Source: a virus. From it: a stretch of 64,000 bases of DNA. Where the stretch lies: IMG/VR virus record IMGVR_UViG_3300024502_000011, positions 1-64,000 of that record. One strand, written 5' to 3'. Both the position numbers and the translations under genes were made by a program. The notes under the pieces are model-generated. The model worked only from the letters and a program-made list of their open reading frames with translations. It searched no databases and was not told the origin of the DNA. Positions 1 to 64,000 of this stretch are shown here, in pieces; the stretch's first letter is position 1; every line of letters starts with the position of its first letter.

Positions 1-46
1 TCTGCAAAACAGATTCAGGTTGGTTAAAATCCAACACGATGCTCCA
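1..46 (+). tRNA. tRNA-Cys(GCA), 5' end outside window
   Basis: The window opens inside the anticodon loop (GCA at 4-6). The 3' half of the anticodon stem, a clean T arm (GTTGG / CCAAC), the 3' acceptor strand and an encoded CCA follow. It is the first visible member of the long tRNA array. Confidence 0.8.
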
Positions 47-51
47 ATTTT

Positions 52-125
52 GGCTCGATAGTTTAATGGTAAAACGCATCTCTCATAAGGATGTATTTTG
101 AGTTCAATTCTCAATTGAGCCACCA
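52..125 (+). tRNA. tRNA with CAT anticodon (elongator Met or Ile2)
   Basis: Acceptor GGCTCGA pairs with TTGAGCC (one G-U). The D stem is GTTT/AAAC, the anticodon loop is CTCATAA and CCA is encoded. CAT can read AUG, or AUA if the cytidine becomes lysidine; the sequence alone does not decide. It lacks the initiator features seen at 3103-3184. Confidence 0.85.
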
Positions 126-131
126 AGTTTT

Positions 132-215
132 AGTCGAGTGGTGGAACGGCATACACGTCAGTCTTAGGAACTGATTCCGAGAGGATTGTGGGTTCAAATC
201 CCACCTCGACTACCA
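132..215 (+). tRNA. tRNA-Leu(TAG)
   Basis: Class II tRNA. Acceptor AGTCGAG/CTCGACT is perfect, the anticodon loop CTTAGGA gives TAG, there is a long variable arm, the T arm is GTGGG/CCCAC, and CCA is encoded. Confidence 0.9.
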
Positions 216-226
216 AATTAAAAAAT

Positions 227-255
227 TTGACAAATATCTGAAAGTATAGTATAAT
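227..255 (+). promoter_or_regulatory. sigma70-type promoter, start codon adjacent
   Basis: TTGACA (227-232), a 17-bp spacer and TATAAT (250-255). The ATG of the next gene is at 261, only 5 bp past the -10 box, so transcription should start about at the start codon and give a leaderless mRNA. Confidence 0.8.
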
Positions 256-260
256 TAATT

Positions 261-521
261 ATGGCTAAATACAATGTTTCTTTTGATATAGAAATTACAG
301 ATAATGATGTTGATATTGAATTTGTATATAAATCAATTCTAACTCAAGCTTTAGTTTCTCATATAAATGAATATATGAGATATTTTGTTAAATCTTTAGA
401 TGATAAGAACTCAGAATTAAAAAGTTTAAATAAAGATATTGCAAATCATCATAATACTTGGGCAAAAATTTTAGAATCTACTTCAAATTTTCAAGTATTA
501 AATGTTGACAACAAGTTTTAA
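261..521 (+). CDS. hypothetical protein, 86 aa
   Basis: Not recognised. A small, probably soluble protein with an acidic N-terminal third and a Lys/Asp/Asn-rich, probably helical remainder; no membrane segment. It sits alone between tRNA-Leu and tRNA-Asp with its own consensus promoter ending 5 bp before the ATG. There is no Shine-Dalgarno, as expected of a leaderless message. Confidence 0.7.
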   Translation: MAKYNVSFDIEITDNDVDIEFVYKSILTQALVSHINEYMRYFVKSLDDKNSELKSLNKDIANHHNTWAKILESTSNFQVLNVDNKF

Positions 522-550
522 ATGTGGTATACTAAATAATGTAGTAAGTT

Positions 551-624
551 GGTTCGTTAGTTTAGTGGTAAAATATTCCGCTGTCTACGGAAAGTCGAGG
601 GTTCAATTCCCTCACGAACCGCCA
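551..624 (+). tRNA. tRNA-Asp(GTC)
   Basis: Acceptor GGTTCGT/ACGAACC, anticodon stem TTCCG/CGGAA with loop CTGTCTA, T arm GAGGG/CCCTC, discriminator G, encoded CCA. Confidence 0.92.
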
Positions 625-635
625 AAAAGTTCTAT

Positions 636-673
636 GGGCGAGTAAGCTAATGGGAAACTGCTGCCTTTGCAGA
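636..673 (+). pseudogene. 5' half of a tRNA, broken off in the anticodon arm
   Basis: The stretch reads like the start of a tRNA: acceptor strand GGGCGAG, TA at positions 8-9, a D arm with AATGGGA, then CTGC and a TTTGCAG-like anticodon region. No T arm or matching acceptor strand follows. About 35 bp on, an HNH endonuclease gene begins. It is probably a tRNA split by the endonuclease cassette; its identity cannot be fixed. Confidence 0.45.
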
Positions 674-708
674 AAATTTGCAATATATAAATATTCCAAG
701 GAGAATAT

Positions 709-1251
709 ATGTGGTATTGCAAATATTGTAAAAAAGATTTCAATTATGAAAGATTGACTGAAAAAGCAAATCATTCGAAATATTGTTCAGATAATCCGAA
801 ATCAAAACTGATTAAAGAAGAACAACGAAAGAGAAGCAAGAAAAATATTACAAATAAATTTGGTAATAATGTCGAATTTCAAGTTGAATGTAATAAATGT
901 AAATCTAAGTTCTTAGTTTCTGAAAGAGAAAACCTCTTTCCTCAAAAAGAAAAATACTTTTGTTCTAGAAAATGTGCTAATTCTTGTGGAGGTTCAGCTA
1001 AAGCATTAAAGTATCACGAAAATGATAATAAAAACTACGCTAGAATAGCTTGGAAACATCATAAAAAAGAATGTCTATATTGTGGTGAGAATAAGATTGT
1101 TGCAGTACATCATGTAAATTTCAATCATTATGATAATAGACCAGAAAATTTGGTTCCTCTATGTCCAACTCATCATCAATATGTACATAGTAGATATAAG
1201 TATTTGATAGAAGAAAAATTAAATGAATATTTGAAAAACAAATGGGGGTAG
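709..1251 (+). CDS. HNH endonuclease (probable homing endonuclease)
   Basis: A 180-aa protein with three Cys clusters: CKYCKKDF at the N-terminus, CNKCKSKF and CSRKC in the middle. The C-terminal HNH nuclease has CLYCGENK, then VHHVNFNHYDNRPENLVPLC and HHQYVH, giving the His/Asn/His centre and zinc cysteines. AAGGAGAATAT precedes the ATG. The gene lies between a truncated tRNA half (636-673) and a tRNA-Ala that overlaps its stop codon, the usual setting of a free-standing homing endonuclease in a tRNA array. Target site unknown. Confidence 0.88.
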   Translation: MWYCKYCKKDFNYERLTEKANHSKYCSDNPKSKLIKEEQRKRSKKNITNKFGNNVEFQVECNKCKSKFLVSERENLFPQKEKYFCSRKCANSCGGSAKALKYHENDNKNYARIAWKHHKKECLYCGENKIVAVHHVNFNHYDNRPENLVPLCPTHHQYVHSRYKYLIEEKLNEYLKNKWG

Positions 1252-1322
1252 GGAATGCTTGGGGTGTTCGCCGCACTTGCAATGCGGATATCAGGTCGGT
1301 TCAAATCCGACTACTTCCACCA
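1251..1322 (+). tRNA. tRNA-Ala(TGC), D arm shortened
   Basis: Anticodon stem CCGCA/TGCGG with loop CTTGCAA gives TGC. T arm GTCGG/CCGAC, discriminator A and CCA are present. Acceptor GGGAATG/TACTTCC has one mismatch, and the D region is about 6 nt shorter than normal and folds poorly. The first base is also the last base of the HNH stop codon. It may be functional with a reduced D arm, or a rearranged tRNA. Confidence 0.6.
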
Positions 1323-1330
1323 AATTCATG

Positions 1331-1429
1331 TGTCTGTTAGTTTAGTGTTATACAAATTATTGTATGACTAGGAAAAACACCTAATATTTTAGATTAGGAG
1401 TCATTGGTCGAATCCTCTACAGACCGCCA
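1331..1429 (+). pseudogene. degenerate tRNA-like element
   Basis: A TGTCTGT/ACAGACC acceptor with G and CCA encloses 99 nt. The 5' part (GTTAGTTTAGTG) copies the D arm of tRNA-Asp at 551, and the discriminator G matches too. The interior has two hairpins instead of one anticodon arm; the second has a 7-nt loop ATTTTAG. The T stem is disrupted. It is probably a decayed or insertion-bearing duplicate of tRNA-Asp. Confidence 0.4.
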
Positions 1430-1434
1430 AATTC

Positions 1435-1516
1435 TTAGTGATAGACGTGCGATTGATACCGAACTCAAGGTATCTAGTCAAGATTCGGAACTATAGTGAA
1501 ATCCACTGAGAAGCGC
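1435..1516 (+). other. structured inter-tRNA segment with a 5S rRNA-like motif
   Basis: There is no ORF and no tRNA. It contains CCGAACTCA, then 27 nt on AGTGAAA. In bacterial 5S rRNA these two strings are almost contiguous. Alternative hairpins (GATACC/GGTATC; CCGAA/TTCGG) are possible. The resemblance is short and may be chance. Confidence 0.3.
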
Positions 1517-1527
1517 AAAATTTTAAT

Positions 1528-1606
1528 GGCTCTGTGTAGCTGGATTGGTATACAGCATATGCCTGAAGAGCATAAGATTCCGGTTCGAATCCGGACGGAG
1601 CCACCA
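1528..1606 (+). tRNA. tRNA-Phe(GAA)
   Basis: Acceptor GGCTCTG/CGGAGCC, anticodon stem TATGC/GCATA with loop CTGAAGA, T arm with TTCGAAT, encoded ACCA. Confidence 0.88.
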
Positions 1607-1613
1607 AAAATAT

Positions 1614-1683
1614 GGGTACGTTAGCTTCCGGAAGCAATTGGTAAACTCATGAGTTGGGAGTTCGATTCTCCTCGTATCCACCA
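1614..1683 (+). pseudogene. tRNA-like element without a normal anticodon arm
   Basis: A perfect acceptor (GGGTACG/CGTATCC, one G-U), a good T arm (GGGAG TTCGATT CTCCT) and ACCA frame a 70-nt RNA. The middle has a self-complementary GCTTCCGGAAGC and AACTCATGAGTT in place of D and anticodon arms, so no anticodon can be assigned. Confidence 0.4.
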
Positions 1684-1692
1684 AAATATTAT

Positions 1693-1807
1693 GTTTGAAT
1701 GGTGATTGGCACAGTCTAGAAGCGCACTAGACAGACCTGCAAAGGTGTGGTTCGATTCCACTAACGGCATTGGAATGCTACTGGTTCGACTCCAGCATTC
1801 AAACAAC
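1693..1807 (+). pseudogene. oversized tRNA-like element with two T arms
   Basis: GTTTGAATG at the 5' end pairs perfectly with CATTCAAAC at the 3' end. Inside are two separate T-arm-like hairpins (loops TTCGATT and TTCGACT), as if one tRNA were nested in or fused to another. No CCA at the 3' end and no clean anticodon loop. Confidence 0.35.
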
Positions 1808-1811
1808 AACT

Positions 1812-1874
1812 TCGAGAGATGATAATATCCAGATCGTCACTTCCGATCTGTCAGTTTAACTGATCTCTCGACCA
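1812..1874 (+). pseudogene. short tRNA-like element closed by TCGAGAG/CTCTCGA
   Basis: A perfect 7-bp acceptor-like stem is followed directly by CCA. The 63-nt body has an AGATCG/CGATCT hairpin with a 7-nt loop and a GTCAG/CTGAT hairpin. The D arm is missing and U33 is not in place, so decoding is unlikely. Confidence 0.35.
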
Positions 1875-1888
1875 AAGTTTAATAATGT

Positions 1889-1963
1889 GGGGTATTGGTG
1901 CAATGGTTAGCATAGAAGTCCTTCAAACTTCTGACAAGGGTTCGACTCCCTTATACCCTACCA
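1889..1963 (+). tRNA. tRNA-Glu(TTC), atypical C33
   Basis: Acceptor GGGGTAT/ATACCCT (G-U at 1-72), D stem GTGC/GCAT, anticodon stem AGAAGT/ACTTCT with loop CCTTCAA, T arm AAGGG/CCCTT, ACCA. The anticodon reads TTC, but position 33 is C instead of the near-universal U. Confidence 0.65.
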
Positions 1964-1970
1964 AAAAGAT

Positions 1971-1999
1971 TTGACAAAGCAAAAGATTTAAGGTATAAT
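1971..1999 (+). promoter_or_regulatory. consensus promoter of two mini genes
   Basis: TTGACA (1971-1976), 17 bp, TATAAT (1994-1999). The first ATG is at 2008, so the expected 5' leader is 0-2 nt. Confidence 0.8.
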
Positions 2000-2007
2000 G
2001 GTTCTAT

Positions 2008-2169
2008 ATGATTGACTTGAACAAATTGGATAAACTCTATAGGAATTCGAAAGAAGATCCTGGTCCTTTCATTACTGCGATGTTTAAGCATTATGAAGAG
2101 ATTTCAGAAGATTTGAGGTTGCTGAAAGCGATGCAATTAGAGCTAACAAAATTAAGACAAACTTTATGA
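2008..2169 (+). CDS. hypothetical small protein, 53 aa
   Basis: Starts MIDLNKLDKLYRNSKED and ends in a Leu/Lys-rich helix; not recognised. It has its own consensus promoter at 1971-1999 and no Shine-Dalgarno. Its stop codon overlaps the ATG of the next mini gene (ATGA), which suggests translational coupling. Confidence 0.6.
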   Translation: MIDLNKLDKLYRNSKEDPGPFITAMFKHYEEISEDLRLLKAMQLELTKLRQTL

Positions 2170-2252
2170 TAGAATTCTTGAATCGAATGTGGGCATTAAT
2201 TCCGATAATTGGAATTATTTTGTTTCCTTTCTGGTTCAAATTTCGAAAATAA
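2166..2252 (+). CDS. single-span membrane miniprotein, 28 aa
   Basis: MIEFLNRMW, then a run of Ile/Leu/Phe (about residues 10-23), ending in basic FKFRK. One predicted membrane helix with a cytoplasmic positive tail. It overlaps the preceding gene by 4 bp and ends 5 bp before tRNA-Tyr. Function unknown. Confidence 0.5.
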   Translation: MIEFLNRMWALIPIIGIILFPFWFKFRK

Positions 2253-2257
2253 GTTTT

Positions 2258-2346
2258 GGGTTGGTTGTCGAGATTGGCTTCGGCGCCAGGCTGTAACCCT
2301 GGTTCCCCTAGGGGAGTTGTAGGTTCGAATCCTACCCAACCCACCA
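2258..2346 (+). tRNA. tRNA-Tyr(GTA)
   Basis: Acceptor GGGTTGG/CCAACCC, anticodon stem CCAGG/CCTGG with loop CTGTAAC, long class II variable arm, ACCA. Overall shape fits bacterial tRNA-Tyr. Confidence 0.92.
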
Positions 2347-2433
2347 TATTAAGAAGGTAATGTATGTTCATGCGTTTGGTAAGACGAATTCAGGAACAAA
2401 CCAACAAATCAGATCGTATACAGGATAAATATT

Positions 2434-2631
2434 ATGGGAAAACTGAGACCACCATCACATGCATCAAATTTGCAAGATGCTCTAACAGATCTTGTAAAAA
2501 CGGGAGCAACTAGAGATCAAATTCATGCTTTGGTTCTTGCAGTTCGACCAATTTATGGTAGTTGCGGTCCGACTTGGCCTCAATATGAATCTATGTTAAA
2601 TCGCCTTTTTCCAGAAACAAAACAGGAATAA
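2434..2631 (+). CDS. hypothetical protein, 65 aa
   Basis: Not recognised. No signal or membrane segment; helical middle (DALTDLVKTGATRDQIHALV). Ten bases upstream is GATAAATA (2424-2431), one base off the T4 late promoter box, so it may be late. The next gene starts 2 bp after its stop. Confidence 0.6.
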   Translation: MGKLRPPSHASNLQDALTDLVKTGATRDQIHALVLAVRPIYGSCGPTWPQYESMLNRLFPETKQE

Positions 2632-2633
2632 TT

Positions 2634-2984
2634 ATGGACGAATACTTACAAACTAATTACCAAACAGTTCCAATTGTCGAATATGTCATTGCAAATTATG
2701 ACGACTTACCAAAGTCTTCATTCGATAATGAAGAGTGTGTAATTGTAAAGCAATTAGAAAATGATGATTTCGGTTATGGTCATCATTGCTATGAAGGAAT
2801 TGGAGTTAATTCTGAAGGAAAGATTTTGTGGTGCTATTCGTCGGGTTGTTCTCGTAGCGGATCTTGTGGAATGGACCACACAACCACTGAAAAGGTCTTT
2901 GAAGTTGACAGTTTTGATCTTTCACAAATCAATCCAGAAGAAGTAAATTTTGAAAAACTGAGTGTTTCGTTTAGTTCGTACTAA
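2634..2984 (+). CDS. hypothetical protein, 116 aa
   Basis: Not recognised. Acidic and soluble, with Gly/His/Tyr-rich GYGHHCYEGIG and a Cys-rich loop CYSSGCSRSGSCG that might bind metal. Second gene of a two-gene unit with 2434-2631. A structured RNA follows at once. Confidence 0.6.
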   Translation: MDEYLQTNYQTVPIVEYVIANYDDLPKSSFDNEECVIVKQLENDDFGYGHHCYEGIGVNSEGKILWCYSSGCSRSGSCGMDHTTTEKVFEVDSFDLSQINPEEVNFEKLSVSFSSY

Positions 2985-2992
2985 ATTGTTGC

Positions 2993-3095
2993 TTGTAAAT
3001 TGAGTAGGTCGATCACAGATAAAATTGAGTACCATCAGGATGCTGTACGAAAGTCCTGTTAGCGAATAGTGAATTGGGGGCTCAATACCTTACAA
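2993..3095 (+). ncRNA. structured RNA closed by TTGTAA/TTACAA and TTGAG/CTCAA
   Basis: Nested complementary segments at both ends (2993-2998 with 3090-3095; 3000-3004 with 3081-3085) enclose about 75 nt with an AC-GAAA-GT tetraloop hairpin. No ORF, tRNA fold or CCA. It lies 7 nt before the initiator-like tRNA and is probably processed from the same transcript. Unknown family. Confidence 0.45.
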
Positions 3096-3102
3096 TTTTT
3101 GA

Positions 3103-3184
3103 TGCGGAGTAGAGCAGTGGTCAGCTCGCATGGCTCATAACCATGAGGTCGTCTCAAACGGTTCGAATCCTACCTCCGCAACCA
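3103..3184 (+). tRNA. initiator-like tRNA-Met(CAT) with enlarged variable region
   Basis: Acceptor TGCGGAG/CTCCGCA, D arm GAGCAG...AGCTC, anticodon stem CATGG/CCATG with loop CTCATAA, then AGGTCG as in bacterial initiator tRNA. About 8 extra nt precede the T arm, whose 5' strand pairs poorly. Discriminator A and CCA are encoded. Position 1-72 is a T-A pair, not the unpaired C-A of E. coli initiator. Confidence 0.65.
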
Positions 3185-3188
3185 AATT

Positions 3189-3262
3189 AAGCAGTGGGTC
3201 CGCCATCTACAAGCAGATGCAAATGTGCGGATGAAACAAATAGCTTGAAATTCACACTGCTT
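3189..3262 (+). ncRNA. structured RNA closed by AAGCAGTG/CACTGCTT
   Basis: A perfect 8-bp terminal stem encloses TCCGC/GCGGA and CATCT/AGATG hairpins. It has acceptor-like geometry but no T arm, no anticodon and no CCA. It follows the initiator-like tRNA by 4 nt. Confidence 0.45.
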
Positions 3263-3273
3263 AATACAGATTA

Positions 3274-3359
3274 GGAAGATAGTTTAACAGGAAAAACCAG
3301 AGTACTGATTGGGTACTAGTTCAAAGCTAACTGATCCGGGTTCGAGGTCCGGTCTTCCA
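3274..3359 (+). pseudogene. class II tRNA-like element, no CCA
   Basis: Acceptor GGAAGA/TCTTCC, T arm CCGGG TTCGAGG TCCGG, anticodon stem AGTAC/GTACT with loop TGATTGG, and a long variable hairpin AGTT/AACT. G33 and the odd loop leave the anticodon unclear (formally ATT). The 3' end reads AGAA, so CCA would have to be added. Possibly a decayed Ser or Leu tRNA. Confidence 0.4.
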
Positions 3360-3371
3360 GAAAGATTGAAT

Positions 3372-3575
3372 ATGCCAAAACGAAGAAAACCAAGAACAAC
3401 TGGTTCCGATCTAGACTTTGACGGAAGTCATATATTTGGTTGGCCAGCAAAAGAATTTACAATTGCTTGGCATAAATTATATACAAGATTGAGAAATGGT
3501 TTGTGTTTGGGTTGTGGTATGAAGATTTGCAAATGCAAATCTAAAAGTCCAAATACAAAATTTGGTGGTGTTTAA
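3372..3575 (+). CDS. small Cys-containing protein, 67 aa
   Basis: Starts MPKRRKPRTTGSD with a basic tail and ends with CLGCGMKICKCKSKS, a likely zinc-binding cluster. An in-frame start at 3309 would run through the tRNA-like element, so the ATG at 3372 is chosen. The next gene's ATG abuts the stop (TAAATG). Function unknown; possibly nucleic-acid binding. Confidence 0.6.
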   Translation: MPKRRKPRTTGSDLDFDGSHIFGWPAKEFTIAWHKLYTRLRNGLCLGCGMKICKCKSKSPNTKFGGV

Positions 3576-3788
3576 ATGAAACGTGTTTGCCCTAATTGCA
3601 ATTCTTCAAATTTCATCGATGTCCCAGCGCTTGAGCAATGTCCTGATTGTGGTTTAGAATGTTGCTATCGTGGTGGCGGTCCTAATGATGTTTACGAACG
3701 AATGATGCGTCGTGAAGAACGAAAACGTGAACTTGAAGAAGAAAAACGTGAGTTTGAAGATTGGGGAAGAAACAACGGTTTCTGGTAG
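3576..3788 (+). CDS. zinc-ribbon protein, 70 aa
   Basis: CPNCNSSNF then CPDCGLECC form a two-knuckle zinc ribbon in residues 5-30. The remainder is a charged Arg/Glu helix. Directly coupled to 3372-3575. Probably nucleic-acid or protein binding; partner unknown. Confidence 0.65.
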   Translation: MKRVCPNCNSSNFIDVPALEQCPDCGLECCYRGGGPNDVYERMMRREERKRELEEEKREFEDWGRNNGFW

Positions 3789-3796
3789 TATAAATA
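3789..3796 (+). promoter_or_regulatory. TATAAATA, T4-type late promoter box
   Basis: Exact match to the T4 late -10 element, just after the zinc-ribbon stop and 6 bp before tRNA-Trp. A chance match cannot be excluded in AT-rich DNA. Confidence 0.35.
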
Positions 3797-3801
3797 GTTA
3801 T

Positions 3802-3875
3802 GCCTCTCTGGTGTAGTGGTAACATATCGGTCTCCAAAACCGCAGACGTCAGTTCGATTCTGACGGGAGGTGCCA
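3802..3875 (+). tRNA. tRNA-Trp(CCA), copy 1
   Basis: Acceptor GCCTCTC/GGGAGGT, anticodon stem TCGGT/ACCGC-type with loop CTCCAAA, T arm GTCAG/CTGAC, discriminator G, CCA. Confidence 0.9.
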
Positions 3876-3885
3876 AAAGATTAAT

Positions 3886-3962
3886 ATTCCCGTAGTTTAA
3901 TTGTTTAAAACAGCAGTCTCCAAAACTGCAAGATCTCGGTTAGAATCCGAGCGGGAGTGCCA
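3886..3962 (+). tRNA. tRNA-Trp(CCA), copy 2
   Basis: Acceptor ATTCCCG/CGGGAGT, anticodon stem GCAGT/ACTGC with the same CTCCAAA loop as copy 1, T arm CTCGG/CCGAG, G then CCA. The T loop TTAGAAT departs from TTCGAAT. Two Trp tRNAs side by side is unusual; the bodies differ, so this is not a recent duplicate. Confidence 0.85.
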
Positions 3963-3969
3963 AAAATTT

Positions 3970-4062
3970 GCTCCTATGGTGTAATGGTAAGCACGGCAGC
4001 CTTATAAGCTGTTCACTCCAGATTAGAGTACGGTCCAGGTTCGAATCCTGGTGGGAGCACCA
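3970..4062 (+). tRNA. tRNA-Ile(TAT) with a long variable arm
   Basis: Acceptor GCTCCTA/TGGGAGC, anticodon stem GCAGC/GCTGT with loop CTTATAA (anticodon TAT, AUA codons), T arm CCAGG/CCTGG, ACCA. Between anticodon and T arm is an ACTC/GAGT hairpin of class II type, not expected in tRNA-Ile. Confidence 0.75.
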
Positions 4063-4070
4063 AAGTTTTT

Positions 4071-4147
4071 GTGTCGTAAGTGTTATTGGTTTCGCACGGG
4101 AGTTTGTGACACTCTCAGGGTTGGTTCAATTCCAACACGACACCCCA
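4071..4147 (+). tRNA. tRNA-His(GTG)
   Basis: Acceptor GTGTCGT/ACGACAC, anticodon stem GGAGT/ACTCT with loop TTGTGAC, T arm GTTGG/CCAAC, discriminator C (typical of bacterial His), CCA. Confidence 0.92.
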
Positions 4148-4158
4148 AAAAATAATAT

Positions 4159-4233
4159 GCGAGTGTGGTGTTAATGGTAGCACACTGGTCTTCCAAACCA
4201 TTGGTATCGGTTCGAATCCGATCATTCGCTCCA
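4159..4233 (+). tRNA. tRNA-Gly(TCC)
   Basis: Acceptor GCGAGTG/CATTCGC, anticodon loop CTTCCAA, T arm ATCGG/CCGAT, discriminator T, CCA. Confidence 0.92.
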
Positions 4234-4241
4234 AAATTTTA

Positions 4242-4329
4242 GGAGAATGCTGAGGTTGGCTCCTCGCACGGTCTTGAAAACCGTAGTATCTCTAACGGGA
4301 TAATAGTTCGATGCTATCATTCTCCTCCA
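4242..4329 (+). tRNA. tRNA-Ser(TGA)
   Basis: Acceptor GGAGAAT/ATTCTCC, anticodon stem ACGGT/ACCGT with loop CTTGAAA, long variable arm, T arm GATAG/CTATC, TCCA end. It ends 3 nt before the 23S-like RNA. Confidence 0.92.
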
Positions 4330-4332
4330 TAA

Positions 4333-4527
<195 letters not shown>

Positions 4528-4529
4528 AA

Positions 4530-4619
4530 GGAAAATTGGCAGAGTGGTATTGCACCTGATTGCTAATCAGTGGTCATCCTGAAAGGGATGCACAAGTTCG
4601 AATCTTGTATTTTCCGCCA
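4530..4619 (+). tRNA. tRNA-Ser(GCT)
   Basis: Acceptor GGAAAAT/ATTTTCC, anticodon loop TTGCTAA on a CTGA/TCAG stem, long variable arm, T arm CAAG/CTTG, discriminator G, CCA. Confidence 0.9.
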
Positions 4620-4626
4620 AATTTAG

Positions 4627-4655
4627 TTGACAAAAGTTGTTTATAGTGGTACAAT
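4627..4655 (+). promoter_or_regulatory. promoter for tRNA-Ile(GAT) and the AAA ATPase
   Basis: TTGACA (4627-4632), 17 bp, TACAAT (4650-4655), ending 10 bp before the tRNA. A new promoter inside the array. Confidence 0.7.
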
Positions 4656-4665
4656 AAAAATGTGA

Positions 4666-4743
4666 TGGCGTGTAGCTCAGTTGGTTTAGAGCGCAGACCT
4701 GATAAGTCTGAGGTCACTGGTTCGATTCCAGTCACGCCAACCA
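4666..4743 (+). tRNA. tRNA-Ile(GAT)
   Basis: Acceptor TGGCGTG/CACGCCA, D arm GCTC/GAGC, anticodon loop CTGATAA, T arm CACTGG/CCAGTC, ACCA. Normal class I body. Confidence 0.93.
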
Positions 4744-4763
4744 AAAAATAAAAAGGATAAATT

Positions 4764-5819
4764 ATGAGTTTTTTCATTAAGAATGGTAACAATTTCAGGG
4801 TCACGCCTAATAATAACTTAGATATTAGTAATAATCTTCCACCTGGAAATTATACCGTTAAGTTTGATAATATGAATAAAGAATATTCTCTAGAACAGAT
4901 TGATTCTTTTTCATTACCCAAAAAGTTATATGGTGATGTTGAAAAAACCACAAGTAGAATTTTAACCACCTTTAATCAAAGACCAAATTCTACAGGTGTT
5001 ATGCTTTCTGGTGAAAAAGGTTCAGGTAAAACACTACTAGCAAAGTCAATTTCAGTTAAAGCTGCTGAACTTGGTATTCCTACAATCATCATCAATCAAC
5101 CTTGGTTTGGTGATGGTTTCAATGCTTTTATTCAGACCATTCAACAACCTGCTATTATCTTTTTTGATGAATTTGAAAAAGTTTATGCAGAAAAGGAACA
5201 CCAAGAAGCAGTTCTAACACTTTTTGACGGTGTTTATCCTACTAAAAAGCTTTTCATTTGTACATGTAATGATAAGTTCAGAGTTGACACAAACATGAGA
5301 AATCGTCCAGGTAGAATCTACTACATGATTGATTTTACTGGTCTTGATATTAATTTTATTCGTGAATATTGTGAAGAAAATTTAATCAATAAAGACAATA
5401 TTAATTCTGTTTGTAATATTTCTTCAATCTTTCATCAATTTAATTTTGATATGCTAAAAGCTATGATTGAAGAAATGAATCGTTATAATGAAACTGCACC
5501 TGAAGTAATTAAGGTAATCAATACAAAACCTGAATTTAGTTCAGCAGTTACTTATGATATTGAATTTATTCCAAATAATCCAATTCATTTTGGTTCAGAT
5601 GGATATACAAAAACATTTACAGGTAATCCTATTGTTAAAGATGTTTATATTGGATATGAGACTGATGATGGTGAATATGTTGATACACAATATTTTTACC
5701 CTAGTGACATTATTTCAATTGATCCTTCAGGTAAAGTAACCTATTTGGATAGTGATAATAATAAGTTAATTCTTACAAAGAAGATTGAAAAGAAACCTAT
5801 GGAATTCTTTGCCTTCTAA
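4764..5819 (+). CDS. AAA+ family ATPase, 351 aa
   Basis: Walker A GEKGSGKT (about residues 80-90), Walker B IIFFDEFEK, sensor-1-like ICTCND, and an NRPGR segment resembling an arginine finger. The C-terminal 100 residues are a separate beta-rich domain. The first 50 residues look like a small N-domain. AAGGATAAATT precedes the ATG. Unlike the T4 clamp loader it has no zinc site and stands alone. The role (remodelling or unfolding a partner) cannot be read from the sequence. A second AAA ATPase is at 51012-52013. Confidence 0.8.
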   Translation: MSFFIKNGNNFRVTPNNNLDISNNLPPGNYTVKFDNMNKEYSLEQIDSFSLPKKLYGDVEKTTSRILTTFNQRPNSTGVMLSGEKGSGKTLLAKSISVKAAELGIPTIIINQPWFGDGFNAFIQTIQQPAIIFFDEFEKVYAEKEHQEAVLTLFDGVYPTKKLFICTCNDKFRVDTNMRNRPGRIYYMIDFTGLDINFIREYCEENLINKDNINSVCNISSIFHQFNFDMLKAMIEEMNRYNETAPEVIKVINTKPEFSSAVTYDIEFIPNNPIHFGSDGYTKTFTGNPIVKDVYIGYETDDGEYVDTQYFYPSDIISIDPSGKVTYLDSDNNKLILTKKIEKKPMEFFAF

Positions 5820-5830
5820 ATAGTTTAAAC

Positions 5831-5904
5831 ACCCGCTTAGTGTAACGGCAGCACAAATGACTTTGACTCATTTAGTCTAGGTTCGAATCCTGGAGCGGGT
5901 GCCA
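5831..5904 (+). tRNA. tRNA-Gln(TTG)
   Basis: Acceptor ACCCGCT/AGCGGGT, anticodon stem AATGA/TCATT with loop CTTTGAC, T arm ending TTCGAAT, discriminator G, CCA. Confidence 0.92.
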
Positions 5905-5907
5905 AAC

Positions 5908-5936
5908 TTGACAACAATTAAAAATTTTGGTATAAT
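5908..5936 (+). promoter_or_regulatory. promoter of the PNKP gene
   Basis: TTGACA (5908-5913), 17 bp, TATAAT (5931-5936); the ATG at 5943 is 6 bp further. The mRNA should be leaderless. Confidence 0.82.
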
Positions 5937-5942
5937 TAAATT

Positions 5943-6866
5943 ATGAAAGCATATATTACAATTGGTCTTCCTGCTTCTGGGAAAACGACCTGGGCCAAAG
6001 AGTTTTGTAAAACGAATAACGTTGTTCGTGTGAACAACGACGACATTCGTGAACTTATTTATGAGAAGGAAGGCCATCGGAATTGGACTGGCGAAGTCGA
6101 GAAACAGGTCCGGTGGATTCGCAAAGCAAAGATTGTAGAAGCAGCAGGACACAATATGAGTGTTGTGGTGGATAACACTCACCTGAATCCAAAGACGCTT
6201 CAGCAGATCAAAGACTTTTGTGTTGATGTTGGATTCGAAGTTGAGTTGGTAGATTTCCGTCATGTGCCTCTTGAAGAGTGCATCCGCCGTGATTCTTTGC
6301 GTGAAGCGAAAGTTGGAGAAAAGGTAATTCGTGATATGTATGATAAATTTATGAAAACTCCGATTGATCGTGATCTCCCAAAATGGGAACCTAATCGACT
6401 ATATAATTGTATTATTGTTGATATTGATGGTACTCTTGCTCAAATGAAAGATCGTGGACCTTATGATGAACATAAAGTATATCAAGACGATGTTCGAAAT
6501 CATGTCTTAATGACTGTTAAGGCATTGAAGATGATCAATCCGAATTTTAAAATATTTATTTTTACTGGACGTTCTGAAAAGTGTTCAACTGAAACTGTTA
6601 AATGGCTAGAAGATAAATGTGGCTTTTATGTTCTGAATCATCATGATGAATATGATGATTTTCGATTAAATGTTGAACTTCATATGAGACAAGAAAATGA
6701 TCGTCGTAGAGATTCAGAAGTAAAAATGGATATGTACAATCAATTCATCAAGTATAAATATAATGTATTTGCTGTTTTTGATGATCGCCCACAAGTCATC
6801 AGAGAATGTTGGAAAGTATTAAATGTTCCAGTTTTTAATTGTGGATTAATAGATTTGGAGTTCTAA
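5943..6866 (+). CDS. pseT: polynucleotide kinase-phosphatase (T4 PseT type)
   Basis: Phosphorylates 5'-OH ends and removes 3' and 2',3'-cyclic phosphates of RNA/DNA, preparing nicked tRNA for ligase. The N-terminal kinase has P-loop GLPASGKTT (residues 8-16) and VDNTHLN. The C-terminal HAD phosphatase has DIDGTLA (about 160-166), FTGRSE and FDDRPQ. At 307 aa it is close to T4 PNKP (301 aa, same order). Leaderless promoter; a small membrane-protein gene overlaps its stop (TAATG). The RNA ligase partner is at 58856-59899, and the many tRNAs are plausible substrates after host anticodon-nuclease attack. Confidence 0.93.
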   Translation: MKAYITIGLPASGKTTWAKEFCKTNNVVRVNNDDIRELIYEKEGHRNWTGEVEKQVRWIRKAKIVEAAGHNMSVVVDNTHLNPKTLQQIKDFCVDVGFEVELVDFRHVPLEECIRRDSLREAKVGEKVIRDMYDKFMKTPIDRDLPKWEPNRLYNCIIVDIDGTLAQMKDRGPYDEHKVYQDDVRNHVLMTVKALKMINPNFKIFIFTGRSEKCSTETVKWLEDKCGFYVLNHHDEYDDFRLNVELHMRQENDRRRDSEVKMDMYNQFIKYKYNVFAVFDDRPQVIRECWKVLNVPVFNCGLIDLEF

Positions 6867-7027
6867 TGTCACCACCTGTATTTTTTACTGCACTAGCTGT
6901 TATTCTTTGTTATCTTTGTTATAAATTAGGAGTAGCTTTAGAGAGAGAAAAATGGATTTACCATCTACACTTTCTTGAACGTGGTGTTGCGAAATGTTAC
7001 AGAAATGGTAAAGTAGATCTTCTTTAA
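6866..7027 (+). CDS. small membrane protein, 53 aa
   Basis: One N-terminal hydrophobic helix (about residues 4-24, PVFFTALAVILCYLCYK), then a charged cytoplasmic tail. The ATG at 6866 overlaps the PNKP stop and is preferred over an upstream TTG. Function unknown. Confidence 0.6.
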   Translation: MSPPVFFTALAVILCYLCYKLGVALEREKWIYHLHFLERGVAKCYRNGKVDLL

Positions 7028-7035
7028 GAGGAAAT

Positions 7036-7218
7036 ATGTACGAGAATTTAATTGGAAAAAATGTTGATGAAGTTAGAGATTTTTTAAAAGAAAATCAAAT
7101 TCCTTCAAGAGTTGTAAATATTGATGGTGTCCCATTCATGTTGACAAATGATTATAATCCAGCCAGATTAAATCTTTCTGTTGAAAATGGTTTGGTTACT
7201 GAAGTAATTATAGGTTAA
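7036..7218 (+). CDS. I78-like peptidase inhibitor
   Basis: 60 aa: IGKNVDEVRDFLKENQIPSR, then DYNPARLNLSVENGLVTEV. The second part matches the I78/potato-inhibitor-I pattern DYxPxRLNxxVxxxGxVTxV, which carries the reactive loop. That family inhibits serine proteases. Here it is cytoplasmic (no signal peptide), so it might protect phage proteins from a host protease. Family assignment is from pattern memory. Confidence 0.6.
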   Translation: MYENLIGKNVDEVRDFLKENQIPSRVVNIDGVPFMLTNDYNPARLNLSVENGLVTEVIIG

Positions 7219-7219
7219 T

Positions 7220-7753
7220 ATGAAACGTTGGGTGATTTCTGATACACATTTTGGTCATGAGAATATTATTAAATATTGTAATAGACCATTTCAAACAAAA
7301 GAACAAATGGATGAAGTTCTAATAAATAATTGGAACAAATGTGTATCAGAAAATGATATTGTTTATTTTCTTGGTGATTTTTGTTTTGGTCGTCCAGGAC
7401 ATCAAGTTTCAAAAAATTATCGTGAGAAATTAAATGGAAAAATACATTTGATTCGTGGTAATCATGATAAATATATTGACGAATCTTTGTTTGAAACATC
7501 ACAAAATGATCTAGTATTAAATATCATGGATAAACAAATTTATCTTTGTCACTATCCAGAAGAAGATAATAGATTTAATAAGCCATACTATGATTTTTAT
7601 CTGTATGGTCATATTCATGATAAAATAAAATTTCACCCAAGAAAATTCAATATGTGTGTTGAAAATTGTGATTATACACCAATTGATTTAGATTTTTTTG
7701 TTGATTTTATTTCTAGACATTATGGAGACAATTATGAACCAAAAGAAAGTTAA
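7220..7753 (+). CDS. calcineurin-like metallophosphoesterase, 177 aa
   Basis: All five family motifs are in order: SDTHFGH (residues 6-12), GDF, GNHD (about 80), HYP and GHIHDK (about 131). These ligate two metal ions. The short single-domain form is common in phages and bacteria, with phosphodiesterase or phosphatase activity on an unknown substrate. It begins 2 bp after the I78 inhibitor gene. Confidence 0.88.
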   Translation: MKRWVISDTHFGHENIIKYCNRPFQTKEQMDEVLINNWNKCVSENDIVYFLGDFCFGRPGHQVSKNYREKLNGKIHLIRGNHDKYIDESLFETSQNDLVLNIMDKQIYLCHYPEEDNRFNKPYYDFYLYGHIHDKIKFHPRKFNMCVENCDYTPIDLDFFVDFISRHYGDNYEPKES

Positions 7754-7949
7754 GGTTATTCCTGAACAAATTATTCCTTCACGAATGATTGGTTCATGTT
7801 ATCAATGTGATTTTTATTTCACAGATTCTTTAGGCGATTCTAGATTCTGTAAAAAAGTTAATAAAGAAGTAGATTTGCGAATTGGTGAAAAATTTCCAAA
7901 ATGGTGTCCACTAGAAGAAAAAGAAATTGATGAAAATATTTTCCTCTAG
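7734..7949 (+). CDS. Cys-rich small protein, 71 aa
   Basis: CYQCDFYF at about residue 22, then FCKKVNKE and WCPLEE: four cysteines that could bind one zinc. The ATG at 7734 is preferred to 7698 because GGAG sits at the right distance. It overlaps the end of the phosphoesterase gene. Not recognised. Confidence 0.6.
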   Translation: MNQKKVKVIPEQIIPSRMIGSCYQCDFYFTDSLGDSRFCKKVNKEVDLRIGEKFPKWCPLEEKEIDENIFL

Positions 7950-7952
7950 CAC

Positions 7953-7981
7953 TTGACAAACCATAAAATTTTTGATATTAT
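7953..7981 (+). promoter_or_regulatory. promoter for tRNA-Pro/tRNA-Asn
   Basis: TTGACA (7953-7958), 17 bp, TATTAT (7976-7981), 14 bp before tRNA-Pro. Confidence 0.7.
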
Positions 7982-7995
7982 AAATATATAAACAT

Positions 7996-8074
7996 AGGGA
8001 AATAGAGGAGCCTGGTTTATCTCGTCTGTTTTGGGAACAGAAGCACGTCGGTTCGAATCCGACTTTCCCTACCA
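7996..8074 (+). tRNA. tRNA-Pro(TGG)
   Basis: Acceptor AGGGAAA/TTTCCCT, anticodon stem TCTGT/ACAGA with loop TTTGGGA, T arm GTCGG/CCGAC, ACCA. Confidence 0.9.
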
Positions 8075-8080
8075 AATTTT

Positions 8081-8155
8081 TCTGGAATAGCTCAATGGTA
8101 GAGCGTCTGGCTGTTAACCAGAATGTTGTAGGTTCGAGTCCTACTTCCAGAGCCA
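8081..8155 (+). tRNA. tRNA-Asn(GTT)
   Basis: Acceptor TCTGGAA/TTCCAGA, D stem GCTC/GAGC, anticodon stem TCTGG/CCAGA with loop CTGTTAA, T arm GTAGG/CCTAC, G then CCA. Confidence 0.93.
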
Positions 8156-8158
8156 AGA

Positions 8159-8226
8159 TGCGGCTCATGGCAATAGTCACCCACGGTAAGGAGAGATTAG
8201 AAACTCGCAGACTATAAAAATCCGCA
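8159..8226 (+). ncRNA. structured RNA closed by TGCGG/CCGCA
   Basis: Nested helices: TGCGG (8159-8163) with CCGCA (8222-8226), ATAGTC (8173-8178) with GACTAT (8210-8215), and a GAG/CTC hairpin inside. It begins 3 nt after tRNA-Asn. No ORF and no tRNA features. Unknown family. Confidence 0.45.
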
Positions 8227-8249
8227 AACAAGATTAGTGAGGATAAATT

Positions 8250-8411
8250 ATGAAATATTTTTTATTTGCGTGTAGTTTTTTATTTTCTGGATATTTTGTT
8301 AATGCAAATGTTCCAAAGTTTTGTACTCCGCATGGATGTTGTGTAGATAAATGTCCGTGTGTGAAGAAATGTTTATGTGATTGTGCATGTAAACGAAAGA
8401 AGCGATCATGA
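8250..8411 (+). CDS. secreted Cys-rich miniprotein, 53 aa
   Basis: MKYFLFACSFLFSGYFVNA is a signal peptide with a plausible cut after VNA. The mature part of about 34 residues has nine cysteines (CTPHGCC, CPC, CLCDCAC) and a basic KRKKRS tail. It should be exported and then disulfide-bonded or metal-loaded. AGGATAAATT precedes the ATG. Not recognised; metallothionein-like or toxin-like are options. Confidence 0.65.
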   Translation: MKYFLFACSFLFSGYFVNANVPKFCTPHGCCVDKCPCVKKCLCDCACKRKKRS

Positions 8412-8435
8412 TCGCTATTAAGGTATAATGAATAT

Positions 8436-8720
8436 ATGAAATTCTTTAGCTTTCTACAAAATAATTCTTTCGGTATTGATAAGCCTCCACCAAAAGTTGT
8501 TATTGTTGAGGCGGAAAATGCCGAAGATGCGAACAAGCGTATTTTAGAAGTAGATGGCGTTTATTTCGGTGGTAATAATCGCTGGTCCCGTCAGTTGTCT
8601 TATGAAGTTGGTGATGAAGTCCCGTCTCTTTGGGGTGATCCTCTTGAATTTGCTGAAGATGGAAACGTTTTAGTGGTTTATGCAAACGGTGAAAAAAAGT
8701 TTGGTGTTTTTCACTGGTAG
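8436..8720 (+). CDS. conserved phage protein, paralogue of 45172-45495
   Basis: 94 aa. MKFFSFLQNNS, VVIVEAENAEDANKRILEVDGVYF and VVYANGEKKFGVFHW closely match the minus-strand gene at 45172-45495. The other copy has an extra CDSG...CPCCGDR insert with cysteines that this one lacks. Function unknown. A TATAAT box at 8424-8429 ends 6 bp before the ATG, so the mRNA is probably leaderless. Confidence 0.75.
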   Translation: MKFFSFLQNNSFGIDKPPPKVVIVEAENAEDANKRILEVDGVYFGGNNRWSRQLSYEVGDEVPSLWGDPLEFAEDGNVLVVYANGEKKFGVFHW

Positions 8721-8722
8721 TA

Positions 8723-8752
8723 TTGACTTCTCAATTCCTTTCGAGGTATAAT
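8723..8752 (+). promoter_or_regulatory. promoter for tRNA-Thr
   Basis: TTGACT (8723-8728), 18 bp, TATAAT (8747-8752), 14 bp before the tRNA. Confidence 0.65.
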
Positions 8753-8766
8753 GGTTGTATGGTAAA

Positions 8767-8842
8767 GCTATGATAGCTCAATTGGTAGAGCAACGGTTTT
8801 GTAAACCGTAGGTTGTCAGTTCAAGTCTGACTCGTAGCTCCA
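8767..8842 (+). tRNA. tRNA-Thr(TGT)
   Basis: Acceptor GCTATGA/TCGTAGC, D stem GCTC/GAGC, anticodon stem ACGGT/ACCGT with loop TTTGTAA, T arm GTCAG/CTGAC, T then CCA. Confidence 0.92.
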
Positions 8843-8866
8843 AAGATTGTGGTTGATGGACGTATA

Positions 8867-8952
8867 GTGATGTTAGGTTAATGGTAGACCGCCGGAACGG
8901 TTAGCTAACCTTTGTAAATCCGGAGGCCCTGGTTCGACCCCAGGACATTGTT
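8867..8952 (+). tRNA. tRNA-like gene with a hairpin inserted in the anticodon loop
   Basis: Acceptor GTGATGT/ACATTGT, D arm GGTT/GACC, anticodon stem CCGGA/TCCGG and T arm CCTGG/CCAGG all form. The anticodon loop is 22 nt instead of 7 because it holds the palindrome GGTTAGCTAACC. If about 15 nt were removed, the loop would read TTGTAAA (GTA, Tyr). CCA is not encoded. It could be an intron-like insertion, a decayed tRNA or a decoy. Confidence 0.5.
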
Positions 8953-8976
8953 ATACAGGAGTCTAAAAAGTATGCA

Positions 8977-9049
8977 TGAGATTGGCTACCACGAATAGAC
9001 AGAATTAGAAATTTCTAGATAACTTCTAAGGATGTTTATAACAATCTCA
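8977..9049 (+). ncRNA. structured RNA closed by TGAGATTG/CAATCTCA
   Basis: A perfect 8-bp terminal stem (8977-8984 with 9042-9049) encloses an AT-rich body that includes the palindrome AGAAATTTCT. No tRNA arms, CCA or ORF. Unknown family. Confidence 0.4.
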
Positions 9050-9061
9050 AATATAAATTTT

Positions 9062-9128
9062 AAGGTTGCTCGTTACCTTATGGTAACGATGAGGCTTCTG
9101 GTCCCGTGAGCCATCTCAATCACGGGAC
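9062..9128 (+). ncRNA. two-hairpin RNA at the end of the tRNA region
   Basis: CGTTACC/GGTAACG (9071-9088) and a strong 9-bp GTCCCGTGA/TCACGGGAC stem (9101-9128). There is no U tract, so it is not a classical terminator. It lies 11 bp before the SLOG gene. Confidence 0.4.
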
Positions 9129-9139
9129 ATTAAACAGTT

Positions 9140-9559
9140 ATGAATATTGGAATTATTGGTTCAAGAAAAAGAAATTCTTCATCCGATTTTGAAAAGCTTT
9201 TGAATATATTAGTAGAAATAGATTGTTCTGAAGTTAATATTATTTCTGGTGGTTGCAAAACTGGTGGAGATCTTTTTGCAGAAATTCTTGCTAAAGTATA
9301 TTTTGTTCCTATCACAATTCACCATCCCAATCAAGAAAATTTAAAAACACTGATGGATTCTGGTATATCTTATAAAACCGCATATGCTAAAGTTGCATAT
9401 GCAAGAAATACTCTAATTGCTAGAGATTCAGATATATTAATTGCAGTTGTTTCTCCAGATAGAAAAGGTGGAACTGAAGACACTATAAAAAAGTTTCTCA
9501 AGAAGTTGACTATGACTGAAGAACAAGCTATACTTAATTATAAGTTATATTTAATATGA
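9140..9559 (+). CDS. SLOG-domain protein (DprA/YspA-like)
   Basis: 139 aa: NIGIIGSRK at the N-terminus, IISGGCKTGGDLFAE at about residue 37, and ARNTLIARDSDILIAVV, the nucleotide-binding Rossmann-like pattern of the SLOG family (DprA, LOG, YspA/DUF2493). Such proteins sense or process nucleotides or NAD-type ligands. Four-base overlap with the next gene. Its ligand here is unknown. Confidence 0.75.
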   Translation: MNIGIIGSRKRNSSSDFEKLLNILVEIDCSEVNIISGGCKTGGDLFAEILAKVYFVPITIHHPNQENLKTLMDSGISYKTAYAKVAYARNTLIARDSDILIAVVSPDRKGGTEDTIKKFLKKLTMTEEQAILNYKLYLI

Positions 9560-9810
9560 TAAATGAAAAGAAAAGAATTGAAGATGGCGAAGAAGTCACT
9601 TATGTAGTGATTAACGAATCTTACGATGACGATTATGGTTCGTTGATTATGGATTATGTTCCATATAGAATTGATTCTAAAGGCAACAAAAAGAGACTTT
9701 CTCCAGAGAATTACGCATTAGGTCCATTTGAAGCGCAACAATATATTACATTCAAGAAGAACGTTCGTTGTGAACATTGTAATTCTGTAATTAAGACGGA
9801 GTATTTATGA
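9556..9810 (+). CDS. hypothetical protein, 84 aa
   Basis: Acidic N-terminal half (EDGEEVTYVVINESYDDDYG) and a C-terminal CEHCNSVIK knuckle. Overlaps both neighbours by 4 bp, so it is translated as part of the SLOG unit. Not recognised. Confidence 0.6.
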   Translation: MINEKKRIEDGEEVTYVVINESYDDDYGSLIMDYVPYRIDSKGNKKRLSPENYALGPFEAQQYITFKKNVRCEHCNSVIKTEYL

Positions 9811-10193
9811 AACTTTGGTTAGATGATGTTAGAAAGTGTCCTTTTATTGGAAACTGGAAAACTGCTAAAAATTTTGATGAAGCAGTAAACATTATGCAAG
9901 AAAATGAAATTGAAGAAGCATGGTTAGATCATGATCTTGCATATGAGCATTATGGACATGTAAAGCCAGAAGATTATGTAGAAAAAACTGGTTATGATTT
10001 TGTTCTTTGGATGAAAGAGAATAATCGTTGGCCTACAAAATTGTGTATAGTTCATTCCTTAAATCCTGTTGGTTCTGAACGAATGTGTGAAGTTATCGCA
10101 GAACATTATGGAACTCAAAATCCAAAACGTCATTATATTTCTTATTTAAATATTGACAAATATTTTCAGGGTTTTAAATATGCCAATCTATGA
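9807..10193 (+). CDS. cyclic-phosphate-processing receiver-domain protein
   Basis: 128 aa. MKLWLDDVRKCP, then W.TAKNFDEAVNIM, EEAWLDHDLAYEHYGH and CIVHSLNPVGSERM give the receiver-like fold with LDDxR and LDHDL of the family linked to cyclic-phosphate RNA ends. With PNKP and RNA ligase also encoded, a place in RNA end repair fits. Family name from pattern memory; activity inferred. Confidence 0.65.
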   Translation: MKLWLDDVRKCPFIGNWKTAKNFDEAVNIMQENEIEEAWLDHDLAYEHYGHVKPEDYVEKTGYDFVLWMKENNRWPTKLCIVHSLNPVGSERMCEVIAEHYGTQNPKRHYISYLNIDKYFQGFKYANL

Positions 10194-10371
10194 CTTTAAA
10201 TGCCAAGTATGCAATAAAGAGTTTGAGATGATTTTAAAAATGGATGAAGATATTACTCGTTATCCAGGATGCGAAAATGTTGAGTGTTTTATTAAAAAAA
10301 TTCCTAGTGCCTGTGGTATTAAATTTAATGGTTCTGGATTTTATATAAATGATTATAAGGAGAAAAAATGA
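10180..10371 (+). CDS. FmdB-like zinc-ribbon protein, 63 aa
   Basis: MPIYDFKCQVCNKEFEMILKM is the FmdB-type ribbon start, with a second C...C pair further on (PGCENVEC) and the usual FNGSGFY near the end. The in-frame start at 10153 lacks this conserved beginning. Overlaps the next gene by 4 bp. Nucleic-acid-related role assumed. Confidence 0.7.
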   Translation: MPIYDFKCQVCNKEFEMILKMDEDITRYPGCENVECFIKKIPSACGIKFNGSGFYINDYKEKK

Positions 10372-11387
10372 AGTTTATTTTAGTAAGTATTTTTAGTATT
10401 GGGTTGATGTTCTCTCAACCTACTGTGTCGCCTTCTAGTGTGAATGTGACTTTTGATTTAGCAACAGATACAATTGTTGCTGTACCTGACGTAACAATTT
10501 CTTCAAATGCAGCACCTTTTGCATTTACTACAGTTGTTCCATCCAATCAGCAAGCTGTTCTTGTTTGGCCTGTTCAGGGTTTTCTGGCACCTGGAACAAA
10601 TCAAGTTGTAAAGATGTCTGTAGTAAATAATGGTCTTTCTGTTGGATCTTATAATATTCCAGTTAACTTTGTTCAGAATTCACCATCTGTATCTGTTTCT
10701 GTGGGTATTAATCTTACAGTAATTGATTCACGAACCTTTACTACTTCAACCGATCCAATTATTCCCCATATTGCATCCGGTGGTGGTTGGACAACAACTG
10801 TCAGACTAACAAACACATCCAATTGGATCAGTCTAGTTACTCTGAAGTTTTATGAACCTTCGGGAACAAATTCACCATTCTTTATTAATGGAAATTATGT
10901 TTCTGAACATTCTGTCGTTGTTCCTGGAAATGGTTCCGTTGATGTAGTTCTATCAGATCCACTTTCACTAAAGACTGGTTCTTTGGATATTAAGACTGTA
11001 TATGGTTCTGGTGTAGTTGCTCAGGCAACATATTCAAATGCTTCTTTTGAAGCAACGATTTCAAGTTCTATTGCTAATCGAGATGGATTCTCATTACCAT
11101 ACGATAATTATGGTTCTTTTTCAACTGGATTAGCTCTAGTTAATTATCTAAATTATACACAAGAAGTAGCATTTACTTTTTATGATAATCTAGGAAATCA
11201 AATCCATACAGATAAAATTACTCTTCCTGCAAGGGGTCAAACTGCCTTAACACTAGACGTAGCTTTCCCACAAACAAAAGGAAAAGTTGGTTCTGTTCGT
11301 GTTAAGACTACACGTTCTGCACTAACTGGATTTGGTTTGAAGTTTAATCGTGATAAGGGTTATTTCACAACAATTCCTATCTTCTAA
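10368..11387 (+). CDS. secreted beta-sandwich protein of acidobacterial style, 339 aa
   Basis: Signal peptide MKFILVSIFSIGLMFSQ. Residues 20-120 resemble a BACON/Ig-like domain (PSSVNVTF, FTTVVPSNQQAVLVWP). Residues 130-339 hold HIASGGGWTTTVRLTNTSN and FTFYDNLGNQ motifs that recur in secreted proteins of Acidobacteriota. It should be exported to periplasm, surface or outside. Ends with a strong terminator. AAGGAGAAAAA precedes the ATG. Probably acquired from the host lineage; role unknown. Confidence 0.65.
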   Translation: MKFILVSIFSIGLMFSQPTVSPSSVNVTFDLATDTIVAVPDVTISSNAAPFAFTTVVPSNQQAVLVWPVQGFLAPGTNQVVKMSVVNNGLSVGSYNIPVNFVQNSPSVSVSVGINLTVIDSRTFTTSTDPIIPHIASGGGWTTTVRLTNTSNWISLVTLKFYEPSGTNSPFFINGNYVSEHSVVVPGNGSVDVVLSDPLSLKTGSLDIKTVYGSGVVAQATYSNASFEATISSSIANRDGFSLPYDNYGSFSTGLALVNYLNYTQEVAFTFYDNLGNQIHTDKITLPARGQTALTLDVAFPQTKGKVGSVRVKTTRSALTGFGLKFNRDKGYFTTIPIF

Positions 11388-11420
11388 TATGGGAGGAGAA
11401 ATCCTCCCATATATATTTTT
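11388..11420 (+). terminator. intrinsic terminator
   Basis: TATGGGAGGA - GAAA - TCCTCCCATA followed by a T-rich tail (TATATTTTT). It ends the 9140-11387 unit. Confidence 0.85.
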
Positions 11421-11669
11421 ATGCCAAAAATATATAAATTAATAGTCTGTGGTATTAAGGGTTCAACGCTTTCGAGAAGCTTATTTAAGCTATGTATGGA
11501 ATTACCAATAAAAGGTAATTATGTAGAAGTATTATTTGTAAATGTTGAAGAAGAAAAAGAATATGTTTATGAATATAATATAAACGTAGTTCCATCATTA
11601 TTAGTTTTTGAAAATGGTCAATTTTTGAAAAAAATGATTCTACCAATAAAAGCTGAAGATATTATATGA
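11421..11669 (+). CDS. thioredoxin-fold protein without CxxC, 82 aa
   Basis: KIYKLIVCGIKGS, VEVLFVNVEEEKEYVYEYNINVVPSLLVFENGQF: the beta-alpha-beta layout and cis-Pro (VVPSLLVF) of thioredoxin/glutaredoxin, but the active CxxC is replaced. Probably not a redox enzyme. Overlaps the next gene by 4 bp. Confidence 0.55.
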   Translation: MPKIYKLIVCGIKGSTLSRSLFKLCMELPIKGNYVEVLFVNVEEEKEYVYEYNINVVPSLLVFENGQFLKKMILPIKAEDII

Positions 11670-12352
11670 AATCAGAATTATTTAAGAATATTTGTGCTGG
11701 AATTTTTTATTTAACTCTTTCTTGGGTAATATTTGACATGAGTTACTTTATAAAAAATAAAGTTTCTAATGAAATTAGTTTAATTAAAAATGAAACATTT
11801 TCATATCTTTATCAAACCACAGATAAAATTGATAGAAGAATTTCTTCAGTAGAAAATAGATTATTTACAAGAATTTCTTCAATTGAAAATAATACATTTA
11901 AGAGAATTGATTCTATTGAACAAAAAACTTTTGTTAGTGTAAAAAATATTGAAAATGAACTAATGTTATTGTCTAATGAATATAAAACAATTCCAAAAAA
12001 CTCTGAAAAAATATTTGCAAGATTTGATACACAAACTAATTGTAATATAAATGATTATTGTTGGCAAAATTTGACTAGTGATTTATTAATTGATACTAGA
12101 AATACTGTAAGAGAAACTTCAAAAACATTTCAGGTAGAAATACCTAAAATAACAAAAAATATTGGTTCAATGACAAATACTTTCGATCAGAAATTTCCTG
12201 TTATTGTTGATAACACTACAAAAATAACTGATAATGCTCAAAAGTTTACTGAAAATATGGATAGGTTGACAAAACCAAAATGGTATGATAGAATGATAGG
12301 GTGGGGTGTTAATAGTAGTATTATATATTTCAATTTGAGGAGATTTAGATGA
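11666..12352 (+). CDS. membrane-anchored coiled-coil protein, 228 aa
   Basis: One transmembrane helix at residues 9-28, then heptad-like repeats (SSVENRLFTRISSIENNTFKR...) to about residue 100 and a second helical part with KNIGSMTNTFDQK. It resembles spanin- or tether-like architectures, without clear homology. Overlaps the dUTPase gene by 4 bp. Confidence 0.55.
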   Translation: MKSELFKNICAGIFYLTLSWVIFDMSYFIKNKVSNEISLIKNETFSYLYQTTDKIDRRISSVENRLFTRISSIENNTFKRIDSIEQKTFVSVKNIENELMLLSNEYKTIPKNSEKIFARFDTQTNCNINDYCWQNLTSDLLIDTRNTVRETSKTFQVEIPKITKNIGSMTNTFDQKFPVIVDNTTKITDNAQKFTENMDRLTKPKWYDRMIGWGVNSSIIYFNLRRFR

Positions 12353-12861
12353 TTTTAAATTATTATAAAGTGGATGAAGGTGCATTTGAACCAAAGTATG
12401 GAACAGAAAGTTCAGCCTGTTTTGATATTTTTTGTTCAATTCTTCCAGACAGAGAAATTAAGATTTTCACAAAAGATAATGAAGTTAAAAAAGAATTACC
12501 AATTGAAACATTGTTTGATAACTATATTTACATTAAACCAGGAGAACGTGCATTAGTTCCAACAAATTTAATTTTTGATATTCCAGAAGGATATTCTATT
12601 AGACTACATCCAAGATCTGGAACATCAATTAAGAATGGTATTACCTTAGTAAATTGTGAAGGTGTTATTGATTCTGATTATGTAGAACCAACATTTATTC
12701 CAATTTTTAACAACAGTAATGAACCATTTAAAATTAATAATGGTGATCGTTTATGTCAGGGTGAAATTGTTCCGGTTATTAGAACTAGTTTTCAACAAAT
12801 TTTCGACAAACCATCCCAAAAAACAGATAGAGTTGGGGGAATAGGAAGTACAGGTGTCTAA
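12349..12861 (+). CDS. dut: dUTPase
   Basis: Hydrolyses dUTP to dUMP and PPi, limiting uracil in DNA and feeding ThyX. All five motifs are visible: SSACFDIF (1), PRSGTS (2), NCEGVIDSDYVEP (3), GDRLCQGEIVP (4), RVGGIGSTGV (5, P-loop-like C-terminus). At 170 aa it is slightly longer than bacterial Dut because of a 25-residue insert after motif 1 (residues 30-55). Trimeric family. Confidence 0.92.
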   Translation: MILNYYKVDEGAFEPKYGTESSACFDIFCSILPDREIKIFTKDNEVKKELPIETLFDNYIYIKPGERALVPTNLIFDIPEGYSIRLHPRSGTSIKNGITLVNCEGVIDSDYVEPTFIPIFNNSNEPFKINNGDRLCQGEIVPVIRTSFQQIFDKPSQKTDRVGGIGSTGV

Positions 12862-12997
12862 TACAATAGAAGAAAAAAGACAAGATGTAATAGCTAGAAA
12901 TTGGCTAAATAATTGGAAATTAAACGATAAAGACCAAAAAATCATAGATGAATATCTACAAATGTTAAAAAATAAAAAAACTCAGGATTTCTCCTGA
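12854..12997 (+). CDS. small hypothetical protein, 47 aa, GTG start
   Basis: Begins at a GTG overlapping the dUTPase stop region, with AGGAAG 7 bp upstream. Charged and helical (EEKRQDVIARNWLNNWKLND). The stop codon lies inside the terminator stem. Not recognised. Confidence 0.45.
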   Translation: MSNTIEEKRQDVIARNWLNNWKLNDKDQKIIDEYLQMLKNKKTQDFS

Positions 12998-13005
12998 GTT
13001 TTTTG
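12979..13005 (+). terminator. intrinsic terminator
   Basis: AACTCAGGA - TTTC - TCCTGAGTT followed by TTTTTGTTT. Confidence 0.88.
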
Positions 13006-13009
13006 TTTA

Positions 13010-13017
13010 TATAAATA
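13010..13017 (+). promoter_or_regulatory. TATAAATA late promoter for a structural gene
   Basis: Exact T4 late -10 box, 40 bp before the ATG of 13058 and just after a terminator, as expected for a late transcription unit. Confidence 0.7.
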
Positions 13018-13057
13018 TTTTTACATATTGAAAAATTTTACCTTATAAGGAGAAAAA

Positions 13058-14029
13058 ATGTCACTTTGGGGAAATAAAGATTCCAAAACAATTACAGGAA
13101 CATCAATTTCTGTAACACAAAATAGTGCAGCAGTCACAGGAAGTGGAACAGCATTCACAACAGATTTAGAACCAGGACAATATTTAGTTATTTCTGGTGT
13201 TGAATATAAAGTTTTATCAATCACAAGCGATACTGCATTAACATTAGCTGTAGTTTATGCTGGAACAACAGCAACAATTACAATTTCTGGAAACGTAACA
13301 GCTAACGAAAAACCATCATATATTCCAACAGCAGATATTCCAAATGTTTATGGTGTTGACTCAACAGAAATTTCTGTTGGTTCAGACAATGTTGTAAACG
13401 TTGCAATTATTTCTGGTGGAACACAATATATGGAAGCACCAGCCGTTTCATTTAGCGGTGGTGGTGGTTCTTCTGCTGCTGCAACTGCTACAATTTCAGG
13501 TGGTGTTGTAACTGCAATTGCTGTATCAAATGTTGGTTCATCATATACATCAGCACCAACAGTTACTGTTGGTAAGCCATTTGCAACAATCGCAACATCA
13601 GCAGTTAACACATCAACAGAAGTTATTACATATAATTCACATAGATTTGTAACTGGTGATGCTGTCACATATTCAAATGGTGGTGGTTCAACAATGGGTG
13701 GTTTAACAAATGCCACTGTTTATTACATTAATAAAACTGGTGGCAATACATTTAAACTATATGATACATTAGCTAATGCACAAACTGGTGGTGCTACTGG
13801 TTTAATGGATTTAACCGGAACTGGTAATAACGCACAAACATTAACACTAACTTCCGGTGAAGCAACAGCAGCATCAGTTTTAGGTTCTGGTAATAAAGGT
13901 TTCCATGCTGGTTGGGTTAAGAAAACAGTAGGAACTGGTGGACGTGCTGGACGTGTTCAGTATGAAACACTAGTTGCTATGGGAACAATCACTGGTGACG
14001 CAGAAGATATTAACTTCCCAGACGCATAA
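13058..14029 (+). CDS. virion structural protein, 323 aa
   Basis: Begins MSLWGNKDSKT and ends with FHAGWVKKTVGTGGRAGRVQYETLVAMG, the signature ends of a structural protein of T4-like cyanophages. The middle is Gly/Ser/Ala/Thr-rich beta sequence (SFSGGGGSSAAATATISGG), typical of adhesin or tail/head decoration repeats. TATAAATA and TTATAAGGAG precede it. Exact virion location unknown. Confidence 0.8.
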   Translation: MSLWGNKDSKTITGTSISVTQNSAAVTGSGTAFTTDLEPGQYLVISGVEYKVLSITSDTALTLAVVYAGTTATITISGNVTANEKPSYIPTADIPNVYGVDSTEISVGSDNVVNVAIISGGTQYMEAPAVSFSGGGGSSAAATATISGGVVTAIAVSNVGSSYTSAPTVTVGKPFATIATSAVNTSTEVITYNSHRFVTGDAVTYSNGGGSTMGGLTNATVYYINKTGGNTFKLYDTLANAQTGGATGLMDLTGTGNNAQTLTLTSGEATAASVLGSGNKGFHAGWVKKTVGTGGRAGRVQYETLVAMGTITGDAEDINFPDA

Positions 14030-14049
14030 TAAAAAATAAAAAATAATTA

Positions 14050-14079
14050 AATGGGGCTTGACAAAAGCCCCATTTTTTG
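14050..14079 (+). terminator. terminator with a promoter -35 box in its loop
   Basis: ATGGGGCTT / AAGCCCCAT stem with a T6 run. The loop contains TTGACA. Confidence 0.8.
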
Positions 14080-14086
14080 TTATAAT
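14058..14086 (+). promoter_or_regulatory. promoter overlapping the terminator
   Basis: TTGACA (14058-14063), 17 bp, TATAAT (14081-14086). The ATG of the next gene is at 14100. The -35 box is shared with the terminator hairpin. Confidence 0.75.
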
Positions 14087-14099
14087 AAAAGTATATAAT

Positions 14100-14309
14100 A
14101 TGAATCATATTAAATATAAAGATATAGATTTAGAATTTGATGATAATGTAGAAATTGTTATTGAAGGAGATAAAATTGTTGTTCGTTCTAAAAATCAATT
14201 TTATTTTTATCCTTATCCTCAATATCCTCAATATCCTCAATATCCTCAATATCCTCAATATCCAACAATAACATGGACAAGTTCAAATACAGATTTTAAT
14301 ACCCCATAA
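14100..14309 (+). CDS. YPQ-repeat protein, 69 aa
   Basis: The first 35 residues are an acidic beta-type segment, followed by five YPQ repeats encoded by a 9-bp tandem repeat (TATCCTCAA, 14213-14262). The start at 14100 (MNHIKYKD) is chosen because it follows the promoter; the in-frame TTG at 14058 lies in the -35 box. Function unknown. Confidence 0.6.
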   Translation: MNHIKYKDIDLEFDDNVEIVIEGDKIVVRSKNQFYFYPYPQYPQYPQYPQYPQYPTITWTSSNTDFNTP

Positions 14310-14315
14310 TGGTAT

Positions 14316-14323
14316 TATAAATA
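14316..14323 (+). promoter_or_regulatory. TATAAATA late promoter for hsp20
   Basis: Exact T4 late box, 56 bp before the Hsp20 start. Confidence 0.6.
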
Positions 14324-14378
14324 ATAATGAGATGCCTAAAAGGATCTCATTAAATCACTCGCTTAAATGGAGAAAAAC

Positions 14379-14804
14379 ATGACACTAAGACGTATTAATT
14401 TAGATACATTTCCTTTCCCTTCTTATGATAATTTAACCAGTTTTTGGGCAGAACAGGCCAAACAAACTGGAACTTATCCTCCTTACAATCTCACAAAAAA
14501 TGAAGATTCAACCAAATTCAATATTACTCTAGCAGTTGCTGGATTTGGTCCTGAAGATTTGGATGTTTCAATTGAAGAAAATCAATTAATCATTCAGGGT
14601 AAGGTGAAGCCTAAGAATTTACCAGAAGGTATTTCTTATGTACATAAGGGAATTGCTGAACGAGTCTTTACTAAGACATTCACTTTAGGTGAACATGTTG
14701 AAGTAAAAGATGTAACTTATCAAGATGGACTACTAGATGTTAGTCTAGAACTAGTTGTTCCTGAACATAAGAAACCAAAGAAGTTCACAATTTCAACTAA
14801 ATAA
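14379..14804 (+). CDS. hsp20: small heat-shock protein (Hsp20/IbpA family)
   Basis: An alpha-crystallin domain spans about residues 45-140: FNITLAVAGFGPEDLDVSIEENQLIIQG, GIAERVFTKTFTLGEHVEV and YQDGLLDVSLELVVPE. Hsp20 genes are a hallmark of T4-like cyanophages, where they probably help virion assembly. The ATG at 14379 has GGAG 9 bp upstream and is preferred over 14367. 141 aa. Confidence 0.9.
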   Translation: MTLRRINLDTFPFPSYDNLTSFWAEQAKQTGTYPPYNLTKNEDSTKFNITLAVAGFGPEDLDVSIEENQLIIQGKVKPKNLPEGISYVHKGIAERVFTKTFTLGEHVEVKDVTYQDGLLDVSLELVVPEHKKPKKFTISTK

Positions 14805-14807
14805 GGA

Positions 14808-14827
14808 GGGGGGGAGAATCTCCCCCC
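14808..14827 (+). terminator. GC-rich hairpin after hsp20
   Basis: GGGGGGAG - AAT - CTCCCCCC with no clear U tract. Possible terminator or mRNA-end stabiliser. Confidence 0.5.
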
Positions 14828-14835
14828 AAAATAAA

Positions 14836-15117
14836 GTGAAAACATATATTGAATGTGAATGCACATCATTACAACATGTTGTTAGAATGGATCTTTACTT
14901 AGATCCATATGATACAACCGAAACACCAGAACTGTTTTTAACAATGCATTTATCTCCACTTCCTTTTTATAAGAGGTTAGTTAATGGAATAAAATACATA
15001 TTTGGTTATCGTTCTATATTTGGTGATTTTGATGAAACTATTGTCAGTCCTGAATCTGTCACACAAATAAAAAACTTGTGTGAAAAATATGAAGAACTTT
15101 ATAAGAAAATTAAATAA
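14836..15117 (+). CDS. hypothetical protein, 93 aa, GTG start
   Basis: Begins VKTYIECECTSLQHVVRMDLY. There is a Phe/Tyr-rich middle (FYKRLVNGIKYIFGYRSIFGDF). No ATG fits; GTG at 14836 is the first start after the hairpin. Not recognised. Ends before a hairpin at 15122. Confidence 0.55.
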   Translation: MKTYIECECTSLQHVVRMDLYLDPYDTTETPELFLTMHLSPLPFYKRLVNGIKYIFGYRSIFGDFDETIVSPESVTQIKNLCEKYEELYKKIK

Positions 15118-15121
15118 AAAA

Positions 15122-15142
15122 TCGGGAACCAATGGTTCCCGA
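15122..15142 (+). terminator. probable intrinsic terminator
   Basis: TCGGGAACC - AAT - GGTTCCCGA, followed by TAAGTGTTTTA. It separates the small gene from the TonB receptor. Confidence 0.7.
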
Positions 15143-15191
15143 TAAGTGTTTTAGGGGTAAAAAAATTAATTAAATTGTAACAAAGGAATCT

Positions 15192-18100
15192 ATGAAATAT
15201 TTATTAAGTTTATTTTTATTAACGACTAGCCTATTCAGTCAAGAAGCTTCTATTAGAGGAAAGATTTTTGATAAGAATGAAGAAGTAATTATTGGTGCAA
15301 CTGTTAAGATTCAGAACGAAAAAACTGGATCTGTAAGAGAAGTTGTAACAAATGAAGTTGGTGAATACATTATCACAAATCTACCTGCTTCATCTTATAA
15401 TGTAAAAGCTTCTGCTCCTGGTTTTGCAAATACACAGAAAACAGGAATTAAACTATTAGTTAATGAATCTATTGGTATTAATTTCATCTTAGTACCTCAA
15501 ATTATTAAGACTGAAATTATTGTTGAAGGTGGCGAAGTTACATCTATTGATACATCCTCAGCGAAGATTGGTGTTAATGTTTCTGAAAGAGAAGTTTCAA
15601 ATCTGCCACTAAATGGTAGACAAATTTCGCAGTTATATCTATTAGCTCCAGGCGCTTCAACTGCTGGTGGTGGTACATTTGATAATATTAAGTTTAGCGG
15701 TAGATCTAATCAGCAAAATGCTATTAGATATGATGGTATTGAAGGATCTTCTATTATTGATGCTTCTCCAGGTAATCTAAATGGACAGATTTCTTCATTT
15801 TTTAGATTACAATCTTCAATGGAAAATGTTCAAGAATTTCGTGTTGAATCTAATAATTATCCAGCAGAATATGGTACAGGAACTGGTGGTCAAATCACAA
15901 TTGTAACTAAGTCTGGTGGTAATAAGATTCATGGTGGTGTTTTTGAATATCTTAGAAATAATGTATTAGATTCTAGAAATTTCTTTGATGCTACTAAGAA
16001 TCCTTTACGTCTAAATCAATTTGGTGGCTCTATTGGCGGTCCAGTAAAGCAAGATAAGACTTTTTGGTTTGCTTCATATGAAGGTCTAAGGCAGAGACAA
16101 TCAGTTCCATTTAGAGAAGCTGTTCCATCAGAATCAGCAAAAGCAAGAGCAGTTCCACAAGTTAGAAATCTTCTAGCACTTTATCCAGTTGGAAATATTC
16201 CAACAACAGATCCAAATGCTTCTATTGTTGCTATTGATAGAAAACAGACTGTAGATGAAAATTCGTTTGGTCTAAGATTAGATTCAAAAATTTCAGATAA
16301 TCTTTCTGGATATTTCCGTTACTTCAGAGATAATGGTAAGTCAATTCAACCACTAGGTGTTACTGGAAATTCTATTGATGTTACTGCGGTCCCACAAAAT
16401 GCTGTAGCAAATGTTCAATGGATTATCTCGCCACAGAAAATTAATGAAACCAAGATTGGATTAAATGCTTATAAAACAAGAGCATGGGGAACTGCACCAA
16501 TTGTAAATAACTTTAATCCAGCAGATATTTCAATTAATCTAACTGGTGGCGTTGCTTTATCTGGTATTACAACACAAGGTTCAAGCACAGGATTTGCTAC
16601 TGCTGGTGGTCTAGTAAGATCAAATTCTGCTACAAATGGACGTGGACAACCTTATACTAATACTTCAATTACTTTGATTGATAATTTTTCATGGATTAAT
16701 TCTTCTCATAATTTTAAGTTTGGTGGAGAATTAAGATTTATCCGTTTATTTACAGATCGTCTTGGTGGTACAACTTATAGCTTCTCAAACGTAGAAGATC
16801 TAATTAATAATCGTCCATTACAAATTCAATTTTTGGGAGATCTTTCTGCACCTTCTCCGTTTAATAATGGAGCAACTGGAGAAAGACAAATTACTCAGAA
16901 TTATCTAATTGGTTATGCACAAGATGAATGGAAAGTATTTTCTAACTTTACTGTTAATTATGGAATTAGATATGAATTCTATTCAGTTTTCAAAGAAAAG
17001 AGAAATCTATTAGTTAATTGGTCACCAGAAACAGGAAACATTTTACCAAATAATCTTCCTGTCTATCGTTCAAATAAAGATAATTTTTCACCAAGATTAT
17101 CTGGAACTTGGAGTCCAAAATCTCTAAATGGTAAGACTGTATTTCGTGTAGGAACTGGTGTTTATTTTGGACCTGGACAACCAGAAGATCTAATTCAACC
17201 ATTTGAATCTGATCGTGTTAGTAAGACTATAACTAATACAACTTATCCAATTAATCCTACTTCAATTATTGCTTCTTACAATATCAATGATCCAAATCTT
17301 CGATTTCAACCAAGAGCTTATTCTTCTGGTTATAATATTCCGGAAACTGTTTACTCATATACAGCATCAGTTCAACAACAAATTAAAGATAATGTTTTAA
17401 CTGTTGCATATGTTGGTTCTCTTGGTAGAAATCTGTTTATTAGAACTCTTGGAAATCTAATCACAGATGTAACTCCTACTGGAACTGTAAAGAGACAATG
17501 GGGTGATAGATTTGCTGAAGTTGACGTAAAGACATCAGGTGGTAATGATCATTATAATGCTTTACAGGCAACTCTAAACAGAAAAACAAAGAGTGGTCTA
17601 ACTTATGGTGCATCATACACATGGGGAAGATCAATCGGTTCATCTGGTGGCTCAAATGAAACTGTAACTGTTGCAAATCCTTATAATTGGAGAACTGATT
17701 ATGGTAATAATGCGGCGGATATTCGTCATAATTTAAATGTTGTTGGATTGTATGAATGGAAAACATGGCAGATCGGTTCTGTTATCAATACCAGATCAGG
17801 TCTTCCTCTTGATCCATTAATCGTCAGAAACGATATTATCTTCTTTGACAAATCATCTGGAATGTACTATAATAGTTCTGTAGGGTCTAATTCTGTAGCT
17901 GTTATTAATGTTCCTGGTGGTGGTCAAACAAGACAAATCCGCAGACCTGATTATGTATTAGGAGTTTCGCCATATATCAAGAATTCTGATAAAACAATTT
18001 TCTTGAATCCTGCTGCTTTCTCAGTACCAATGCCTGGAACTTTTGGAAATGCTTCTAGATACTCATTAAGAGGTCCAATGCTTTTCCAAGCAGATCTAAC

Positions 18101-18377
18101 TCTTCAGAAAAAGATTTACACTAAAGACAAATATAATTTAATTTTCAGAACAGAATTATATAACATCTTTAATAATGTAAATTTTGCAAATCCTCCAGCA
18201 CAATTACCAAATGCAATTCCATCCAGAATTGGTCAGTCTAATACACTACAACCTGGACAGGTTTATTCAAATGCAACAAAAGGAGCAGCATTCGGAACAG
18301 TACAATCAACACTAGATAAAACTGTTGGTCTGGGAACTTCTAGACAGTTACAGTTAAGTCTAAGAGTCAATTTTTAA
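15192..18377 (+). CDS. TonB-dependent receptor-like outer-membrane protein, 1061 aa
   Basis: Signal peptide MKYLLSLFLLTTSLFSQ. Residues 19-110 are a carboxypeptidase-regulatory-like (CnaB) domain (GATVKIQNEKTGSVREV, GEYIITNLPASSYNV). A plug domain follows (VSNLPLNGRQISQLYLLAPGAS, FRVESNNYPAEYGTGTGG). The rest is a 22-strand-type barrel with SIGGPVKQDKTFWFASYEGL and a C-terminal aromatic strand (RQLQLSLRVNF). This layout is expanded in Acidobacteriota (Oar-like receptors). No internal stop, so it looks functional. It would be exported and inserted in the host outer membrane, perhaps altering uptake or blocking superinfection. AAAGGAATCT precedes the ATG. Very rare in phages. Confidence 0.85.
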   Translation: MKYLLSLFLLTTSLFSQEASIRGKIFDKNEEVIIGATVKIQNEKTGSVREVVTNEVGEYIITNLPASSYNVKASAPGFANTQKTGIKLLVNESIGINFILVPQIIKTEIIVEGGEVTSIDTSSAKIGVNVSEREVSNLPLNGRQISQLYLLAPGASTAGGGTFDNIKFSGRSNQQNAIRYDGIEGSSIIDASPGNLNGQISSFFRLQSSMENVQEFRVESNNYPAEYGTGTGGQITIVTKSGGNKIHGGVFEYLRNNVLDSRNFFDATKNPLRLNQFGGSIGGPVKQDKTFWFASYEGLRQRQSVPFREAVPSESAKARAVPQVRNLLALYPVGNIPTTDPNASIVAIDRKQTVDENSFGLRLDSKISDNLSGYFRYFRDNGKSIQPLGVTGNSIDVTAVPQNAVANVQWIISPQKINETKIGLNAYKTRAWGTAPIVNNFNPADISINLTGGVALSGITTQGSSTGFATAGGLVRSNSATNGRGQPYTNTSITLIDNFSWINSSHNFKFGGELRFIRLFTDRLGGTTYSFSNVEDLINNRPLQIQFLGDLSAPSPFNNGATGERQITQNYLIGYAQDEWKVFSNFTVNYGIRYEFYSVFKEKRNLLVNWSPETGNILPNNLPVYRSNKDNFSPRLSGTWSPKSLNGKTVFRVGTGVYFGPGQPEDLIQPFESDRVSKTITNTTYPINPTSIIASYNINDPNLRFQPRAYSSGYNIPETVYSYTASVQQQIKDNVLTVAYVGSLGRNLFIRTLGNLITDVTPTGTVKRQWGDRFAEVDVKTSGGNDHYNALQATLNRKTKSGLTYGASYTWGRSIGSSGGSNETVTVANPYNWRTDYGNNAADIRHNLNVVGLYEWKTWQIGSVINTRSGLPLDPLIVRNDIIFFDKSSGMYYNSSVGSNSVAVINVPGGGQTRQIRRPDYVLGVSPYIKNSDKTIFLNPAAFSVPMPGTFGNASRYSLRGPMLFQADLTLQKKIYTKDKYNLIFRTELYNIFNNVNFANPPAQLPNAIPSRIGQSNTLQPGQVYSNATKGAAFGTVQSTLDKTVGLGTSRQLQLSLRVNF

Positions 18378-18378
18378 T

Positions 18379-18594
18379 ATGATGACAAATGAACAAAAGA
18401 TAGAAATCTACGAAGAACTTCTGCATAGAATCCAACTCTATGCAGAAGTTACACTAGATTCAGAAAAACTAAATAATTTAATAAGAAATATTTGTAAATG
18501 GTCCTATGCACATAGAGTTGGAAATGGTTATTCACCAATTGAAGAGTTAGATGAAAGGATTGAAAATGCAACCAAAAAATTATTGGAAAGATAA
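18379..18594 (+). CDS. hypothetical protein, 71 aa
   Basis: Helical and charged (NEQKIEIYEELLHRIQLYAEVTLDSEK). Starts at the first base after the receptor stop; a second Met follows at once. Its 3' end overlaps the next gene. Not recognised. Confidence 0.6.
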   Translation: MMTNEQKIEIYEELLHRIQLYAEVTLDSEKLNNLIRNICKWSYAHRVGNGYSPIEELDERIENATKKLLER

Positions 18595-19207
18595 ATTTGA
18601 AGATATTATGTATAGTGTAAAATATAGATATCATAATATCTTGAATTCTATTAGATATAGAACAACTAGAAGATATTATATTGTAAATAGTGGTTTAAAA
18701 CCTGGATATTATGACACAGGTGAACTCATTTTACATGTTAATTTCAAGCTTCTTGTTGATTTTGTTGAAATTGAAAAAGCATGGATGAATACATGGACTG
18801 ATGATAGTGCATATTCTAAGTTGTCTTGGTTTCAAAAGAAATTTTGCAGATTCCGTTCACCCCAAGATGGAATTGCATATCTAAATTGGGAAATTAATGA
18901 ATCTCAATTAGAACATCAAACAAAATCAGCAAAAGAAATTTTAGAACTTTATACTTGGTGGAAAGTAACTAGACCAAATAGACCAGATCCATATATTGAA
19001 GCTGGTTATGATGAAGTTTTTAAAGATAAAAACTTATCTGAACATTTTATAAGAGAAGAAGGAAGTAATACTTATACTATGAAACCATTCACTAAGAAAG
19101 AAAGTGCAGTATTTGAAAAAGTAACAAAAATCGAAAATAAATATGAAAAAGAAGATGAAAAAATGTTAATTCGTCTGATGAAAATTCGCAAATCTCTTTG
19201 GACATAG
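18566..19207 (+). CDS. hypothetical protein, 213 aa
   Basis: Starts MQPKNYWKDKFEDIMYSVKYRYHN. Basic N-terminus, then SGLKPGYYDTGELILHVNFKLLVDFVE and a long aromatic/charged helical body (WKVTRPNRPDP). In T4-like phages similar uncharacterised proteins exist. ATG at 18566 is preferred to 18551 because it follows GAAAGGATTG. No membrane segment. Function unknown. Confidence 0.65.
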   Translation: MQPKNYWKDKFEDIMYSVKYRYHNILNSIRYRTTRRYYIVNSGLKPGYYDTGELILHVNFKLLVDFVEIEKAWMNTWTDDSAYSKLSWFQKKFCRFRSPQDGIAYLNWEINESQLEHQTKSAKEILELYTWWKVTRPNRPDPYIEAGYDEVFKDKNLSEHFIREEGSNTYTMKPFTKKESAVFEKVTKIENKYEKEDEKMLIRLMKIRKSLWT

Positions 19208-19209
19208 AA

Positions 19210-19830
19210 ATGGATAAACAACTTTTACAACCAATTTTAGATGCGTTTGTAGCACATGGAATTACTAACCCTTATTTGCAGAAAGCGATAATTGCTAACA
19301 TGCAAAAAGAATGTGGTTTAATCCCAAGAGAAGAAAATCTAAATTATTGTAAAACTGACAACTCTAGAATCAAATCTATATTTGGTTCTAGAGTTTCTAA
19401 ATTAACTGATTCTGAATTATCTACAATTAAATGTAATCCAAGAGAATTTGCAGAATTAATTTATGGTTCTAATAATTCTATCGGTCGTTTGATGGGCAAT
19501 ATAAATCCCGGTGATGGTTGGATTTATCGTGGAAGAGGTTATATCCAATTAACAGGTAGAGCTAACTATAAGACATATGGTGATATGTGTGGATTCAATA
19601 TTATTCAAAATCCGGACTTATTGGTAAGTGATAAAACTATTTCTGCTATTATTTCTGTTAAATTTATTTTAGTAGGTTTACATGGGAATACAAAATTTAC
19701 TAATCAAGCAGATGCGGATAGAGCGGTTACACAAGTAATTGGTGGTAGGGGATTAAATTTAAATAGTGGATATGGTGCTGAACTTTTAGCAAAGGTTAAT
19801 GATTTTTCATCAAAAATATTTCTTTCTTAG
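19210..19830 (+). CDS. GH19 chitinase-like endolysin, 206 aa
   Basis: Degrades peptidoglycan at lysis. The family 19 fold is shown by HGITNPYLQKAIIANMQKEC (catalytic Glu region) and DGWIYRGRGYIQLTGRANY, the GH19 signature at about residue 95. No signal peptide, so export would need a holin. ATG at 19210 begins 2 bp after the preceding stop; an upstream TTG overlaps that gene. A consensus promoter for the polymerase starts at its stop codon. Confidence 0.85.
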   Translation: MDKQLLQPILDAFVAHGITNPYLQKAIIANMQKECGLIPREENLNYCKTDNSRIKSIFGSRVSKLTDSELSTIKCNPREFAELIYGSNNSIGRLMGNINPGDGWIYRGRGYIQLTGRANYKTYGDMCGFNIIQNPDLLVSDKTISAIISVKFILVGLHGNTKFTNQADADRAVTQVIGGRGLNLNSGYGAELLAKVNDFSSKIFLS

Positions 19831-19859
19831 TTGACAACAACAAAAAACTGTGATATACT
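19831..19859 (+). promoter_or_regulatory. promoter of the DNA polymerase gene
   Basis: TTGACA (19831-19836), 17 bp, TATACT (19854-19859). The ATG at 19866 is 6 bp on, so the message should be leaderless. Confidence 0.82.
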
Positions 19860-19865
19860 ATAATT

Positions 19866-22361
19866 ATGAAATTTTATACAAATGTTGCCAGTATTGGTAA
19901 TACTGTTTATGTTCGTGAAGTTAATAACGGAGTACCCTCAAATTATAAGTTTGAATATGCTCCATCACTTTATATTCCTTCAAAAAATAAATCTAACTTC
20001 AAATCTCTAGACAATAAGTATCTAGAAAAAGTAGATTTTATAAATATCAAAGATTATAATGAATTTATTGAGAAATACAAGGATGTTTCCAATTTCTCAA
20101 TTTATGGTGATATTAATCCTATTTTTTCATACATCTCAGAAAACTATCCAAATGATATTGAATTTGATATGAAACATATCAAGATTATGACTTTGGATAT
20201 TGAGACAGAATCTGAACATGGTTTCCCAAAAGTAGAATACACTCAAGAACGTGTAAATTTAATTACCGTAAAAGTATTTAATTCAAAACATTATTTTACT
20301 TTTGGACTTGGTGAATTTACTCCAAAAAATAAATATCAAAATTACATTCAATGTGAAGATGAAAGTGAACTTTTAGATAAGTTTTTACTTTTCATGGAAA
20401 AGATGCAACCAGATATTATTACTGGTTGGAATGTCAGATTTTTCGATATTCCTTATCTTGTAAGACGTATAAATATGATTCTTGGTGATGGAGCCAGTAA
20501 AAGACTTTCATTTTGGAAGTACATTCGTGAAAAAACTGTTATCATGAATGGAAAAGAAAATGTAACTTATGATCTTTATGGTACGTCAATTATTGATTAT
20601 TATGAAATCTACAAGAAAAATGTACTTGAGCCAAGAGAATCATATAAACTAGATTTTATTGCTCAAGTAGAACTTGGTGATAATAAACTTCCCTTCGATG
20701 GTTCGTTCAAAGAATTCTATTCAAACCATTACCAAACATTCGTTGAATATAATATTCAAGACGTTGCTCTTGTTGATAGATTAGAAGCAAAACTAAAACT
20801 AATCGAATTAACTTTAAGTGTTGCTTACTTTGGTCATGTTAATTACGTTGATGTCTTATCTCAGGTCAGAACTTGGGATACCACAATTTATAATTATCTA
20901 AAAAACAAAAACATTATTGTTTCACAGAAGAAAAATTCATCAAAGAGTGATCAATTTGTTGGAGCATATGTTAAAAATCCAAAAGTTGGTTTCCATAAAT
21001 GGGTTGTTAGTTTTGACGTTAACTCACTCTACCCTTCTATTATTCGTTTCTTAAATATCGGTGTTGAGACAAAATCCCCAAATAAGAAATTTTTTAATAT
21101 TGAACAGGTATTAGAAAGTAATGACTTTTCTTTTGATAAAGATTATACTATTGGTGCAAATGGTGTAATGTATAGAAAAGATTTTATTAGTTTTTATTCT
21201 GAACTTGTTGAAAAACTATTTAATGATAGAATTAAGTTTAGAAAATTAGCTAAGGAAATGGAGAAGAAAGCAAAAGAAAATCCCAACGATCCAGATATTG
21301 AAAATATTAATAATCTTCAAAGTAAGTATGACTTAAAACAGAAAACAATGAAGATTCAATTAAATTCATTATACGGAGCTATGGGTAATGAATATTTTAG
21401 ATTTTTTGATTTAGAAAATGCTCAAGCTGTTACAATGACTGGTCAGTTTATTATTCGTTATGTCGGTAATAAGCTAAATGATTTCTTAAACAAAAAAATT
21501 GGAACAGAAAATTATGAATATGTGATTTATATTGATACTGATTCAAACTACATTACATTAGATCCTCTTGTATCCAAAATGTTTCCTAAAGAAACAGATA
21601 ATAAAAAGATTGTAGATTATATTGATGATTTTTGTGTTAATGTAATTGAAACAGAAATTGAAAATATTTTTAAAGATATTTCTGATAATTTCTTAAACGG
21701 AATGAATCCAGAAATCTTAAAAATGAAACGAGAAGTTATTGCTGATAAAGGTATTTGGCAAGCAAAAAAGAGATATATTTTAAACACCTATGATGTTGAA
21801 GGGTTAAGATATGAAACACCTAAACTAAAAGTCATGGGAATGGAGATTGTTAAATCTTCAACTCCAAAGTTTTGCAGAGAAGAAATGAAAAACTGCGTAA
21901 AACTAATTATGACAAGTAATGAAGAAACATTACAGAAATATATCATTGATGTAAGAAATAGATTTAATTCTTGTTCAGTTGAAGAAATATCATTTCCAAG
22001 ATCAGTTAATGGTCTTGAGAAGTATTCTGATAAATCAAATATTTTTACAAAAGGAACTCCAATTCATGTAAAGGGTGCGTTAATTTATAATAACTTATTA
22101 ACAGAGAAAAAGTTATATAATACATATCCTTTAATTAATGAAGGTGAGAAAATTAAATTTATTCATTTGAAAAAACAAAATCCAACTTCAGATTCTGTTA
22201 TTTCATTTAACACAAAACTTCCAAAAGAATTAGGTCTTCATAAGTATATTGATTATGAAAAACAATTTGAGAAGACATTTATTGAACCATTAAAGAGTAT
22301 CTTAGATACAATTGGATGGGAATTAGAAAAAACAATCACATTAGAGGATTTATTCGGTTAA
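19866..22361 (+). CDS. 43: DNA polymerase, family B (T4 gp43-like)
   Basis: Replicative polymerase with 3'-5' proofreading. Exonuclease: TLDIETES (Exo I, about residue 115), GWNVRFFDIPYL (Exo II), YNIQDVALVDRL (Exo III). Polymerase: SFDVNSLYPSI (motif A, about 380), KIQLNSLYGAMGNEYF (motif B, about 497) and YIDTDSN (motif C, about 560). 831 aa against 898 in T4; all catalytic Asp residues are present. It heads the recombinase-helicase cluster; the next gene starts 4 bp after its stop. Confidence 0.97.
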   Translation: MKFYTNVASIGNTVYVREVNNGVPSNYKFEYAPSLYIPSKNKSNFKSLDNKYLEKVDFINIKDYNEFIEKYKDVSNFSIYGDINPIFSYISENYPNDIEFDMKHIKIMTLDIETESEHGFPKVEYTQERVNLITVKVFNSKHYFTFGLGEFTPKNKYQNYIQCEDESELLDKFLLFMEKMQPDIITGWNVRFFDIPYLVRRINMILGDGASKRLSFWKYIREKTVIMNGKENVTYDLYGTSIIDYYEIYKKNVLEPRESYKLDFIAQVELGDNKLPFDGSFKEFYSNHYQTFVEYNIQDVALVDRLEAKLKLIELTLSVAYFGHVNYVDVLSQVRTWDTTIYNYLKNKNIIVSQKKNSSKSDQFVGAYVKNPKVGFHKWVVSFDVNSLYPSIIRFLNIGVETKSPNKKFFNIEQVLESNDFSFDKDYTIGANGVMYRKDFISFYSELVEKLFNDRIKFRKLAKEMEKKAKENPNDPDIENINNLQSKYDLKQKTMKIQLNSLYGAMGNEYFRFFDLENAQAVTMTGQFIIRYVGNKLNDFLNKKIGTENYEYVIYIDTDSNYITLDPLVSKMFPKETDNKKIVDYIDDFCVNVIETEIENIFKDISDNFLNGMNPEILKMKREVIADKGIWQAKKRYILNTYDVEGLRYETPKLKVMGMEIVKSSTPKFCREEMKNCVKLIMTSNEETLQKYIIDVRNRFNSCSVEEISFPRSVNGLEKYSDKSNIFTKGTPIHVKGALIYNNLLTEKKLYNTYPLINEGEKIKFIHLKKQNPTSDSVISFNTKLPKELGLHKYIDYEKQFEKTFIEPLKSILDTIGWELEKTITLEDLFG

Positions 22362-22364
22362 CAT

Positions 22365-23453
22365 ATGGCAAAAAAAGATAATTATTTTACAGATTTAGTT
22401 AAAACAACAGGAAATAGTTACGCTGCATTAGCATCAGAAGGAATTGAAGCTGGAGATATAAACGGCTTCATTCCAACTGGTTCATATATGCTAAATGCAA
22501 TTCTTTCAGGTTCAATTTATGGTGGACTTCCAGATAATAAAATCACAGCAATTGCTGGTGAAGAAGCAACAGGTAAAACTTATCTTGTATTAGATATTTG
22601 TAAGTTTTTCTTAAATCAAAATCCAGAAGCTGGTGTTCTTTATTTTGAAACTGAATCTGCAATTACAAAACAAACACTAGAAGAAAGAGGTATTGATACT
22701 TCTAGAGTAGCAATTATTCCTGTAACTACAGTTCAAGAATTTAGAACACAAATGTTAAAAATTATTGAAAAGTATCTAACACAATCTAAGTCTGAACGTA
22801 AACCTATTATGTTTGTTTTAGATTCATTAGGAATGTTATCTACAACCAAAGAAATGGAAGATTCTGTTGCTGGATCAGAAACAAAAGATATGACAAGAGC
22901 AGGAATTATTAAAGCTGCTTTCAGAACAATTACATTGAAACTTGGACGTGCTGGTATTCCTCTTGTAGTAACAAATCACACATATGATGAACAAGGTAAA
23001 ATGTTTTCTCAAAAAGTTATGTCGGGTGGTTCTGGTTTGAAGTATGCAGCATCATCAATTCTTTTCCTTTCAAAAGCAAAAGATAAAGATGCTCAAGGTG
23101 TTGTAGGTAATATTATCACAGTAACTAATAAAAAAGGCAGATTAACAAAAGAAAATGCTCAAATTAAAATTAGTTTAAATTATGAAACCGGAATGAATCC
23201 ATATTATGGTTTATTAGAACTTGGTGAGAAATATGGTTTATTCAAAAAAGTTTCAAATAAGTATGAAGTTAATGGTGTACAAGCATTTGAAAAACATATT
23301 CTAAAAAATCCAGAAAAATTCTTTACAAAAGATATTTTAGATAAATTAGATGTATGTGCTAGAAATGAATTTTATTATGGTTTAAAGAAAAAGAATTTCA
23401 ATGATGTAGAAACCGGAGAAACAGAAGAGGATTATGAAGATGGAGATGAATAA
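22365..23453 (+). CDS. uvsX: UvsX/RecA-like recombinase
   Basis: Strand-exchange ATPase for recombination-dependent replication and repair. Walker A GEEATGKT (about residues 65-73), Walker B IMFVLDSLG, a loop with FSQKVMSGGSGLKYAASSILFL, and an acidic C-terminus (ETEEDYEDGDE), a RecA-type regulatory tail. 362 aa, near T4 UvsX (391). Follows the polymerase by 3 bp, hence co-translated. Confidence 0.95.
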   Translation: MAKKDNYFTDLVKTTGNSYAALASEGIEAGDINGFIPTGSYMLNAILSGSIYGGLPDNKITAIAGEEATGKTYLVLDICKFFLNQNPEAGVLYFETESAITKQTLEERGIDTSRVAIIPVTTVQEFRTQMLKIIEKYLTQSKSERKPIMFVLDSLGMLSTTKEMEDSVAGSETKDMTRAGIIKAAFRTITLKLGRAGIPLVVTNHTYDEQGKMFSQKVMSGGSGLKYAASSILFLSKAKDKDAQGVVGNIITVTNKKGRLTKENAQIKISLNYETGMNPYYGLLELGEKYGLFKKVSNKYEVNGVQAFEKHILKNPEKFFTKDILDKLDVCARNEFYYGLKKKNFNDVETGETEEDYEDGDE

Positions 23454-23751
23454 TTTTAATGTCAGTATTGTAAGAATTAATGGCGAAGATAATTTTGCTA
23501 TTAAAATTTTAGATGAAAAGTACTTGAATTTAGTCTACAAGTATGATAAACTAGAAGTAGTGGATGATGTACTTTCATTTGAAATTAATGTTGTAGATAA
23601 TCCAAACAATATTTCTGAAGAAGTTATATCTAATAAAGAATTTTCAGATTTTGTTGGTGAGTACTTAGTTTATTTATTAAAATCTCAGATGGAGAATGAT
23701 GCATTAAATGACGTTAGAGAACATAATTCTGAAGAACTTAGTAAAGAATGA
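23434..23751 (+). CDS. hypothetical protein, 105 aa
   Basis: Acidic, beta-rich (VSIVRINGEDNFAIKILDEKYLNLV). Overlaps the end of uvsX by 20 bp and the start of the helicase by 44 bp, so it is embedded in the replication operon. Three in-frame Met codons in the first five make the exact start uncertain. Not recognised; a helicase or recombinase accessory factor would fit its place. Confidence 0.65.
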   Translation: MKMEMNNFNVSIVRINGEDNFAIKILDEKYLNLVYKYDKLEVVDDVLSFEINVVDNPNNISEEVISNKEFSDFVGEYLVYLLKSQMENDALNDVREHNSEELSKE

Positions 23752-25105
23752 TGATTTCACAAGAAAGACTATTCCTTTCATTGAAGAGGAATATTTTAGT
23801 AATTCACATGAGAGAATTTTTTTCTCTCATGTGAAGAACTATTTCAATCAATATAATAGTTTACCTACAAAAGAAGCATTAGCTATTCTTGTAAGTAACG
23901 ATAAGAATATTAATGAGAGAGACTTTGAATCTATTAAAGAAACTTTAGAAGAAATTTCTAATGACACAGACGAAACCAACACACAATTTTTAATTGACAA
24001 GACCGAACAGTTTTGTAAAGATAGAGCAATTTATAATGCAATCATTAAGTCTGTAAATATTATTGAAGGTAAAGATGATAAGTTAGATAAAGGTGCTTTA
24101 CCAAAACTTCTCAGTGATGCTTTAGGTGTTTCTTTTGATAGAAATGTTGGTCATGATTATCTTGAAAATTCCGATGAAAGATTTGAATTTTATCATCGCA
24201 AAGAAAACAAAATTCCATTTGCATTAGACTATTTTAATAGAATTACTTCTGGTGGTATTAGTGAAAAAACTCTTACTGTTATTCTTGCTGGAACTGGCGT
24301 AGGTAAATCCTTGTTCATGTGTGATATGGCTTCATCAGTTTTTATGATGGGTAAGAATGTCCTTTATATCACACTTGAAATGGCAGAAGAAAGAATTGCT
24401 GAAAGAATTGATTCTAATCTTTTAAATGTTCCAATTGTTGAAATGAGAAAATTATCTGAAGATAATTTCAACAAAAAGTTAACAGCAGTTAGAAGTAAAA
24501 CAACTGGAAAATTTGTTGTAAAAGAATATCCAACCGCATCAGCTAATGCTAATCATTTTCGTGTTCTATTGAATGAATTAGCTATGAAAAAGAATTTTGT
24601 TCCAGATATTATCTTTATTGATTATCTAAATATTTGTTCAAGTTCAAGACTTAAAGTTGGTTCTAATGTAAATAGTTACACTTATGTTAAATCTATTGCA
24701 GAAGAGATTCGTGGTTTAGCTGTTGAATATTCAGTTCCAATTGTTACAGCAACACAAACCACTCGTTCAGGTTATTCAAATTCAGATGTTGGTTTAGAAG
24801 ATACATCAGAAAGTTTCGGTCTTCCAGCTACAGCAGATTTAATGTTTGCTCTTATTAGTACTGAGGAACTTGAAAAGTTAAATCAGATAATGGTGAAGCA
24901 ATTGAAAAATCGTTATAATGATCCAGCCATGTATAGAAAGTTTGTTGTTGGTATTGATAGATCAAGAATGAAACTTTATGATGTCGATCAATCAGCACAA
25001 GATTTAGTTGATTCTGGACATGATGATGAAGAAGATGATTTAGAAGAAACAATTGTTAAATCTCCATTCAAATTCAAAAATAAATTTTCTGATTTTAAAT
25101 TCTAA
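23708..25105 (+). CDS. 41: replicative DNA helicase, DnaB/gp41 family
   Basis: Hexameric 5'-3' helicase. The N-terminal helical domain covers about residues 1-140. The RecA-like core has Walker A GTGVGKS (about 197), LEMAEERIAERID, Walker B IIFIDYLNIC, TATQTTRSGYSNS and SESFGLPATADLM (H4-like). 465 aa against 475 in T4. Acidic C-terminal tail. It acts with the primase at 32059. Confidence 0.95.
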   Translation: MTLENIILKNLVKNDDFTRKTIPFIEEEYFSNSHERIFFSHVKNYFNQYNSLPTKEALAILVSNDKNINERDFESIKETLEEISNDTDETNTQFLIDKTEQFCKDRAIYNAIIKSVNIIEGKDDKLDKGALPKLLSDALGVSFDRNVGHDYLENSDERFEFYHRKENKIPFALDYFNRITSGGISEKTLTVILAGTGVGKSLFMCDMASSVFMMGKNVLYITLEMAEERIAERIDSNLLNVPIVEMRKLSEDNFNKKLTAVRSKTTGKFVVKEYPTASANANHFRVLLNELAMKKNFVPDIIFIDYLNICSSSRLKVGSNVNSYTYVKSIAEEIRGLAVEYSVPIVTATQTTRSGYSNSDVGLEDTSESFGLPATADLMFALISTEELEKLNQIMVKQLKNRYNDPAMYRKFVVGIDRSRMKLYDVDQSAQDLVDSGHDDEEDDLEETIVKSPFKFKNKFSDFKF

Positions 25106-25139
25106 TAAATATTTAATAAATATTTCAAGGAGTTTGCGA

Positions 25140-25991
25140 ATGTTCAAAGAAGAAGCTGAAGGTAGAATGATATTAGCTCAACTGGAAAAAATTTCTAAGT
25201 TATCAGCAGCATTAATGGATAAAATTTCTGATTCTGATGACTTAGAAGGTTGGGTTCAAAATAAAATTGATTTGGCAGAAGATTATATTCAAACAGTATA
25301 TGATTATATGACATATAATTCTGATTCAGTTTCTGAAGATGTTAATGAAGATTTGCGTAAATGGTTTAGTAAAACTGATCCAAAAGGTAATTGGGTTAGA
25401 ATTGGAACCGATGGTGAAATTAAAGGAGATTGTGCTAGAGAAGAAGGTGAAGGTAAACCAAAATGTTTACCCAAACAAAAAGCAGACTCTATGAGTAAAG
25501 AAGATAGAGCAAAAGCTGCTAGAAGAAAGCGCAGATTAGATCCACAAGCAGATAGACCAGGAACCGGAAATAAACCAATAAACGTAAAAACAGAAGAAGT
25601 TGAATATTTAGAAGAAAAGAATGTTCCTTCCAATGCTAAATTATGGGCTAGAGCAAAAGCTTTAGCTAAACAAAAGTTTGATGTTTATCCATCAGCATAT
25701 GCTAATGGATGGGCAGCTAAATGGTATAAATCTAAAGGTGGAACTTGGAAAACAAAATCTGAACAATTCATAAAAGGCACAAAAATGAAAACATTTAAAG
25801 AGTTTAGAGAAAGTTTGAATGAATGTGGTTGTGATAGTGTTATTGTAGAGAAGTCACCAAATGATCCAGAAATTGAAAAATGGATCAAGTCAAACAAAGC
25901 AAGATTCAAGAAAGAATATGGTGAAAAGAAAGGAACAGAAGTTCTTTACGCTAAAGCATGGGATATGTATAATAAGAAACATAAGAAGTAA
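25140..25991 (+). CDS. conserved phage protein, probably virion or scaffold associated, 283 aa
   Basis: Residues 1-60 (FKEEAEGRMILAQLEKISKL, WVQNKIDLAEDYIQTVYDYM) match a domain recurrent in small proteins of T4-like marine phages. Residues 85-165 hold KWFSKTDPKGNWVRIGTDGE and a basic KRRLDPQADRPG. The C-terminal third has VPSNAKLWARAKALAKQKFD and GWAAKWYKSKGGTW, also widespread in phage structural loci. A fusion of three such modules. The start has AAGGAG upstream; an in-frame upstream start lacks one. Confidence 0.7.
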   Translation: MFKEEAEGRMILAQLEKISKLSAALMDKISDSDDLEGWVQNKIDLAEDYIQTVYDYMTYNSDSVSEDVNEDLRKWFSKTDPKGNWVRIGTDGEIKGDCAREEGEGKPKCLPKQKADSMSKEDRAKAARRKRRLDPQADRPGTGNKPINVKTEEVEYLEEKNVPSNAKLWARAKALAKQKFDVYPSAYANGWAAKWYKSKGGTWKTKSEQFIKGTKMKTFKEFRESLNECGCDSVIVEKSPNDPEIEKWIKSNKARFKKEYGEKKGTEVLYAKAWDMYNKKHKK

Positions 25992-25996
25992 CTAAC

Positions 25997-26341
25997 ATGC
26001 TATCATTAAAAGAATTTTTTCACTTACTAGAAAACGAATTAGAAGACTTAACTGAAGAGGAAAAGAAAAAAAATCCTCCTCTAAATAAACCTATGAGGGG
26101 TGATCGCAAAAAGTATAAAGTATACGTCAAAGATCCAAAAACTGGAAATATCAAAAAAGTTGAATTTGGTGATCCAAACATGTCAATTAAAAGAGATAAT
26201 CCAGAAAGAAGAAAAGCTTTTAGATCAAGACATGGTTGTGATGATCCTTCAGTTCCAAAACCAAAAACCAAGGCAAAATATTGGGCTTGTAAGTTTTGGC
26301 AAAAAAGTAAAACAGTATCTTCACTTTTAGGTAAAAAATAA
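25997..26341 (+). CDS. conserved phage protein, 114 aa
   Basis: KKYKVYVKDPKTGNIKKVEFGDPNMSIK, then PERRKAFRSRHGCDDPSV and KAKYWACKFW. This is a strongly conserved pattern in T4-like phages, with Cys/His residues that could bind metal. N-terminal LKEFFHLLENE helix. Five bp after the preceding gene and sharing a base with the next start. Function not established to my knowledge. Confidence 0.7.
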   Translation: MLSLKEFFHLLENELEDLTEEEKKKNPPLNKPMRGDRKKYKVYVKDPKTGNIKKVEFGDPNMSIKRDNPERRKAFRSRHGCDDPSVPKPKTKAKYWACKFWQKSKTVSSLLGKK

Positions 26342-26682
26342 TGGCTGGAATTACAATAAAACAACGCAGAGGAACCACAACAGAGCATTCATCTTTTACT
26401 GGCGCATCAGGTGAAGTAACTGTTGATACAACTAAAAAAGTTTTAGTTGTTCATGATGGTTCAACTGCTGGTGGATTCCCACTAAATAGAACATATAGTG
26501 TTACATTTACTGCTCAAACAACAGTAACTGTTAATCATAATTTAAATACATCAGATATTATAGTTGCTTGTTATAATGGTTCTAACGTACAAATTACACC
26601 ATCTTCAGTAACTATAAATACTAGTAATAGTTGCACAGTAGTTTTTTCTGGTGCAACAACTGGAAAAATTGTAGTAAAATAA
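26341..26682 (+). CDS. tail-fibre-associated protein, 113 aa
   Basis: ITIKQRRGTTTEHSSFTGASGEVTVDTTKKVLVVHDGSTAGGFPL is the N-terminal capsid/tail-attachment motif seen in major tropism determinant and hyaluronidase-type fibres. A short beta domain follows. The same motif starts the 701-aa fibre at 27165. Confidence 0.7.
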   Translation: MAGITIKQRRGTTTEHSSFTGASGEVTVDTTKKVLVVHDGSTAGGFPLNRTYSVTFTAQTTVTVNHNLNTSDIIVACYNGSNVQITPSSVTINTSNSCTVVFSGATTGKIVVK

Positions 26683-26740
26683 AACTTGAAACTATGTGTC
26701 TAAAAGAGCATAATTTATATTAAATGAAAAGGATAAAATA

Positions 26741-27139
26741 ATGAAACTATCACTTGCACAAATTAAGAATGCAGAACCTGTCGTAGCCAAGCTACTAAAT
26801 GTTGAGCTACCAATTAAGGTGTCTTATAGATTTACCAGAATTGCAAAAGCTTTTGCGGAAGAAATAAAGTATTTTGAAGATTCTAGAATGAAGCTTTTTG
26901 ATAAGTATGGTGTAGATCAAGAAGATGGAACACGAAAAATTAAGGATGAATATCAACAGCAATTTTTTGCAGATTTAACATCTCTTCTAAATGAAGAAGT
27001 AGATTTTAAGTTTGATCATAAGATTGATATTAACCTTTTAGAAGATGTAAAGCTAACTCCAATTGAACTAAGTTCACTTGAACCTTGGTTAGATAATGTT
27101 GAGTTTGTAGACGAAGTAGCTGATACCGCTACAGTTTAA
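26741..27139 (+). CDS. hypothetical protein, 132 aa
   Basis: MKLSLAQIKNAEPVVAKLLN, then PIKVSYRFTRIAKAFAEEIKYFED. A helical protein with the general shape of phage DUF1617-like tail accessory proteins. Preceded by AAAAGGATAAAATA. Assignment weak. Confidence 0.6.
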   Translation: MKLSLAQIKNAEPVVAKLLNVELPIKVSYRFTRIAKAFAEEIKYFEDSRMKLFDKYGVDQEDGTRKIKDEYQQQFFADLTSLLNEEVDFKFDHKIDINLLEDVKLTPIELSSLEPWLDNVEFVDEVADTATV

Positions 27140-27164
27140 TTAAAATCCACCAGTAGGTAAATAC

Positions 27165-29270
27165 ATGGGTAATATAGTTTTAAGAAAAAATAGAGTCACA
27201 GCGAACACTTTAATTGGTAAAGTTGGTGAACTAACAATTAACACAACTGATAAAACTCTCTATATTCATGATGGTTCAACTACTGGTGGATTTTGTTTAT
27301 TTAGATACAACACATCTAGTGCAATAACATCAGGGGAGGTGCCGTTTTCAAACGGCACCCAAGGTGTTTTACAGACTAGTTCTAATTTAAAATGGACAAG
27401 TCCAAACTTATTAATTAACACCTATAAAGCATTTCATTCTGGTAATTTAGTTGCTGGAACTGCAATTTCAATTACAGAATCACCAACAAATACATTTACT
27501 GTAGCAAATACTGGTGTAACAAGTATTACTGCTGGTACTGGTATTTCAATTACAGGGTCTACTGGTTCAATAACTATTAGTGCTACTGGGGGTGGTGCAA
27601 CTGGAATTTCCGGTGTAACATCATTAGAAGGTTTAACTGGAGCATTAACATTCGTTGATGGAAATATTACTTTTGGAACTAGTGGTTCAACACAAATTAC
27701 TGCTACAATTTCTTCCACACCAGCAAGCACATTAACTGGAACAATTCCATCTGGTGTTTTGGGTAATTCTACAGTTAATATTGGATCTACTGCTGTTGCA
27801 TTAAATCGAGCATCTGCTAATTTGGCATTAACTGGTATTTCTAGTGTACAATTTCCAGGTTCAACATCAGGCACAATAACATTACAAGCAACAGCAATTG
27901 CTGGAACTACAACAATTACATTACCAGCTACATCTGGAACATTAGTATTATCTGGTTCAATTGTTAATGCTGATATAGCAACTGGTGCCGCAATTGCTTA
28001 TTCTAAATTATCACTTTCAGGAACAATTGTAAATAATGATATAGCAACTGGTGCCGCAATTGCTTATTCTAAATTATCATTATCAAATTCAATTGTAAAT
28101 AATGATATAGCAACTGGTGCCGCAATTGCTTATTCTAAATTATCATTATCAAATTCAATTGTAAATGCAGACATCGCAACTACTGCCGCAATTGCTTATT
28201 CTAAATTATCATTATCAAATTCAATTGTAAATGCTGATATTAGTACAACAGCAGCAATTGCAATTACTAAATTAGCAGCATCTACAATTTCTGGTGTTTC
28301 TCTTGGAAATAATTTAAATACATTAACATTTGGCTCATACTTAACAGGAACTTCTTATAATGGATCTGCTGCAAGAACAATTGCTGTTGATGCAACAACA
28401 GCAGCTACAGCAAGCAAAGTTGTAGCAAGAGATGCAAGTGGAACAGTTTTTGCTACAACATTTTCAGGTTCAGGTGCTTCACTAACAAATATTCCAAATG
28501 GCGCATTAACTAATTCATCAATTACGGTAAATGGAACTGTAATTTCATTAGGTGGTTCTGGAACAGTTACCGCAAATACAACAAATTCAATAACATTTGA
28601 TAATTTAGGAACTGGTGCTGTTTCTGGTTCAACTTTTAATGGATCTGCTGCACAAACAATTAGTTATAATACAATTGGCGCACCATCAACAACAGGTACA
28701 AATGCTTCAGGTTCATGGGGAATTTCTGTAACTGGTTCATCTGCATCATGCACAGGAAATGCAGCAACAGCAACTGTCTTACAAACAAGTAGAACATTTT
28801 CATTAACTGGTGATGTTACTGCATCTGCTGTTTCATTTAACGGATCAGGTGACGTTCAATTATCAACAACAATTGGAAACGGTACAGTTACTTCAGCTAA
28901 ATTAGCATCATCTTTATCATTAACTACACCGACATTAAGTTCACCAACTATTTCTGGAGTTATTTCTTCTGGTCCACAAGGAAATAAAACAATAATTGTA
29001 GATTATGTTCCTACAAGTGTTAGTGCTTCAGTTTCAGTTGGATATGGTTATACAGTTAATGCAAATTCAATAACATTAACTTTACCAAATACCAGTTTAT
29101 CTGATGGTGATAGAATTTCGTTTATTCCAGGAAGCAATTTAATTAACAGTTATACAATTTCCGGAAACGGAAATGCTATTATGAATACAGATACATCACT
29201 GACAATAGATTTAGCTGTTCCTTTTGATTTAATTTGGAATGGAACAAATACAAGATGGGTCTTAGGATAA
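27165..29270 (+). CDS. tail fibre protein, 701 aa
   Basis: N-terminal attachment motif (residues 1-45: GKVGELTINTTDKTLYIHDGS). A long Thr/Ser/Gly/Ala-rich beta repeat shaft follows. Residues 263-372 are five near-identical 22-residue repeats (IVNNDIATGAAIAYSKLSL). The C-terminus (IIVDYVPTSVSASVSVGYGY to the end) is a probable receptor-binding tip. It should decide host range. Repeat-rich genes of this kind recombine easily. Confidence 0.85.
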   Translation: MGNIVLRKNRVTANTLIGKVGELTINTTDKTLYIHDGSTTGGFCLFRYNTSSAITSGEVPFSNGTQGVLQTSSNLKWTSPNLLINTYKAFHSGNLVAGTAISITESPTNTFTVANTGVTSITAGTGISITGSTGSITISATGGGATGISGVTSLEGLTGALTFVDGNITFGTSGSTQITATISSTPASTLTGTIPSGVLGNSTVNIGSTAVALNRASANLALTGISSVQFPGSTSGTITLQATAIAGTTTITLPATSGTLVLSGSIVNADIATGAAIAYSKLSLSGTIVNNDIATGAAIAYSKLSLSNSIVNNDIATGAAIAYSKLSLSNSIVNADIATTAAIAYSKLSLSNSIVNADISTTAAIAITKLAASTISGVSLGNNLNTLTFGSYLTGTSYNGSAARTIAVDATTAATASKVVARDASGTVFATTFSGSGASLTNIPNGALTNSSITVNGTVISLGGSGTVTANTTNSITFDNLGTGAVSGSTFNGSAAQTISYNTIGAPSTTGTNASGSWGISVTGSSASCTGNAATATVLQTSRTFSLTGDVTASAVSFNGSGDVQLSTTIGNGTVTSAKLASSLSLTTPTLSSPTISGVISSGPQGNKTIIVDYVPTSVSASVSVGYGYTVNANSITLTLPNTSLSDGDRISFIPGSNLINSYTISGNGNAIMNTDTSLTIDLAVPFDLIWNGTNTRWVLG
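27951..28280 (+). repeat. five tandem 66-bp repeats in the fibre gene
   Basis: Unit of 22 codons. The three central copies are nearly identical at DNA level while the outer ones have drifted, consistent with recent expansion. Confidence 0.85.
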
Positions 29271-29277
29271 AAAATAG

Positions 29278-29285
29278 GATAAATA
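29278..29285 (+). promoter_or_regulatory. GATAAATA, late-promoter-like box
   Basis: One mismatch to the T4 late box. The ATG of the next gene is at 29287, so it may instead be incidental. Confidence 0.3.
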
Positions 29286-29286
29286 T

Positions 29287-29655
29287 ATGGCAAATTTAAG
29301 TTCATTTACAAGCGGTGGCGGAATTAAATCTATTCAACGTGGCACTGTTGACACAACAAATACATCAGCAGCAGGACCACATACAGGAACTATAACTGTT
29401 ACTTCTGTAACCACTTCAAAAGCTTTTTTAATAATAGAAAATGCTAGTCATTATAAAGTCGGTCCAGCTTTAGGGGGAAGTTATGGTGGTTCAACATATC
29501 CACTACCATATCTTGGTGTTCAAGCTGTGCTAACAAATGGCACAACTATCACTTGGACTAGTGGATCAACAGTAGCATATACTTATGATGGTATTGGAAC
29601 CCCTTCATATGAAGCTAGAGTTAAATTTGCATGGACTCTTATTGAATATAATTAG
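29287..29655 (+). CDS. probable virion protein, 122 aa
   Basis: Gly/Ser/Thr-rich beta sequence (GGGIKSIQRGTVDTTNTSAAG, GSYGGSTYPLPYLGVQ, ending in RVKFAWTLIEYN), a pattern common in small phage tail proteins after a fibre gene. No signal peptide. Confidence 0.6.
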   Translation: MANLSSFTSGGGIKSIQRGTVDTTNTSAAGPHTGTITVTSVTTSKAFLIIENASHYKVGPALGGSYGGSTYPLPYLGVQAVLTNGTTITWTSGSTVAYTYDGIGTPSYEARVKFAWTLIEYN

Positions 29656-29689
29656 AATTGTGTAATCATATTTACAATAAATACTTTAC

Positions 29690-30121
29690 ATGAACTCAGA
29701 TAAAAAACTAACTGAGCTATTTGAAATAGCTGAAGAAATTGAGAATACTCAAGTTATGAAACCAAAACAAGTAGAAGTTATTCTCTCGGGAGAAGAAACT
29801 TCACATGAAAAATTAGACACAGATTTTGAAATTGTTCGTAAAAATTATATGAATCTAATCTTAAAAGGATCAGAAACATTGAATGATCTTTTAGAATTAG
29901 CTAAAGAAACTGAACACCCAAGAACATATGAAGTTTTATCTGGACTAATATCAACATTATCTACACTTAATAAAGATTTAATTGAAATACATACAGCTAA
30001 ATCAAAAATAGAAAATGTTCAACATGTGAACAAAACTCAGATTACACAACAAAACGTTTTCGTTGGTTCCACTAGTGACTTACAAAAGATGTTAAAGAAA
30101 GCAACAGAAGAACCAGAATAG
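29690..30121 (+). CDS. 16: terminase small subunit, T4 gp16-like
   Basis: 143 aa. DFEIVRKNYMNLILKGSETLNDLLELAKETEHPRTYEVLSGLI then LNKDLIEIHTAKSKI matches the core of the T4-type DNA packaging protein gp16 (R.N...L..KG...L..L...A..SE.PR..EV). It recognises DNA for packaging by the large terminase (not in this window). Flanked by structural genes. Confidence 0.75.
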   Translation: MNSDKKLTELFEIAEEIENTQVMKPKQVEVILSGEETSHEKLDTDFEIVRKNYMNLILKGSETLNDLLELAKETEHPRTYEVLSGLISTLSTLNKDLIEIHTAKSKIENVQHVNKTQITQQNVFVGSTSDLQKMLKKATEEPE

Positions 30122-30133
30122 ATAAATAGTTAT

Positions 30134-30361
30134 ATGAAATCATTTAAAGAAATTCGTCAAAATTTATCAGAAGGTGTACAAGGAATTGATGCTATTATGA
30201 TTTCAGTTCCTTTGATGATTCGCTGTATGGAATATGCAAGAGAAGATGCAAAATCTGATCTTGACTTACATTTAGCTATGGAAAGAATGCTTCAGGTAGC
30301 TAAAACAAAAGGTTCTAGACCACTAGACTCAAACGATTACAGAAGAATTTTCAAAAAGTAA
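30134..30361 (+). CDS. conserved small phage protein, 75 aa
   Basis: MKSFKEIRQNLSEGVQGIDAI and LMIRCMEYAREDAKSDLDLH. The N-terminal SFKEIRQNLSE helix recurs in many T4-like virion operon proteins. A GATAAATA box lies at 30121-30128. Role unknown. Confidence 0.6.
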   Translation: MKSFKEIRQNLSEGVQGIDAIMISVPLMIRCMEYAREDAKSDLDLHLAMERMLQVAKTKGSRPLDSNDYRRIFKK

Positions 30362-30362
30362 T

Positions 30363-30530
30363 ATGATAAAAGATTTACCACAAACACTAATCGACGCCGT
30401 AAAAGAAGTTATCAATAAAAAACAAAAAAAAGATGATAACAAACTAAGTGGTGAAAAAGAAGAAATTATCATAAATCCACAACCAAATTTATCAGCAAAT
30501 AAATATCATACAGATAGAATTTTACAGTAG
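30363..30530 (+). CDS. hypothetical protein, 55 aa
   Basis: MIKDLPQTLIDAVKEVINKK, then a Lys/Glu-rich stretch and NPQPNLSANKYH. One bp after the preceding stop. Not recognised. Confidence 0.55.
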   Translation: MIKDLPQTLIDAVKEVINKKQKKDDNKLSGEKEEIIINPQPNLSANKYHTDRILQ

Positions 30531-30539
30531 GATAAAGAA

Positions 30540-30800
30540 ATGAGTCTTCTAAGTTACATTTTAGAACGTAAATATCTTAAAGAAGCTGGTTCACAAATTA
30601 CAAAGAAATCCTTAAAGGGTGGAGAATTAGTTGTATTCAGAAGCCAAAAGGGTTATCACGTTCAAGCAAACAATAAGAAATCTAACACATCAAAAACTAT
30701 CGCCAATTACCCTTTCTTAAAATATAAAGAAGCAGAAGCAAAGAAATTAGCTATGGACTTTGTTAATGCTTATAAAACAAAGGGTGTAGAAATACAGTAA
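30540..30800 (+). CDS. hypothetical protein, 86 aa
   Basis: Begins MSLLSYILERKYLKEAG, then KSLKGGELVVFRSQKGYHVQ. Basic. AGGATAAAGAA precedes the ATG. Part of the small-gene run behind the terminase. Not recognised. Confidence 0.6.
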   Translation: MSLLSYILERKYLKEAGSQITKKSLKGGELVVFRSQKGYHVQANNKKSNTSKTIANYPFLKYKEAEAKKLAMDFVNAYKTKGVEIQ

Positions 30801-30801
30801 C

Positions 30802-31182
30802 GTGGTTCTGAATAAGAATAATTTCTTGATGTACTGCATCAAGAATTATGAAAATGTAGCATTAGATGAAAAAGAGTTTCGAGAAGATTTAGAACGAATT
30901 AAATATCTTAGAAAGTTATTTAAAAGATATAAAGCAAAAAAAATATTAAAAGAACGATTAATATTAAATCATTTGGTAATTTTATTTAATGTTTTTAATC
31001 ATGACGCAGCAGTAAAAATATTATTTTTCGGTGTTGAAAAAGAATATTGGTCATCATTAAAAACATTTTTATTATTTTTAAATTATATGCCAGATAAAAT
31101 TGATGGGATTTCTGACTTGCCTCTGTTGTCATCAGAAATCCCAATTGATTTATATATAGTTAATAGGTTAAAAAATATATGA
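30802..31182 (+). CDS. conserved T4-like protein, 126 aa, GTG start
   Basis: NNFLMYCIKNYENVALDEKEFREDLERIKYLRKLFKRY and LNHLVILFNVFNHDAAVKILFF: a helical protein with a pattern found in many T4-like phages without known function. GTG starts 1 bp after the previous stop. Overlaps the next gene by 4 bp. Confidence 0.65.
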   Translation: MVLNKNNFLMYCIKNYENVALDEKEFREDLERIKYLRKLFKRYKAKKILKERLILNHLVILFNVFNHDAAVKILFFGVEKEYWSSLKTFLLFLNYMPDKIDGISDLPLLSSEIPIDLYIVNRLKNI

Positions 31183-31553
31183 AAAGCTATAAAACATTCC
31201 TAGAAGATGCACCAGCAAATAATGTTGGTGATGGAAAAATTGCAGGAACAGGTGGTGCTGCTGGCGAACCTGGAGTTTCTGTATCAGCACAAAAACGTCA
31301 CCAAAAAAGAAATAAAAAAGCAGCCCCAAAACCGTTCGCTGGACATAAAGTTTTTCAAGTTAATTCCACAGTTTATAATCGTTCTCTTCTAGGAAAAGTT
31401 GCTAGAAGATGGTGGACAACATTTGTAGGTAATGATGAAGTTGGTCAACAAATAAAAGAATATGCAAATGAAAATCCAAATAAAGCTATAATTATTCAAG
31501 ATGAATTAACTGGTGCTATGGTCTATTTAAGACATCCAAAGAAAGGCAAATAA
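31179..31553 (+). CDS. hypothetical phage protein, 124 aa
   Basis: MKSYKTFLEDAPANNVGDG start, then a basic disordered QKRHQKRNKKAAPKPFAG and a folded part with FQVNSTVYNRSLLGKVARRWW. The opening resembles virion-operon proteins of T4-like phages. Unknown role. Confidence 0.6.
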   Translation: MKSYKTFLEDAPANNVGDGKIAGTGGAAGEPGVSVSAQKRHQKRNKKAAPKPFAGHKVFQVNSTVYNRSLLGKVARRWWTTFVGNDEVGQQIKEYANENPNKAIIIQDELTGAMVYLRHPKKGK

Positions 31554-32003
31554 ATGGATTCAGCAGCAGAACTTCAAGTCAAAGTCGGAATTTTGGAAAA
31601 AGAGCAGGAACATCAACAAAAATATCTAGATAGAATTGATATTGCTATTGAAAAGTTAGAAGAAATTTCAGCAAACACTGTTAAAATTATTGCTCTACAT
31701 GAACAAAAATTAGATTTACACACAACTACCGATAATCAAATTCAAACTCAAATTGATGATTTAGATGCAAAAATTATAAAAAATGAATTGACCACATCAA
31801 ATACATTTACTACCATAGATATTAAATTAGATAATTTTGAGAAAAAAATTGATTGTATATCCACCGATGTAAATTCTCTAAAAACAGATTTAGAAAAAAG
31901 AATTTCAAATTTGGAAAAATATTTGTGGTTAATTTCTAGCATATGTGGCGGTCTTTATTTAATTTTATACAACATAGACAAAATTAAATTGTTTTTTCAA
32001 TAA
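31554..32003 (+). CDS. coiled-coil protein with C-terminal membrane anchor, 149 aa
   Basis: Heptad coiled coil over about residues 1-120 (ILEKEQEHQQKYLDRIDIAI, ISTDVNSLKTDLEKRISNLE), then one membrane helix (YLWLISSICGGLYLILYN). A spanin, holin-accessory or tethering role is possible. A promoter for the primase follows. Confidence 0.6.
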   Translation: MDSAAELQVKVGILEKEQEHQQKYLDRIDIAIEKLEEISANTVKIIALHEQKLDLHTTTDNQIQTQIDDLDAKIIKNELTTSNTFTTIDIKLDNFEKKIDCISTDVNSLKTDLEKRISNLEKYLWLISSICGGLYLILYNIDKIKLFFQ

Positions 32004-32018
32004 AAGTTTGTCTCCCAC

Positions 32019-32047
32019 TTGACAAACCTTTTTTGTCATGCTATACT
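32019..32047 (+). promoter_or_regulatory. promoter of the primase gene
   Basis: TTGACA (32019-32024), 17 bp, TATACT (32042-32047). The ATG is at 32059, leaving a leader of about 5 nt. Confidence 0.8.
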
Positions 32048-32058
32048 AGTGATAGATT

Positions 32059-33090
32059 ATGTTTCTTATTGATAAAAAGTATATTGATATGATGAGCGGC
32101 AATCTGCCGAAATTCTCGTGGACTAGCTCAAATACAGCAACATGCAGATGCCCAATCTGCGGTGATTCCAAAAAAAATCCGAATAAAAAGCGTGGTTATC
32201 TTTACGAACGTGAAGGATACTTTTACTATAAGTGTCATAATTGTGGTGTATCTCATTCATTAAAACGTTTTATTGAATTAATTGATCCATATCTATATAA
32301 CGAATATGTAATGGAGCGATATAAAACTAATGTTGTGTCTTCTATTGTAATTGCTAAAACTAAACCTGAATTTGATTACAATCAGATTTATCGTGAGAAT
32401 AAAGTTGACACAATTAAACAAGAATTTTTAAAATTTTCTACACCATGCTCAGAATTATCTGATAATCATTTTTGTAAAACTTATTTACAAGATAGGAAAA
32501 TTTCATCTGATAAATTTTCTGAATTATATTTCACTGATGATTTCAAGAAATTTGCAAATCATTTTGGAAACACTGAAACAAAACTACAAGAAAAAGAACA
32601 AAGACTTATTATTCCATTTTTCAATGCTGATAATGATTTAATTTGTTTTCAAGGTAGAAGTTTCTCGAATGTTGGTAATCGTTATATTACAATTAAAGTA
32701 AAAGATGAACATAAAATTTATGGCATGAATAAAGTAGATATTCTAAAGACTGTCTACATATTAGAAGGACCAATTGATTCAATGTTTATTGATAATGCAA
32801 TTGCTGTAGCTGGTTCCGAATTCCAAAGTGCTATCAAAAATTTCACATTTGATTATGTTTGTGTTCTTGATAACCAACCTAGAAATAAAGAAGTAGTCGA
32901 TAATTATTTTAAACTAATTGGTAACAATCATAAAATTGTTATTTGGAATGAATCTTTTTCTGACAAAAAAGACATTAATGCAATGATTTTAGATGGTAAG
33001 TCGAAAGAAGAAGTGTTTAATTTTATTAAACAAAATACATTTTCTGGACTTCGTGCTAGAGTTGAATTTAATAAGTGGAGAAAAATATGA
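32059..33090 (+). CDS. 61: DNA primase, T4 gp61/DnaG-like
   Basis: Makes RNA primers for lagging-strand synthesis. N-terminal zinc ribbon CRCPICGD...YYKCHNCG (residues 29-60). The TOPRIM-like core has YILEGPIDSMFI, VCVLDNQPRNKEV and FSDKKDINAMI with the acidic metal ligands. 343 aa, equal to T4 gp61 in size. Partner of the helicase at 23708. Confidence 0.92.
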   Translation: MFLIDKKYIDMMSGNLPKFSWTSSNTATCRCPICGDSKKNPNKKRGYLYEREGYFYYKCHNCGVSHSLKRFIELIDPYLYNEYVMERYKTNVVSSIVIAKTKPEFDYNQIYRENKVDTIKQEFLKFSTPCSELSDNHFCKTYLQDRKISSDKFSELYFTDDFKKFANHFGNTETKLQEKEQRLIIPFFNADNDLICFQGRSFSNVGNRYITIKVKDEHKIYGMNKVDILKTVYILEGPIDSMFIDNAIAVAGSEFQSAIKNFTFDYVCVLDNQPRNKEVVDNYFKLIGNNHKIVIWNESFSDKKDINAMILDGKSKEEVFNFIKQNTFSGLRARVEFNKWRKI

Positions 33091-33317
33091 AATATTGGCA
33101 ATATGTTTATCCTTCTGATGGTCATTATAATTATGGTGTTGAAACATATTCTGATGATGACATTATTAATGAATATTGGGATTATTGGAAAGATAAAATG
33201 ATTTGTCAGGAACTTGAAGAAGAAATTAGTAGAGAAAATTGTATTGATGATTGGGTAGTAATTAATTGGGCATTTGAAATTACAGAAGAAGAATATAAAA
33301 AAACAAAAGGGATTTAA
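33087..33317 (+). CDS. hypothetical acidic protein, 76 aa
   Basis: KYWQYVYPSDGHYNYGVETYSDDDIINEYWDYW. Trp/Tyr-rich. The ATG at 33087 overlaps the primase stop and has GTGGAG 8 bp upstream; the in-frame GTG at 33075 is less likely. Not recognised. Confidence 0.6.
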   Translation: MKYWQYVYPSDGHYNYGVETYSDDDIINEYWDYWKDKMICQELEEEISRENCIDDWVVINWAFEITEEEYKKTKGI

Positions 33318-33318
33318 T

Positions 33319-33687
33319 ATGTATACATATAACGCAAAAGTTGTAAGAGTGGTTGATGGTGATACCATTCTTTGTGATATTGATTTGGGATTTCATGTTA
33401 ATATCAGAAAGTCTGTTAGATTGGATGGAATTGATACACCAGAAAAAAATTCAAGAGTTGTTTCCGAAAGGGAAAAAGCAGCTAAAGCAACAGCAAGAAC
33501 AAAATATACTTTAGAAAACAAAATTGTGTTTATCAAAACAAGACTAGATGATAATGATAAGTATGGACGTGTTTTAGGTTATATTTTCGAAACAAAAAAT
33601 GATTTGGATAATAATCAATCATTTAATGATAAGTTAATTAATGAAGGATTAGCTTACATTTATGATGGAGGAAAAAAGAATGTATAA
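33319..33687 (+). CDS. thermonuclease (SNase-like), 122 aa
   Basis: Staphylococcal nuclease fold: VVRVVDGDTILCDIDLGFHV, VRLDGIDTPEKNS (Arg and Asp of the active site), DKYGRVLGYIF and LINEGLAYIY. Calcium-dependent cutting of DNA or RNA is the family activity. No signal peptide, so it acts in the cytoplasm, perhaps on host DNA. Overlaps thyX by 8 bp. Confidence 0.85.
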   Translation: MYTYNAKVVRVVDGDTILCDIDLGFHVNIRKSVRLDGIDTPEKNSRVVSEREKAAKATARTKYTLENKIVFIKTRLDDNDKYGRVLGYIFETKNDLDNNQSFNDKLINEGLAYIYDGGKKNV

Positions 33688-34375
33688 GAATTATGAAGAT
33701 ATTCTTTCCGTTAACTTAATTTCCTACACACAACCAGACGATCAATTTTTTAACAACAAATTTCTTCAAGATGGAATCACAAACTTAATTACATATTGTG
33801 CAAGAGTTTCTAATCCATCCAATCAAAATAATATTGAAACATCTGACAAGTTAATCAATTATCTAATCAAAAATAAACACTGGTCGCCATTTGAAATGAC
33901 CAATGTTTGTCTTGAAGTTACATCAACAAGAGATATTGTTAGACAGATTCTAAGACATAGATCTTTTTCTTTCCAAGAATTTTCACAAAGATATGCAGAT
34001 CCAACAAAAGAATTAGAATTTTGTTTAAGAGAATGTAGACTTCAAGATACAAAGAATAGACAAAATTCAATTTCACTTGATGATGAATTTACAAATTATC
34101 AATTGGCTAACACTTGGGAACAATTACAGACAGAAGTAATTAGTATTGCAAAATTAAACTATGAATATGCAATTTCTCAGGGTGTTGCTAAAGAAGTAGC
34201 AAGAGTTCTTTTACCAGAAGGTAATACAGTTTCAAGAGTTTATATTAACGGCACAATTCGTTCTTGGATTCATTACATTGAAGTTCGTGATGGTAATGGT
34301 ACACAGAAAGAACATATGTTGGTTGCTCATGCTTGTGCTGAAGCAATAAATAAAATTTTCCCTTATATTAAGTAG
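33680..34375 (+). CDS. thyX: thymidylate synthase ThyX
   Basis: FAD-dependent conversion of dUMP to dTMP. Signature RHRSFSFQEFSQRY (RHR-x7-S-x-R-Y) at about residues 93-106; ARVLLPEGNTVSRVYINGTIRSW near the C-terminus. 231 aa, normal. The ATG at 33680 has GGAGG upstream, better than 33662. Works with dUTPase, dCMP deaminase and NrdAB. Confidence 0.94.
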   Translation: MYKNYEDILSVNLISYTQPDDQFFNNKFLQDGITNLITYCARVSNPSNQNNIETSDKLINYLIKNKHWSPFEMTNVCLEVTSTRDIVRQILRHRSFSFQEFSQRYADPTKELEFCLRECRLQDTKNRQNSISLDDEFTNYQLANTWEQLQTEVISIAKLNYEYAISQGVAKEVARVLLPEGNTVSRVYINGTIRSWIHYIEVRDGNGTQKEHMLVAHACAEAINKIFPYIK

Positions 34376-34380
34376 ATAAT

Positions 34381-34578
34381 ATGAAGTTCATAAATTCAAA
34401 AGAATGGTTTCCTGAACACGGAGCATTCCAAACAATTAGAGAAAATAATAGACCTGTCGCTAGACATATGATTTGTGATGAACTTAGAAACGATTTTAAA
34501 AATATTTCAAAAAGAATATATGAATCATATGGTTTGCTGCAAGCAGAAACAGATGGTTATTGGGTTTATTTTAGATAG
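34381..34578 (+). CDS. hypothetical protein, 65 aa
   Basis: MKFINSKEWFPEHGAFQTIREN, with YGLLQAETDGYWVYF at the end. In the nucleotide operon between thyX and nrdA. Not recognised. Confidence 0.6.
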   Translation: MKFINSKEWFPEHGAFQTIRENNRPVARHMICDELRNDFKNISKRIYESYGLLQAETDGYWVYFR

Positions 34579-34587
34579 GAGTTTTAG

Positions 34588-36369
34588 ATGCCAGAATATC
34601 TAGGTATTAATATTGATTATTCAAGAGATTCTCTCTTTGATGAATTAGGTCTAAAGAGATTAAAAGAATCCTATATGAGAGAAGATGAAACTTCTCCACA
34701 AGAAAGATTTGCATTTGTTGCTAATAAATTTGGTTCTAATCCAGAACATGCACAAAGACTATATGATTATGCATCTAAACATTGGTTAAGTTTTTCTACA
34801 CCAATTCTTTCATTTGGTCGCACAAAGAAAGGCTTACCAATTTCTTGCTTTTTAAATTATATTAATGACACATCTGAAGGATTATCAGATACGTTAACTG
34901 AAACAAATTGGTTATCCATGTTAGGAGGCGGCGTTGGAATTGGTTTTGGGATTCGTTCTGCTAGTGACAAGTCTACTGGGGTTATGCCTCATCTTAAAAT
35001 TTATGATGCGTCTTGTCTTGCATATCGTCAAGGGACTACTCGCAGGGGTAGTTATGCTGCTTATCTTGACATTTCTCATCCCGATATTATTAATTTTATT
35101 GAGATGAGAAAGCCAACCGGAGATCCTAATCTCCGTTGTCTTAATATGCATCATGGTGTAAATATTCCAGATGCATTTATGGAAATTATTGAAAATTGTA
35201 TGAAAGATCCAAATTTCGATGATACATGGGAATTAAAAGATCCAAATACAAATGAAGTGAAGGAAACAATTTCTGCAAGAGAACTTTGGCAGCGTTTACT
35301 TGAAATGCGTATGCAAACAGGCGAACCATATTTTCACTTTATTGATGAATCAAATAGAAAGTTACCAGAATTCTTAAAAGAAAAAGGTTTGAAAATTAAT
35401 CAATCAAATCTTTGTTCAGAAGTTATTCTTCCAACATCTTATAAAAGAACTGCTGTTTGTTGTTTATCATCTGTAAATGATGAATATTTTGATGAATGGA
35501 AAAATGATAAATTATTTCTTGCAGATGTTGCGGAGATGCTTGATAATGTGCTACAATATTTTATAGATAATGCTCCAAAGACAATTTCCAGAGCAATCTA
35601 TTCAGCAAAACAAGAACGTTCTATTGGTGTTGGTCAATTAGGTTTCCATGCATTTCTACAGTCGAAGATGATTCCTTTTGAATCAGTTGCTGCTAGAATT
35701 GCAAATAAAATGATTGCGAAGCATATTCATGACGAATTAGACAAAGCAAACTTTGCTCTTGGTACTATTCGTGGTGAAGCTCCTGATGCTGTTGGAACAG
35801 GAAAGAGATTTTCCCATACAATTGCAATTGCTCCAAATGCTTCTTCTTCAATTATCATGGGAAATACTTCACCTTCAGTTGAACCATACAAAGCAAATGC
35901 TTATAGACAAGATACACTTTCTGGATCTTATTTAACTAAAAATAAGTTCTTGAATAAAATTATCAAAGAAAGAGTTAGTGAAGATTCACAAGAAATCTGG
36001 TCATCTATTATTGCTAATGGTGGATCAGTTCAACATTTAGATATTCTTTCAGATGATGAAAAACTTGTATTTAAAACTGCTATTGAAATTGATCAGCGTT
36101 GGATTATTGAACATGCATCAGTTAGACAAGAATATATTGATCAAGGACAATCTATTAATTTATTCTTTAAGCCTGACGTAAATGTTAAATATCTTCATGC
36201 TATTCATTTCTTAGCATGGAAGCAAAAGTTAAAAACACTTTATTATTGCAGATCAGAAAAGATTGCAAAAGCAGATAAAGTATCAGAAAAAATTGAAAGA
36301 AAGAGAATTGAAGAAATTGACATGAAGCAACTAGCAGATGGTGAAAGTTGCATTATGTGTGAAGGTTAA
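34588..36369 (+). CDS. nrdA: ribonucleotide reductase, alpha subunit
   Basis: Reduces NDPs to dNDPs. SCFLNYIND carries the first redox Cys (about residue 87), NQSNLCSEV the N-C-E catalytic set (about 270-278) and AVCCLSSVN the second redox Cys. The tail ends SCIMCEG, the CxxC that passes electrons. At 593 aa it lacks the N-terminal ATP-cone of T4/E. coli NrdA (about 750), so it probably has no activity-site dATP control. Followed by a small ORF and nrdB. Confidence 0.94.
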   Translation: MPEYLGINIDYSRDSLFDELGLKRLKESYMREDETSPQERFAFVANKFGSNPEHAQRLYDYASKHWLSFSTPILSFGRTKKGLPISCFLNYINDTSEGLSDTLTETNWLSMLGGGVGIGFGIRSASDKSTGVMPHLKIYDASCLAYRQGTTRRGSYAAYLDISHPDIINFIEMRKPTGDPNLRCLNMHHGVNIPDAFMEIIENCMKDPNFDDTWELKDPNTNEVKETISARELWQRLLEMRMQTGEPYFHFIDESNRKLPEFLKEKGLKINQSNLCSEVILPTSYKRTAVCCLSSVNDEYFDEWKNDKLFLADVAEMLDNVLQYFIDNAPKTISRAIYSAKQERSIGVGQLGFHAFLQSKMIPFESVAARIANKMIAKHIHDELDKANFALGTIRGEAPDAVGTGKRFSHTIAIAPNASSSIIMGNTSPSVEPYKANAYRQDTLSGSYLTKNKFLNKIIKERVSEDSQEIWSSIIANGGSVQHLDILSDDEKLVFKTAIEIDQRWIIEHASVRQEYIDQGQSINLFFKPDVNVKYLHAIHFLAWKQKLKTLYYCRSEKIAKADKVSEKIERKRIEEIDMKQLADGESCIMCEG

Positions 36370-36371
36370 AT

Positions 36372-36629
36372 ATGGCATCATTTATTCAAGAATTAATTAG
36401 CGCAAAACTTTCTTATGAAACAAAACTGGCAACATTAGAGGAAATGGTATTTCATCTATTTCCAGACGAAGATATAGACGATATTGAATTTGATTGGTAT
36501 GATTCATCAATCTGTATTAATTTATCAAAATCTTATCCAAAAGAAAAATTTATTCAATTATTTGATATGGGTTTAGAAAAAATCCATATCAAGAAAACAG
36601 CAATTTTCGAAACTATATCAAAGGACTAA
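36372..36629 (+). CDS. hypothetical acidic protein, 85 aa
   Basis: MASFIQELISAKLSYETKLATLEEMVF, then FPDEDIDDIEFDWYDSSICINL. It sits 2 bp after nrdA and 1 bp before nrdB, so it is co-translated. Possibly an Nrd accessory factor; not recognised. Confidence 0.6.
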   Translation: MASFIQELISAKLSYETKLATLEEMVFHLFPDEDIDDIEFDWYDSSICINLSKSYPKEKFIQLFDMGLEKIHIKKTAIFETISKD

Positions 36630-36630
36630 T

Positions 36631-37611
36631 ATGACTAAGAAAAAGAATCAGTTAAAATTAACAGATGAAAGAAGTTATTTTAAACCTTTTACTTATCCTT
36701 GGGCATATGAAGCTTGGTTAAAACATGAGCAGTCTCATTGGTTACATACAGAAGTAGAAATGCTTCAGGATGTAAAGGATTGGAAACAAAAATTAACAGA
36801 AAATGAAAAATACTTTCTTACACAAATTTTCCGCTTTTTCACGCAAGGTGATATCGACGTTGCATCTGCTTATGTCAACAACTACTTACCATTATTTCCG
36901 CAGCCTGAGATAAGAATGATGTTGCTTGGTTTTGGTGCAAGAGAAGCTTTACATGTTGCTGCATATTCGCATCTTGTAGAAACTCTTGGTTTACCAGAAA
37001 CCACTTATAATGAATTTCTTGAATATAAGGAAATGGCTGAAAAGCACGAATATATTCAAGAAATTTCTGATTTAGAACCAAATGAAATTGCAAAACAAAT
37101 TGCATGTTTCTCTGCATTTACTGAAGGAATGCAATTATTTTCTTCATTTATTATGTTACTAAATTTTCCAAGACATGGTAAGATGAAGGGCATGGGTCAG
37201 ATTGTAACATGGTCTATCGTTGACGAAACAATGCACACAGAATCAATGATTAAGTTGTTCAGAACTTATATCTCAGAAAATCCAGATATTTGGACTGATG
37301 AATTAAAATCATCAATTTATACCATCGCAACAAAAATGGTTGAATTAGAAGATAAATTTATTGATCTTTCTTTCCAAATGGGAGAAATGCAGAATTTAAC
37401 AGCAGATGATGTAAAGAAGTATATTCGTTATATTGCTGACAGAAGATTAATTTCTCTTGGTATGAAAGGTATTTTCAAAGTTAAGAAAAATCCATTACCT
37501 TGGGTTGAAGAAATGATCAATGCGCCAATTCATGGTAATTTCTTTGAGCAAAGAGTTACAGATTATGCAAAGGGTGCGTTAACTGGATCTTGGGAAGATG
37601 TGTGGGGATAA
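36631..37611 (+). CDS. nrdB: ribonucleotide reductase, beta subunit
   Basis: Provides the tyrosyl radical. Iron ligands: WLHTEVEML, REALHVAAYSH (Glu, His and the radical Tyr in E-x2-H-x3-Y), FTEGMQLF, and VDETMHTESM. 326 aa, shorter than T4 NrdB (388), as in cyanophage forms. The C-terminus normally docks in NrdA. Confidence 0.94.
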   Translation: MTKKKNQLKLTDERSYFKPFTYPWAYEAWLKHEQSHWLHTEVEMLQDVKDWKQKLTENEKYFLTQIFRFFTQGDIDVASAYVNNYLPLFPQPEIRMMLLGFGAREALHVAAYSHLVETLGLPETTYNEFLEYKEMAEKHEYIQEISDLEPNEIAKQIACFSAFTEGMQLFSSFIMLLNFPRHGKMKGMGQIVTWSIVDETMHTESMIKLFRTYISENPDIWTDELKSSIYTIATKMVELEDKFIDLSFQMGEMQNLTADDVKKYIRYIADRRLISLGMKGIFKVKKNPLPWVEEMINAPIHGNFFEQRVTDYAKGALTGSWEDVWG

Positions 37612-37616
37612 TTCGT

Positions 37617-37784
37617 ATGAATATTCAAAAGCCGCCTGTATTTGATGCGATTGAACATGTTTGGTATATTGAAGACGAGAATGGTAATATTATTAGAGTG
37701 ACAGATGAATTTTATAGAAACGAGTTAATTAATTGGACTAGGATAATCAAATTATCAGGTAAAGAAATTGACGATGAGATATAA
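37617..37784 (+). CDS. hypothetical protein, 55 aa
   Basis: MNIQKPPVFDAIEHVWYIEDENGNIIRV; compact and acidic. ATG at 37617 preferred over an upstream start inside nrdB. Not recognised. Confidence 0.55.
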   Translation: MNIQKPPVFDAIEHVWYIEDENGNIIRVTDEFYRNELINWTRIIKLSGKEIDDEI

Positions 37785-37805
37785 AGGATTTACAAGCATT
37801 ATAAT

Positions 37806-37865
37806 ATGTCACTAATACCAATTGGAACATATCCAGATAATTTTGATATTGAAACTAATTTTTAA
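37806..37865 (+). CDS. possible 19-aa peptide
   Basis: MSLIPIGTYPDNFDIETNF in the gap between two genes. No clear ribosome site. Kept only because nothing else fills the gap. Confidence 0.2.
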   Translation: MSLIPIGTYPDNFDIETNF

Positions 37866-37876
37866 AAAGGAATAAT

Positions 37877-38173
37877 ATGTATAATAAAAATGACATTGTA
37901 TCATTTAAATTAATTAATGGTGAAGAAATGATTTCACGATTTATATCGGAATTAGATAATTCTTATATTGTTGAAAAGCCACTTACACTTTTTCAAACAC
38001 AACAGGGATTATCTTTAATTCCATCTTTAGTCACTGTGAACTTAGATAATGAAATTAGAATCAATAAGTCTGCAATTGCAATTCACGCAAAATCTAGAGA
38101 TGAAATGATGTCTGCATGGATGGAAGCAACAAGTGGTTTAGTTGCACCAAAAAATTCAAAATTAGTAATTTAA
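37877..38173 (+). CDS. Sm/Hfq-fold-like phage protein, 98 aa
   Basis: DIVSFKLINGEEMISRFISELDNSYIVEKPLTL has the beta layout of Sm1 (K..NGEE..GR) motifs, then LIPSLVTVNLDNEIRINKSAI. RNA binding is possible but unproven. AAAGGAATAAT precedes the ATG. Confidence 0.55.
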   Translation: MYNKNDIVSFKLINGEEMISRFISELDNSYIVEKPLTLFQTQQGLSLIPSLVTVNLDNEIRINKSAIAIHAKSRDEMMSAWMEATSGLVAPKNSKLVI

Positions 38174-38189
38174 ATTTAAAGAGGTAAGA

Positions 38190-38306
38190 ATGGAAAACGA
38201 AGATAAAAAAGCAACAGAAACAAAAGAAAAAATTACAAAAATAGAAGAAAAAATTGCTAAATTAGAAAAATCTTTGGAAAAACTAAAGAAGACCTTAAAT
38301 AACTAA
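38190..38306 (+). CDS. short Lys/Glu coiled coil, 38 aa
   Basis: Single charged helix (KEKITKIEEKIAKLEKSLEK). AAAGAGGTAAGA precedes the ATG. Its stop overlaps the stop of a convergent minus-strand gene. Confidence 0.55.
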   Translation: MENEDKKATETKEKITKIEEKIAKLEKSLEKLKKTLNN

Positions 38307-38455
38307 GGTCTTCCCTGTCCACGATATTTTTTAAAACTTCTTTTCTTACTTTTATTCATTGAAGACCGCTTAGGATCACGAATGTCCTGGGCGGTCTTTT
38401 TCCATTTTGATCTGCTTTCTAATCTTGTACCTTCATCAAATTTCAATCTTGCCAT
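38303..38455 (-). CDS. basic miniprotein on the opposite strand, 50 aa
   Basis: Starts MARLKFDEGTRLESRSKWKK, ends SMNKSKKRSFKKYRGQGRP; very basic, probably nucleic-acid binding. AGGAG lies 7 bp upstream of the ATG on the minus strand. It is the only minus-strand gene in the first 41 kb, and its stop overlaps the neighbouring stop tail to tail. Confidence 0.6.
   Translation of the reverse strand: MARLKFDEGTRLESRSKWKKTAQDIRDPKRSSMNKSKKRSFKKYRGQGRP
38362..38403 (+). terminator. terminator hairpin inside the minus-strand gene
   Basis: AAGACCGC / GCGGTCTT followed by TTTTT on the plus strand, with an inner AGGA/TCCT. It probably stops plus-strand transcription while also coding for the basic protein. 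Confidence 0.65.
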
Positions 38456-38486
38456 TAATTTTCTCCTGAAACTATATATAAGAGAT

Positions 38487-38729
38487 ATGAAAGAATATTT
38501 GCAAGAAGAATTAAAAACAAAATCATTTCTTATTTCTTTTAAATTTTGTGATAAAAAAGTAAGAAGTTACAAGATAACACTAAATAAAGATATAATACCA
38601 AAAGAAGCATTTTTAACTATTGGTCCAGAAACAAAATTTGCAACTGTGTGGGACATAGAAAATGAAAAATGGATAGCTTTTAGTTGGGATAAAATTTATA
38701 AATTGGAAGAAATAAATGGCACAATATAA
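38487..38729 (+). CDS. hypothetical protein, 80 aa
   Basis: MKEYLQEELKTKSFLISFKFCDKKVRSYKI, then TVWDIENEKWIAFSWDKIYKL. Starts after the terminator. Overlaps the next structural gene by 14 bp. Not recognised. Confidence 0.55.
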   Translation: MKEYLQEELKTKSFLISFKFCDKKVRSYKITLNKDIIPKEAFLTIGPETKFATVWDIENEKWIAFSWDKIYKLEEINGTI

Positions 38730-40068
38730 TAAAACATTACAACAAGTAGAAGCAATTGCACAAGAACCGAGATATGAAATAGTTGTTCTTGCTGATGAAA
38801 AAGGATCACAAATTGATAATTATAATCCATTAGATATTAATATTTCTAATGGTCAAATAGATGCATTTGGTAGAATAAGAATTTCAGATCAATTTACATT
38901 AGGTGATTATAAACATCTTTATGGAATTGATCCAAATTTTCTTGATGTAATAACTTCAAGTGCTACTATTACACATCTTCCAAATCAAGCTTGTGCCAGA
39001 TTAGCTGTTACTTCAACTCCAGGCAGTAAAATAATCCATCAAACAAAATTTTATCATCATTACATGCCAGGAAAAAGTCAATTAATTAAAACGACTTTTA
39101 ATTTTTATGCAGCAACTGCTGGAGTAAGAAAAAGAACAGGTTATTTCGATGCCAATAACGGAATATTTTTTGAACAAACAGGAACTGGTGAATTAGCTTT
39201 TAATATTAGAACTTATGTTTCAGGATCTACTGACGATTCTACAAATAGAGTTACGCAACAAAATTGGAACATAGATAAATGTGATGGAACAGGAAGAAGT
39301 GGTTTTAACTTAGACATAACCAAAACACAAATTTTCTTCACAGATTTCCAATGGTTGGGTGTTGGTAGAGTTCGTTGTGGATTTGTACATGATGGTAAAA
39401 TTATAGTTGCACATGAATATTATAATTCAAACAACAAACCAACAGTTTACATGTCAAATCCAAATCTACCAATTAGATGTGAAATAGAAAATGTAAATGG
39501 TTCTTCTGCTGCATATATGGATCAAATTTGTTCAACTGTTGTCGCAGAAGGTGGTTATGCTGAAGTTGGTCAAGATTGGGCAACTGCTTCACCTTCACTA
39601 AGAACTCTTAGTGCATCATCAACACTTCCAATATTAGCAATTCGTTTAAAAAATACATTTAATACATATGAGAATAGAATGATTGTTAGATTAATGGCAA
39701 CAAATGTTTTTAGTGATGGTGAAAATATACATTATAAAATTATAAAACTACCTAATGTTTCTAATTTAAGTGGTGGATCTTGGAACGATGTACATACAAA
39801 CAGTGGAATTGAATATAATGCAACAGCTACATCATATACAGATGGCGAAGAAATAGATAATGGTTATGTTTCAGCAGCATCACAAAACGCAAACAAACTA
39901 TATGGAACATCTTCTCCAGCAAAAATAGGTCCAACAGCAAAAAAGAATTATATTGTGCAAAATTATACATCAACAGATTCAGAAATTTATGTTGTTGTAG
40001 CAAAAAATCTTTCAACAGTAAATTCAACAGGTGTTGGTGTTGGGATGCAATGGAGAGAAATATATTAA
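38716..40068 (+). CDS. virion structural protein, 450 aa
   Basis: AFGRIRISDQFTLGDYKHLYG near the N-terminus and WLGVGRVRCGFVHDGKIIVAHEYYN in the middle are typical of a large structural protein of T4-like cyanophages and relatives. Beta-rich throughout, no signal peptide. Ends VGVGMQWREIY. Exact location in the particle unknown. Confidence 0.75.
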   Translation: MAQYNKTLQQVEAIAQEPRYEIVVLADEKGSQIDNYNPLDINISNGQIDAFGRIRISDQFTLGDYKHLYGIDPNFLDVITSSATITHLPNQACARLAVTSTPGSKIIHQTKFYHHYMPGKSQLIKTTFNFYAATAGVRKRTGYFDANNGIFFEQTGTGELAFNIRTYVSGSTDDSTNRVTQQNWNIDKCDGTGRSGFNLDITKTQIFFTDFQWLGVGRVRCGFVHDGKIIVAHEYYNSNNKPTVYMSNPNLPIRCEIENVNGSSAAYMDQICSTVVAEGGYAEVGQDWATASPSLRTLSASSTLPILAIRLKNTFNTYENRMIVRLMATNVFSDGENIHYKIIKLPNVSNLSGGSWNDVHTNSGIEYNATATSYTDGEEIDNGYVSAASQNANKLYGTSSPAKIGPTAKKNYIVQNYTSTDSEIYVVVAKNLSTVNSTGVGVGMQWREIY

Positions 40069-40080
40069 AGAGGTAAAAAC

Positions 40081-40269
40081 ATGGATGAGAAAATTTTAAA
40101 TTATTTTTTGAACAACGCTTCACCAGCACAAATTATAGATTTTCAAAAAAAGAAAACCATAACACAAAAGTATAAATATCTTTTGCAGTTTGATTGGATA
40201 AATCAAGATCAATACACAAAGTATACAAGGAAGAAAAATGAAAACAAAACTTTATTGCGAAGTGTGTGA
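40081..40269 (+). CDS. hypothetical protein, 62 aa
   Basis: MDEKILNYFLNNASPAQIIDFQKKKTITQKYKYLLQFDWI. AGAGGTAAAAAC precedes the ATG. Overlaps the next gene. Not recognised. Confidence 0.55.
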   Translation: MDEKILNYFLNNASPAQIIDFQKKKTITQKYKYLLQFDWINQDQYTKYTRKKNENKTLLRSV

Positions 40270-40411
40270 TTTAGAATTTACAGTAAATGCAAAAAACACA
40301 TCAGTGCCAGTAAAATTCTGCCCTTTCTGCGGCACACACGACGAAGAATCTTTTGATTTTCTAAAAGATGACGAAGACGATTATCCAGAAGAACCTGAAG
40401 ATGAATATTAA
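40238..40411 (+). CDS. zinc-ribbon protein with acidic tail, 57 aa
   Basis: CEVCDLEF and FCPFCGTH form a zinc ribbon; the tail is DDEDDYPEEPEDE. AAGGAAGAAAA precedes the ATG. Probably nucleic-acid or polymerase binding; unproven. Confidence 0.6.
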   Translation: MKTKLYCEVCDLEFTVNAKNTSVPVKFCPFCGTHDEESFDFLKDDEDDYPEEPEDEY

Positions 40412-40426
40412 TGACGAAGTACATCA

Positions 40427-40999
40427 ATGCTTTATATTGGAATTGATTATTCTATAACATCACCCTCAATTTGCACATTCTATGGAGACAAAAAATCTTT
40501 TGATCCTAGAATGTGCAATTTCTTTTATTACAACAAAACAAAACAAATTTCTCCTCTTGAATTTGTACACCAAACAACACCACCAGAAAATTACAAATCC
40601 CCAATCAACAGATTTACCTTAATAGCAAACTGGACAATTAGATGCATTGATATAACAAAACAAGCATATGATTATCCAGAAACTATGATAATCATAGAAG
40701 ATTATTCATTTGGATCAAAAGGTAAGATATTTGAATTAGCAGAAAATTGTGGAATAATGAAATATATGTTAGAAGTGGAAAATTACAAATATCAAAAAAT
40801 TGCTCCTACCACATTAAAGAAATATGCAACAAGTTCAGGTAGAAGCAATAAAGATGATATGTATGATAAATTTTTTGAAGAAACACAGTTAAAGCTAAAA
40901 GAAACATTCTCAAAAAAGAAAATTAAAATATCTTCACCTGTATCAGATTTGGTAGATAGTTATTACTTGTGTAAATATCTGGTGTTTCCACCAGAATAA
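40427..40999 (+). CDS. RuvC-like Holliday-junction resolvase, 190 aa
   Basis: RNase H-fold nuclease: YIGIDYSITSPS (first Asp, residue 6), MIIIEDYSFGSKG (Glu, about 90), KIAPTTLKKYATSSGRSNKDDM and SPVSDLVDSYYLCKY (final Asp pair). It would resolve branched DNA before packaging, the role of T4 gp49 filled by an unrelated fold. The stop codon lies in the first of two tandem terminator-like repeats. Confidence 0.85.
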   Translation: MLYIGIDYSITSPSICTFYGDKKSFDPRMCNFFYYNKTKQISPLEFVHQTTPPENYKSPINRFTLIANWTIRCIDITKQAYDYPETMIIIEDYSFGSKGKIFELAENCGIMKYMLEVENYKYQKIAPTTLKKYATSSGRSNKDDMYDKFFEETQLKLKETFSKKKIKISSPVSDLVDSYYLCKYLVFPPE

Positions 41000-41030
41000 A
41001 AACATCTGGTGTTTCCACCAGAATAAAAAC
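40977..41030 (+). repeat. two tandem 27-bp hairpin repeats at the end of the plus-strand block
   Basis: Copies at 40977-41003 and 41004-41030 each contain CTGGTG - TTT - CCACCAG. The first includes the resolvase stop. A partial third copy follows, then runs of GGGG and T. They probably act as duplicated terminators. Confidence 0.7.
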
Positions 41031-41149
41031 ATCTGGGGAAAAAATTCTGGGGGAAAAATTTTTGGCGGGAAAAATTTTGGGGGGAATTTTTTTATTTTTT
41101 TAGATTGTGTTAGGTTGGGTGTGTTTTCTGGGGAAAAGAAATAAAGTTT

Positions 41150-41209
41150 TTTAAAGTGGGGGATAATACATAATACCCTACCGGGGGAGTACTAGTACTC
41201 CCACTTTAA
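41150..41209. repeat. nested inverted repeat with a GTACTAGTAC core
   Basis: Outer arms TTAAAGTGGG (41151-41160) and CCCACTTTAA (41200-41209). Inner perfect 18-bp palindrome GGGAGTACTAGTACTCCC (41185-41202). A second GTACTAGTAC lies at 41220-41229. At the boundary between plus- and minus-strand gene blocks. Confidence 0.75.
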
Positions 41210-41230
41210 GGTTGTGTTAGTACTAGTACC

Positions 41231-41252
41231 AAAAGGGGCTTAAGCCCCTTTT
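41231..41252. terminator. bidirectional terminator
   Basis: AAAAGGGGCTTAAGCCCCTTTT, a perfect 22-bp palindrome with A and T tracts. It overlaps the 3' end of the first minus-strand gene. Confidence 0.75.
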
Positions 41253-41476
41253 GCCAGCCACCAGTCGCATGATTGTTTGAGTATAGTTTGGGCCTCACCC
41301 AAAACCCAATCACGGTGATCGTCGCTCATCTTATAGTAAGGATCAATCCGGAGATTATCCAGAATCGTTTGAAAAAATTCGGGATTGTTTTCGTTCCCCA
41401 CAATTAAATCAGCATACGCCAGCAAAATTTTGCTGGCGGAGTTGCGGTCATTCAACATCTTCAGTAACTTTTCCAT
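41240..41476 (-). CDS. hypothetical protein, 78 aa
   Basis: EKLLKMLNDRNSASKILLAYADLIVG, ending SCDWWLAKGA; helical. Own promoter: TTGACA, 18 bp, GAGAAT, 5 bp, ATG. Not recognised. Confidence 0.65.
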   Translation of the reverse strand: MEKLLKMLNDRNSASKILLAYADLIVGNENNPEFFQTILDNLRIDPYYKMSDDHRDWVLGEAQTILKQSCDWWLAKGA

Positions 41477-41513
41477 AATTCATTCTCCCATGAAAACGTG
41501 GTTTCTGTCAATG

Positions 41514-41541
41514 AAAAAAAGGGGGTTTCCCCCCTTTTTTT
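41514..41541. terminator. terminator hairpin
   Basis: AAAAAAAGGGGG - TTT - CCCCCTTTTTTT; works on either strand. It ends the gene at 41542. Confidence 0.75.
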
Positions 41542-41748
41542 CTACTCAAACGTGATAACGTTGAAACCCAACGCCTTGAAAATATCGGTCAATTCTTCGA
41601 CCGATTCACCGTCCCATTCCGGCTCAAACTCCGGAAAGTTCCATTCCCCCTCAGCCATCATTTCCTGCAATTCCTGATCCGTAGGACCGGACATTTCCTC
41701 GCAGTTAATCTGCGTGTCGAAATCGTCAAATTCGAAATTGTTGGTCAT
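41542..41748 (-). CDS. acidic protein, 68 aa
   Basis: Strongly acidic (GPTDQELQEMMAEGEWNFPEF, WDGESVEELTDIF), possibly a DNA mimic. The mRNA leader holds GTGTA/TACAC as a hairpin and three AAAAGGA repeats before the ATG. Not recognised. Confidence 0.65.
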   Translation of the reverse strand: MTNNFEFDDFDTQINCEEMSGPTDQELQEMMAEGEWNFPEFEPEWDGESVEELTDIFKALGFNVITFE

Positions 41749-41874
41749 TTTCCTTTTCCTTTTCCTTTTCTGTAGTGGTGTATCCCCTACACCTATAGAT
41801 TACCACACTATCGGACAGAATCAAACGAAAAATGACGGGAAACGATATTTTTTTCGTTTCCCGTCATGACGGGA

Positions 41875-42495
41875 TTAGATCCCGTGGATTCGTTTCCACG
41901 TCACCCAAGTAATAGCTTGAACCTGAGATGCGGACAAACCAACAATTCCCGCTACCATCCGGTATGCGGAAATAATCGCAGAACGTTCCCGTTCTGCGAT
42001 ATGCGGCATTGTCGCTACAGTGTAGCGATAGCCTACCGCAACGCTATAGGCATGAACGTCTACGGTAACCTTATCGTCACCGTTCTTATCACCGTTGCGG
42101 AGGTTATCAGCAAAAGCCGTAACCTTGGGACCGCTCAAAATATGGCGAAACGGTTCGTTCCGTTTGTCTGCTAACAGGATAGCAGCTGCCTTGTCGATGT
42201 TGCGACGATAGCCCGCAACACCGGACACTAACGATAACGGCTTATCGTTAGCGATAGCGTCGGCCAAAATATCAATTCCATTCAAATTTGAAGTCCAACG
42301 GATACCCGGCGATAATGCGGCAGTTGCATCAACTACCGCATCGAACGAAAAGTTAGAAACACGGGCAATAACCCGTAATTGTTCGTGGGCGGCGGTGTAC
42401 CATGCACCCCCGGAGCGTTTTTCTTCCGGCGTCGCCATATTGTAGACGGCGAGGATGTTGGTCATGAAATCGTTGGTCATACGAAAAATGGTCAT
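41875..42495 (-). CDS. HhH-GPD-like phage protein, 206 aa
   Basis: ATAALSPGIRWTSNL, GVAGYRRNIDKAAAIL, ILSGPKVTAFADNL and VTVDVHAYSVAVG recall the helix-hairpin-helix/Asp core of DNA glycosylases; the family is common and uncharacterised in phages. The catalytic Lys is not evident, so activity is doubtful. GC-richer than neighbours. AAAAGGAAAAA precedes the ATG. Confidence 0.6.
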   Translation of the reverse strand: MTIFRMTNDFMTNILAVYNMATPEEKRSGGAWYTAAHEQLRVIARVSNFSFDAVVDATAALSPGIRWTSNLNGIDILADAIANDKPLSLVSGVAGYRRNIDKAAAILLADKRNEPFRHILSGPKVTAFADNLRNGDKNGDDKVTVDVHAYSVAVGYRYTVATMPHIAERERSAIISAYRMVAGIVGLSASQVQAITWVTWKRIHGI

Positions 42496-42567
42496 TTTTT
42501 CCTTTTCTGTTTGGCGCTGGCCTCAACTCTTATAGATTACCATAGGCCAGAACTAAACTGCAATACC

Positions 42568-42663
42568 CTACCACGAAAAAACTACATAAATTCCATAAAT
42601 ACCCCCCATAAGGAAAACGAATGATAGCGCATCCAAAATCATATTGATAACGTTGTTTTTCAT
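42568..42663 (-). CDS. single-span membrane miniprotein, 31 aa
   Basis: MKNNVINMILDALSFVFLMG then GIYGIYVVFSW; one hydrophobic helix. Promoter TTGACA, 18 bp, GAGAAT, 6 bp, ATG. Unknown role. Confidence 0.5.
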   Translation of the reverse strand: MKNNVINMILDALSFVFLMGGIYGIYVVFSW

Positions 42664-42687
42664 ACTGTTATTCTCTCATGAAAAAAT

Positions 42688-42712
42688 GGGGATTGTCAAT
42701 CCCCATTTTCAT
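42688..42712. terminator. terminator hairpin
   Basis: AAAATGGGGATTG - TCA - ATCCCCATTTT at the end of the gene at 42696. Confidence 0.7.
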
Positions 42713-42911
42713 TATTTTCCATATCTTCAATGACTTCAATCATCTCACGGTACAACGGGCAATAGTTCCAGTGACCAACATGATGTCCCAACATCAAATC
42801 GAAATGCTCATATTTTTCACCGTTCCACTCCCAACGGGAATGGATTAAATTATATTCATTCCCGTTGTGATAGACCGTCATGATTTTTTCTTCAATGTAA
42901 TTTTGTTCCAT
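42696..42911 (-). CDS. hypothetical protein, 71 aa
   Basis: MTVYHNGNEYNLIHSRWEWNGEKYEHFDLML with an acidic C-terminus. Promoter TTGACA, 17 bp, TACCAT, 6 bp, ATG gives the start MEQNYIEEK. Not recognised. Confidence 0.65.
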   Translation of the reverse strand: MEQNYIEEKIMTVYHNGNEYNLIHSRWEWNGEKYEHFDLMLGHHVGHWNYCPLYREMIEVIEDMENNENGD

Positions 42912-42984
42912 GAGTCAATGGTATCAAGGTCAGAAAAAAATGTCAAGAAAAAAACAAAAAAAATTTTGGTACTATCGGTCCTGG

Positions 42985-43110
42985 TGCCAGTACTAGTACC
43001 TCGCCAGGTCTGGTACTATTGGTCCTGGTGGTACTATCGGAAGGGGATGGGCGTACTAGTACTAGTGACCAGTTAGTACTAATGCGCCCATCCGCAGTAC
43101 TAGTACCGTT
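42985..43110. repeat. cluster of GTACTAGTAC palindromes
   Basis: Perfect copies at 42990-42999, 43053-43062 and 43097-43106, with many GGTACTA and GGTCCTGGTG variants between. The 43 copy region 42912-43154 has no gene. Two more copies lie at 41189 and 41220. Confidence 0.7.
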
Positions 43111-43154
43111 GACCAGACGGTACTAGTGGTACTGGTAGGCAAAGGAACTACCAG

Positions 43155-43349
43155 TTAATCTTCCCAAACAAACTTCGCAGAATTTAACTTAACTTGCCCC
43201 CATTGGTCAACTTGCCAACTCATTCCGGCCCAATCAAACAACCAATGTTCCCACAAGTTAGACCAACGCATGTTTGCGAGAATAATCTTCGCATCATATG
43301 ATCTGAACTTCTCTTGAATTGAGGCGACAATCTCAGGCGTGGGTGTCAT
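43155..43349 (-). CDS. hypothetical protein, 64 aa
   Basis: TPTPEIVASIQEKFRSYDAKI, then WSNLWEHWLFDWAGMSW; Trp-rich. Promoter TTGACA, 17 bp, TAAGAT, 8 bp, ATG. Not recognised. Confidence 0.6.
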   Translation of the reverse strand: MTPTPEIVASIQEKFRSYDAKIILANMRWSNLWEHWLFDWAGMSWQVDQWGQVKLNSAKFVWED

Positions 43350-43404
43350 ATGTTCCTATCTTAGCACGATGTGTTCAGGTTGTCAACCTGATGTGTTCAA
43401 ATTT

Positions 43405-43508
43405 CCTTTTAATTAAGTCCTTTTCCGGCATTATGCGTAGGTCATCAATACTTTTGGAGGGGTACAAACGACCCTTACGCATTGACGGAAAAGGACTTAA
43501 TTAAAAGG
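43405..43508. repeat. 23-bp perfect inverted repeat, 104 bp overall
   Basis: Left arm 43405-43427, right arm 43486-43508, perfect complements. Just inside, ATGCGTA pairs with TTACGCAT. The loop holds GGAGGGG. No gene inside. An RNA from it would be a long hairpin. Confidence 0.85.
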
Positions 43509-43513
43509 TGGGG

Positions 43514-43777
43514 CTACTGCCCCACCTTCTTGCTGATGTGACGGGCGATAATCTTGCCCGTCACCTGATTGCGAACACGCTTCTTATTGCCATTCTCAGC
43601 AACAATCTGGTTGTAGAGGTACATAACAGCCCCAAGATTGGAGTCCACCAGATTGATCGTGGTGTACTTGGACTTGTCCACACCAACTTGAATCTGGTAG
43701 CCAGTGTTGGGGGTGTTCTGAATCGCACCCTTCTCATTCTGGAAGGAAGCGGTCTGGAAGTTGAAGGTCATCTGCAT
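43514..43777 (-). CDS. hypothetical protein, 87 aa
   Basis: FNFQTASFQNEKGAIQNTPN, then LVDSNLGAVMYLYNQIVAENGNKKRV and a basic C-terminus. Ends at a terminator (AAGGTGGGG/CCCCACCTT, 43505-43529). Its mRNA begins with a TCAGG/CCTGA hairpin. Not recognised. Confidence 0.65.
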   Translation of the reverse strand: MQMTFNFQTASFQNEKGAIQNTPNTGYQIQVGVDKSKYTTINLVDSNLGAVMYLYNQIVAENGNKKRVRNQVTGKIIARHISKKVGQ

Positions 43778-43794
43778 TTTCGTTTTTTCCTTTT

Positions 43795-43830
43795 CTATCA
43801 GGCTTGCCCTGACTCTTTTAGTATCTCACA
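43795..43830 (-). promoter_or_regulatory. promoter with 5' hairpin leader
   Basis: On the minus strand: GATACT, AAAAGAG, TCAGG-GCAAG-CCTGA hairpin, AAAAGGA. The same layout with a different hairpin sequence precedes the genes starting at 44781, 45816, 47921, 49661 and 53839. Confidence 0.65.
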
Positions 43831-43879
43831 GGTTCGGTTGCTTGTCAACAGTTTTCAGAACTTTTTTTCTTGGGGGAGG

Positions 43880-44161
43880 TTATTCCTCCCCCATCCCCTC
43901 ATCGCCACCATCCTCATTTTCTACATCACCCACAAACTCAACTCCCGGCCAGTAGAAAACATATCCATAACCCATGTTATCCCATTTCACATTGGTTGGG
44001 ACGTAAACGTTTCTACGTCCCATTTCATACATCACATCCAAAATCTCAGCCATTGTGTCAACCACAATGGCAAGGCAAGATTTGCCACCCATATAACGGC
44101 CAGAATAGCCCCTGCACTCAAAACCACAATCTTCGAGAAATTCCTGCAAATCGCTTTTCAT
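43880..44161 (-). CDS. hypothetical protein, 93 aa
   Basis: LQEFLEDCGFECRGYSGRYMGGKSCLAIVVDTMAEILD; C-terminus very acidic (VENEDGGDEGMGEE). Promoter TTGACA, 17 bp, GAGAAT, 6 bp, ATG. Ends in a GGGGGAGG/CCTCCCCC terminator. Not recognised. Confidence 0.65.
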   Translation of the reverse strand: MKSDLQEFLEDCGFECRGYSGRYMGGKSCLAIVVDTMAEILDVMYEMGRRNVYVPTNVKWDNMGYGYVFYWPGVEFVGDVENEDGGDEGMGEE

Positions 44162-44199
44162 GATTTTATTCTCCCATACTGGAAGGGGTTTGTCAACCC

Positions 44200-44415
44200 C
44201 TAGAACAACTTTTTGTGAAATTTCACAACTTTGGAAATCGCAGACTGCAAAGTTTTGCAGGGAACTAAGGAAATCTTCTCTTCAGAAAACAACATCAGTT
44301 CTTTTTTCTTAGGGTTCCAATCAGCAACCAGTGTGCCATTCAGCAAAAACTCAGTGAAGCAGTAGATGCTGCCACGGTCAAAGGTGTTGATTTCAAGTTT
44401 CTGTTTTTCAACCAT
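44200..44415 (-). CDS. hypothetical protein, 71 aa
   Basis: LEINTFDRGSIYCFTEFLLNG, then KKKELMLFSEEKISLVPCKT. Promoter TTGCCA, 17 bp, GTAATA, 6 bp, ATG; the -35 part lies in the long inverted repeat at 44432. Not recognised. Confidence 0.65.
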   Translation of the reverse strand: MVEKQKLEINTFDRGSIYCFTEFLLNGTLVADWNPKKKELMLFSEEKISLVPCKTLQSAISKVVKFHKKLF

Positions 44416-44431
44416 GATTTATATTACCACG

Positions 44432-44502
44432 ACCCCTCAGAGAATGGCAACAGAAAAATGATGAAAACTAGAAGTTTTTTCTGTTGCCATTCTCTGAGGG
44501 GT
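44432..44502. repeat. 27-bp perfect inverted repeat
   Basis: Arms 44432-44458 and 44476-44502 with a 17-nt loop. The left arm holds the -35 of the gene at 44415. Confidence 0.88.
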
Positions 44503-44523
44503 GTCAGGGGTACCCCTGACACC
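44500..44523. repeat. 24-bp perfect palindrome
   Basis: GGTGTCAGGGGT followed directly by its complement ACCCCTGACACC, overlapping the end of the 27-bp inverted repeat. No spacer, so cruciform or dimer-binding site rather than a terminator. Confidence 0.85.
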
Positions 44524-44534
44524 CAAAACCCCAG

Positions 44535-44552
44535 GAAGGGCCGTTTCCGGCC
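44535..44552 (-). terminator. GGGCCG-TTTCCG-GCCC hairpin, copy 1
   Basis: AGGAAGGGCCGTTTCCGGCC occurs here and again at 48054, each after a minus-strand gene. A shared terminator cassette. Confidence 0.65.
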
Positions 44553-44562
44553 CAGGAATCAC

Positions 44563-44781
44563 CTATTCCCCGTAGTAGTCGTAAGACTCATACTGCGATT
44601 CATACATCGAATCCAGGTGCTGGTCCTCCAGCTCAAAACTAGGATCTTCAGGATAGTCCTGGAAATCGTCAGAATCATAGATGTCGGCCATTTCAGCCTG
44701 AGCATCTTCCCAGGCTTCATTCCGACCCATTTCTTCCAGGTCGTTTTCGTAGAACTCGTAGGTGTCGTAGTCTTCAAACAT
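44563..44781 (-). CDS. acidic Tyr/Asp-rich protein, 72 aa
   Basis: MFEDYDTYEFYENDLEEMGRN; tail ESQYESYDYYGE. Very acidic, DNA-mimic-like composition. The start at 44781 follows AAAAGGAGAAAACGGA; the upstream in-frame ATG crosses the promoter. Not recognised. Confidence 0.7.
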   Translation of the reverse strand: MFEDYDTYEFYENDLEEMGRNEAWEDAQAEMADIYDSDDFQDYPEDPSFELEDQHLDSMYESQYESYDYYGE

Positions 44782-44896
44782 TCCGTTTTCTCCTTTTGTC
44801 TTGGCTCTTGCCCTGACTCTTTTAGTATCGCACGTTGTAGCAGGGAAGTCAACAACTTTTTTTGTTTTTTTGTGGGGGATTTTCGCCCCCCACACT

Positions 44897-45133
44897 TTAC
44901 TTCACCTGAACCGCAACCTGTTTGATTTCAGCAACATAGACATCGCCCACATCAAACGTTCCATATGTCATTGGAGACTTCACCGCACAGTACCAGCGAG
45001 CGAAGGGGTTTTGCTTTTCCTTTTCCGGAGTCTGATAGGTCTTGAGAACACGCCATTCCCAGGAACCATCAAAACTCTTGAAAATCATATGAGGATTGTC
45101 AATCTTGGCAGTTTTGCCGAATGGATTCTTCAT
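44897..45133 (-). CDS. hypothetical protein, 78 aa
   Basis: NPFGKTAKIDNPHMIFKSFDGSWEWRVLKTYQ, then WYCAVKSPMTYGTFDVGDVYVAEI; a compact beta fold. Promoter TTGACA, 17 bp, GATACT, 6 bp, ATG. Not recognised. Confidence 0.7.
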   Translation of the reverse strand: MKNPFGKTAKIDNPHMIFKSFDGSWEWRVLKTYQTPEKEKQNPFARWYCAVKSPMTYGTFDVGDVYVAEIKQVAVQVK

Positions 45134-45171
45134 ATTGTTAGTATCTCACATTCTGGGGGGTTTGTCAACAG

Positions 45172-45495
45172 TTACCAGTGAAAAAGTCCCCTCTTTTTTT
45201 CACCGTTTGCGTAAACCACTAAAACATCACCATCACCATCACCATCACCAAAAACAACAGGATCACCATAAGTAGACGGGACATCATCGCCAACTTCACC
45301 AGACCATTTGCTGGACCAGCGATCACCGCAACAAGGGCAGTCAACGCCAGAATCACAACCATCGAAGTAAACACCCTCTACTTCTAAAACACGATTGTTC
45401 GCATCTTCGGCGTTTTCAGCCTCAACAACAACGTGTTTTGCTGGTCCGGTGAAATGACCACCTGAATTATTTTGAGAAAAATGGAAGAATTTCAT
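45172..45495 (-). CDS. conserved phage protein, paralogue of 8436-8720, 107 aa
   Basis: MKFFHFSQNNSGG, VVVEAENAEDANNRVLEVEG and ending VVYANGEKKRGLFHW. It has an insert CDSGVDCPCCGDRWSS, a likely zinc site, and a GDGDGDGD stretch, both absent from the other copy. Promoter TTGACA, 17 bp, GAAACT, 6 bp, ATG. Confidence 0.78.
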   Translation of the reverse strand: MKFFHFSQNNSGGHFTGPAKHVVVEAENAEDANNRVLEVEGVYFDGCDSGVDCPCCGDRWSSKWSGEVGDDVPSTYGDPVVFGDGDGDGDVLVVYANGEKKRGLFHW

Positions 45496-45552
45496 ACTTT
45501 TAGTTTCTCACATTCTGGGGGGTTTGTCAACCCCCCACTTGAAGTTTTTTTG

Positions 45553-45816
45553 CTATTCAGCGATTCGGCGTTCAAACACCCCACGTTCCAGAGTGGCAGT
45601 GTCAGAACCATCAGTGTGGAACGTGATGGGGAAGTAGTCTTCACCAATCTGAGCATAAACTTCAGTTTCATTCATACCCAAGTCAATCCAGTCACCAACA
45701 GCACCAGCGTAAGTCTCAGATTCTACAACATTTTCAGGATTGAAATTCCCAGGAAGGTCACCAACCAGGAAACGCTTGATAGGGAGGGTCGAAAACTTAA
45801 CTTTCTTCAGAAACAT
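45553..45816 (-). CDS. hypothetical protein, 87 aa
   Basis: MFLKKVKFSTLPIKRFLVGDL, then ETYAGAVGDWIDLGMNETEVYAQIGEDYFP. Hairpin leader (GGC-AAGA-GCC) and AAAAGGAG before the ATG. Not recognised. Confidence 0.7.
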   Translation of the reverse strand: MFLKKVKFSTLPIKRFLVGDLPGNFNPENVVESETYAGAVGDWIDLGMNETEVYAQIGEDYFPITFHTDGSDTATLERGVFERRIAE

Positions 45817-45856
45817 GGTCTTTTCTCCTTTTGTCCTGGCTCTTGCCCTGACTCTT

Positions 45857-45979
45857 TTACTTTACCACAACCTTTTTCCGGTTGTCAACAGAATTTTTCA
45901 AGTTTTTGTGAAAGTCACAAACGTTCCGTTTGCAGTTGGGGCAGTTCAGAATCGAAAGCATCAGGTGTTGTTTGCTCAT
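45857..45979 (-). CDS. zinc-binding miniprotein, 40 aa
   Basis: MSKQHLMLSILNCPNCKRNV then CDFHKNL: CPNC plus C..H, one zinc site. Promoter TTGACA, about 18 bp, TAAAGT, 6 bp, ATG. Its 3' end contains the TTGACA promoter of the next gene. Confidence 0.55.
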   Translation of the reverse strand: MSKQHLMLSILNCPNCKRNVCDFHKNLKNSVDNRKKVVVK

Positions 45980-45983
45980 GTTT

Positions 45984-46133
45984 TTACTTTACCACAGAAG
46001 TTTTGGGGATGTCAAGAGTTTTTTTCAACTCTTTCGAAAAATCCAGCACAGTCGGAAATGCAATAGAAAACAAAGAAACAACCAGGACAATCAACAGAAT
46101 GTCAAACATCGAATCACTGATAAGCCGTTTCAT
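45984..46133 (-). CDS. membrane miniprotein, 49 aa
   Basis: MKRLISDSMFDILLIVLVVS LFSIAF is one membrane span; the tail is FSKELKKTLDIPK. Promoter TTGACA, 17 bp, GATGAT, 6 bp, ATG. The next promoter lies inside its 3' coding end. Confidence 0.6.
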   Translation of the reverse strand: MKRLISDSMFDILLIVLVVSLFSIAFPTVLDFSKELKKTLDIPKTSVVK

Positions 46134-46168
46134 GAATCCATCATCTCACAGTCTGGGGAATTTGTCAA

Positions 46169-46279
46169 CTACTTAATTGCACAATCTGCTTTCATGGCGA
46201 AAAAAATAATAATCACACCGAAAAGATAACCCGCCATGAAAAACGTAAGATATTTGAGTCGAAGTTCTTTTCTTGTCAT
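46169..46279 (-). CDS. membrane miniprotein, 36 aa
   Basis: MTRKELRLKYLTFFMAGYLF GVIIIFFAMK, then ADCAIK; one span with a basic N-terminus. Promoter TTGACA, 17 bp, GATGAT, 6 bp, ATG, nearly identical in layout to the previous gene. Confidence 0.6.
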   Translation of the reverse strand: MTRKELRLKYLTFFMAGYLFGVIIIFFAMKADCAIK

Positions 46280-46310
46280 GAATCCATCATCTCACAGTCT
46301 GAGGGGTTTG

Positions 46311-46526
46311 TCAACCCCAAGAACCAAGTTTTTTCTTTTTTGTTGCGGCAACCAGAACAGCTTCAGAAATCATTAAAAAAACTTCAGAATCAATCACAGT
46401 CTGGATTTCCCGCAACTTGTAACCCTTTTGTTGCCAATTGATTACAATGGGTTTCAATGCTTCATACACTTCATCCGCAAGTTGTTGACCTTCAAGAGTT
46501 TTTGCTTCATACTCATTGTAAAGCAT
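46311..46526 (-). CDS. hypothetical protein, 71 aa
   Basis: LYNEYEAKTLEGQQLADEVYEALKPIVINWQQKGYKLREIQ; helical. Coupled to the upstream gene by TAATG, with GGAGGAAG in that gene's last codons as ribosome site. Not recognised. Confidence 0.7.
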   Translation of the reverse strand: MLYNEYEAKTLEGQQLADEVYEALKPIVINWQQKGYKLREIQTVIDSEVFLMISEAVLVAATKKKKLGSWG

Positions 46527-46663
46527 TATTCTTCCTCCTTCTTGTGCTTGCGCTTGCGATAATTCTTGCTTTTGGTTTTCTTGTCCTGGATAATAGATCC
46601 GGTCTTTACACCAGACCGGATCTTAGCAGGATTAAACTTGGGCAGCTTGATGTGTTCAACCAT
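46526..46663 (-). CDS. basic miniprotein, 45 aa
   Basis: MVEHIKLPKFNPAKIRSGVK, then a Lys/Arg-rich KKTKSKNYRKRKHKKEEE tail; probably binds nucleic acid. Promoter TTGACA, 17 bp, GATAAT, 6 bp, ATG. Stop overlaps the next start. Confidence 0.65.
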   Translation of the reverse strand: MVEHIKLPKFNPAKIRSGVKTGSIIQDKKTKSKNYRKRKHKKEEE

Positions 46664-46698
46664 ACTGTTATTATCCCATGTGTTCTTCACAATGTCAA

Positions 46699-46902
46699 CT
46701 ACTCTTCAAGTTTTTTTTGTAAGGCACTGATAATTAAAGGTAATTCTTCTTTCGACAAGGTGATTCTACTCATAATTTTTCCTTGATCGTCATGTTGGCG
46801 AATCTCAAACAACCCAAGTCCATCAGCATCATCTGTGACTGCAATATGGTCACCTGTGTCATCATTCCAAATTCTGTAGCAAATTTCCATACTGTGCCGC
46901 AT
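46699..46902 (-). CDS. hypothetical protein, 67 aa
   Basis: CYRIWNDDTGDHIAVTDDADGLGLFEIRQHD; likely small beta protein. AGGAGAAAAA precedes the ATG. Third of a coupled run (47014, 46911, 46699). Not recognised. Confidence 0.65.
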   Translation of the reverse strand: MRHSMEICYRIWNDDTGDHIAVTDDADGLGLFEIRQHDDQGKIMSRITLSKEELPLIISALQKKLEE

Positions 46903-46910
46903 TTTTTCTC

Positions 46911-47030
46911 CTAGTTAAAAGGTGATTTGTATTTCTTACCACATTCAAGGCAACTGTAATGACCATTAACAGGTCTGGTCATCTTTGTGTGGAATTCCCG
47001 ACAAAACCAAACACTAAGCTTTTGCAGCAT
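46911..47030 (-). CDS. miniprotein with CxxC, 39 aa
   Basis: LQKLSVWFCREFHTKM, then GHYSCLECGKKYKSPF, a half zinc finger. AAGGATAATC precedes the ATG, which lies inside the end of the preceding gene. Confidence 0.5.
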   Translation of the reverse strand: MLQKLSVWFCREFHTKMTRPVNGHYSCLECGKKYKSPFN

Positions 47031-47205
47031 TTTGATTATCCTTTAACGTAGACAAAACCAAAATCTGCATCGTCACAAAGTCGATAATAGCCTGAGCGTT
47101 CAGGTAATCATCGTCGTTTTCATCGAACCTGCTAATAATCAGGTTCATCAGACCGATTACCTTCATGTTTCCGCTAATCAGATCGTCAATCACATCGTTC
47201 ATCAT
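47014..47205 (-). CDS. hypothetical protein, 63 aa
   Basis: MMNDVIDDLISGNMKVIGLM, then ENDDDYLNAQAIIDFVTMQI; acidic helical. A longer frame from 47244 runs through TTGACA, 17 bp, GATAAT, so the start is put at 47205, 6 bp past the -10 box. Not recognised. Confidence 0.65.
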   Translation of the reverse strand: MMNDVIDDLISGNMKVIGLMNLIISRFDENDDDYLNAQAIIDFVTMQILVLSTLKDNQNAAKA

Positions 47206-47243
47206 GATATTATTATCGCACCTTTCTTTTCGGTTGTCAAGCA

Positions 47244-47453
47244 TTATTTTGTAGACCTAAACCAAGACCTAGACATAGACCTAGACCAAGACCCAGACGC
47301 AGACCTAGACCTAAACCTAGACCAAGACCCAGACCCAGACCAAGACCCAGACCCAGACCAAGACCCAGACCCAGACCTAGACCAAGACCTAGATCTAGAC
47401 CCAGACATAGACCAAGACCAAATATTTCTTTTGTAGATTGATTTCTTGATCAT
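47244..47453 (-). CDS. X-Ser repeat protein 1, 69 aa
   Basis: Leader MIKKSIYKRNIWS, then about 26 X-Ser dipeptides with X mostly G, R or W (SRSWSRSGSGSWSGSGS). The DNA is an NGGTCT hexamer array in which the Ser codon is always TCT. No membrane segment; low-complexity, basic and aromatic. Same leader as the genes ending 47618, 48729, 50794 and 50986. Function unknown. Confidence 0.65.
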   Translation of the reverse strand: MIKKSIYKRNIWSWSMSGSRSRSWSRSGSGSWSGSGSWSGSGSWSRFRSRSASGSWSRSMSRSWFRSTK

Positions 47454-47459
47454 AGTTTA

Positions 47460-47618
47460 TTATCCAATTTCAGAATAAGTCCTAGACACAGACCAAGACC
47501 TAGACCCAGACCAAGACCTAGACCAAGTCCTAGACCCAGACCTAGACCCATACAAAGACCAAGACCCAGACCTAGACATAGACCAAATATTTCTTTTGTA
47601 GATTGATTTCTTGATCAT
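47460..47618 (-). CDS. X-Ser repeat protein 2, 52 aa
   Basis: MIKKSIYKRNIWSMSRSGSW, repeats, ending SYSEIG-like TYSEIG. The stop (TAA) forms part of the GGATAAT box just ahead of repeat protein 1, so the two are packed head to tail. Confidence 0.6.
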   Translation of the reverse strand: MIKKSIYKRNIWSMSRSGSWSLYGSRSGSRTWSRSWSGSRSWSVSRTYSEIG

Positions 47619-47654
47619 AAACAAAAAAGTTTGGGGGATTTCTCCCCCAAACCA

Positions 47655-47921
47655 CTAACCCTTCTTACCGATGCCGAAAGACTCAATTGCAGAAGTCTGC
47701 ACATACCAAGTCTTCGTGGGAAGGTTCTGAGCGTCCTTGTACTTCGAATCGCTGAACGCACCAGTCTCATAAACAATCTTGGCATCGTCCAGAAGGACAC
47801 AGGTATCGTTCACTCCAGTGAGCGTACCAGCATAGATGTAGTTCGCACAGAACAACATCACGTGCTCACCAAGAAGGGCCACAAGACCTTCACCCTGAAC
47901 CTCAGTCACAATCTTCTTCAT
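47655..47921 (-). CDS. conserved phage protein, Sm-like beta fold, 88 aa
   Basis: EGLVALLGEHVMLFCANYIYAGTLTGVNDTCVLLDDAKIVYETG resembles an Sm-type barrel strand order seen in phage proteins of unknown function; then TKTWYVQTSAIESFG. Leader hairpin GTCAGA-GGAAA-TCTGAC and AAAAGGAG before the ATG. Confidence 0.65.
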   Translation of the reverse strand: MKKIVTEVQGEGLVALLGEHVMLFCANYIYAGTLTGVNDTCVLLDDAKIVYETGAFSDSKYKDAQNLPTKTWYVQTSAIESFGIGKKG

Positions 47922-48053
47922 AATCAGTTTTCTCCTTTTTTCTTGTCAGATTTCCTCTGACTCTTTTAGTATCTCACACCCTGTGTGATTTGTCAAGTTT
48001 TTTGTTTTTTGTTTTTCTAGCCTCCAACTACCTGCTAGAAATTTTAAGGGCAG

Positions 48054-48073
48054 GAAGGGCCGTTTCCGGCCCA
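48054..48073 (-). terminator. GGGCCG-TTTCCG-GCCC hairpin, copy 2
   Basis: Near-identical to 44535-44552 with flanking GCAGGAA shared; it ends the unit 48091-48496. Confidence 0.65.
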
Positions 48074-48090
48074 AGAAATGCTATTCTATA

Positions 48091-48156
48091 TTAGTCGTCC
48101 CAGTCATACTCCTGGTAGTCGTCATGATCTTTGTAGTCGTTCCAGTTAATAAGCAT
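48091..48156 (-). CDS. acidic 21-aa peptide
   Basis: MLINWNDYKDHDDYQEYDWD D; starts inside the end of the preceding gene. Composition resembles the tail of the protein at 44563. Tentative. Confidence 0.4.
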   Translation of the reverse strand: MLINWNDYKDHDDYQEYDWDD

Positions 48157-48496
48157 AGATATTTGCCTTTCCGTTTTCGATGAAGAGGTCACACCAGGCG
48201 GAAGTTTCAATTTTCTTTCCGGTGAGGACATTGATGAAGTAATCTGCCTCATAGGGATTGTAACGAACCGTGTTCCTTTTCAGGAAAAGCTCTTGGTCTT
48301 TTTGCCAATCACCTTCAACAAAGGCATGAACATTTTTCTTTTTTTCACGAAGAACACGTTCCCGTCCAGACTTGGAAACAGTGAACTTGGCATTTTTCAG
48401 GATGATGGTGTCGGTGTGGGCAATAACCTTGCGGGTTTTTTTGTCCATGACAGAGAAAACTTTCTTGTGAAGGTTGAAGTAGACTTTAACTCTCAT
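48146..48496 (-). CDS. hypothetical protein, 116 aa
   Basis: MRVKVYFNLHKKVFSVMDKKTRKVIAHTDTIILKNAKFTVSKSGRERVL, then TVRYNPYEADYFINVLTGK. The family pattern (NLHKK.FS..D..T.KV..H.D.I.L) occurs widely in phages, without known function. Promoter TTGACA, 17 bp, GAGAAT, 6 bp, ATG. Confidence 0.72.
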   Translation of the reverse strand: MRVKVYFNLHKKVFSVMDKKTRKVIAHTDTIILKNAKFTVSKSGRERVLREKKKNVHAFVEGDWQKDQELFLKRNTVRYNPYEADYFINVLTGKKIETSAWCDLFIENGKANIYAY

Positions 48497-48534
48497 GTTT
48501 TTATTCTCTCACATTCTGATCAGAATGTCAAGGT

Positions 48535-48729
48535 TTATTTTGACTCAGACCTAGACCCAGACCCAGACGCAGACCAAGACCCAGACCAAGACCCAGACCC
48601 AGACCAAGACACAGACCAAGACCCAGACTCAGACCTAGACCAAGACCTAGACCCAGACCAAGACGCAAACTGAGACTCAGACCCAGACCTAGACCAAATA
48701 TTTCTTTTGTAGATTGATTTCTTGGTCAT
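48535..48729 (-). CDS. X-Ser repeat protein 3, 64 aa
   Basis: MTKKSIYKRNIWSRSGSESQ, then SWSGSRSWSRSESGSWS-type repeats and a SRSESK end. Promoter TTGACA, then GAGAAT and 6 bp to the ATG, copying the promoter of the previous gene almost base for base. Confidence 0.65.
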   Translation of the reverse strand: MTKKSIYKRNIWSRSGSESQFASWSGSRSWSRSESGSWSVSWSGSGSWSGSWSASGSGSRSESK

Positions 48730-48788
48730 GTTTTTATTCTCTCACATTCTAGGTGAAATGTCAAGGGGGAATTTCTTCCCCCTGCAAA

Positions 48789-49250
48789 CTACCAGGATGC
48801 TTGGTAGTAATAGGTCGTTCGACCATCAACCCATTCATCCTTGATTTCCTGGAAAAGTTTGATGGCACTTTCTAGGTCGTTCCAGTACCACTCATCAATT
48901 TGAATGGAACCAAAGAAAAACCCAGAAACAGGAGGAAACATTTCAAGAGCAATATCTTCTCTCTTAGAGATCAGGACTTCTTTCATGGTTAAAAGAAGAT
49001 TGTCAACATTTTCCTCATAGAAAATAATTTCTTGACATTCATCCCTACCATCAGCAAGCTGCACAAACCAGTTGTGGAGTGCATTGAACTTGCGGAAATA
49101 ACCAAGTTCCTCAGTCACATAGGTGACTTTATCCTTCTTGATGTGGGTAGGTTGTCCGTTGTTGGTCACAACAACTTCATACTTGTTTTCCTTGTCGAAA
49201 GACCAATTCTGAATGTAGCTCTTGCGGTTGATGTATTGATCAAGTCCCAT
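48789..49250 (-). CDS. conserved phage protein of the MGLD family, 153 aa
   Basis: MGLDQYINRKSYIQNWSFD, ELGYFRKFNALHNWFVQLADG and FGSIQIDEWYWNDLESAIKLF: an uncharacterised family (MGLDxYL...) frequent in large phages. Promoter TTGACA, 17 bp, TAAGAT, 6 bp, ATG. Confidence 0.78.
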   Translation of the reverse strand: MGLDQYINRKSYIQNWSFDKENKYEVVVTNNGQPTHIKKDKVTYVTEELGYFRKFNALHNWFVQLADGRDECQEIIFYEENVDNLLLTMKEVLISKREDIALEMFPPVSGFFFGSIQIDEWYWNDLESAIKLFQEIKDEWVDGRTTYYYQASW

Positions 49251-49294
49251 GATTAAATCTTATCACCATTCAGGATGTTTGTCAAGAAGAATTT

Positions 49295-49370
49295 TGGTGC
49301 GCCCAGCAGGGTTCGAACCTGCGACCCTCTGATTAAAAGTCAGATGCTCTACCAACTGAGCTATGAGCGC
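49295..49370 (-). tRNA. tRNA-Lys(TTT)
   Basis: Minus strand. Acceptor GCGCTCA/TGGGCGC, D stem GCTC/GAGC, anticodon stem TCTGA/TCAGA with loop CTTTTAA, T arm GCAGG/CCTGC, ACCA. A fully canonical tRNA away from the main array. Confidence 0.94.
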
Positions 49371-49380
49371 ACATTAAATT

Positions 49381-49455
49381 TGGTAGCCCCGCAGGGATTC
49401 GAACCCCGATTCTAGGTTTAGAAGACCTATGTCCTATCCATTGAACGACAGGGCC
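49381..49455 (-). tRNA. tRNA-Arg(TCT)
   Basis: Minus strand. Acceptor GGCCCTG/CGGGGCT, anticodon loop CTTCTAA (TCT, AGA/AGG codons), T arm with TTCGAAT, ACCA. Confidence 0.92.
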
Positions 49456-49463
49456 AAAAACTT

Positions 49464-49661
49464 TTAGGCAGTCTGATACTTGCCCTTGACTTCCTTGTTC
49501 AGAAACTTTCCAGAAGAAGGTGCGTTCACCAGATCCTCATAGACCTGAACAGGAACGTCCTTGTAGTCATACTTCTTACCGGAAGTAAACTTCACAGTGA
49601 GAATCTGATTGATGTGGTCATAACCAACACCAGAAACAGCGGAACTTTCAAGCTTTACCAT
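49464..49661 (-). CDS. KTSC-domain protein, 65 aa
   Basis: LESSAVSGVGYDHINQILTVKFTSGKKYDYKDVPVQVYEDLVNAPSSGKFLNKEVKG is the KTSC domain (named for the residues around KY...S-G), often linked to nucleic-acid enzymes. ATG at 49661 has AAAAAAGGATATAAAT. The leader has a long GTTGTGAGT/ACTCACAAC hairpin. Confidence 0.82.
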   Translation of the reverse strand: MVKLESSAVSGVGYDHINQILTVKFTSGKKYDYKDVPVQVYEDLVNAPSSGKFLNKEVKGKYQTA

Positions 49662-49723
49662 ATTTATATCCTTTTTTGTGGGTTGTGAGTTTCTCTCACT
49701 CACAACCCTAGTATACCACAGAA

Positions 49724-49942
49724 TTACTTCTTACGCAAGCCCTTGACGATATCAACAGCAGTTTTGAATGCAGGAATATCAAAATGTTCCTTCTATTCAT
49801 CCAGCGGCATTTTCCGAAATTCATCAACGAAGGAACCTTCAACAATTTCTGCCAGTTCCCATTCACTCATAGATTCAACCAACTTGGTTGCATAAACCTG
49901 AGTCAGCAAATCCAATTCTTTTACAGTCAGATCGTTAATCAT
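49724..49942 (-). pseudogene. gene with an in-frame amber codon
   Basis: MINDLTVKELDLLTQVYATK to FRKMPLDE (49 aa) ends in TAG at 49793-49795. The same frame continues KEHFDIPAFKTAVDIVKGLR KK to a TAA at 49724. A recent nonsense mutation, or read-through; no CTA-anticodon tRNA was seen. GAGGAAAAC precedes the ATG. Confidence 0.55.
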
Positions 49943-49950
49943 GTTTTCCT

Positions 49951-50160
49951 CTACTGTTCCAGTGTACCAGATTCCATGTCGTCTGTCAAGAGTTCAGGGG
50001 CAACTTCTGTGATTTCTGCCAGAATATCTTCAGTCCCCATCTGCTCCAAACGTGCATGAATGGATTCATAGGCATGATTGATGAGATCCTCCATGTCCAT
50101 TGTATCAACAATCAATTCTACATATTCGTTAATGAGGTCGTGCAGTTGTTCGTTACTCAT
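49951..50160 (-). CDS. acidic helical protein, 69 aa
   Basis: SNEQLHDLINEYVELIVDTMDMEDLINHAYESIHARLEQMGTED; strongly acidic. Promoter TTGACA, 17 bp, TAAGAT, 6 bp, ATG. Followed closely by the amber-interrupted gene. Not recognised. Confidence 0.65.
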   Translation of the reverse strand: MSNEQLHDLINEYVELIVDTMDMEDLINHAYESIHARLEQMGTEDILAEITEVAPELLTDDMESGTLEQ

Positions 50161-50162
50161 GA

Positions 50163-50372
50163 TTATATCTTAGCACCTTTCAGGTTAGTTGTCAACTCAA
50201 TTTTTGAAGTTTTCAATCCATACCACAATTTCATATAAGAACGGACTCTTGCCCACTTTCCGGTGAAAGTGATTTGTCGATAACAAGAACCAGTTCTAAT
50301 ACCGGAACAAGGGATTGATTTTTCCCCAGACCTGGATGCAGTCCACACTCTTGAAATGCGTGATTTCATCAT
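50163..50372 (-). CDS. basic protein, 69 aa
   Basis: MMKSRISRVWTASRSGEKSI, then RQITFTGKWARVRSYMKLWYG; pI high. Promoter TTGACA, 17 bp, TAATAT, 6 bp, ATG. The TTGACA overlaps the TGA stop of repeat protein 4. Not recognised. Confidence 0.6.
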   Translation of the reverse strand: MMKSRISRVWTASRSGEKSIPCSGIRTGSCYRQITFTGKWARVRSYMKLWYGLKTSKIELTTNLKGAKI

Positions 50373-50403
50373 GAAACTATATTAGCACCTTTCTGTGTGT
50401 TTG

Positions 50404-50571
50404 TCAAGACCTAGACCCAGACCAAGACCTAGACATAGACTCAGACTCAGACCAAGATCCAGACCTAGACATAGACTCAGACTCAGACCAAGATCCAGAC
50501 CAAGACCCAGACATAGACATAGACATAGACTCAGACCAAGACTTAAATTTTTGTGTTCTTGATTTCTTCAT
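50404..50571 (-). CDS. X-Ser repeat protein 4, divergent leader, 55 aa
   Basis: MKKSRTQKFKSWSESMSMSM, then repeats with X = E, M, G, W, R, including an internal duplicated block. Promoter TTGACG, 17 bp, TATGAT, 6 bp, ATG. Its TGA stop is shared with the TTGACA of the next gene. Confidence 0.6.
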   Translation of the reverse strand: MKKSRTQKFKSWSESMSMSMSGSWSGSWSESESMSRSGSWSESESMSRSWSGSRS

Positions 50572-50602
50572 GATTATATCATACCACAGGCTGATGTGTT
50601 CG

Positions 50603-50794
50603 TCAAGACCCAGACCCAGACCAAGACCAAGACCTAGACCCAGACATAGACCCAGACCTAGACCAAGACCCAGACCAAGACCCAGACTCAGACCCAGACA
50701 TAGACCTAGACCTAGACCCAGACCAAGACCAAGACCAAGACCAAGACCCAGTCCCAGACCAAATATTTCTTTTGTAGATTGATTTCTTGATCAT
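50603..50794 (-). CDS. X-Ser repeat protein 5, 63 aa
   Basis: MIKKSIYKRNIWSGTGSWSW then WSWSGSRSRSMSGSESG-type repeats. The TGA stop overlaps TTGACG of repeat protein 4's promoter. Upstream sequence repeats that of 47453 (GTTAATAAACT before the ATG). Confidence 0.62.
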   Translation of the reverse strand: MIKKSIYKRNIWSGTGSWSWSWSWSGSRSRSMSGSESGSWSGSWSRSGSMSGSRSWSWSGSGS

Positions 50795-50800
50795 AGTTTA

Positions 50801-50986
50801 TTAACCAGTTTCAGAATAAGACCTAGACCCAGACCTAGACTCAGACCTAGACCCAGACCAAGACCTAGACCCAAACCCATACCAAGACCTAGACCTAGAT
50901 CCAGACCCAGACCAAGACCCAGACATAGACCAAGACATAGACCTAGACGCAGACCAAATATTTCTTTTGTAGATTGATTTCTTCAT
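50801..50986 (-). CDS. X-Ser repeat protein 6, 61 aa
   Basis: MKKSIYKRNIWSASRSMSWS, repeats, ending SYSETG, similar to the SEIG end of repeat protein 2. TATAAT 6 bp before the ATG. A longer frame from 51046 would cross that promoter. Confidence 0.62.
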   Translation of the reverse strand: MKKSIYKRNIWSASRSMSWSMSGSWSGSGSRSRSWYGFGSRSWSGSRSESRSGSRSYSETG

Positions 50987-51011
50987 GATTATATTATACC
51001 ACAGGTGGCCC

Positions 51012-52013
51012 TTAACGGGCCACCTTGAAACAAGTGGATTTCGCAACTTTCACGAAATCTTCATCAGACTTCGCAAACTTCAGAATTTTCGCCAACTTCA
51101 ACACCATGCGAAGCGACAATTCCCGCAGCTTCTTGTGGTTGTCCTCCACAAACTGCATCAACGTCTGCTGCTGGTTTTCTTCCAGTCCCAGAGTGTGAAG
51201 CATATCGGTGTTCTGAACCACGTCCTTGATTCGGATCAGGAACTCACGGGTATTTCGCAAATTCAAATCCAAGTAGAACGAACGGGAAATCAGTGCCTGA
51301 TAGTGAGGTGACATTTTGTTGCCCTGCTGGATCATGGCATCAAAATCCCGATTGGTGACGAAAATCACAGAACCACGAAATTCAAACGTGGAAGGAATTT
51401 CATCGCCAGCATCATCTTCCCACTTCTTTTCCGTTTTCCAGGAAATCATGCGGCGTTTGGTGCTATCCAAAGCAGCTTTCCAGATGTTCAGACCAACTTC
51501 ATCATCGAAAACAGAATCAGCGTCATCAATCAGCAAAACACTGTTTTCATGACGATTTTCCCACAACATCCGGAAAATGCCAGTAGGACGAACAAAGCCC
51601 TTAACAGGAGTGTAGTTAATCTTCTCATCAAGGAAAGCATTCTCCAACATCATTTCGATGTTGTAGGTCTTGCCGATGCCAGGATTGCCGGAAACAATCA
51701 TCGACGTGACCTTGCCTTCAATAACAGCTTCCACCATGCGATCCATCGAAGAGAAACCATCACGCTGACGCTCCAGAATTTCCTCGTCAGTTTCCACAAC
51801 AAGAGGAACAACTTCACCAGGAGCTTCAGCAACACCATTAACATTTCGCAGCACGTTCAGATCGAAGATGCCACGAGAAATCTTACCAAGAGTCCAAAAC
51901 TTAACAGGAATGCGAACATTGAAAATTTCAGCTTCCTGCTTAATAGTCTTAGCACGAAGAATGGTGCCGCCGTGCTTTTCAGTCATCTGGTCAACGAAGT
52001 TCGTGATGTTCAT
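51012..52013 (-). CDS. AAA+ ATPase, 333 aa
   Basis: Walker A VSGNPGIGKTYNIEMML (about residues 109-125), Walker B SVLLIDDADSVFDDEV, sensor 1 VIFVTNRDFD, and a following arginine-rich SRSFYLDLNLRN. The first 90 residues are a separate N-domain with RIPVKFWTLGKISRG. MoxR- or clamp-loader-like folds are possible; no specific role can be named. Promoter TTGACA, 17 bp, GATACT, 6 bp, ATG. Confidence 0.82.
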   Translation of the reverse strand: MNITNFVDQMTEKHGGTILRAKTIKQEAEIFNVRIPVKFWTLGKISRGIFDLNVLRNVNGVAEAPGEVVPLVVETDEEILERQRDGFSSMDRMVEAVIEGKVTSMIVSGNPGIGKTYNIEMMLENAFLDEKINYTPVKGFVRPTGIFRMLWENRHENSVLLIDDADSVFDDEVGLNIWKAALDSTKRRMISWKTEKKWEDDAGDEIPSTFEFRGSVIFVTNRDFDAMIQQGNKMSPHYQALISRSFYLDLNLRNTREFLIRIKDVVQNTDMLHTLGLEENQQQTLMQFVEDNHKKLRELSLRMVLKLAKILKFAKSDEDFVKVAKSTCFKVAR

Positions 52014-52048
52014 ATTGTTAGTATCTCACAGTTTGGTCAGGTTGTCAA

Positions 52049-52714
52049 CTAGCCAATCTGAATAAATTCAGATTTTTTGTTTCGTGCTTTGCCTTTGGCT
52101 TTCAATCCAACAATCACGCCTTTGGCATCCAAGAAGCGAAGATCAGTTTCGTCGCCATTTACCACAGGATAGCCCCAATGAGTTTTGGGCAACTTGTCGA
52201 AAACAACAGCGACATTAACACCATGCTTCAACGCTTCCAAGCACTTCTCCATATTATCACCACTGAAAGAATAAGTCAAGTGGTAATTTTCAGAAACACG
52301 CTCCCAAGGGCGATCCAGTTTAGTGTAATCATAGAACTGGACATTAGGACGTGCAGTGTGCAATGCCTTAGCCAACCAAGGCAGATCAGAAGTTCCATTC
52401 GGACGAAAAACAGGAACCAGATTAGATTTTACCGCAGCAGCACAAGCTTTGTCAAGTTCTTTCAAAGCCTGGGCAATAAATTTTTCACGATTTTCAAACA
52501 ACTTCTTGGTCTTGTTGATGCGTCCATTCTGGACATTAGAGAATGCACCCATGCCAGAAGTGTTCAGGCAGAATGCCAAACATTCTTTAGAAGCACCAGC
52601 ACAGACCTGATGACCAGACAAATCACCAGGAGCCAGATAAATGATTCCGGTCTGATATCCAAGCTTCTGACCCTTGACCGTTTTTGCGTTTGCGTCGATG
52701 TTCCAGATCGTCAT
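52049..52714 (-). CDS. GP88-family phage protein, 221 aa
   Basis: NAKTVKGQKLGYQTGIIYLAPGDLSGHQVCAGASKECLAFCLNTSG, then NGRINKTKKLFENREKF, DLPWLAKALHTARPNVQFYDYTK. This matches the phage Gene product 88 family, which has conserved cysteines (C..G.SK.C...C) perhaps holding a metal or cluster. Activity unknown. Start at 52714 (MTIWNID) follows TTGACA, 18 bp, TATACT; the upstream in-frame ATG lies in the promoter. Confidence 0.78.
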   Translation of the reverse strand: MTIWNIDANAKTVKGQKLGYQTGIIYLAPGDLSGHQVCAGASKECLAFCLNTSGMGAFSNVQNGRINKTKKLFENREKFIAQALKELDKACAAAVKSNLVPVFRPNGTSDLPWLAKALHTARPNVQFYDYTKLDRPWERVSENYHLTYSFSGDNMEKCLEALKHGVNVAVVFDKLPKTHWGYPVVNGDETDLRFLDAKGVIVGLKAKGKARNKKSEFIQIG

Positions 52715-52755
52715 ATGAAACCAGTATAGCAAACTGAATATCAGACTGTCAACAA

Positions 52756-52980
52756 CTAAATGAACCAGCGACCATTAACTTTCTTTAATCTTCCATTTTC
52801 AATATCAGCAACAGTCACTCTTGCCCAATATTTGGCTTCACCGACAATATCATTATCAATTGTAGTACCGGAATCATATTCTTCATCTTCAATAAAAATT
52901 GAAAAATTAATGTTGTTTGCTTTCCAAGCATTCACATGAACTTTAATTCCGGTGTTTGTGTGTTGTGTAATGGTAATCAT
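52756..52980 (-). CDS. hypothetical protein, 74 aa
   Basis: ITITQHTNTGIKVHVNAWKANNINFSIFIEDEEYDSG; small beta protein. Promoter TTGAAA, 17 bp, TATACT, 7 bp, ATG. Not recognised. Confidence 0.65.
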   Translation of the reverse strand: MITITQHTNTGIKVHVNAWKANNINFSIFIEDEEYDSGTTIDNDIVGEAKYWARVTVADIENGRLKKVNGRWFI

Positions 52981-52996
52981 TGATTACAGTATATCA

Positions 52997-53185
52997 CTAC
53001 CGGATCATTGTTTCAACCAGTTTTCTTCCTTTATAGAAAAAAAGTTTTTCCCAATCATGTTCTGATCTTAACCATAAACATTTAAGAAAGAAAATGAAAT
53101 TTTCTACATCTCCTTCATTATGAAAATTGGAATATTTAAATTTAATCACTTCATTAGGAAATTGAACTTTCAATGTGATGTACAT
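52997..53185 (-). CDS. hypothetical protein, 62 aa
   Basis: MYITLKVQFPNEVIKFKYSN, FIFFLKCLWLRSEHDWEKLFFY. Promoter TTGACA, 17 bp, TATAAT, 6 bp, ATG. Not recognised. Confidence 0.62.
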   Translation of the reverse strand: MYITLKVQFPNEVIKFKYSNFHNEGDVENFIFFLKCLWLRSEHDWEKLFFYKGRKLVETMIR

Positions 53186-53220
53186 GTTTTGATTATATCA
53201 GTCCAAGAATAGGTTGTCAA

Positions 53221-53304
53221 CTATTTTTTAACAAAATAATTCCAGTTTAATCTTAAAATTTGTTTCTTTAGTAAAGAATTTTCTTTTTTAACTGATAGTG
53301 TCAT
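53221..53304 (-). CDS. 27-aa basic peptide
   Basis: MTLSVKKENSLLKKQILRLN WNYFVKK. TATACT 6 bp before the ATG with TTGACA upstream (short spacer, about 15 bp). Its TAG abuts the TTGACA of the next gene. Tentative. Confidence 0.42.
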   Translation of the reverse strand: MTLSVKKENSLLKKQILRLNWNYFVKK

Positions 53305-53349
53305 GTGTTCAGTATACCATATCCAGGATTTTGTCAAAATTAATTTTTA

Positions 53350-53514
53350 TTAATCTGAATTTTGAAGTTCTTCAATCTGCATTTTCAATTCATCGACCAT
53401 ATCTTGCAATTCAGAATTAATTTCTCTTAATTTTGCAATTTTTTCATCCCGTTTTTGGATGATATCCATTAAATCGTCGATAATTTTTTCAAATTTTTCA
53501 ATTTCTTCATCCAT
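53350..53514 (-). CDS. coiled-coil protein, 54 aa
   Basis: MDEEIEKFEKIIDDLMDIIQ KRDEKIAKLREINSELQDM: continuous heptads, bZIP-like dimer helix without a basic region. GGGGGA lies 11 bp upstream. A longer frame from a TTG at 53556 would code through the inverted repeat. Confidence 0.58.
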   Translation of the reverse strand: MDEEIEKFEKIIDDLMDIIQKRDEKIAKLREINSELQDMVDELKMQIEELQNSD

Positions 53515-53530
53515 GTGTTCAAAATCCCCC

Positions 53531-53620
53531 AGAATTCTACTTGTTCCAGCCGTCAAAATTCCACCAATCTGTTAAAATTAGCAAAAAAATGATTAAAACG
53601 GCTGGAACAAGTAGAATTCT
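53531..53620. repeat. 23-bp perfect inverted repeat
   Basis: Arms 53531-53553 and 53598-53620, loop 44 bp. Both outer flanks carry ATGTGTTC (53513-53520 and 53622-53629). In opposite frames both arms encode TAGTSRIL. Confidence 0.88.
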
Positions 53621-53638
53621 CATGTGTTCAGAAAAAAA

Positions 53639-53839
53639 CTAGCCCTGGACCAGCATCTGCTTAACAGAAAAACCCATAACTTCCTCAATATTCGGAGTAG
53701 TTACCATGTCTTCCAGAGTTTCATCGGTGAATTCACCAATCTTTAGCGTTTCTCGAACACATTCATTGTAGGAATCAGCAATAACCAGCGGATTTTCGGT
53801 CTGAATCTCATTGTCGAAAGAGCAAAACTTAACGTTCAT
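53639..53839 (-). CDS. hypothetical protein, 66 aa
   Basis: MNVKFCSFDNEIQTENPLVI, then SYNECVRETLKIGEFTDETLEDMV; acidic. Promoter TTGACA, 17 bp, TATACT, then a GTGTTC/GAACAC hairpin leader and GAGGATAATT before the ATG. Not recognised. Confidence 0.65.
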   Translation of the reverse strand: MNVKFCSFDNEIQTENPLVIADSYNECVRETLKIGEFTDETLEDMVTTPNIEEVMGFSVKQMLVQG

Positions 53840-54208
53840 TATGTAATTATCCTCAGTTTTTGATTTTTTGTAGCTTCTGTGTGTTCGGAACACATCGTCT
53901 ACTCTTTTAGTATAGCAAAGTCATGTGTTCATGTCAAGTGTTGGCGAAAAAAAGTTGGAAAAAAAATTTTAATATGAAAAAATTTTCAGAAAAAATGGCG
54001 CAGCAGTTAAAGTACCCACAACTTTTCAACCATTTTCACAACTTCCCAACTATTTTCACAAATGTGTCATTTTTGACACATTGTGTCTTTTTTTCCACAT
54101 AAATAGATACCCAAACAAAACAACACCCCACCATTTCTATCGACTATTAGAGATGGGTCACTATTTATTCTACTTTTTTATCCTGTCGAAATACCCTGTC
54201 ATTCTATC
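53840..54208. other. intergenic stretch, no gene seen
   Basis: The right part of the 53639 gene's leader and promoter occupies 53840-53940. Beyond it: repeated CCATTTTCACAACT / CTATTTTCACAA strings, a hairpin AATGTGTCA - TTT - TGACACATT at about 54062-54084, and AT-rich filler. No ORF over 30 codons with a start signal. Confidence 0.5.
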
Positions 54209-55072
54209 TTACCATAACTTTTCTTTTTTATTGTAGTAATAAATTTTATTTTTTATATTGTGACATTCTTTACATTCTGCACTTAGATTATATTTTCCAT
54301 CTTTCTTTTTATTATATTGGGAAAATAATTTTTCTTTTTTACACATTGAGCAAATTTTTGTTTGTGGTGTCTCTAATGTATAGTTTGCTGACATCCTTTT
54401 TAATTTTCTTGTTATATGTCCTTTTTTAGCAATTTCACTTCTTTCTTCTGGTGTGCTACTCTCCAACCATTTTGTTGCTCTTTTTTTAGCAATTTCACTT
54501 CTTTCTTCTGGTGTGCTACTCTCCAACCATTTTGTTGCTCCTTTTTTACCAATTTTACTTTTTTGTTCTGGTGTTAATTTAGCTAATGATGATTCATATC
54601 CCTTTTTACCCCCTTTTTTACCAATTTCACTTAATTGTTCTGGTGTTAATTTAGCTAATGATGATTCATATCCCTTTTTACCATTTTCACTTCTTTGTTC
54701 TGGAGTTAATTTAGCTAATGCTGTTGCATATGCTTTTTTACCAATTTCACTTAATTGTTCTGGTGTTAAATAATAATTTTTTCCACTTATTGCATAGTTT
54801 AAGTTTTTTGGTTTGTCGTGGATATTTTCTCTGATAATTTTTTCTTCTGCAATACCCAAACTAATTCTATTTTTGTGATGTTCGAGAATTATTTTTTTCT
54901 TACGTTCTTTGGGCCAGTTTTTTATAATTTCTTTTGCTGTTTTTGGTGATCCCATATAACGACAATCCTGCTCAGGGTTAACTGAGCAGGATCTCTTGCC
55001 GAAATAATTATGAATTTCTACATTGTTTTCATCAAGTAGTTCTAGTTTGTAAATGTAGTGATAACAGGACAT
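54209..55072 (-). CDS. homing endonuclease-like protein with NUMOD-type repeats, 287 aa
   Basis: The N-terminus (YHYIYKLELLDENNVEIHNYFGKRSC, YMGSPKTAKEI) resembles a GIY-YIG-related or SegD-like nuclease start. The middle has six copies of LTPEQLSEIGKKG / STPEERSEIAKKG, DNA-binding NUMOD3-type helices. The C-terminus has CSMCKKEKLFSQYNKKKDGKYNLSAECKEC, a zinc finger of HNH-type proteins. Selfish endonuclease is the best guess. Internal DNA repeats make the copy number unstable. Confidence 0.65.
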   Translation of the reverse strand: MSCYHYIYKLELLDENNVEIHNYFGKRSCSVNPEQDCRYMGSPKTAKEIIKNWPKERKKKIILEHHKNRISLGIAEEKIIRENIHDKPKNLNYAISGKNYYLTPEQLSEIGKKAYATALAKLTPEQRSENGKKGYESSLAKLTPEQLSEIGKKGGKKGYESSLAKLTPEQKSKIGKKGATKWLESSTPEERSEIAKKRATKWLESSTPEERSEIAKKGHITRKLKRMSANYTLETPQTKICSMCKKEKLFSQYNKKKDGKYNLSAECKECHNIKNKIYYYNKKEKLW

Positions 55073-55073
55073 A

Positions 55074-55334
55074 TTAGAATAATTTTGAAATTTTGTTGAG
55101 AATTTTTGTTAATAAATTTGGTTCATAAAGCGAACAATTACAATCTTTGTTTTGTAAATAACAAATTGAAGAACATGGATTGTCTGGATTTTCTTTTGAA
55201 AGTTTAGTGTAAACTTCCATATTAAGAGATTTTCTTGCACCATTTACTGGTGAATATTCAATTTTGTAGAATTGTGGATGATTACATTCAACGAATTGTG
55301 AATCAAAATGTTTGCAATTTTTACATAATACCAT
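55074..55334 (-). CDS. Cys-rich protein, 86 aa
   Basis: CKNCKHFDSQFVECNHPQFY and PCSSICYLQNKDCNCSLYE: eight or more cysteines in pairs, the layout of small zinc or Fe-S-type phage proteins. One bp before the endonuclease start. Not recognised. Confidence 0.65.
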   Translation of the reverse strand: MVLCKNCKHFDSQFVECNHPQFYKIEYSPVNGARKSLNMEVYTKLSKENPDNPCSSICYLQNKDCNCSLYEPNLLTKILNKISKLF

Positions 55335-55349
55335 AATACCCCTTTAATT

Positions 55350-55418
55350 TTAATCTTCGGACTGATAGATAAAGTACAAAATAATTAAAATGATAATAAT
55401 TAACATTGCATTATTCAT
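55350..55418 (-). CDS. membrane miniprotein, 22 aa
   Basis: MNNAMLIIIILIILYFIYQS ED: one hydrophobic span. The ATG overlaps the stop of the preceding gene, which suggests coupling. Tentative. Confidence 0.42.
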   Translation of the reverse strand: MNNAMLIIIILIILYFIYQSED

Positions 55419-55773
55419 TGTGAATGTCCGGAACAAAATTGTTGTTTTTATAGAAATTCTCAAAAAATTCTTCTATCTCTACAATTGAAGAAAATGTTTC
55501 ACCGGAAAATGACACATTTACACATGTATTGTTTTGTAGATAGAAAGCTACTTCAAATGTGGTGGCGGGACCTACCTTGTTATATAGATCTGTAAATATG
55601 TAGTAGTAAATGTTGATGAAATACTTTGTTTTATCATTTTCCTTTACTTTCTTTTGGAAAAACAAATCAGCATATTTGAACATTTGCTTGTCCTTGAAAG
55701 GGAAATGCTTGTAGCCGGAATCAATGATATTTTGTGGTGTGAACATAGTTTTTAAATTATTGATTACGTCCAT
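55411..55773 (-). CDS. hypothetical protein, 120 aa
   Basis: MDVINNLKTMFTPQNIIDSG, then TFEVAFYLQNNTCVNVSFSGETFSSIVEIEEFFENFY; alpha/beta. Overlaps neighbours at both ends. Not recognised. Confidence 0.65.
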   Translation of the reverse strand: MDVINNLKTMFTPQNIIDSGYKHFPFKDKQMFKYADLFFQKKVKENDKTKYFINIYYYIFTDLYNKVGPATTFEVAFYLQNNTCVNVSFSGETFSSIVEIEEFFENFYKNNNFVPDIHNE

Positions 55774-55913
55774 GATCTAAAAGTGTAATGTGCAGTGAAA
55801 GATGAAAAAACTGCACCACACTTGGAATTTGTCCATGAATGTAATGTTGATGTTGTCCAAGAATTTTTTCCAGATTGTGATGTTGGATTTCTTTTCAGTG
55901 TTGAGATTTTCAT
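55764..55913 (-). CDS. possible Ser/Thr-rich protein, 49 aa
   Basis: MKISTLKRNPTSQSGKNSWT TSTLHSWTNSKC. It fills the gap between two genes and its stop overlaps the next start. No clear ribosome site; an in-frame ATG also lies at 55925. Confidence 0.42.
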   Translation of the reverse strand: MKISTLKRNPTSQSGKNSWTTSTLHSWTNSKCGAVFSSFTAHYTFRSWT

Positions 55914-55914
55914 C

Positions 55915-56124
55915 TTATAGTCCATTAAGTAGTTTCTTGTATTCTTCTTTAAATGTTTCATTTTGCCAAATTTCATTAGCAATGAAAAATGCATCTTCAA
56001 TTGGAGCAGTTTCAACAAGATTTACATGGTTGTCTGTCATGCAACAATATGTGTATTCTTGTGCTGCTTTAGCTGCAAGAAATGTTGTAGCGTAATTAAT
56101 AATGAATTTTTCTTTTTCTGTCAT
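55915..56124 (-). CDS. hypothetical protein, 69 aa
   Basis: MTEKEKFIINYATTFLAAKA AQEYTYCCMT, ending FKEEYKKLLNGL; helical. Promoter TTGACA, 18 bp, TATAAT, 6 bp, ATG fixes the start at 56124. Not recognised. Confidence 0.65.
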   Translation of the reverse strand: MTEKEKFIINYATTFLAAKAAQEYTYCCMTDNHVNLVETAPIEDAFFIANEIWQNETFKEEYKKLLNGL

Positions 56125-56131
56125 ATAATTA

Positions 56132-56551
56132 TTATAACACTTCCCAACCTTCATTGTCAAGAGTGTAGAAAACATTTTTAATTTCAAATTCAACAATTGC
56201 TCTCATGCAGCCAGGACAAGGTTTTGACATTCCATAAATCATTTTGTTCGTTTTCACGTCAGTTTTTGCCCTGCACACAAACAAAGAAACTTTATTGAAA
56301 TCTTCTACATCCAAATAGCGTAACGCATTTTTAATTGCTGCAATTTCAGCATGAAGGAAAATAGATAAATCTTTATTAGTTGCATATTTAGCCTGTAAAG
56401 GAGATGATTTATTTGAATTTACACCAACAGAAATAATCTTGTTTTTGTGGACAATTGCAGCAGCAATTTTAGCACCAGCAATCTTGGGCGTTGCAATAGC
56501 AACTTCTTTCAAGAGAGAAAAAACTTTAATGATTTTCTGTTCCGACTTCAT
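56132..56551 (-). CDS. deoxycytidylate/cytidine deaminase family
   Basis: HAEIAAI and GMSKPCPGCMRAIVE give the zinc site (H-A-E and PCxxC), with VGVNSNKSSPLQAKYA upstream. 139 aa. Probably dCMP to dUMP, feeding ThyX; it differs from long T4 Cd (193 aa) and could be a free-base or nucleoside deaminase. Promoter (GTGACA), 17 bp, TACAAT, 6 bp, ATG. Confidence 0.82.
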   Translation of the reverse strand: MKSEQKIIKVFSLLKEVAIATPKIAGAKIAAAIVHKNKIISVGVNSNKSSPLQAKYATNKDLSIFLHAEIAAIKNALRYLDVEDFNKVSLFVCRAKTDVKTNKMIYGMSKPCPGCMRAIVEFEIKNVFYTLDNEGWEVL

Positions 56552-56563
56552 ACTTTTATTGTA

Positions 56564-56791
56564 TCACAAATATTTTTGTTTGTCACTAGTGATTTTCGAC
56601 CAAGCCATTGATGAAAAACCTGAATAGGAATTTGATGTTAAATTATTTACTTCTGACTTTCTTTTTCCATATCGACCGGAATATGAATAATTTTGTCCAA
56701 TTTTTTCGTATCTTAGATTAACACCACTAGAACTTTTACGCTTAGTTTGAAAATCTTTGTAAAAATATTTTTTAGTTTTTGAATACATCAT
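56564..56791 (-). CDS. basic Ser/Tyr-rich protein, 75 aa
   Basis: MMYSKTKKYFYKDFQTKRKS SSGVNLRYEK, YSYSGRYGKRKSEVNN. Four-base overlap with 56788-57018. Probably disordered and nucleic-acid binding. Not recognised. Confidence 0.55.
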   Translation of the reverse strand: MMYSKTKKYFYKDFQTKRKSSSGVNLRYEKIGQNYSYSGRYGKRKSEVNNLTSNSYSGFSSMAWSKITSDKQKYL

Positions 56792-57018
56792 AATTTTAAA
56801 ACCTGTTCATCATTAACATCCCAATCAGCAAAATAATAATTATTATCATCTAACCAGTCAAAAGAAACATAATTAAATGGTAAATCTTCACATTCACTTG
56901 CTTTTGAATAATCATACTTGTGATTGTTGATAAAATTCTTAACAGCGTCAAAATTTGTAATTGTGAACTTTCTCTCTGTGAGAAGTTCCGTGTTTTTGAA
57001 AAATTTAACTGTTAACAT
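56788..57018 (-). CDS. hypothetical protein, 76 aa
   Basis: MLTVKFFKNTELLTERKFTI TNFDAVKNFIN, acidic C-terminus (WDVNDEQVLKL). Promoter TTGACA, 17 bp, TATACT, 6 bp, ATG. Not recognised. Confidence 0.65.
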   Translation of the reverse strand: MLTVKFFKNTELLTERKFTITNFDAVKNFINNHKYDYSKASECEDLPFNYVSFDWLDDNNYYFADWDVNDEQVLKL

Positions 57019-57053
57019 AATATCAGTATATCACAAAAATATAAGTTTGTCAA

Positions 57054-57425
57054 CTATTCATCAATAAATTCTTGACAGGAAACCATGACCATATTTAGTT
57101 CACAAAAGCACTCTGAAATTTCTGGTGTTACCAACCCCTCAATAATATATACATCATCATTTTTTTCAATATCATATGTTGAAGGAATACCAGTGCAATA
57201 ATAGTCCATATAATCTTCTTTATAGTTAAAAAGACTATTTCTAATTTCAGCTACAACATTACCAGCAGTTCTCCAGGAAACTGAGAAATCCTGATTCTTG
57301 TAATCCCATACAGTATTACAAAGTGCTGCATAAAAATTCTGTGCAAAATTATAATCGTCAAACTTGTGAGCAAAAGATGAATTTTTTACATCTTCAATAA
57401 AACTTAAAATTGTGTCGTGGTTCAT
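57054..57425 (-). CDS. hypothetical protein, 123 aa
   Basis: HDTILSFIEDVKNSSFAHKFDDYNFAQNFYAALCNTVWDY, then VSWRTAGNVVAEIRN and CFCELNMVMVSCQEF. A widespread uncharacterised phage pattern (FAALCN..W). ATGA overlap with the preceding gene. Confidence 0.68.
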   Translation of the reverse strand: MNHDTILSFIEDVKNSSFAHKFDDYNFAQNFYAALCNTVWDYKNQDFSVSWRTAGNVVAEIRNSLFNYKEDYMDYYCTGIPSTYDIEKNDDVYIIEGLVTPEISECFCELNMVMVSCQEFIDE

Positions 57426-57592
57426 TGTTTAATCCTACTCATGTAATAATTATTTGATCTTGATAGTACCATACAATCTTCTCCAGAAGAAGATATAAAT
57501 TTTCCTTCAGGTGTGCGTGAAGTTTTTCTTGAATCTGTACCAGATTTTGATTTAGTAAAATGAAGTATATTTTTAGGTTTTGATCGTTTCAT
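57422..57592 (-). CDS. basic Ser-rich protein, 56 aa
   Basis: MKRSKPKNILHFTKSKSGTD, SRKTSRTPEGKFISSSGED. Starts right at the stop of 57593-57799 and overlaps the next gene by 4 bp. Not recognised. Confidence 0.58.
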   Translation of the reverse strand: MKRSKPKNILHFTKSKSGTDSRKTSRTPEGKFISSSGEDCMVLSRSNNYYMSRIKQ

Positions 57593-57799
57593 TTAAATCT
57601 CCACTGGAATTAATTCTTCCTCAAGTATCCAACAAAATTGTAGATTAAAATCATCACGAAGACAATAAAAATTTTCTGACTTTTCTGTACCTGGAATTTG
57701 TTTTGTTTTTACAACAATGTAAACGCTATGAGGATTCATCAGCATTGTACTTGCTACTTTAGGAATTACTTTTACTTTGTCTGCGATTCTGTATTTCAT
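57593..57799 (-). CDS. hypothetical protein, 68 aa
   Basis: MKYRIADKVKVIPKVASTML MNPHSVYIVVKTKQ; SH3-like small beta barrel. Promoter TTGACA, 17 bp, TACAAT, 6 bp, ATG. Not recognised. Confidence 0.65.
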   Translation of the reverse strand: MKYRIADKVKVIPKVASTMLMNPHSVYIVVKTKQIPGTEKSENFYCLRDDFNLQFCWILEEELIPVEI

Positions 57800-57801
57800 A
57801 C

Positions 57802-58737
57802 TTACATTGTAGCAGAATCAGAAAGCTTTGTCAAGCTCTCTTCATACATTTTTTGATAAGCAAACAAAGCTTTTTCCTTAGACTTGAGTTCAAGATCAAT
57901 GTCAAGAGGCATTTCATAGGTGTTCATGATAGATGTTGCATAATCAGAATGCGCCCGTGGATTGCAGGAAATACTTTCATGCAAAGCTTTAGATTCGCTG
58001 TAATGGAATAGTGGCTTAGTCTCACCCCATGTAGCATAAGAAAGATGAAATGCAAGAGATTCAGACAAATTATCTTGATGAAAACTATGGTGGAAATAGT
58101 CAAATGTGATTGGAGTATGAATATAAGAAAAAATATGCTTGAACAACTGATTAACAGAAAATGCAGAAGCTTTGTCATCATTCTCAACAACAAGACGCTT
58201 CTTGGTCTTTTCGTTAAGACGATAAAAATTAGTAATGAAGTTGTCGATAACTTTCTGAGAAAAATTCATACCAACATGGATGTTGAGGCAGTGATAATGA
58301 TTGGCAGGAAAACCCATCAACTCAAAAACTTCGTTGTGATGATGAAGATCATGAATGGAATTGTCAACAACATTCTGCTTGTCAGAACCTAGCTTGACAA
58401 AATGATCTGGATGTGCAGTTACACGAATACCAGCACGTTTAGCAATATCACCAGCAAAACGAAGATTGTAAGAAATTTCAGCAAAATCAGGAAGATCTTC
58501 TAGCTTGTACTTGGAGTTCCAAGGAAATAGATCGGAAGACAAACGAAACACCTTGATGTTGTTGCGTTGATTCCAAAGCATGATCTGGATAAGATCAAGA
58601 GTATTCTTGTATGCAAGCTCAGATGCATAGGCAATACCACGCTCATTAAACGTAGCTTCTCGCATGGTGCGATTGGTAGTAATACCTTTGTCGGATAGTT
58701 CCAGATTAATGCAGCAGTAACCAAATTGAGTGTTCAT
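57802..58737 (-). CDS. uvdE: UV damage endonuclease (UvdE/UvsE)
   Basis: Cuts DNA 5' to UV lesions, starting excision repair. FGYCCINLELSDKG at the start, FRLSSDLFPW, RVTAHPDHFV, LNIHVGM, LVVENDDKA and FDYFHHSFH carry the His/Asp/Glu metal ligands of the TIM-barrel family. 311 aa. Unlike T4 DenV, which is unrelated. Promoter TTGACA, 17 bp, TATTAT, 6 bp, ATG. Confidence 0.92.
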   Translation of the reverse strand: MNTQFGYCCINLELSDKGITTNRTMREATFNERGIAYASELAYKNTLDLIQIMLWNQRNNIKVFRLSSDLFPWNSKYKLEDLPDFAEISYNLRFAGDIAKRAGIRVTAHPDHFVKLGSDKQNVVDNSIHDLHHHNEVFELMGFPANHYHCLNIHVGMNFSQKVIDNFITNFYRLNEKTKKRLVVENDDKASAFSVNQLFKHIFSYIHTPITFDYFHHSFHQDNLSESLAFHLSYATWGETKPLFHYSESKALHESISCNPRAHSDYATSIMNTYEMPLDIDLELKSKEKALFAYQKMYEESLTKLSDSATM

Positions 58738-58778
58738 GAATACATAATATCACAAATTTTTGAATTTGTCAATAAAAA

Positions 58779-58805
58779 AGCGGAGGAAAACATCTTCCTC
58801 CGCTG
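58779..58805. terminator. strong hairpin terminator
   Basis: AGCGGAGGAA - AACATC - TTCCTCCGCT, located between the ligase gene's 3' side and the UvdE promoter. A tracts on the left give a U tract in the minus-strand RNA, so it ends the ligase transcript. Confidence 0.75.
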
Positions 58806-58855
58806 AGTTATTTTAGTTTATGTCTAATTTACAATCTTTCATTATTTATAATAGT

Positions 58856-59899
58856 TTAAATTTCACCCTTCTCAAGCATCATGGCAAGTTTATCTGGATT
58901 CATCTTTTGCAGATAATCTTTCATATTTTTTACTTTTTTGTCATACATGGCATATAGAGGTGAAGTAAACTTTGTATGTGACATTACTTTTGATACAAAT
59001 TCTGCTTTTGTTGATGTATTTTTCATACAAACTTCAAATATCTTGTCATACTTAGAACAAATTGAATTTATCATTTTTTTCATTTCTCTATATAAATCTG
59101 AAATTTCCGGAAATTCTTCGACAAATTCATCTTTTTCTTTTATTGCCATCACAATACCTTTTTTGAAATCAAATGATTCAACAAAGTCTTGCAGTTTTCT
59201 AAAGTTTTTATTTTTAATTTTAATTTTTCTGTTTTTTGAATCTATTACAATTAATCCTTCAATTTCTTTTGGATCTGAATTTTGTACAAATTCTTGTGCT
59301 TCTTGTATTGTATTAAATTTAAATGTTTTTGGAAGCATGTGTTCAAAACATTCAAATCTAGTTTCTTCCAATGTAACTTTATTAATAGCTGTTATGAAAT
59401 ATATTTTAACAGTGTTTGTGTTTACAATTTTTTTGTTGAATGGTGATATTATTTCAAATGTGTAGGTGTAACAAGGATCAAGTAAACTAATATATTTTTG
59501 TGGAAAGTATTTAAAGAATAATTTTTCTATTTTTGGTTCTTGGACATCATATTTTGTTGATAAGTGCCATTTTTCTTTATGGTTCCACAGATAAACAGTT
59601 GTACCATCAATTTTCTCTTCATATCTTAAACGTTTAGATGAGAAAATAGGTTTTGCATGAATTACTTTAGGTGTTGCTGCTATGATTGGAAAATTTTTAT
59701 CATCAACATCAAGAATTATTCCAGAACAATTATCAATAATTTCATTTGGTTCTGAATTATTATCATAGAGACAAAACTGAAATAAGTTAGAATAATCATT
59801 ATGACTTTGAACAGATACATTTCTATTTTGAAAGAAGTCTAGTTTCTGCTTAAAGTTAGTTTCAGTATCAGCTAGGTAATTTTGTAGTTCATTTTTCAT
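58856..59899 (-). CDS. ATP-dependent RNA ligase (Rnl family), 347 aa
   Basis: Seals RNA nicks through lysine adenylation. Motif I YEEKIDGTTVYLW (Lys about residue 95), motif IIIa TFEIISP, motif IV EGLIVID and motif V KIKNKNF. The C-terminal 100 residues are helical as in T4 Rnl1 (374 aa). Together with PNKP it makes the T4-type tRNA repair pair, here 52 kb apart. Confidence 0.88.
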   Translation of the reverse strand: MKNELQNYLADTETNFKQKLDFFQNRNVSVQSHNDYSNLFQFCLYDNNSEPNEIIDNCSGIILDVDDKNFPIIAATPKVIHAKPIFSSKRLRYEEKIDGTTVYLWNHKEKWHLSTKYDVQEPKIEKLFFKYFPQKYISLLDPCYTYTFEIISPFNKKIVNTNTVKIYFITAINKVTLEETRFECFEHMLPKTFKFNTIQEAQEFVQNSDPKEIEGLIVIDSKNRKIKIKNKNFRKLQDFVESFDFKKGIVMAIKEKDEFVEEFPEISDLYREMKKMINSICSKYDKIFEVCMKNTSTKAEFVSKVMSHTKFTSPLYAMYDKKVKNMKDYLQKMNPDKLAMMLEKGEI

Positions 59900-59908
59900 A
59901 GTTAGGTT

Positions 59909-59916
59909 TATAAATA
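59909..59916 (+). promoter_or_regulatory. TATAAATA late promoter
   Basis: Exact T4 late box in the 42-bp gap between divergent genes, 26 bp before the plus-strand ATG at 59942. The overlapping minus-strand TATACT may serve the ligase. Confidence 0.6.
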
Positions 59917-59941
59917 TTTAGTATAACAAAAAGGGGATTAG

Positions 59942-61114
59942 ATGGCCTTTAACGAACTAGGATTTATATACGAAGGTTTATATGCTGTTTGTGCGGCACA
60001 TTATAGTACAAGTAATTTAGTTTTCGAAAATGATTATGAAATAATTAATCTTTCACCAAAAACTACACTAGATGGTGGTTATAATAAAAATTCTATTTTG
60101 GAAACTTTAAAATTTTTATCAAATAATGTTGAAGAATACACCGGACAAGGATTAATTTTAACTGATAACTTTCTTGTTAAGAAAAAAGGAACTGAGCTTA
60201 CAGATAACAAATATTTACGCTGTAAGTTAAAAATCAAATTACCTAAAGGAACTATCTTTTTTGCTAAAAATAAAAAATTAAGAAAGTCAATGAGTTATGC
60301 AAAAGAAGAAATATTTAATTTCTTAATTAACAGATTTCCATCAAGTATTATTTCAAACAAAATTAAAAATACTTTAATTTCTTACGTTGAGGATGAAATG
60401 ATAAATTTAGTTGAGATACATATTTCAACTACCGGAAATATACAAAAAATTAAAAATGAAGAAAATAATATTAATAAACTTTTAAAAAAATCAGATTTAG
60501 TGGTGAATTTTAAGACAAATAAAGGTTATAAATTAACAAGTATGAATTTGAGTGAGGAAGCACCATCTTATAAATTAAATCAATTATTTAATATTTTATC
60601 AAAAGATTCATTGTTAGATGAAATTGAAGTTTCTTTAAAACTAACTTCCAGTTCTTCTTTGAATAAGAGAATACACAATACAAATAAAAAACAATTATAT
60701 AAAGATTTTGGTTATAGTAACAATTTATCTAAATCTTTTGATGAAATATTAAATGAAACTAGATCATTGTGGCTATCAAAATTGCAATATTTTTTATTTG
60801 GTATTTCTATAGACAACATAATATATAATTCATTAAAAATAAATATAGTTAAAAAAAATATTAATCTAGATAAAAATCAGAAAAATTATATTAAAGAATT
60901 TTCATTTAATAGTTTTATAGATTATATGAAAAAACTAAATGACATCAATAAACTTTCTTACACAAAAAAAGAAAATTCTTATAACATAAATTATAATTCA
61001 AATTTACTTTATCAAATAAAATTTATCGGTAATGATGTTAAAATTGAAATAAGTTCTTTTCTGATAAAAGAACTAACTAATAATATGAAAAAAATTATTG
61101 ATAGTCATAACTAA
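59942..61114 (+). CDS. hypothetical protein, 390 aa
   Basis: MAFNELGFIYEGLYAVCAAH, then GGYNKNSILETLKFLSNNVEEYTGQGLILTD. Lys/Asn/Ile-rich and helical in the second half. No membrane segment or known motif. Preceded by TATAAATA and placed as a two-gene plus-strand island among minus-strand genes, so it may be a late virion or baseplate gene. Confidence 0.65.
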   Translation: MAFNELGFIYEGLYAVCAAHYSTSNLVFENDYEIINLSPKTTLDGGYNKNSILETLKFLSNNVEEYTGQGLILTDNFLVKKKGTELTDNKYLRCKLKIKLPKGTIFFAKNKKLRKSMSYAKEEIFNFLINRFPSSIISNKIKNTLISYVEDEMINLVEIHISTTGNIQKIKNEENNINKLLKKSDLVVNFKTNKGYKLTSMNLSEEAPSYKLNQLFNILSKDSLLDEIEVSLKLTSSSSLNKRIHNTNKKQLYKDFGYSNNLSKSFDEILNETRSLWLSKLQYFLFGISIDNIIYNSLKINIVKKNINLDKNQKNYIKEFSFNSFIDYMKKLNDINKLSYTKKENSYNINYNSNLLYQIKFIGNDVKIEISSFLIKELTNNMKKIIDSHN

Positions 61115-61115
61115 T

Positions 61116-61322
61116 ATGACAATACAACTAAATCCACCCATTCCATTAATCACACCAAAAGGAAAAGGTTGGGCATATTTCCTAATTGATCGTTCCCAAG
61201 AACATGATTTGGAATGGGTGGTTTTTATTGATAGTTCAGGTGAATGTTGGACTTTTAGAAATCAAGAAATTAGAATTCAAAACAACATCACAATGGGAAG
61301 AACTAATTTACATCAAAATTAA
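61116..61322 (+). CDS. conserved phage protein, 68 aa
   Basis: NPPIPLITPKGKGWAYFLIDRSQEHDLEWVVFIDSSGECWTFRNQEIRIQNNITMGR is a compact pattern found across many phages without known role. ATG at 61116 is 1 bp after the preceding stop. Converges with and overlaps the next minus-strand gene by 20 bp. Confidence 0.72.
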   Translation: MTIQLNPPIPLITPKGKGWAYFLIDRSQEHDLEWVVFIDSSGECWTFRNQEIRIQNNITMGRTNLHQN

Positions 61323-61605
61323 TCTTTTTCATTTCTCTTAAAACTTCAATTTCATAATCTACAGTTTCAACCTCTACACTGAAGTATGAAATAAATACGC
61401 CAATTAAACAAATTATATTAACAATTAAACATCCAATTAATAATGCAGAATTTTCTTTTAGAATAATTACCATTAAAATAGCTGTTGTTAAAGCTGACAT
61501 TAAACAATGCTTAAAAAGCATTCCAATAAATTTGGTTAATGCTTTTGTTCTAATATCTTCTAAATCTTGTTCTGTTAACTTCTTAACATCATTCAAGTTC
61601 ATCAT
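61303..61605 (-). CDS. two-span membrane protein, 100 aa
   Basis: Spans at about residues 30-48 (CLMSALTTAILMVIILK) and 54-74 (ALLIGCLIVNIICLIGVFIS), charged helices at both ends. Could be a holin-like or inner-membrane regulator; not recognised. Confidence 0.62.
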   Translation of the reverse strand: MMNLNDVKKLTEQDLEDIRTKALTKFIGMLFKHCLMSALTTAILMVIILKENSALLIGCLIVNIICLIGVFISYFSVEVETVDYEIEVLREMKKINFDVN

Positions 61606-61993
61606 AATCTTTTATCTCCAATCCATATTCTAAAAATACATCATTCCATCTTTCAAAACTTTCTGAGTGACTCATTTTACCTATTGTCATATACTGATAG
61701 GCATGAATCATTTCATGAGCTAAAATACTGATGAAAAAACAAAAACTGGGAAATGATTTGGACAATTCCAAATTTAATATTTTTTCTTTCTTACATTCAC
61801 CTTTACACAATCCCCAATGATACTTATCTGACTTAATGTTTATTTTATTAAATTCAGGTAAAGTATCATTGAAGAATAATGTGTTCAGTTTTTTAAACCA
61901 CTTTTTTATTTTTCTTTCTGTTGGGTGGTACAACCTTGGTTTCGACTTCAACTGCTTTTTCAGTTGGTATTTGTACAGATTCTTCCTTTCCAT
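61589..61993 (-). CDS. SprT-like zinc metalloprotease, 134 aa
   Basis: LAHEMIHAYQYM (HExxH) and SHSESFERWND downstream (third ligand) define the SprT/zincin family; LFFNDTLPEFNKINI is the usual first strand. Family members act on DNA-protein crosslinks. Overlaps the preceding gene by about 100 bp; the true start may lie further in. Confidence 0.8.
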   Translation of the reverse strand: MERKNLYKYQLKKQLKSKPRLYHPTERKIKKWFKKLNTLFFNDTLPEFNKINIKSDKYHWGLCKGECKKEKILNLELSKSFPSFCFFISILAHEMIHAYQYMTIGKMSHSESFERWNDVFLEYGLEIKDYDELE

Positions 61994-62423
61994 TTTGTTC
62001 CTTTAATGGCACAGGAAGCATTAGTTCAGGAAAAACAGAATTTAAAAATACATTATCAACATCTTTCAAAGAAAATTTCTTAGTCAAAACACTTTCCAAA
62101 AGCTTTGCTTCCGATGGGCTAATTGACTCTAGAATTTGTGCTAGAATCATTTTCTTTCTGTTGATATTAACGTTTCTATAAATTCTTGTGAAAATATATA
62201 AACGTCTATATTCTTTTTGAAGAGAACCATAACTTAAACCAATAGGACTAGAATCTGGTTTGTATGTTGGAATTTCTGTATCAAACTGAATTCTATTATC
62301 TAAACCATAACGTAAAATGGTTAATAGGGCAGGAGTTTTATTTTGGAGTAGAATTTTCTTTTTATCATCTAATGATGCAGCCTTATTAACTGCATCAAAT
62401 ACTTCTGATAACATCAATGTCAT
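61893..62423 (-). CDS. conserved T4-like cyanophage-type protein, 176 aa
   Basis: LSEVFDAVNKAASLDDKKKILLQNKTPALLTILRYGLDNRIQFD, then LEYRRLYIF-type helices and ILESISPSEAKLLESVL: the DUF6433-like pattern of T4-type marine phages. C-terminal tail is basic. Next to RNase H as in those phages. Role unknown. Confidence 0.72.
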   Translation of the reverse strand: MTLMLSEVFDAVNKAASLDDKKKILLQNKTPALLTILRYGLDNRIQFDTEIPTYKPDSSPIGLSYGSLQKEYRRLYIFTRIYRNVNINRKKMILAQILESISPSEAKLLESVLTKKFSLKDVDNVFLNSVFPELMLPVPLKEQNGKEESVQIPTEKAVEVETKVVPPNRKKNKKVV

Positions 62424-62470
62424 AATTATCCTTGAGGTGGGAATTAAGTGAATTTAATCACTATTTATTT

Positions 62471-63328
62471 TTAAAAATCCTGAATGTTTTCCATTAGATT
62501 TTTTAACTTAGCACTAACAAAGTAATTAAACATTTTATTCTTATCTTTCACAAATTCTCTGTTATAGCTTTCTAAAACATTTTTCTTGATTAAATCTGGA
62601 ATGTAATCAAAATCAATTAACTTGCGGTTTCTAATGAAACCAGCAATCATCTTTTCATCACAATAATCTTCAGGCTTTTGTTTTAGCCAAGCCTGAAGTT
62701 TGTTTGATGAAATTGGTTTTTGTCGTTTTGATGTAACAAATGTGTCATCATCTGACAGGAAGTTAGGAATACCATCACCAGAATCTCCACGAATAATATG
62801 TTCATAAAGAAATTCTTCTGGATCATCAATATTGATTAGTTTTTTTGCGATTGGATTTAATTGCTTTACATTCTTATATTTCTGCAATTGACTTAAATCT
62901 TTATCAGCAGAGACAATTAAAATCTTTTCATTCTCATGAAGTTGCTTTACAAGAACTGCAATTACATCATCTGCTTCGGCACCATAAACATCAATCACCT
63001 TATAAGGCATGAACTCCATGATTTCTGCCTTAATTTTGTTTAAAGAAACAAAGAAACTTTCCCAATCCAGTCCGGAGTTATCTCTATCCTTTTTTCTGTT
63101 TGCCTTGTAATGTGGATAAAATTCCTTGCGCCAATAAACTTTGTTGTCACAACAAATAACTAGCTCACCATATTCTGCTTTGTTGTACTGAACAATGCCT
63201 CTAATGGTATTTAAAATCATATGACGCAACAAGTCCTCCTCTACCTTAATAGTAGAAGAAGACTTGTTGATATTCAAATTCTGAAATAAATTTGAAATTG
63301 CCACCTGATTGAAATCTAATAAAATCAT
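62471..63328 (-). CDS. rnh: RNase H / 5'-3' exonuclease, T4 Rnh (FEN-1 family)
   Basis: Removes RNA primers from Okazaki fragments. Acidic metal ligands: MILLDFNQ (Asp5), VICCDNKVYWRKEFYPHYKANR, VYGAEADDVIAVL, ILIVSADKDLSQLQ and IIRGDSGDGIPNF. 285 aa against 305 in T4. Overlaps the upstream gene by 4 bp. Confidence 0.93.
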   Translation of the reverse strand: MILLDFNQVAISNLFQNLNINKSSSTIKVEEDLLRHMILNTIRGIVQYNKAEYGELVICCDNKVYWRKEFYPHYKANRKKDRDNSGLDWESFFVSLNKIKAEIMEFMPYKVIDVYGAEADDVIAVLVKQLHENEKILIVSADKDLSQLQKYKNVKQLNPIAKKLINIDDPEEFLYEHIIRGDSGDGIPNFLSDDDTFVTSKRQKPISSNKLQAWLKQKPEDYCDEKMIAGFIRNRKLIDFDYIPDLIKKNVLESYNREFVKDKNKMFNYFVSAKLKNLMENIQDF

Positions 63329-63630
63329 TCTGTTCTTCCTAAATTACGAAGTGCATAACTTTCCAGGTCTTTAATATGACGTTTAATTGTTTTGTCTGGA
63401 TCTTTTGGAGCTTTTTCTAAGTCTAGTCTTGTATAGACTTTAGTTTCATCAAACTTAGAAATATCATAAATACTTTCTACTTTGTAGCCTTCTCTTAGTT
63501 CATTTGTAGAAATAATTTCTGTAATGACACCAAGACATAGTTGTTCTGTTAATGGTTTTGACCAATCAAAACGATAAACAGCATCATCAATTTCTAAACG
63601 CTCAACACCAAGTTCTTCACTAGTAAACAT
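63325..63630 (-). CDS. hypothetical T4-like protein, 101 aa
   Basis: SEELGVERLEIDDAVYRFDWSKPLTEQLCLGVITEIIS, then HIKDLESYALRNLGR. Stop overlaps the rnh start. Not recognised with confidence. Confidence 0.65.
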   Translation of the reverse strand: MFTSEELGVERLEIDDAVYRFDWSKPLTEQLCLGVITEIISTNELREGYKVESIYDISKFDETKVYTRLDLEKAPKDPDKTIKRHIKDLESYALRNLGRTE

Positions 63631-63870
63631 TTAATCCTCGAAATCATAATCTCTGGCATAATCGCCGTAGTAAACATAGTTTGTATATCCATCTGGATCT
63701 GACTGTCGTTCGATATCTAAAGCCTCAGATAGTGTATACCATGTCTTTTCATCAATGTTCCCATCTTGCTTGTAAATTGGGATCTTGCAAATTTCGCCGT
63801 TCTTACGATGTGGGTTAATTTCCCATCCATTCATAATAAGAAATTCTTGTTCCTTAGTTAAGTGACTCAT
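63631..63870 (-). CDS. hypothetical protein, 79 aa
   Basis: SHLTKEQEFLIMNGWEINPHRKNGEICKIPIYKQDG, acidic Tyr-rich end (YVYYGDYARDYDFED). Abuts the next gene. Not recognised. Confidence 0.65.
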   Translation of the reverse strand: MSHLTKEQEFLIMNGWEINPHRKNGEICKIPIYKQDGNIDEKTWYTLSEALDIERQSDPDGYTNYVYYGDYARDYDFED

Positions 63871-63873
63871 ACT

Positions 63874-64000
63874 TTAAAATGCCTTTAAAAGAATGCAGTG
63901 TTCGTTTATCCTTCCGGTTGTTTTAATTGGTTTGGTTTTTAGACCTTCAAAAGTCTTTCTGAATACAATCTTACCACCATTGAGGATTGTTGTCAATACC
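63874..64000 (-). CDS. C-terminal end of a gene leaving the window
   Basis: Open frame to the window edge, ending GRINEHCILLKAF. It includes KIVFRKTFEGLKTKPIKTTG. 41 residues visible; identity unclear. Confidence 0.55.
   Translation of the reverse strand, partial: VLTTILNGGKIVFRKTFEGLKTKPIKTTGRINEHCILLKAF

Follow-up and report, generated by a model that had tools for sequence, protein, structure and literature searches.

A phage-carried TonB-dependent receptor gene and its proposed link to phosphorus acquisition in Acidobacteriota

The receptor gene and its phage surroundings

The window, the whole 64,000-nt stretch of viral DNA analysed here, carries at 15192..18377 (+) an intact TonB-dependent receptor gene, recognized from its ORF, its Pfam domains and the same gene on other viral contigs: a single reading frame with an ATG start and no internal stop encodes 1061 aa, the last of which is Phe. 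It is surrounded by phage genes, which code for a family-B DNA polymerase, UvsX, a DnaB-type helicase and a GH19-type endolysin. The original prediction of a complete receptor in a phage, closing on an aromatic residue, thus holds.

A hairpin with T-rich tails, terminator-like on both strands in a consensus scan, lies directly upstream of the gene (15121..15143). The insertion region is bounded on the left by an Hsp20-type small heat-shock gene (14367..14804, +; PF00011 and synteny) and on the right by a 71-aa ORF (18379..18594, +; placed by synteny, no family match), homologs of which lie about 0.3 kb past Hsp20 at the empty sites of related phages and, in L026-L028, immediately before the receptor gene. 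The right flank continues with a conserved phage gene of no assigned function, delimited by comparison with related phages (18551..19207, +), and with two genes identified by domain and phage-family searches: the endolysin (19198..19830, +) and the family B DNA polymerase (19866..22361, +), a backbone marker with 46% aa identity to L004. Further left, a secreted-looking protein (10368..11387, +), traced by sequence homology, has relatives in 17 of the 61 genomes searched, from the same Acidobacteriota order, and a homolog in the L026-L028 lineage as well. The phages that carry the receptor gene probably infect Acidobacteriota.

The domain make-up assigns the protein to the Oar-like TonB-dependent transporter family, with transport itself as a predicted activity: Pfam OMP_b-brl_4 (PF25183) scores 439.6 bits over the whole protein against a cut-off of 30, its best-scoring stretch being the outer-membrane beta-barrel at residues 319-1054 (16146..18353, +), and CarboxypepD_reg (PF13620) scores 65.7 bits against 32.3 at residues 20-100 (15249..15491, +). 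Both scores bear out the barrel and the regulatory-like domain that had been proposed. A putative signal peptide was read by eye. No separate Pfam plug family is listed at E<=0.01, and the candidate plug is assigned via homology; residues 120-300 contain long invariant runs across five phage copies. The AlphaFold model has a pLDDT of 35, and its only longer well-folded part is the CarboxypepD_reg-like domain. Searches of the PDB by sequence and of PHROGs gave no match at E<=0.01, and NCBIfam gave three weak matches, all far under their cut-offs. Among 50,697 "phages" records, the sole match is an unverified 6-kb clone at 25%. The gene has the composition of its phage, as had been claimed for codon and AT usage: its GC3 is 0.134, within the 0.086-0.28 range of 13 other phage genes, with which its codon usage correlates at 0.964.

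Copies, exchange and selection among phages

The receptor gene occurs in ten viral records including the window's own, that is, on eight other contigs, one with an end-cut copy, and on a ninth that holds the gene's last part; the carriers span three phage lineages. Contig 3300024507 matches 23 kb of the window at 100%, and 3300028073 matches 22 kb at 99.96%. Copies at 95% nucleotide identity stand in a different phage background (3300034062, 3300002835 and 3300042309, the last cut by the contig end), and copies at 72% aa identity stand in a third (3300031857, 3300042882 and 3300005805). L004 and L006 share 23 kb without a difference, so the carrier contigs are not all independent. An assembly chimera, which had been named as the finding that would overturn the prediction, is ruled out because the gene recurs on separate contigs and in separate phage lineages.

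Comparison with L004/L006, which belong to a different phage lineage, gives a blastn block of 95.2% nucleotide identity at 15146..18378 (+), with the right flank at 77% and the left flank unaligned. Consistent with this pattern, the receptor dS between lineages 1 and 2 is 0.15, whereas that of eight other genes is 0.86-2.46: the receptor gene moved recently between these two lineages. Related phages have empty sites where the gene would be, one relative has a deletion scar, and L182, the nearest backbone relative found, has lost the gene. L013, which is 99% identical to L004 yet has no receptor upstream, may be rearranged or chimeric and was left out of the empty-site count.

In a tree of five phage proteins, 61 bacterial orthologs (59 of the 60 loci described below plus L029 and L030; L135 was omitted because a stop interrupts it) and 6 of 20 paralogs, the five phage proteins form one clade within the Acidobacteriota ortholog group, in agreement with the kinship to Acidobacteriota Oar-like receptors first suggested. 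None of the 61 sampled orthologs falls inside the phage clade, which has a stem of 0.37, and lineages 1 and 3 differ by 28% aa in the receptor. The suggestion that the gene has been resident for long is therefore borne out for the family, but the exchange of copies between lineages 1 and 2 is recent. In an alignment of 4 phage proteins, 61 orthologs and 20 paralogs, the group-specific positions show a weak Arg excess (12/100; p 0.0035, uncorrected for the 14 residue types).

The receptor gene is under purifying selection: dN/dS is 0.11 and 0.087, averaged over the gene. The absence or reduction of the gene in related phages could be taken to mean that a host gene was caught by chance or joined during assembly; however, dN/dS excludes a passenger, and the ten viral records, the single long-stemmed phage clade and the purifying selection leave this explanation hardly any credibility. 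The gene is thus host-derived, lies in a phage genome and is retained by selection, as is expected of a phage auxiliary metabolic gene.

Bacterial orthologs, pst linkage and Pho-box-type repeats

The phage receptor is homologous over its full length, at 45-57% identity, to an Acidobacteriota ortholog group (the G292/G529 group) with the same PF25183 and PF13620 domains, from which many weaker paralogs stand apart; the phage copies differ in forming a separate clade, and the window's copy in its phage codon usage. Acidobacteriota genomes as a rule have one ortholog each, and in each of three genomes a single clear ortholog, matching over nearly the full length at 48-53%, contrasts with many weaker paralogs. 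The ortholog was found in 24 of 396 genomes of the phylum at E<=1e-220 and in 65 of 257 genomes of the order at E<=1e-230 (best 57%). The 60 ortholog loci studied come from 19 of the 24 phylum genomes, G003 and 40 of the 65 order genomes; because most derive from one order, counts over these loci are not independent.

Genes of the pst system lie within 8 kb of the ortholog in 8 of the 60 loci, in several gene orders; ppk adjoins it in two loci, and in G178 pstS lies 14.7 kb away. No pst genes are visible at the other 52 loci, some of which are truncated where the contig stops; at E<=1e-30, 25 of the 60 ortholog genomes have a pstS match and 35 have none. Chance would give about 0.09 linkages (P 1e-13 for eight, and 3e-6 if just four are independent). 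For the eight linked genomes, 98 matches are listed; 11 belong to the ortholog, and the remaining 87, among the matches listed, are all more than 8 kb from pstS, the nearest at 8.1 kb. The direct comparison of 8/60 ortholog with 0/20 paralog loci is not significant alone (p 0.19).

A Pho box consists of direct 7-nt repeats with a 4-nt spacer, according to the available text of PMC3131613. Pairs of [CT]GT[ACT]A[CT] spaced by 11 bp precede 12 of the 60 orthologs, compared with a mean of 0.06 and a maximum of 2 across 500 shuffled sets and with 0 of 20 paralog promoters; pairs at spacings 13 (4) and 14 (6) were seen too. Promoter inspection preceded the choice of both the hexamer and the TGTAW statistic, whose p-values are therefore only nominal; for the same reason, other ORF starts of the ortholog loci (mechanical ORF calls of at least 150 aa) served as an outside test of the hexamer. 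Only 5 of these 563 starts have an 11-bp pair, four of them at pstS genes and the fifth at a response regulator (Fisher p 9e-10, nominal). In L060, the pair is the box of a divergent pstS, in an intergenic region common to pstS and the ortholog; leaving this locus out gives 11 promoters and p 2e-9. A Pho-box matrix scores at p of about 0.01 or less in 45/60 orthologs and 1/20 controls, but it was trained on the sequences scored, and weight was therefore placed on the spacing tests; of eight pstS promoters tested, three (L062, L064 and L138) do not contain the matrix motif and L073 has it weakly (p 0.038). With direct repeats of Pho-box type in their promoters and pst genes nearby, the bacterial orthologs look like Pho regulon genes, a new point for this group.

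Among the phage copies, in-phase TGTAW triples occur ahead of the receptor gene in lineage 3 (nominal p 1e-3 for L026, 4e-4 for L027 and 2e-4 for L028); on this test, the lineage 3 gene has Pho-box-like repeats. In L027 and L028, the triples stand 77 bp before the gene and are the only ones in the fetched stretches of these two, and no in-phase triple occurs in 123,999 bases of G000. The receptor genes of L026 and L027 are 99.7% identical. The matrix reaches only p 0.03-0.05 in lineage 3, and its site in L026 and L027 is not that of the triples. In-phase repeats are absent before the receptor gene in the window (p 0.75) and in L004 (p 0.74); the matrix gives p 0.16 for L004 and, for a window site lying 147 bp upstream, p 0.02. 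The candidate 11-bp repeats in the window's own receptor promoter were dropped after the in-phase and ORF-start tests. Pho boxes predicted in phage genomes are described as unreliable in the available part of PMC10976474.

Proposed function in infection

We consider it probable that the receptor gene helps the phage to acquire phosphorus, as an auxiliary gene encoding a Pho-regulon-type TonB-dependent transporter; ligand, membrane location, expression, benefit to infection and host are all putative parts of this proposal. In the simplest case, a single capture of the gene from an Acidobacteriota genome would have been followed by its passage among phage lineages. During infection, the phage-made receptor would be exported into the host outer membrane, where host TonB may power the import of phosphate or of a phosphorus-containing ligand; the ligand would be handled by host Pst or phosphatases, and its import could relieve the phosphorus limitation on phage DNA synthesis. 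Of the roles at the host surface named in the original prediction, the pst/ppk linkage and the Pho-box-type repeats of the orthologs favour nutrient import and point it toward phosphorus.

TonB-dependent receptors commonly serve as receptors for phages and colicins. The phage-made protein could therefore remodel the surface, by blocking superinfection, or by masking or replacing a surface protein that rival phages or TonB-dependent toxins use, and its Pho history would merely reflect the captured host gene; gain, loss and exchange among related phages are also compatible with such an arms race. Purifying selection (0.11 and 0.09) and the Pho-type repeats of lineage 3 suit a working, phosphate-tuned transporter better, because a mask should need no phosphate control, and we judge remodelling unlikely. 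Another reading starts from two genes near the receptor gene, a tail-like one (13058-14029) and one for lysis: the phage would adsorb to the Pho-type receptor and re-express it. A phage, however, normally gains when its own receptor disappears from infected cells, which makes this reading highly improbable.

The phosphate-binding gene pstS and the stress gene phoH are known phage-carried genes. The window's phage encodes PhoH (PF02562, 5e-46), which occurs in related phages without the receptor as well. Cyanophages carry pstS and PhoB-controlled genes, phosphate genes that are read by host PhoB, as described in the accessible sections of PMC10976474; PstS is a periplasmic binding protein, whereas an outer-membrane step and another likely host phylum are proposed here. 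The SusC-type TonB-dependent receptor of the marine megaphages Mar_Mega_1 and LR745206 is likewise phage-carried and counted among the auxiliary metabolic genes, but in the part of PMC9723777 available its suggested role is carbohydrate uptake, not phosphorus as proposed here; this record is not among the "phages" matches to the window receptor (E<=0.01), a set that may lack those megaphages. A functional likeness, by description, is to bacterial receptors of the Bacteroidota: the excerpted text of PMC8115612 describes Pi-inducible TonB-dependent transporters and PusCD in Flavobacterium johnsoniae, induced by phosphate depletion, with pf13620 in one listed orphan. In the literature searched, we found no earlier report of a phosphate-linked phage TonB-dependent receptor.

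It is an evenly balanced proposition that Acidobacteriota phages hold a complete outer-membrane gate for phosphorus, actively powered by TonB, read by host PhoB in one lineage or more and traded among lineages as a cassette, which would constitute a class of viral phosphorus genes one membrane outside pstS. Acidobacteriota have very many Oar-like receptors, and the Pho evidence also hints at the substrate class of one of them. If the proposal is true, viruses would be able to control the choice of nutrients entering a Gram-negative cell at its first barrier.

A complete receptor gene in three phage backgrounds

The TonB-dependent receptor gene occupies 15192-18377 on the plus strand (1061 codons, internal stops absent), and its product is assigned by Pfam to the outer-membrane barrel family PF25183 (439.6 bits), residues 20-100 matching PF13620; PHROGs gave it no family at E<=0.01. 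Its neighbours encode an Hsp20-type protein, a conserved unknown protein, a GH19-type endolysin, a family-B DNA polymerase, a UvsX recombinase and a DnaB-type helicase. The uninterrupted reading frame and these phage neighbours bear out the original prediction of a complete receptor in a phage, and its statement that codon usage resembles that of the phage was correct. An assembly chimera is ruled out by the phage neighbours and by the same gene in other contigs of three backgrounds. The window's parent virus record (124,014 bases) holds one match to the receptor protein; among 50,697 annotated phage records, the sole match was an unverified 6-kb clone at 25% identity.

Viral-contig scans found the gene in eight further contigs, one of which ends inside it, and its last 68 residues only in a ninth, L012. 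The receptor-bearing contigs represent three backgrounds: lineage 1 (the window, 3300024507, 3300028073 and 3300010354), lineage 2 (3300034062, 3300002835 and 3300042309) and lineage 3 (3300031857, 3300042882 and 3300005805). Lineage 2 keeps the gene order, yet its DNA polymerase is just 46% identical to that of the window; lineage 3 shows 72% receptor identity and a G+C content of 45-50% in the fetched stretches, and its stretch L027 carries thymidylate synthase and an RNA ligase/tail-fibre attachment gene alongside the receptor. A 71-aa ORF of unknown family (18379-18594) lies next to the receptor gene on one side in lineage 1 and on the other in lineage 3.

Several other features of these contigs were recorded. 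L012 is 97-99.5% identical to the window in aligned parts, with 25352-25781 of gene 25053-25991 unaligned; viral stretch L013 is 99% identical to L004 (lineage 2), but at 1-2205 the upstream receptor is absent, with minus-strand ORFs in its place, and L013 may be a rearranged or chimeric contig. The window has 20 plus-strand tRNA genes at 52-8842, two tRNA-Trp genes side by side among them, and two more on the minus strand at 49.3-49.5 kb. Across 41000-53000, G+C rises from ~0.30 to 0.41-0.455, GC skew is reversed and long ORFs are few. The putative tail-fibre gene (27165-29270) contains internal repeats with ~66-base offsets at 27941-28274, and residues 354-426 of its product share 66% identity with a segment of a 1585-aa protein encoded close to the receptor gene in L027.

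Bacterial ancestry, exchange and loss

One genome scan, using the phage alignment, gave four loci, every title being Acidobacteria or Bryobacterales, and three such genomes each had one standout locus (48-53% identity across nearly the whole length) besides many weaker matches. At the thresholds used, an ortholog was present in 24 of 396 genomes sampled across the phylum and in 65 of 257 genomes of one order, some genomes having two. In a quick-search LG+G4 tree (72 proteins: 5 from phages, 61 bacterial orthologs and 6 paralogs), in which the two lineage-1/2 copies are unusual in residue composition, the phage proteins formed a single clade (SH-aLRT 100, stem 0.37), placed among the deepest-branching orthologs without a resolved sister group; a single acquisition followed by spread would be the simplest account. 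Relatives of the secreted-looking product of gene 10368-11387 occur in 17 of 61 genomes from that Acidobacteriota order, to which the search was confined, and lineage 3 has a homolog, placing the gene in two phage lineages. Given these relatives and the receptor's ancestry, Acidobacteriota are the likely hosts.

Between lineages 1 and 2, receptor DNA is 95.2% identical over 15146-18378, with the left flank unaligned and the right flank at 77%; the receptor has a dS of 0.15, the eight other compared genes 0.86-2.46. Because the receptor's GC3 in lineage 2 (0.144) is lower than that of four of the lineage's own genes (0.17-0.38), this copy may derive from a lineage-1-like phage. Empty sites occur in viral stretches L017, L018, L019 and L179 (L181 and L180 being contigs of L017 and L019, respectively), where an Hsp20 homolog is followed, after ~0.3 kb, by homologs of the ORFs at 18379 and 18551, the receptor being absent. 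In L182, the closest backbone relative found (polymerase 77% identical to the window's), positions 8833-9021 retain approximately the first 45 and the last 18 receptor codons, with an internal deletion and an internal stop; the gene has been lost there. For the receptor, comparing lineage 1 with lineage 2 gives a dN/dS of 0.11, and comparing the lineage-3 stretches L026 and L028 gives 0.087.

Phosphate genes and Pho-type repeats at the bacterial orthologs

We surveyed 60 ortholog loci with as much as 8 kb of flanking sequence per side (several cut short by contig ends), and 20 paralog loci as controls. In eight ortholog loci (L060, L062, L064, L073, L138, L142, L147 and L158), phosphate transport (pst) genes are no more than 8 kb away, in divergent, downstream and upstream arrangements, and ppk adjoins the ortholog in L064 and L065; pstS was found in 0/20 control loci, one of which had two generic ABC-ATPase matches. 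This comparison (8/60 vs 0/20) is not significant alone (p 0.19). The chance expectation is the stronger argument: pstS was found in 25 of the 60 ortholog genomes, mostly once, so ~0.09 linkages are expected. Among the 98 matches listed in the eight linked genomes (11 ortholog rows and 87 others), no non-ortholog match lay less than 8 kb from pstS, the nearest being at 8.1 kb.

Pho boxes consist of two 7-nt direct repeats with a 4-nt spacer (PMC3131613), and therefore have an 11-bp period. Pairs of [CT]GT[ACT]A[CT] in the 200 bases before each of the 60 orthologs are most frequent at spacing 11, where 12 sequences hold 13 pairs; there are four pairs at spacing 13, six at 14 and none at 6-10 or 12. 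First-order shuffles gave a mean of 0.06 sequences with a spacing-11 pair (maximum 2 in 500 sets), and 0/20 paralogs had one. At other ORF starts of the same loci, the pair occurred in 5 of 563, namely four pstS genes and one response regulator; as the L060 pair, one of the 12, is also the box of a divergent pstS in a shared intergenic region, excluding L060 on both sides leaves 11/59 orthologs vs 4/562 other starts, a contrast whose p-values are nominal because the loci are related. The pstS promoters of L060, L142, L147 and L158 match the receptor-promoter matrix at p 0.002-0.006, that of L073 weakly and those of L062, L064 and L138 not significantly. Since the pair recurs at pstS starts and one response regulator start, it behaves like a Pho box, and the receptor orthologs like members of the Pho regulon.

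Phage promoters and a probable role in phosphorus uptake

In lineage 3, three TGTAW words stand in 11-bp phase upstream of the receptor (p 1e-3 to 2e-4); the triple occurs once in each of the fetched stretches L027 and L028, lying 77 bp ahead of the gene in both, and is absent from 123,999 bases of the record holding the window. Lineage-3 promoters reach only p 0.03-0.05 on the matrix, and the receptor promoters of the window and L004 have no such signal. Predicted Pho boxes in phages have been warned of as unreliable (PMC10976474). The window's phage also encodes PhoH (PF02562, E 5e-46, 71482-72252 of the parent record). Among 15 other viral records, many being fragmentary, PhoH was found in five, of which two carry the receptor and three lack it.

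Most likely, the receptor gene serves the phage as an auxiliary metabolic gene in outer-membrane phosphorus uptake; its ligand, transport, expression and benefit we infer. Flavobacterium has Pi-inducible TonB-dependent transporters (PMC8115612), a phosphate-uptake role has been suggested for the Caulobacter receptor Cc0171, though reported as constitutive (PMC2996285), and cyanophages have pstS and PhoB-controlled genes (PMC10976474). Marine megaphages have been reported to carry a SusC-type receptor, for which carbohydrate uptake was suggested (PMC9723777); an infant-gut virus paper has SusC in its abbreviation list and also lists viral auxiliary genes (PMC12352455), and a glacier paper counts TonB-dependent receptors in metagenomic islands (PMC12494485). 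Judged by titles and abstract starts, no phosphate-linked phage receptor was recognised in searches of the open-licence literature.
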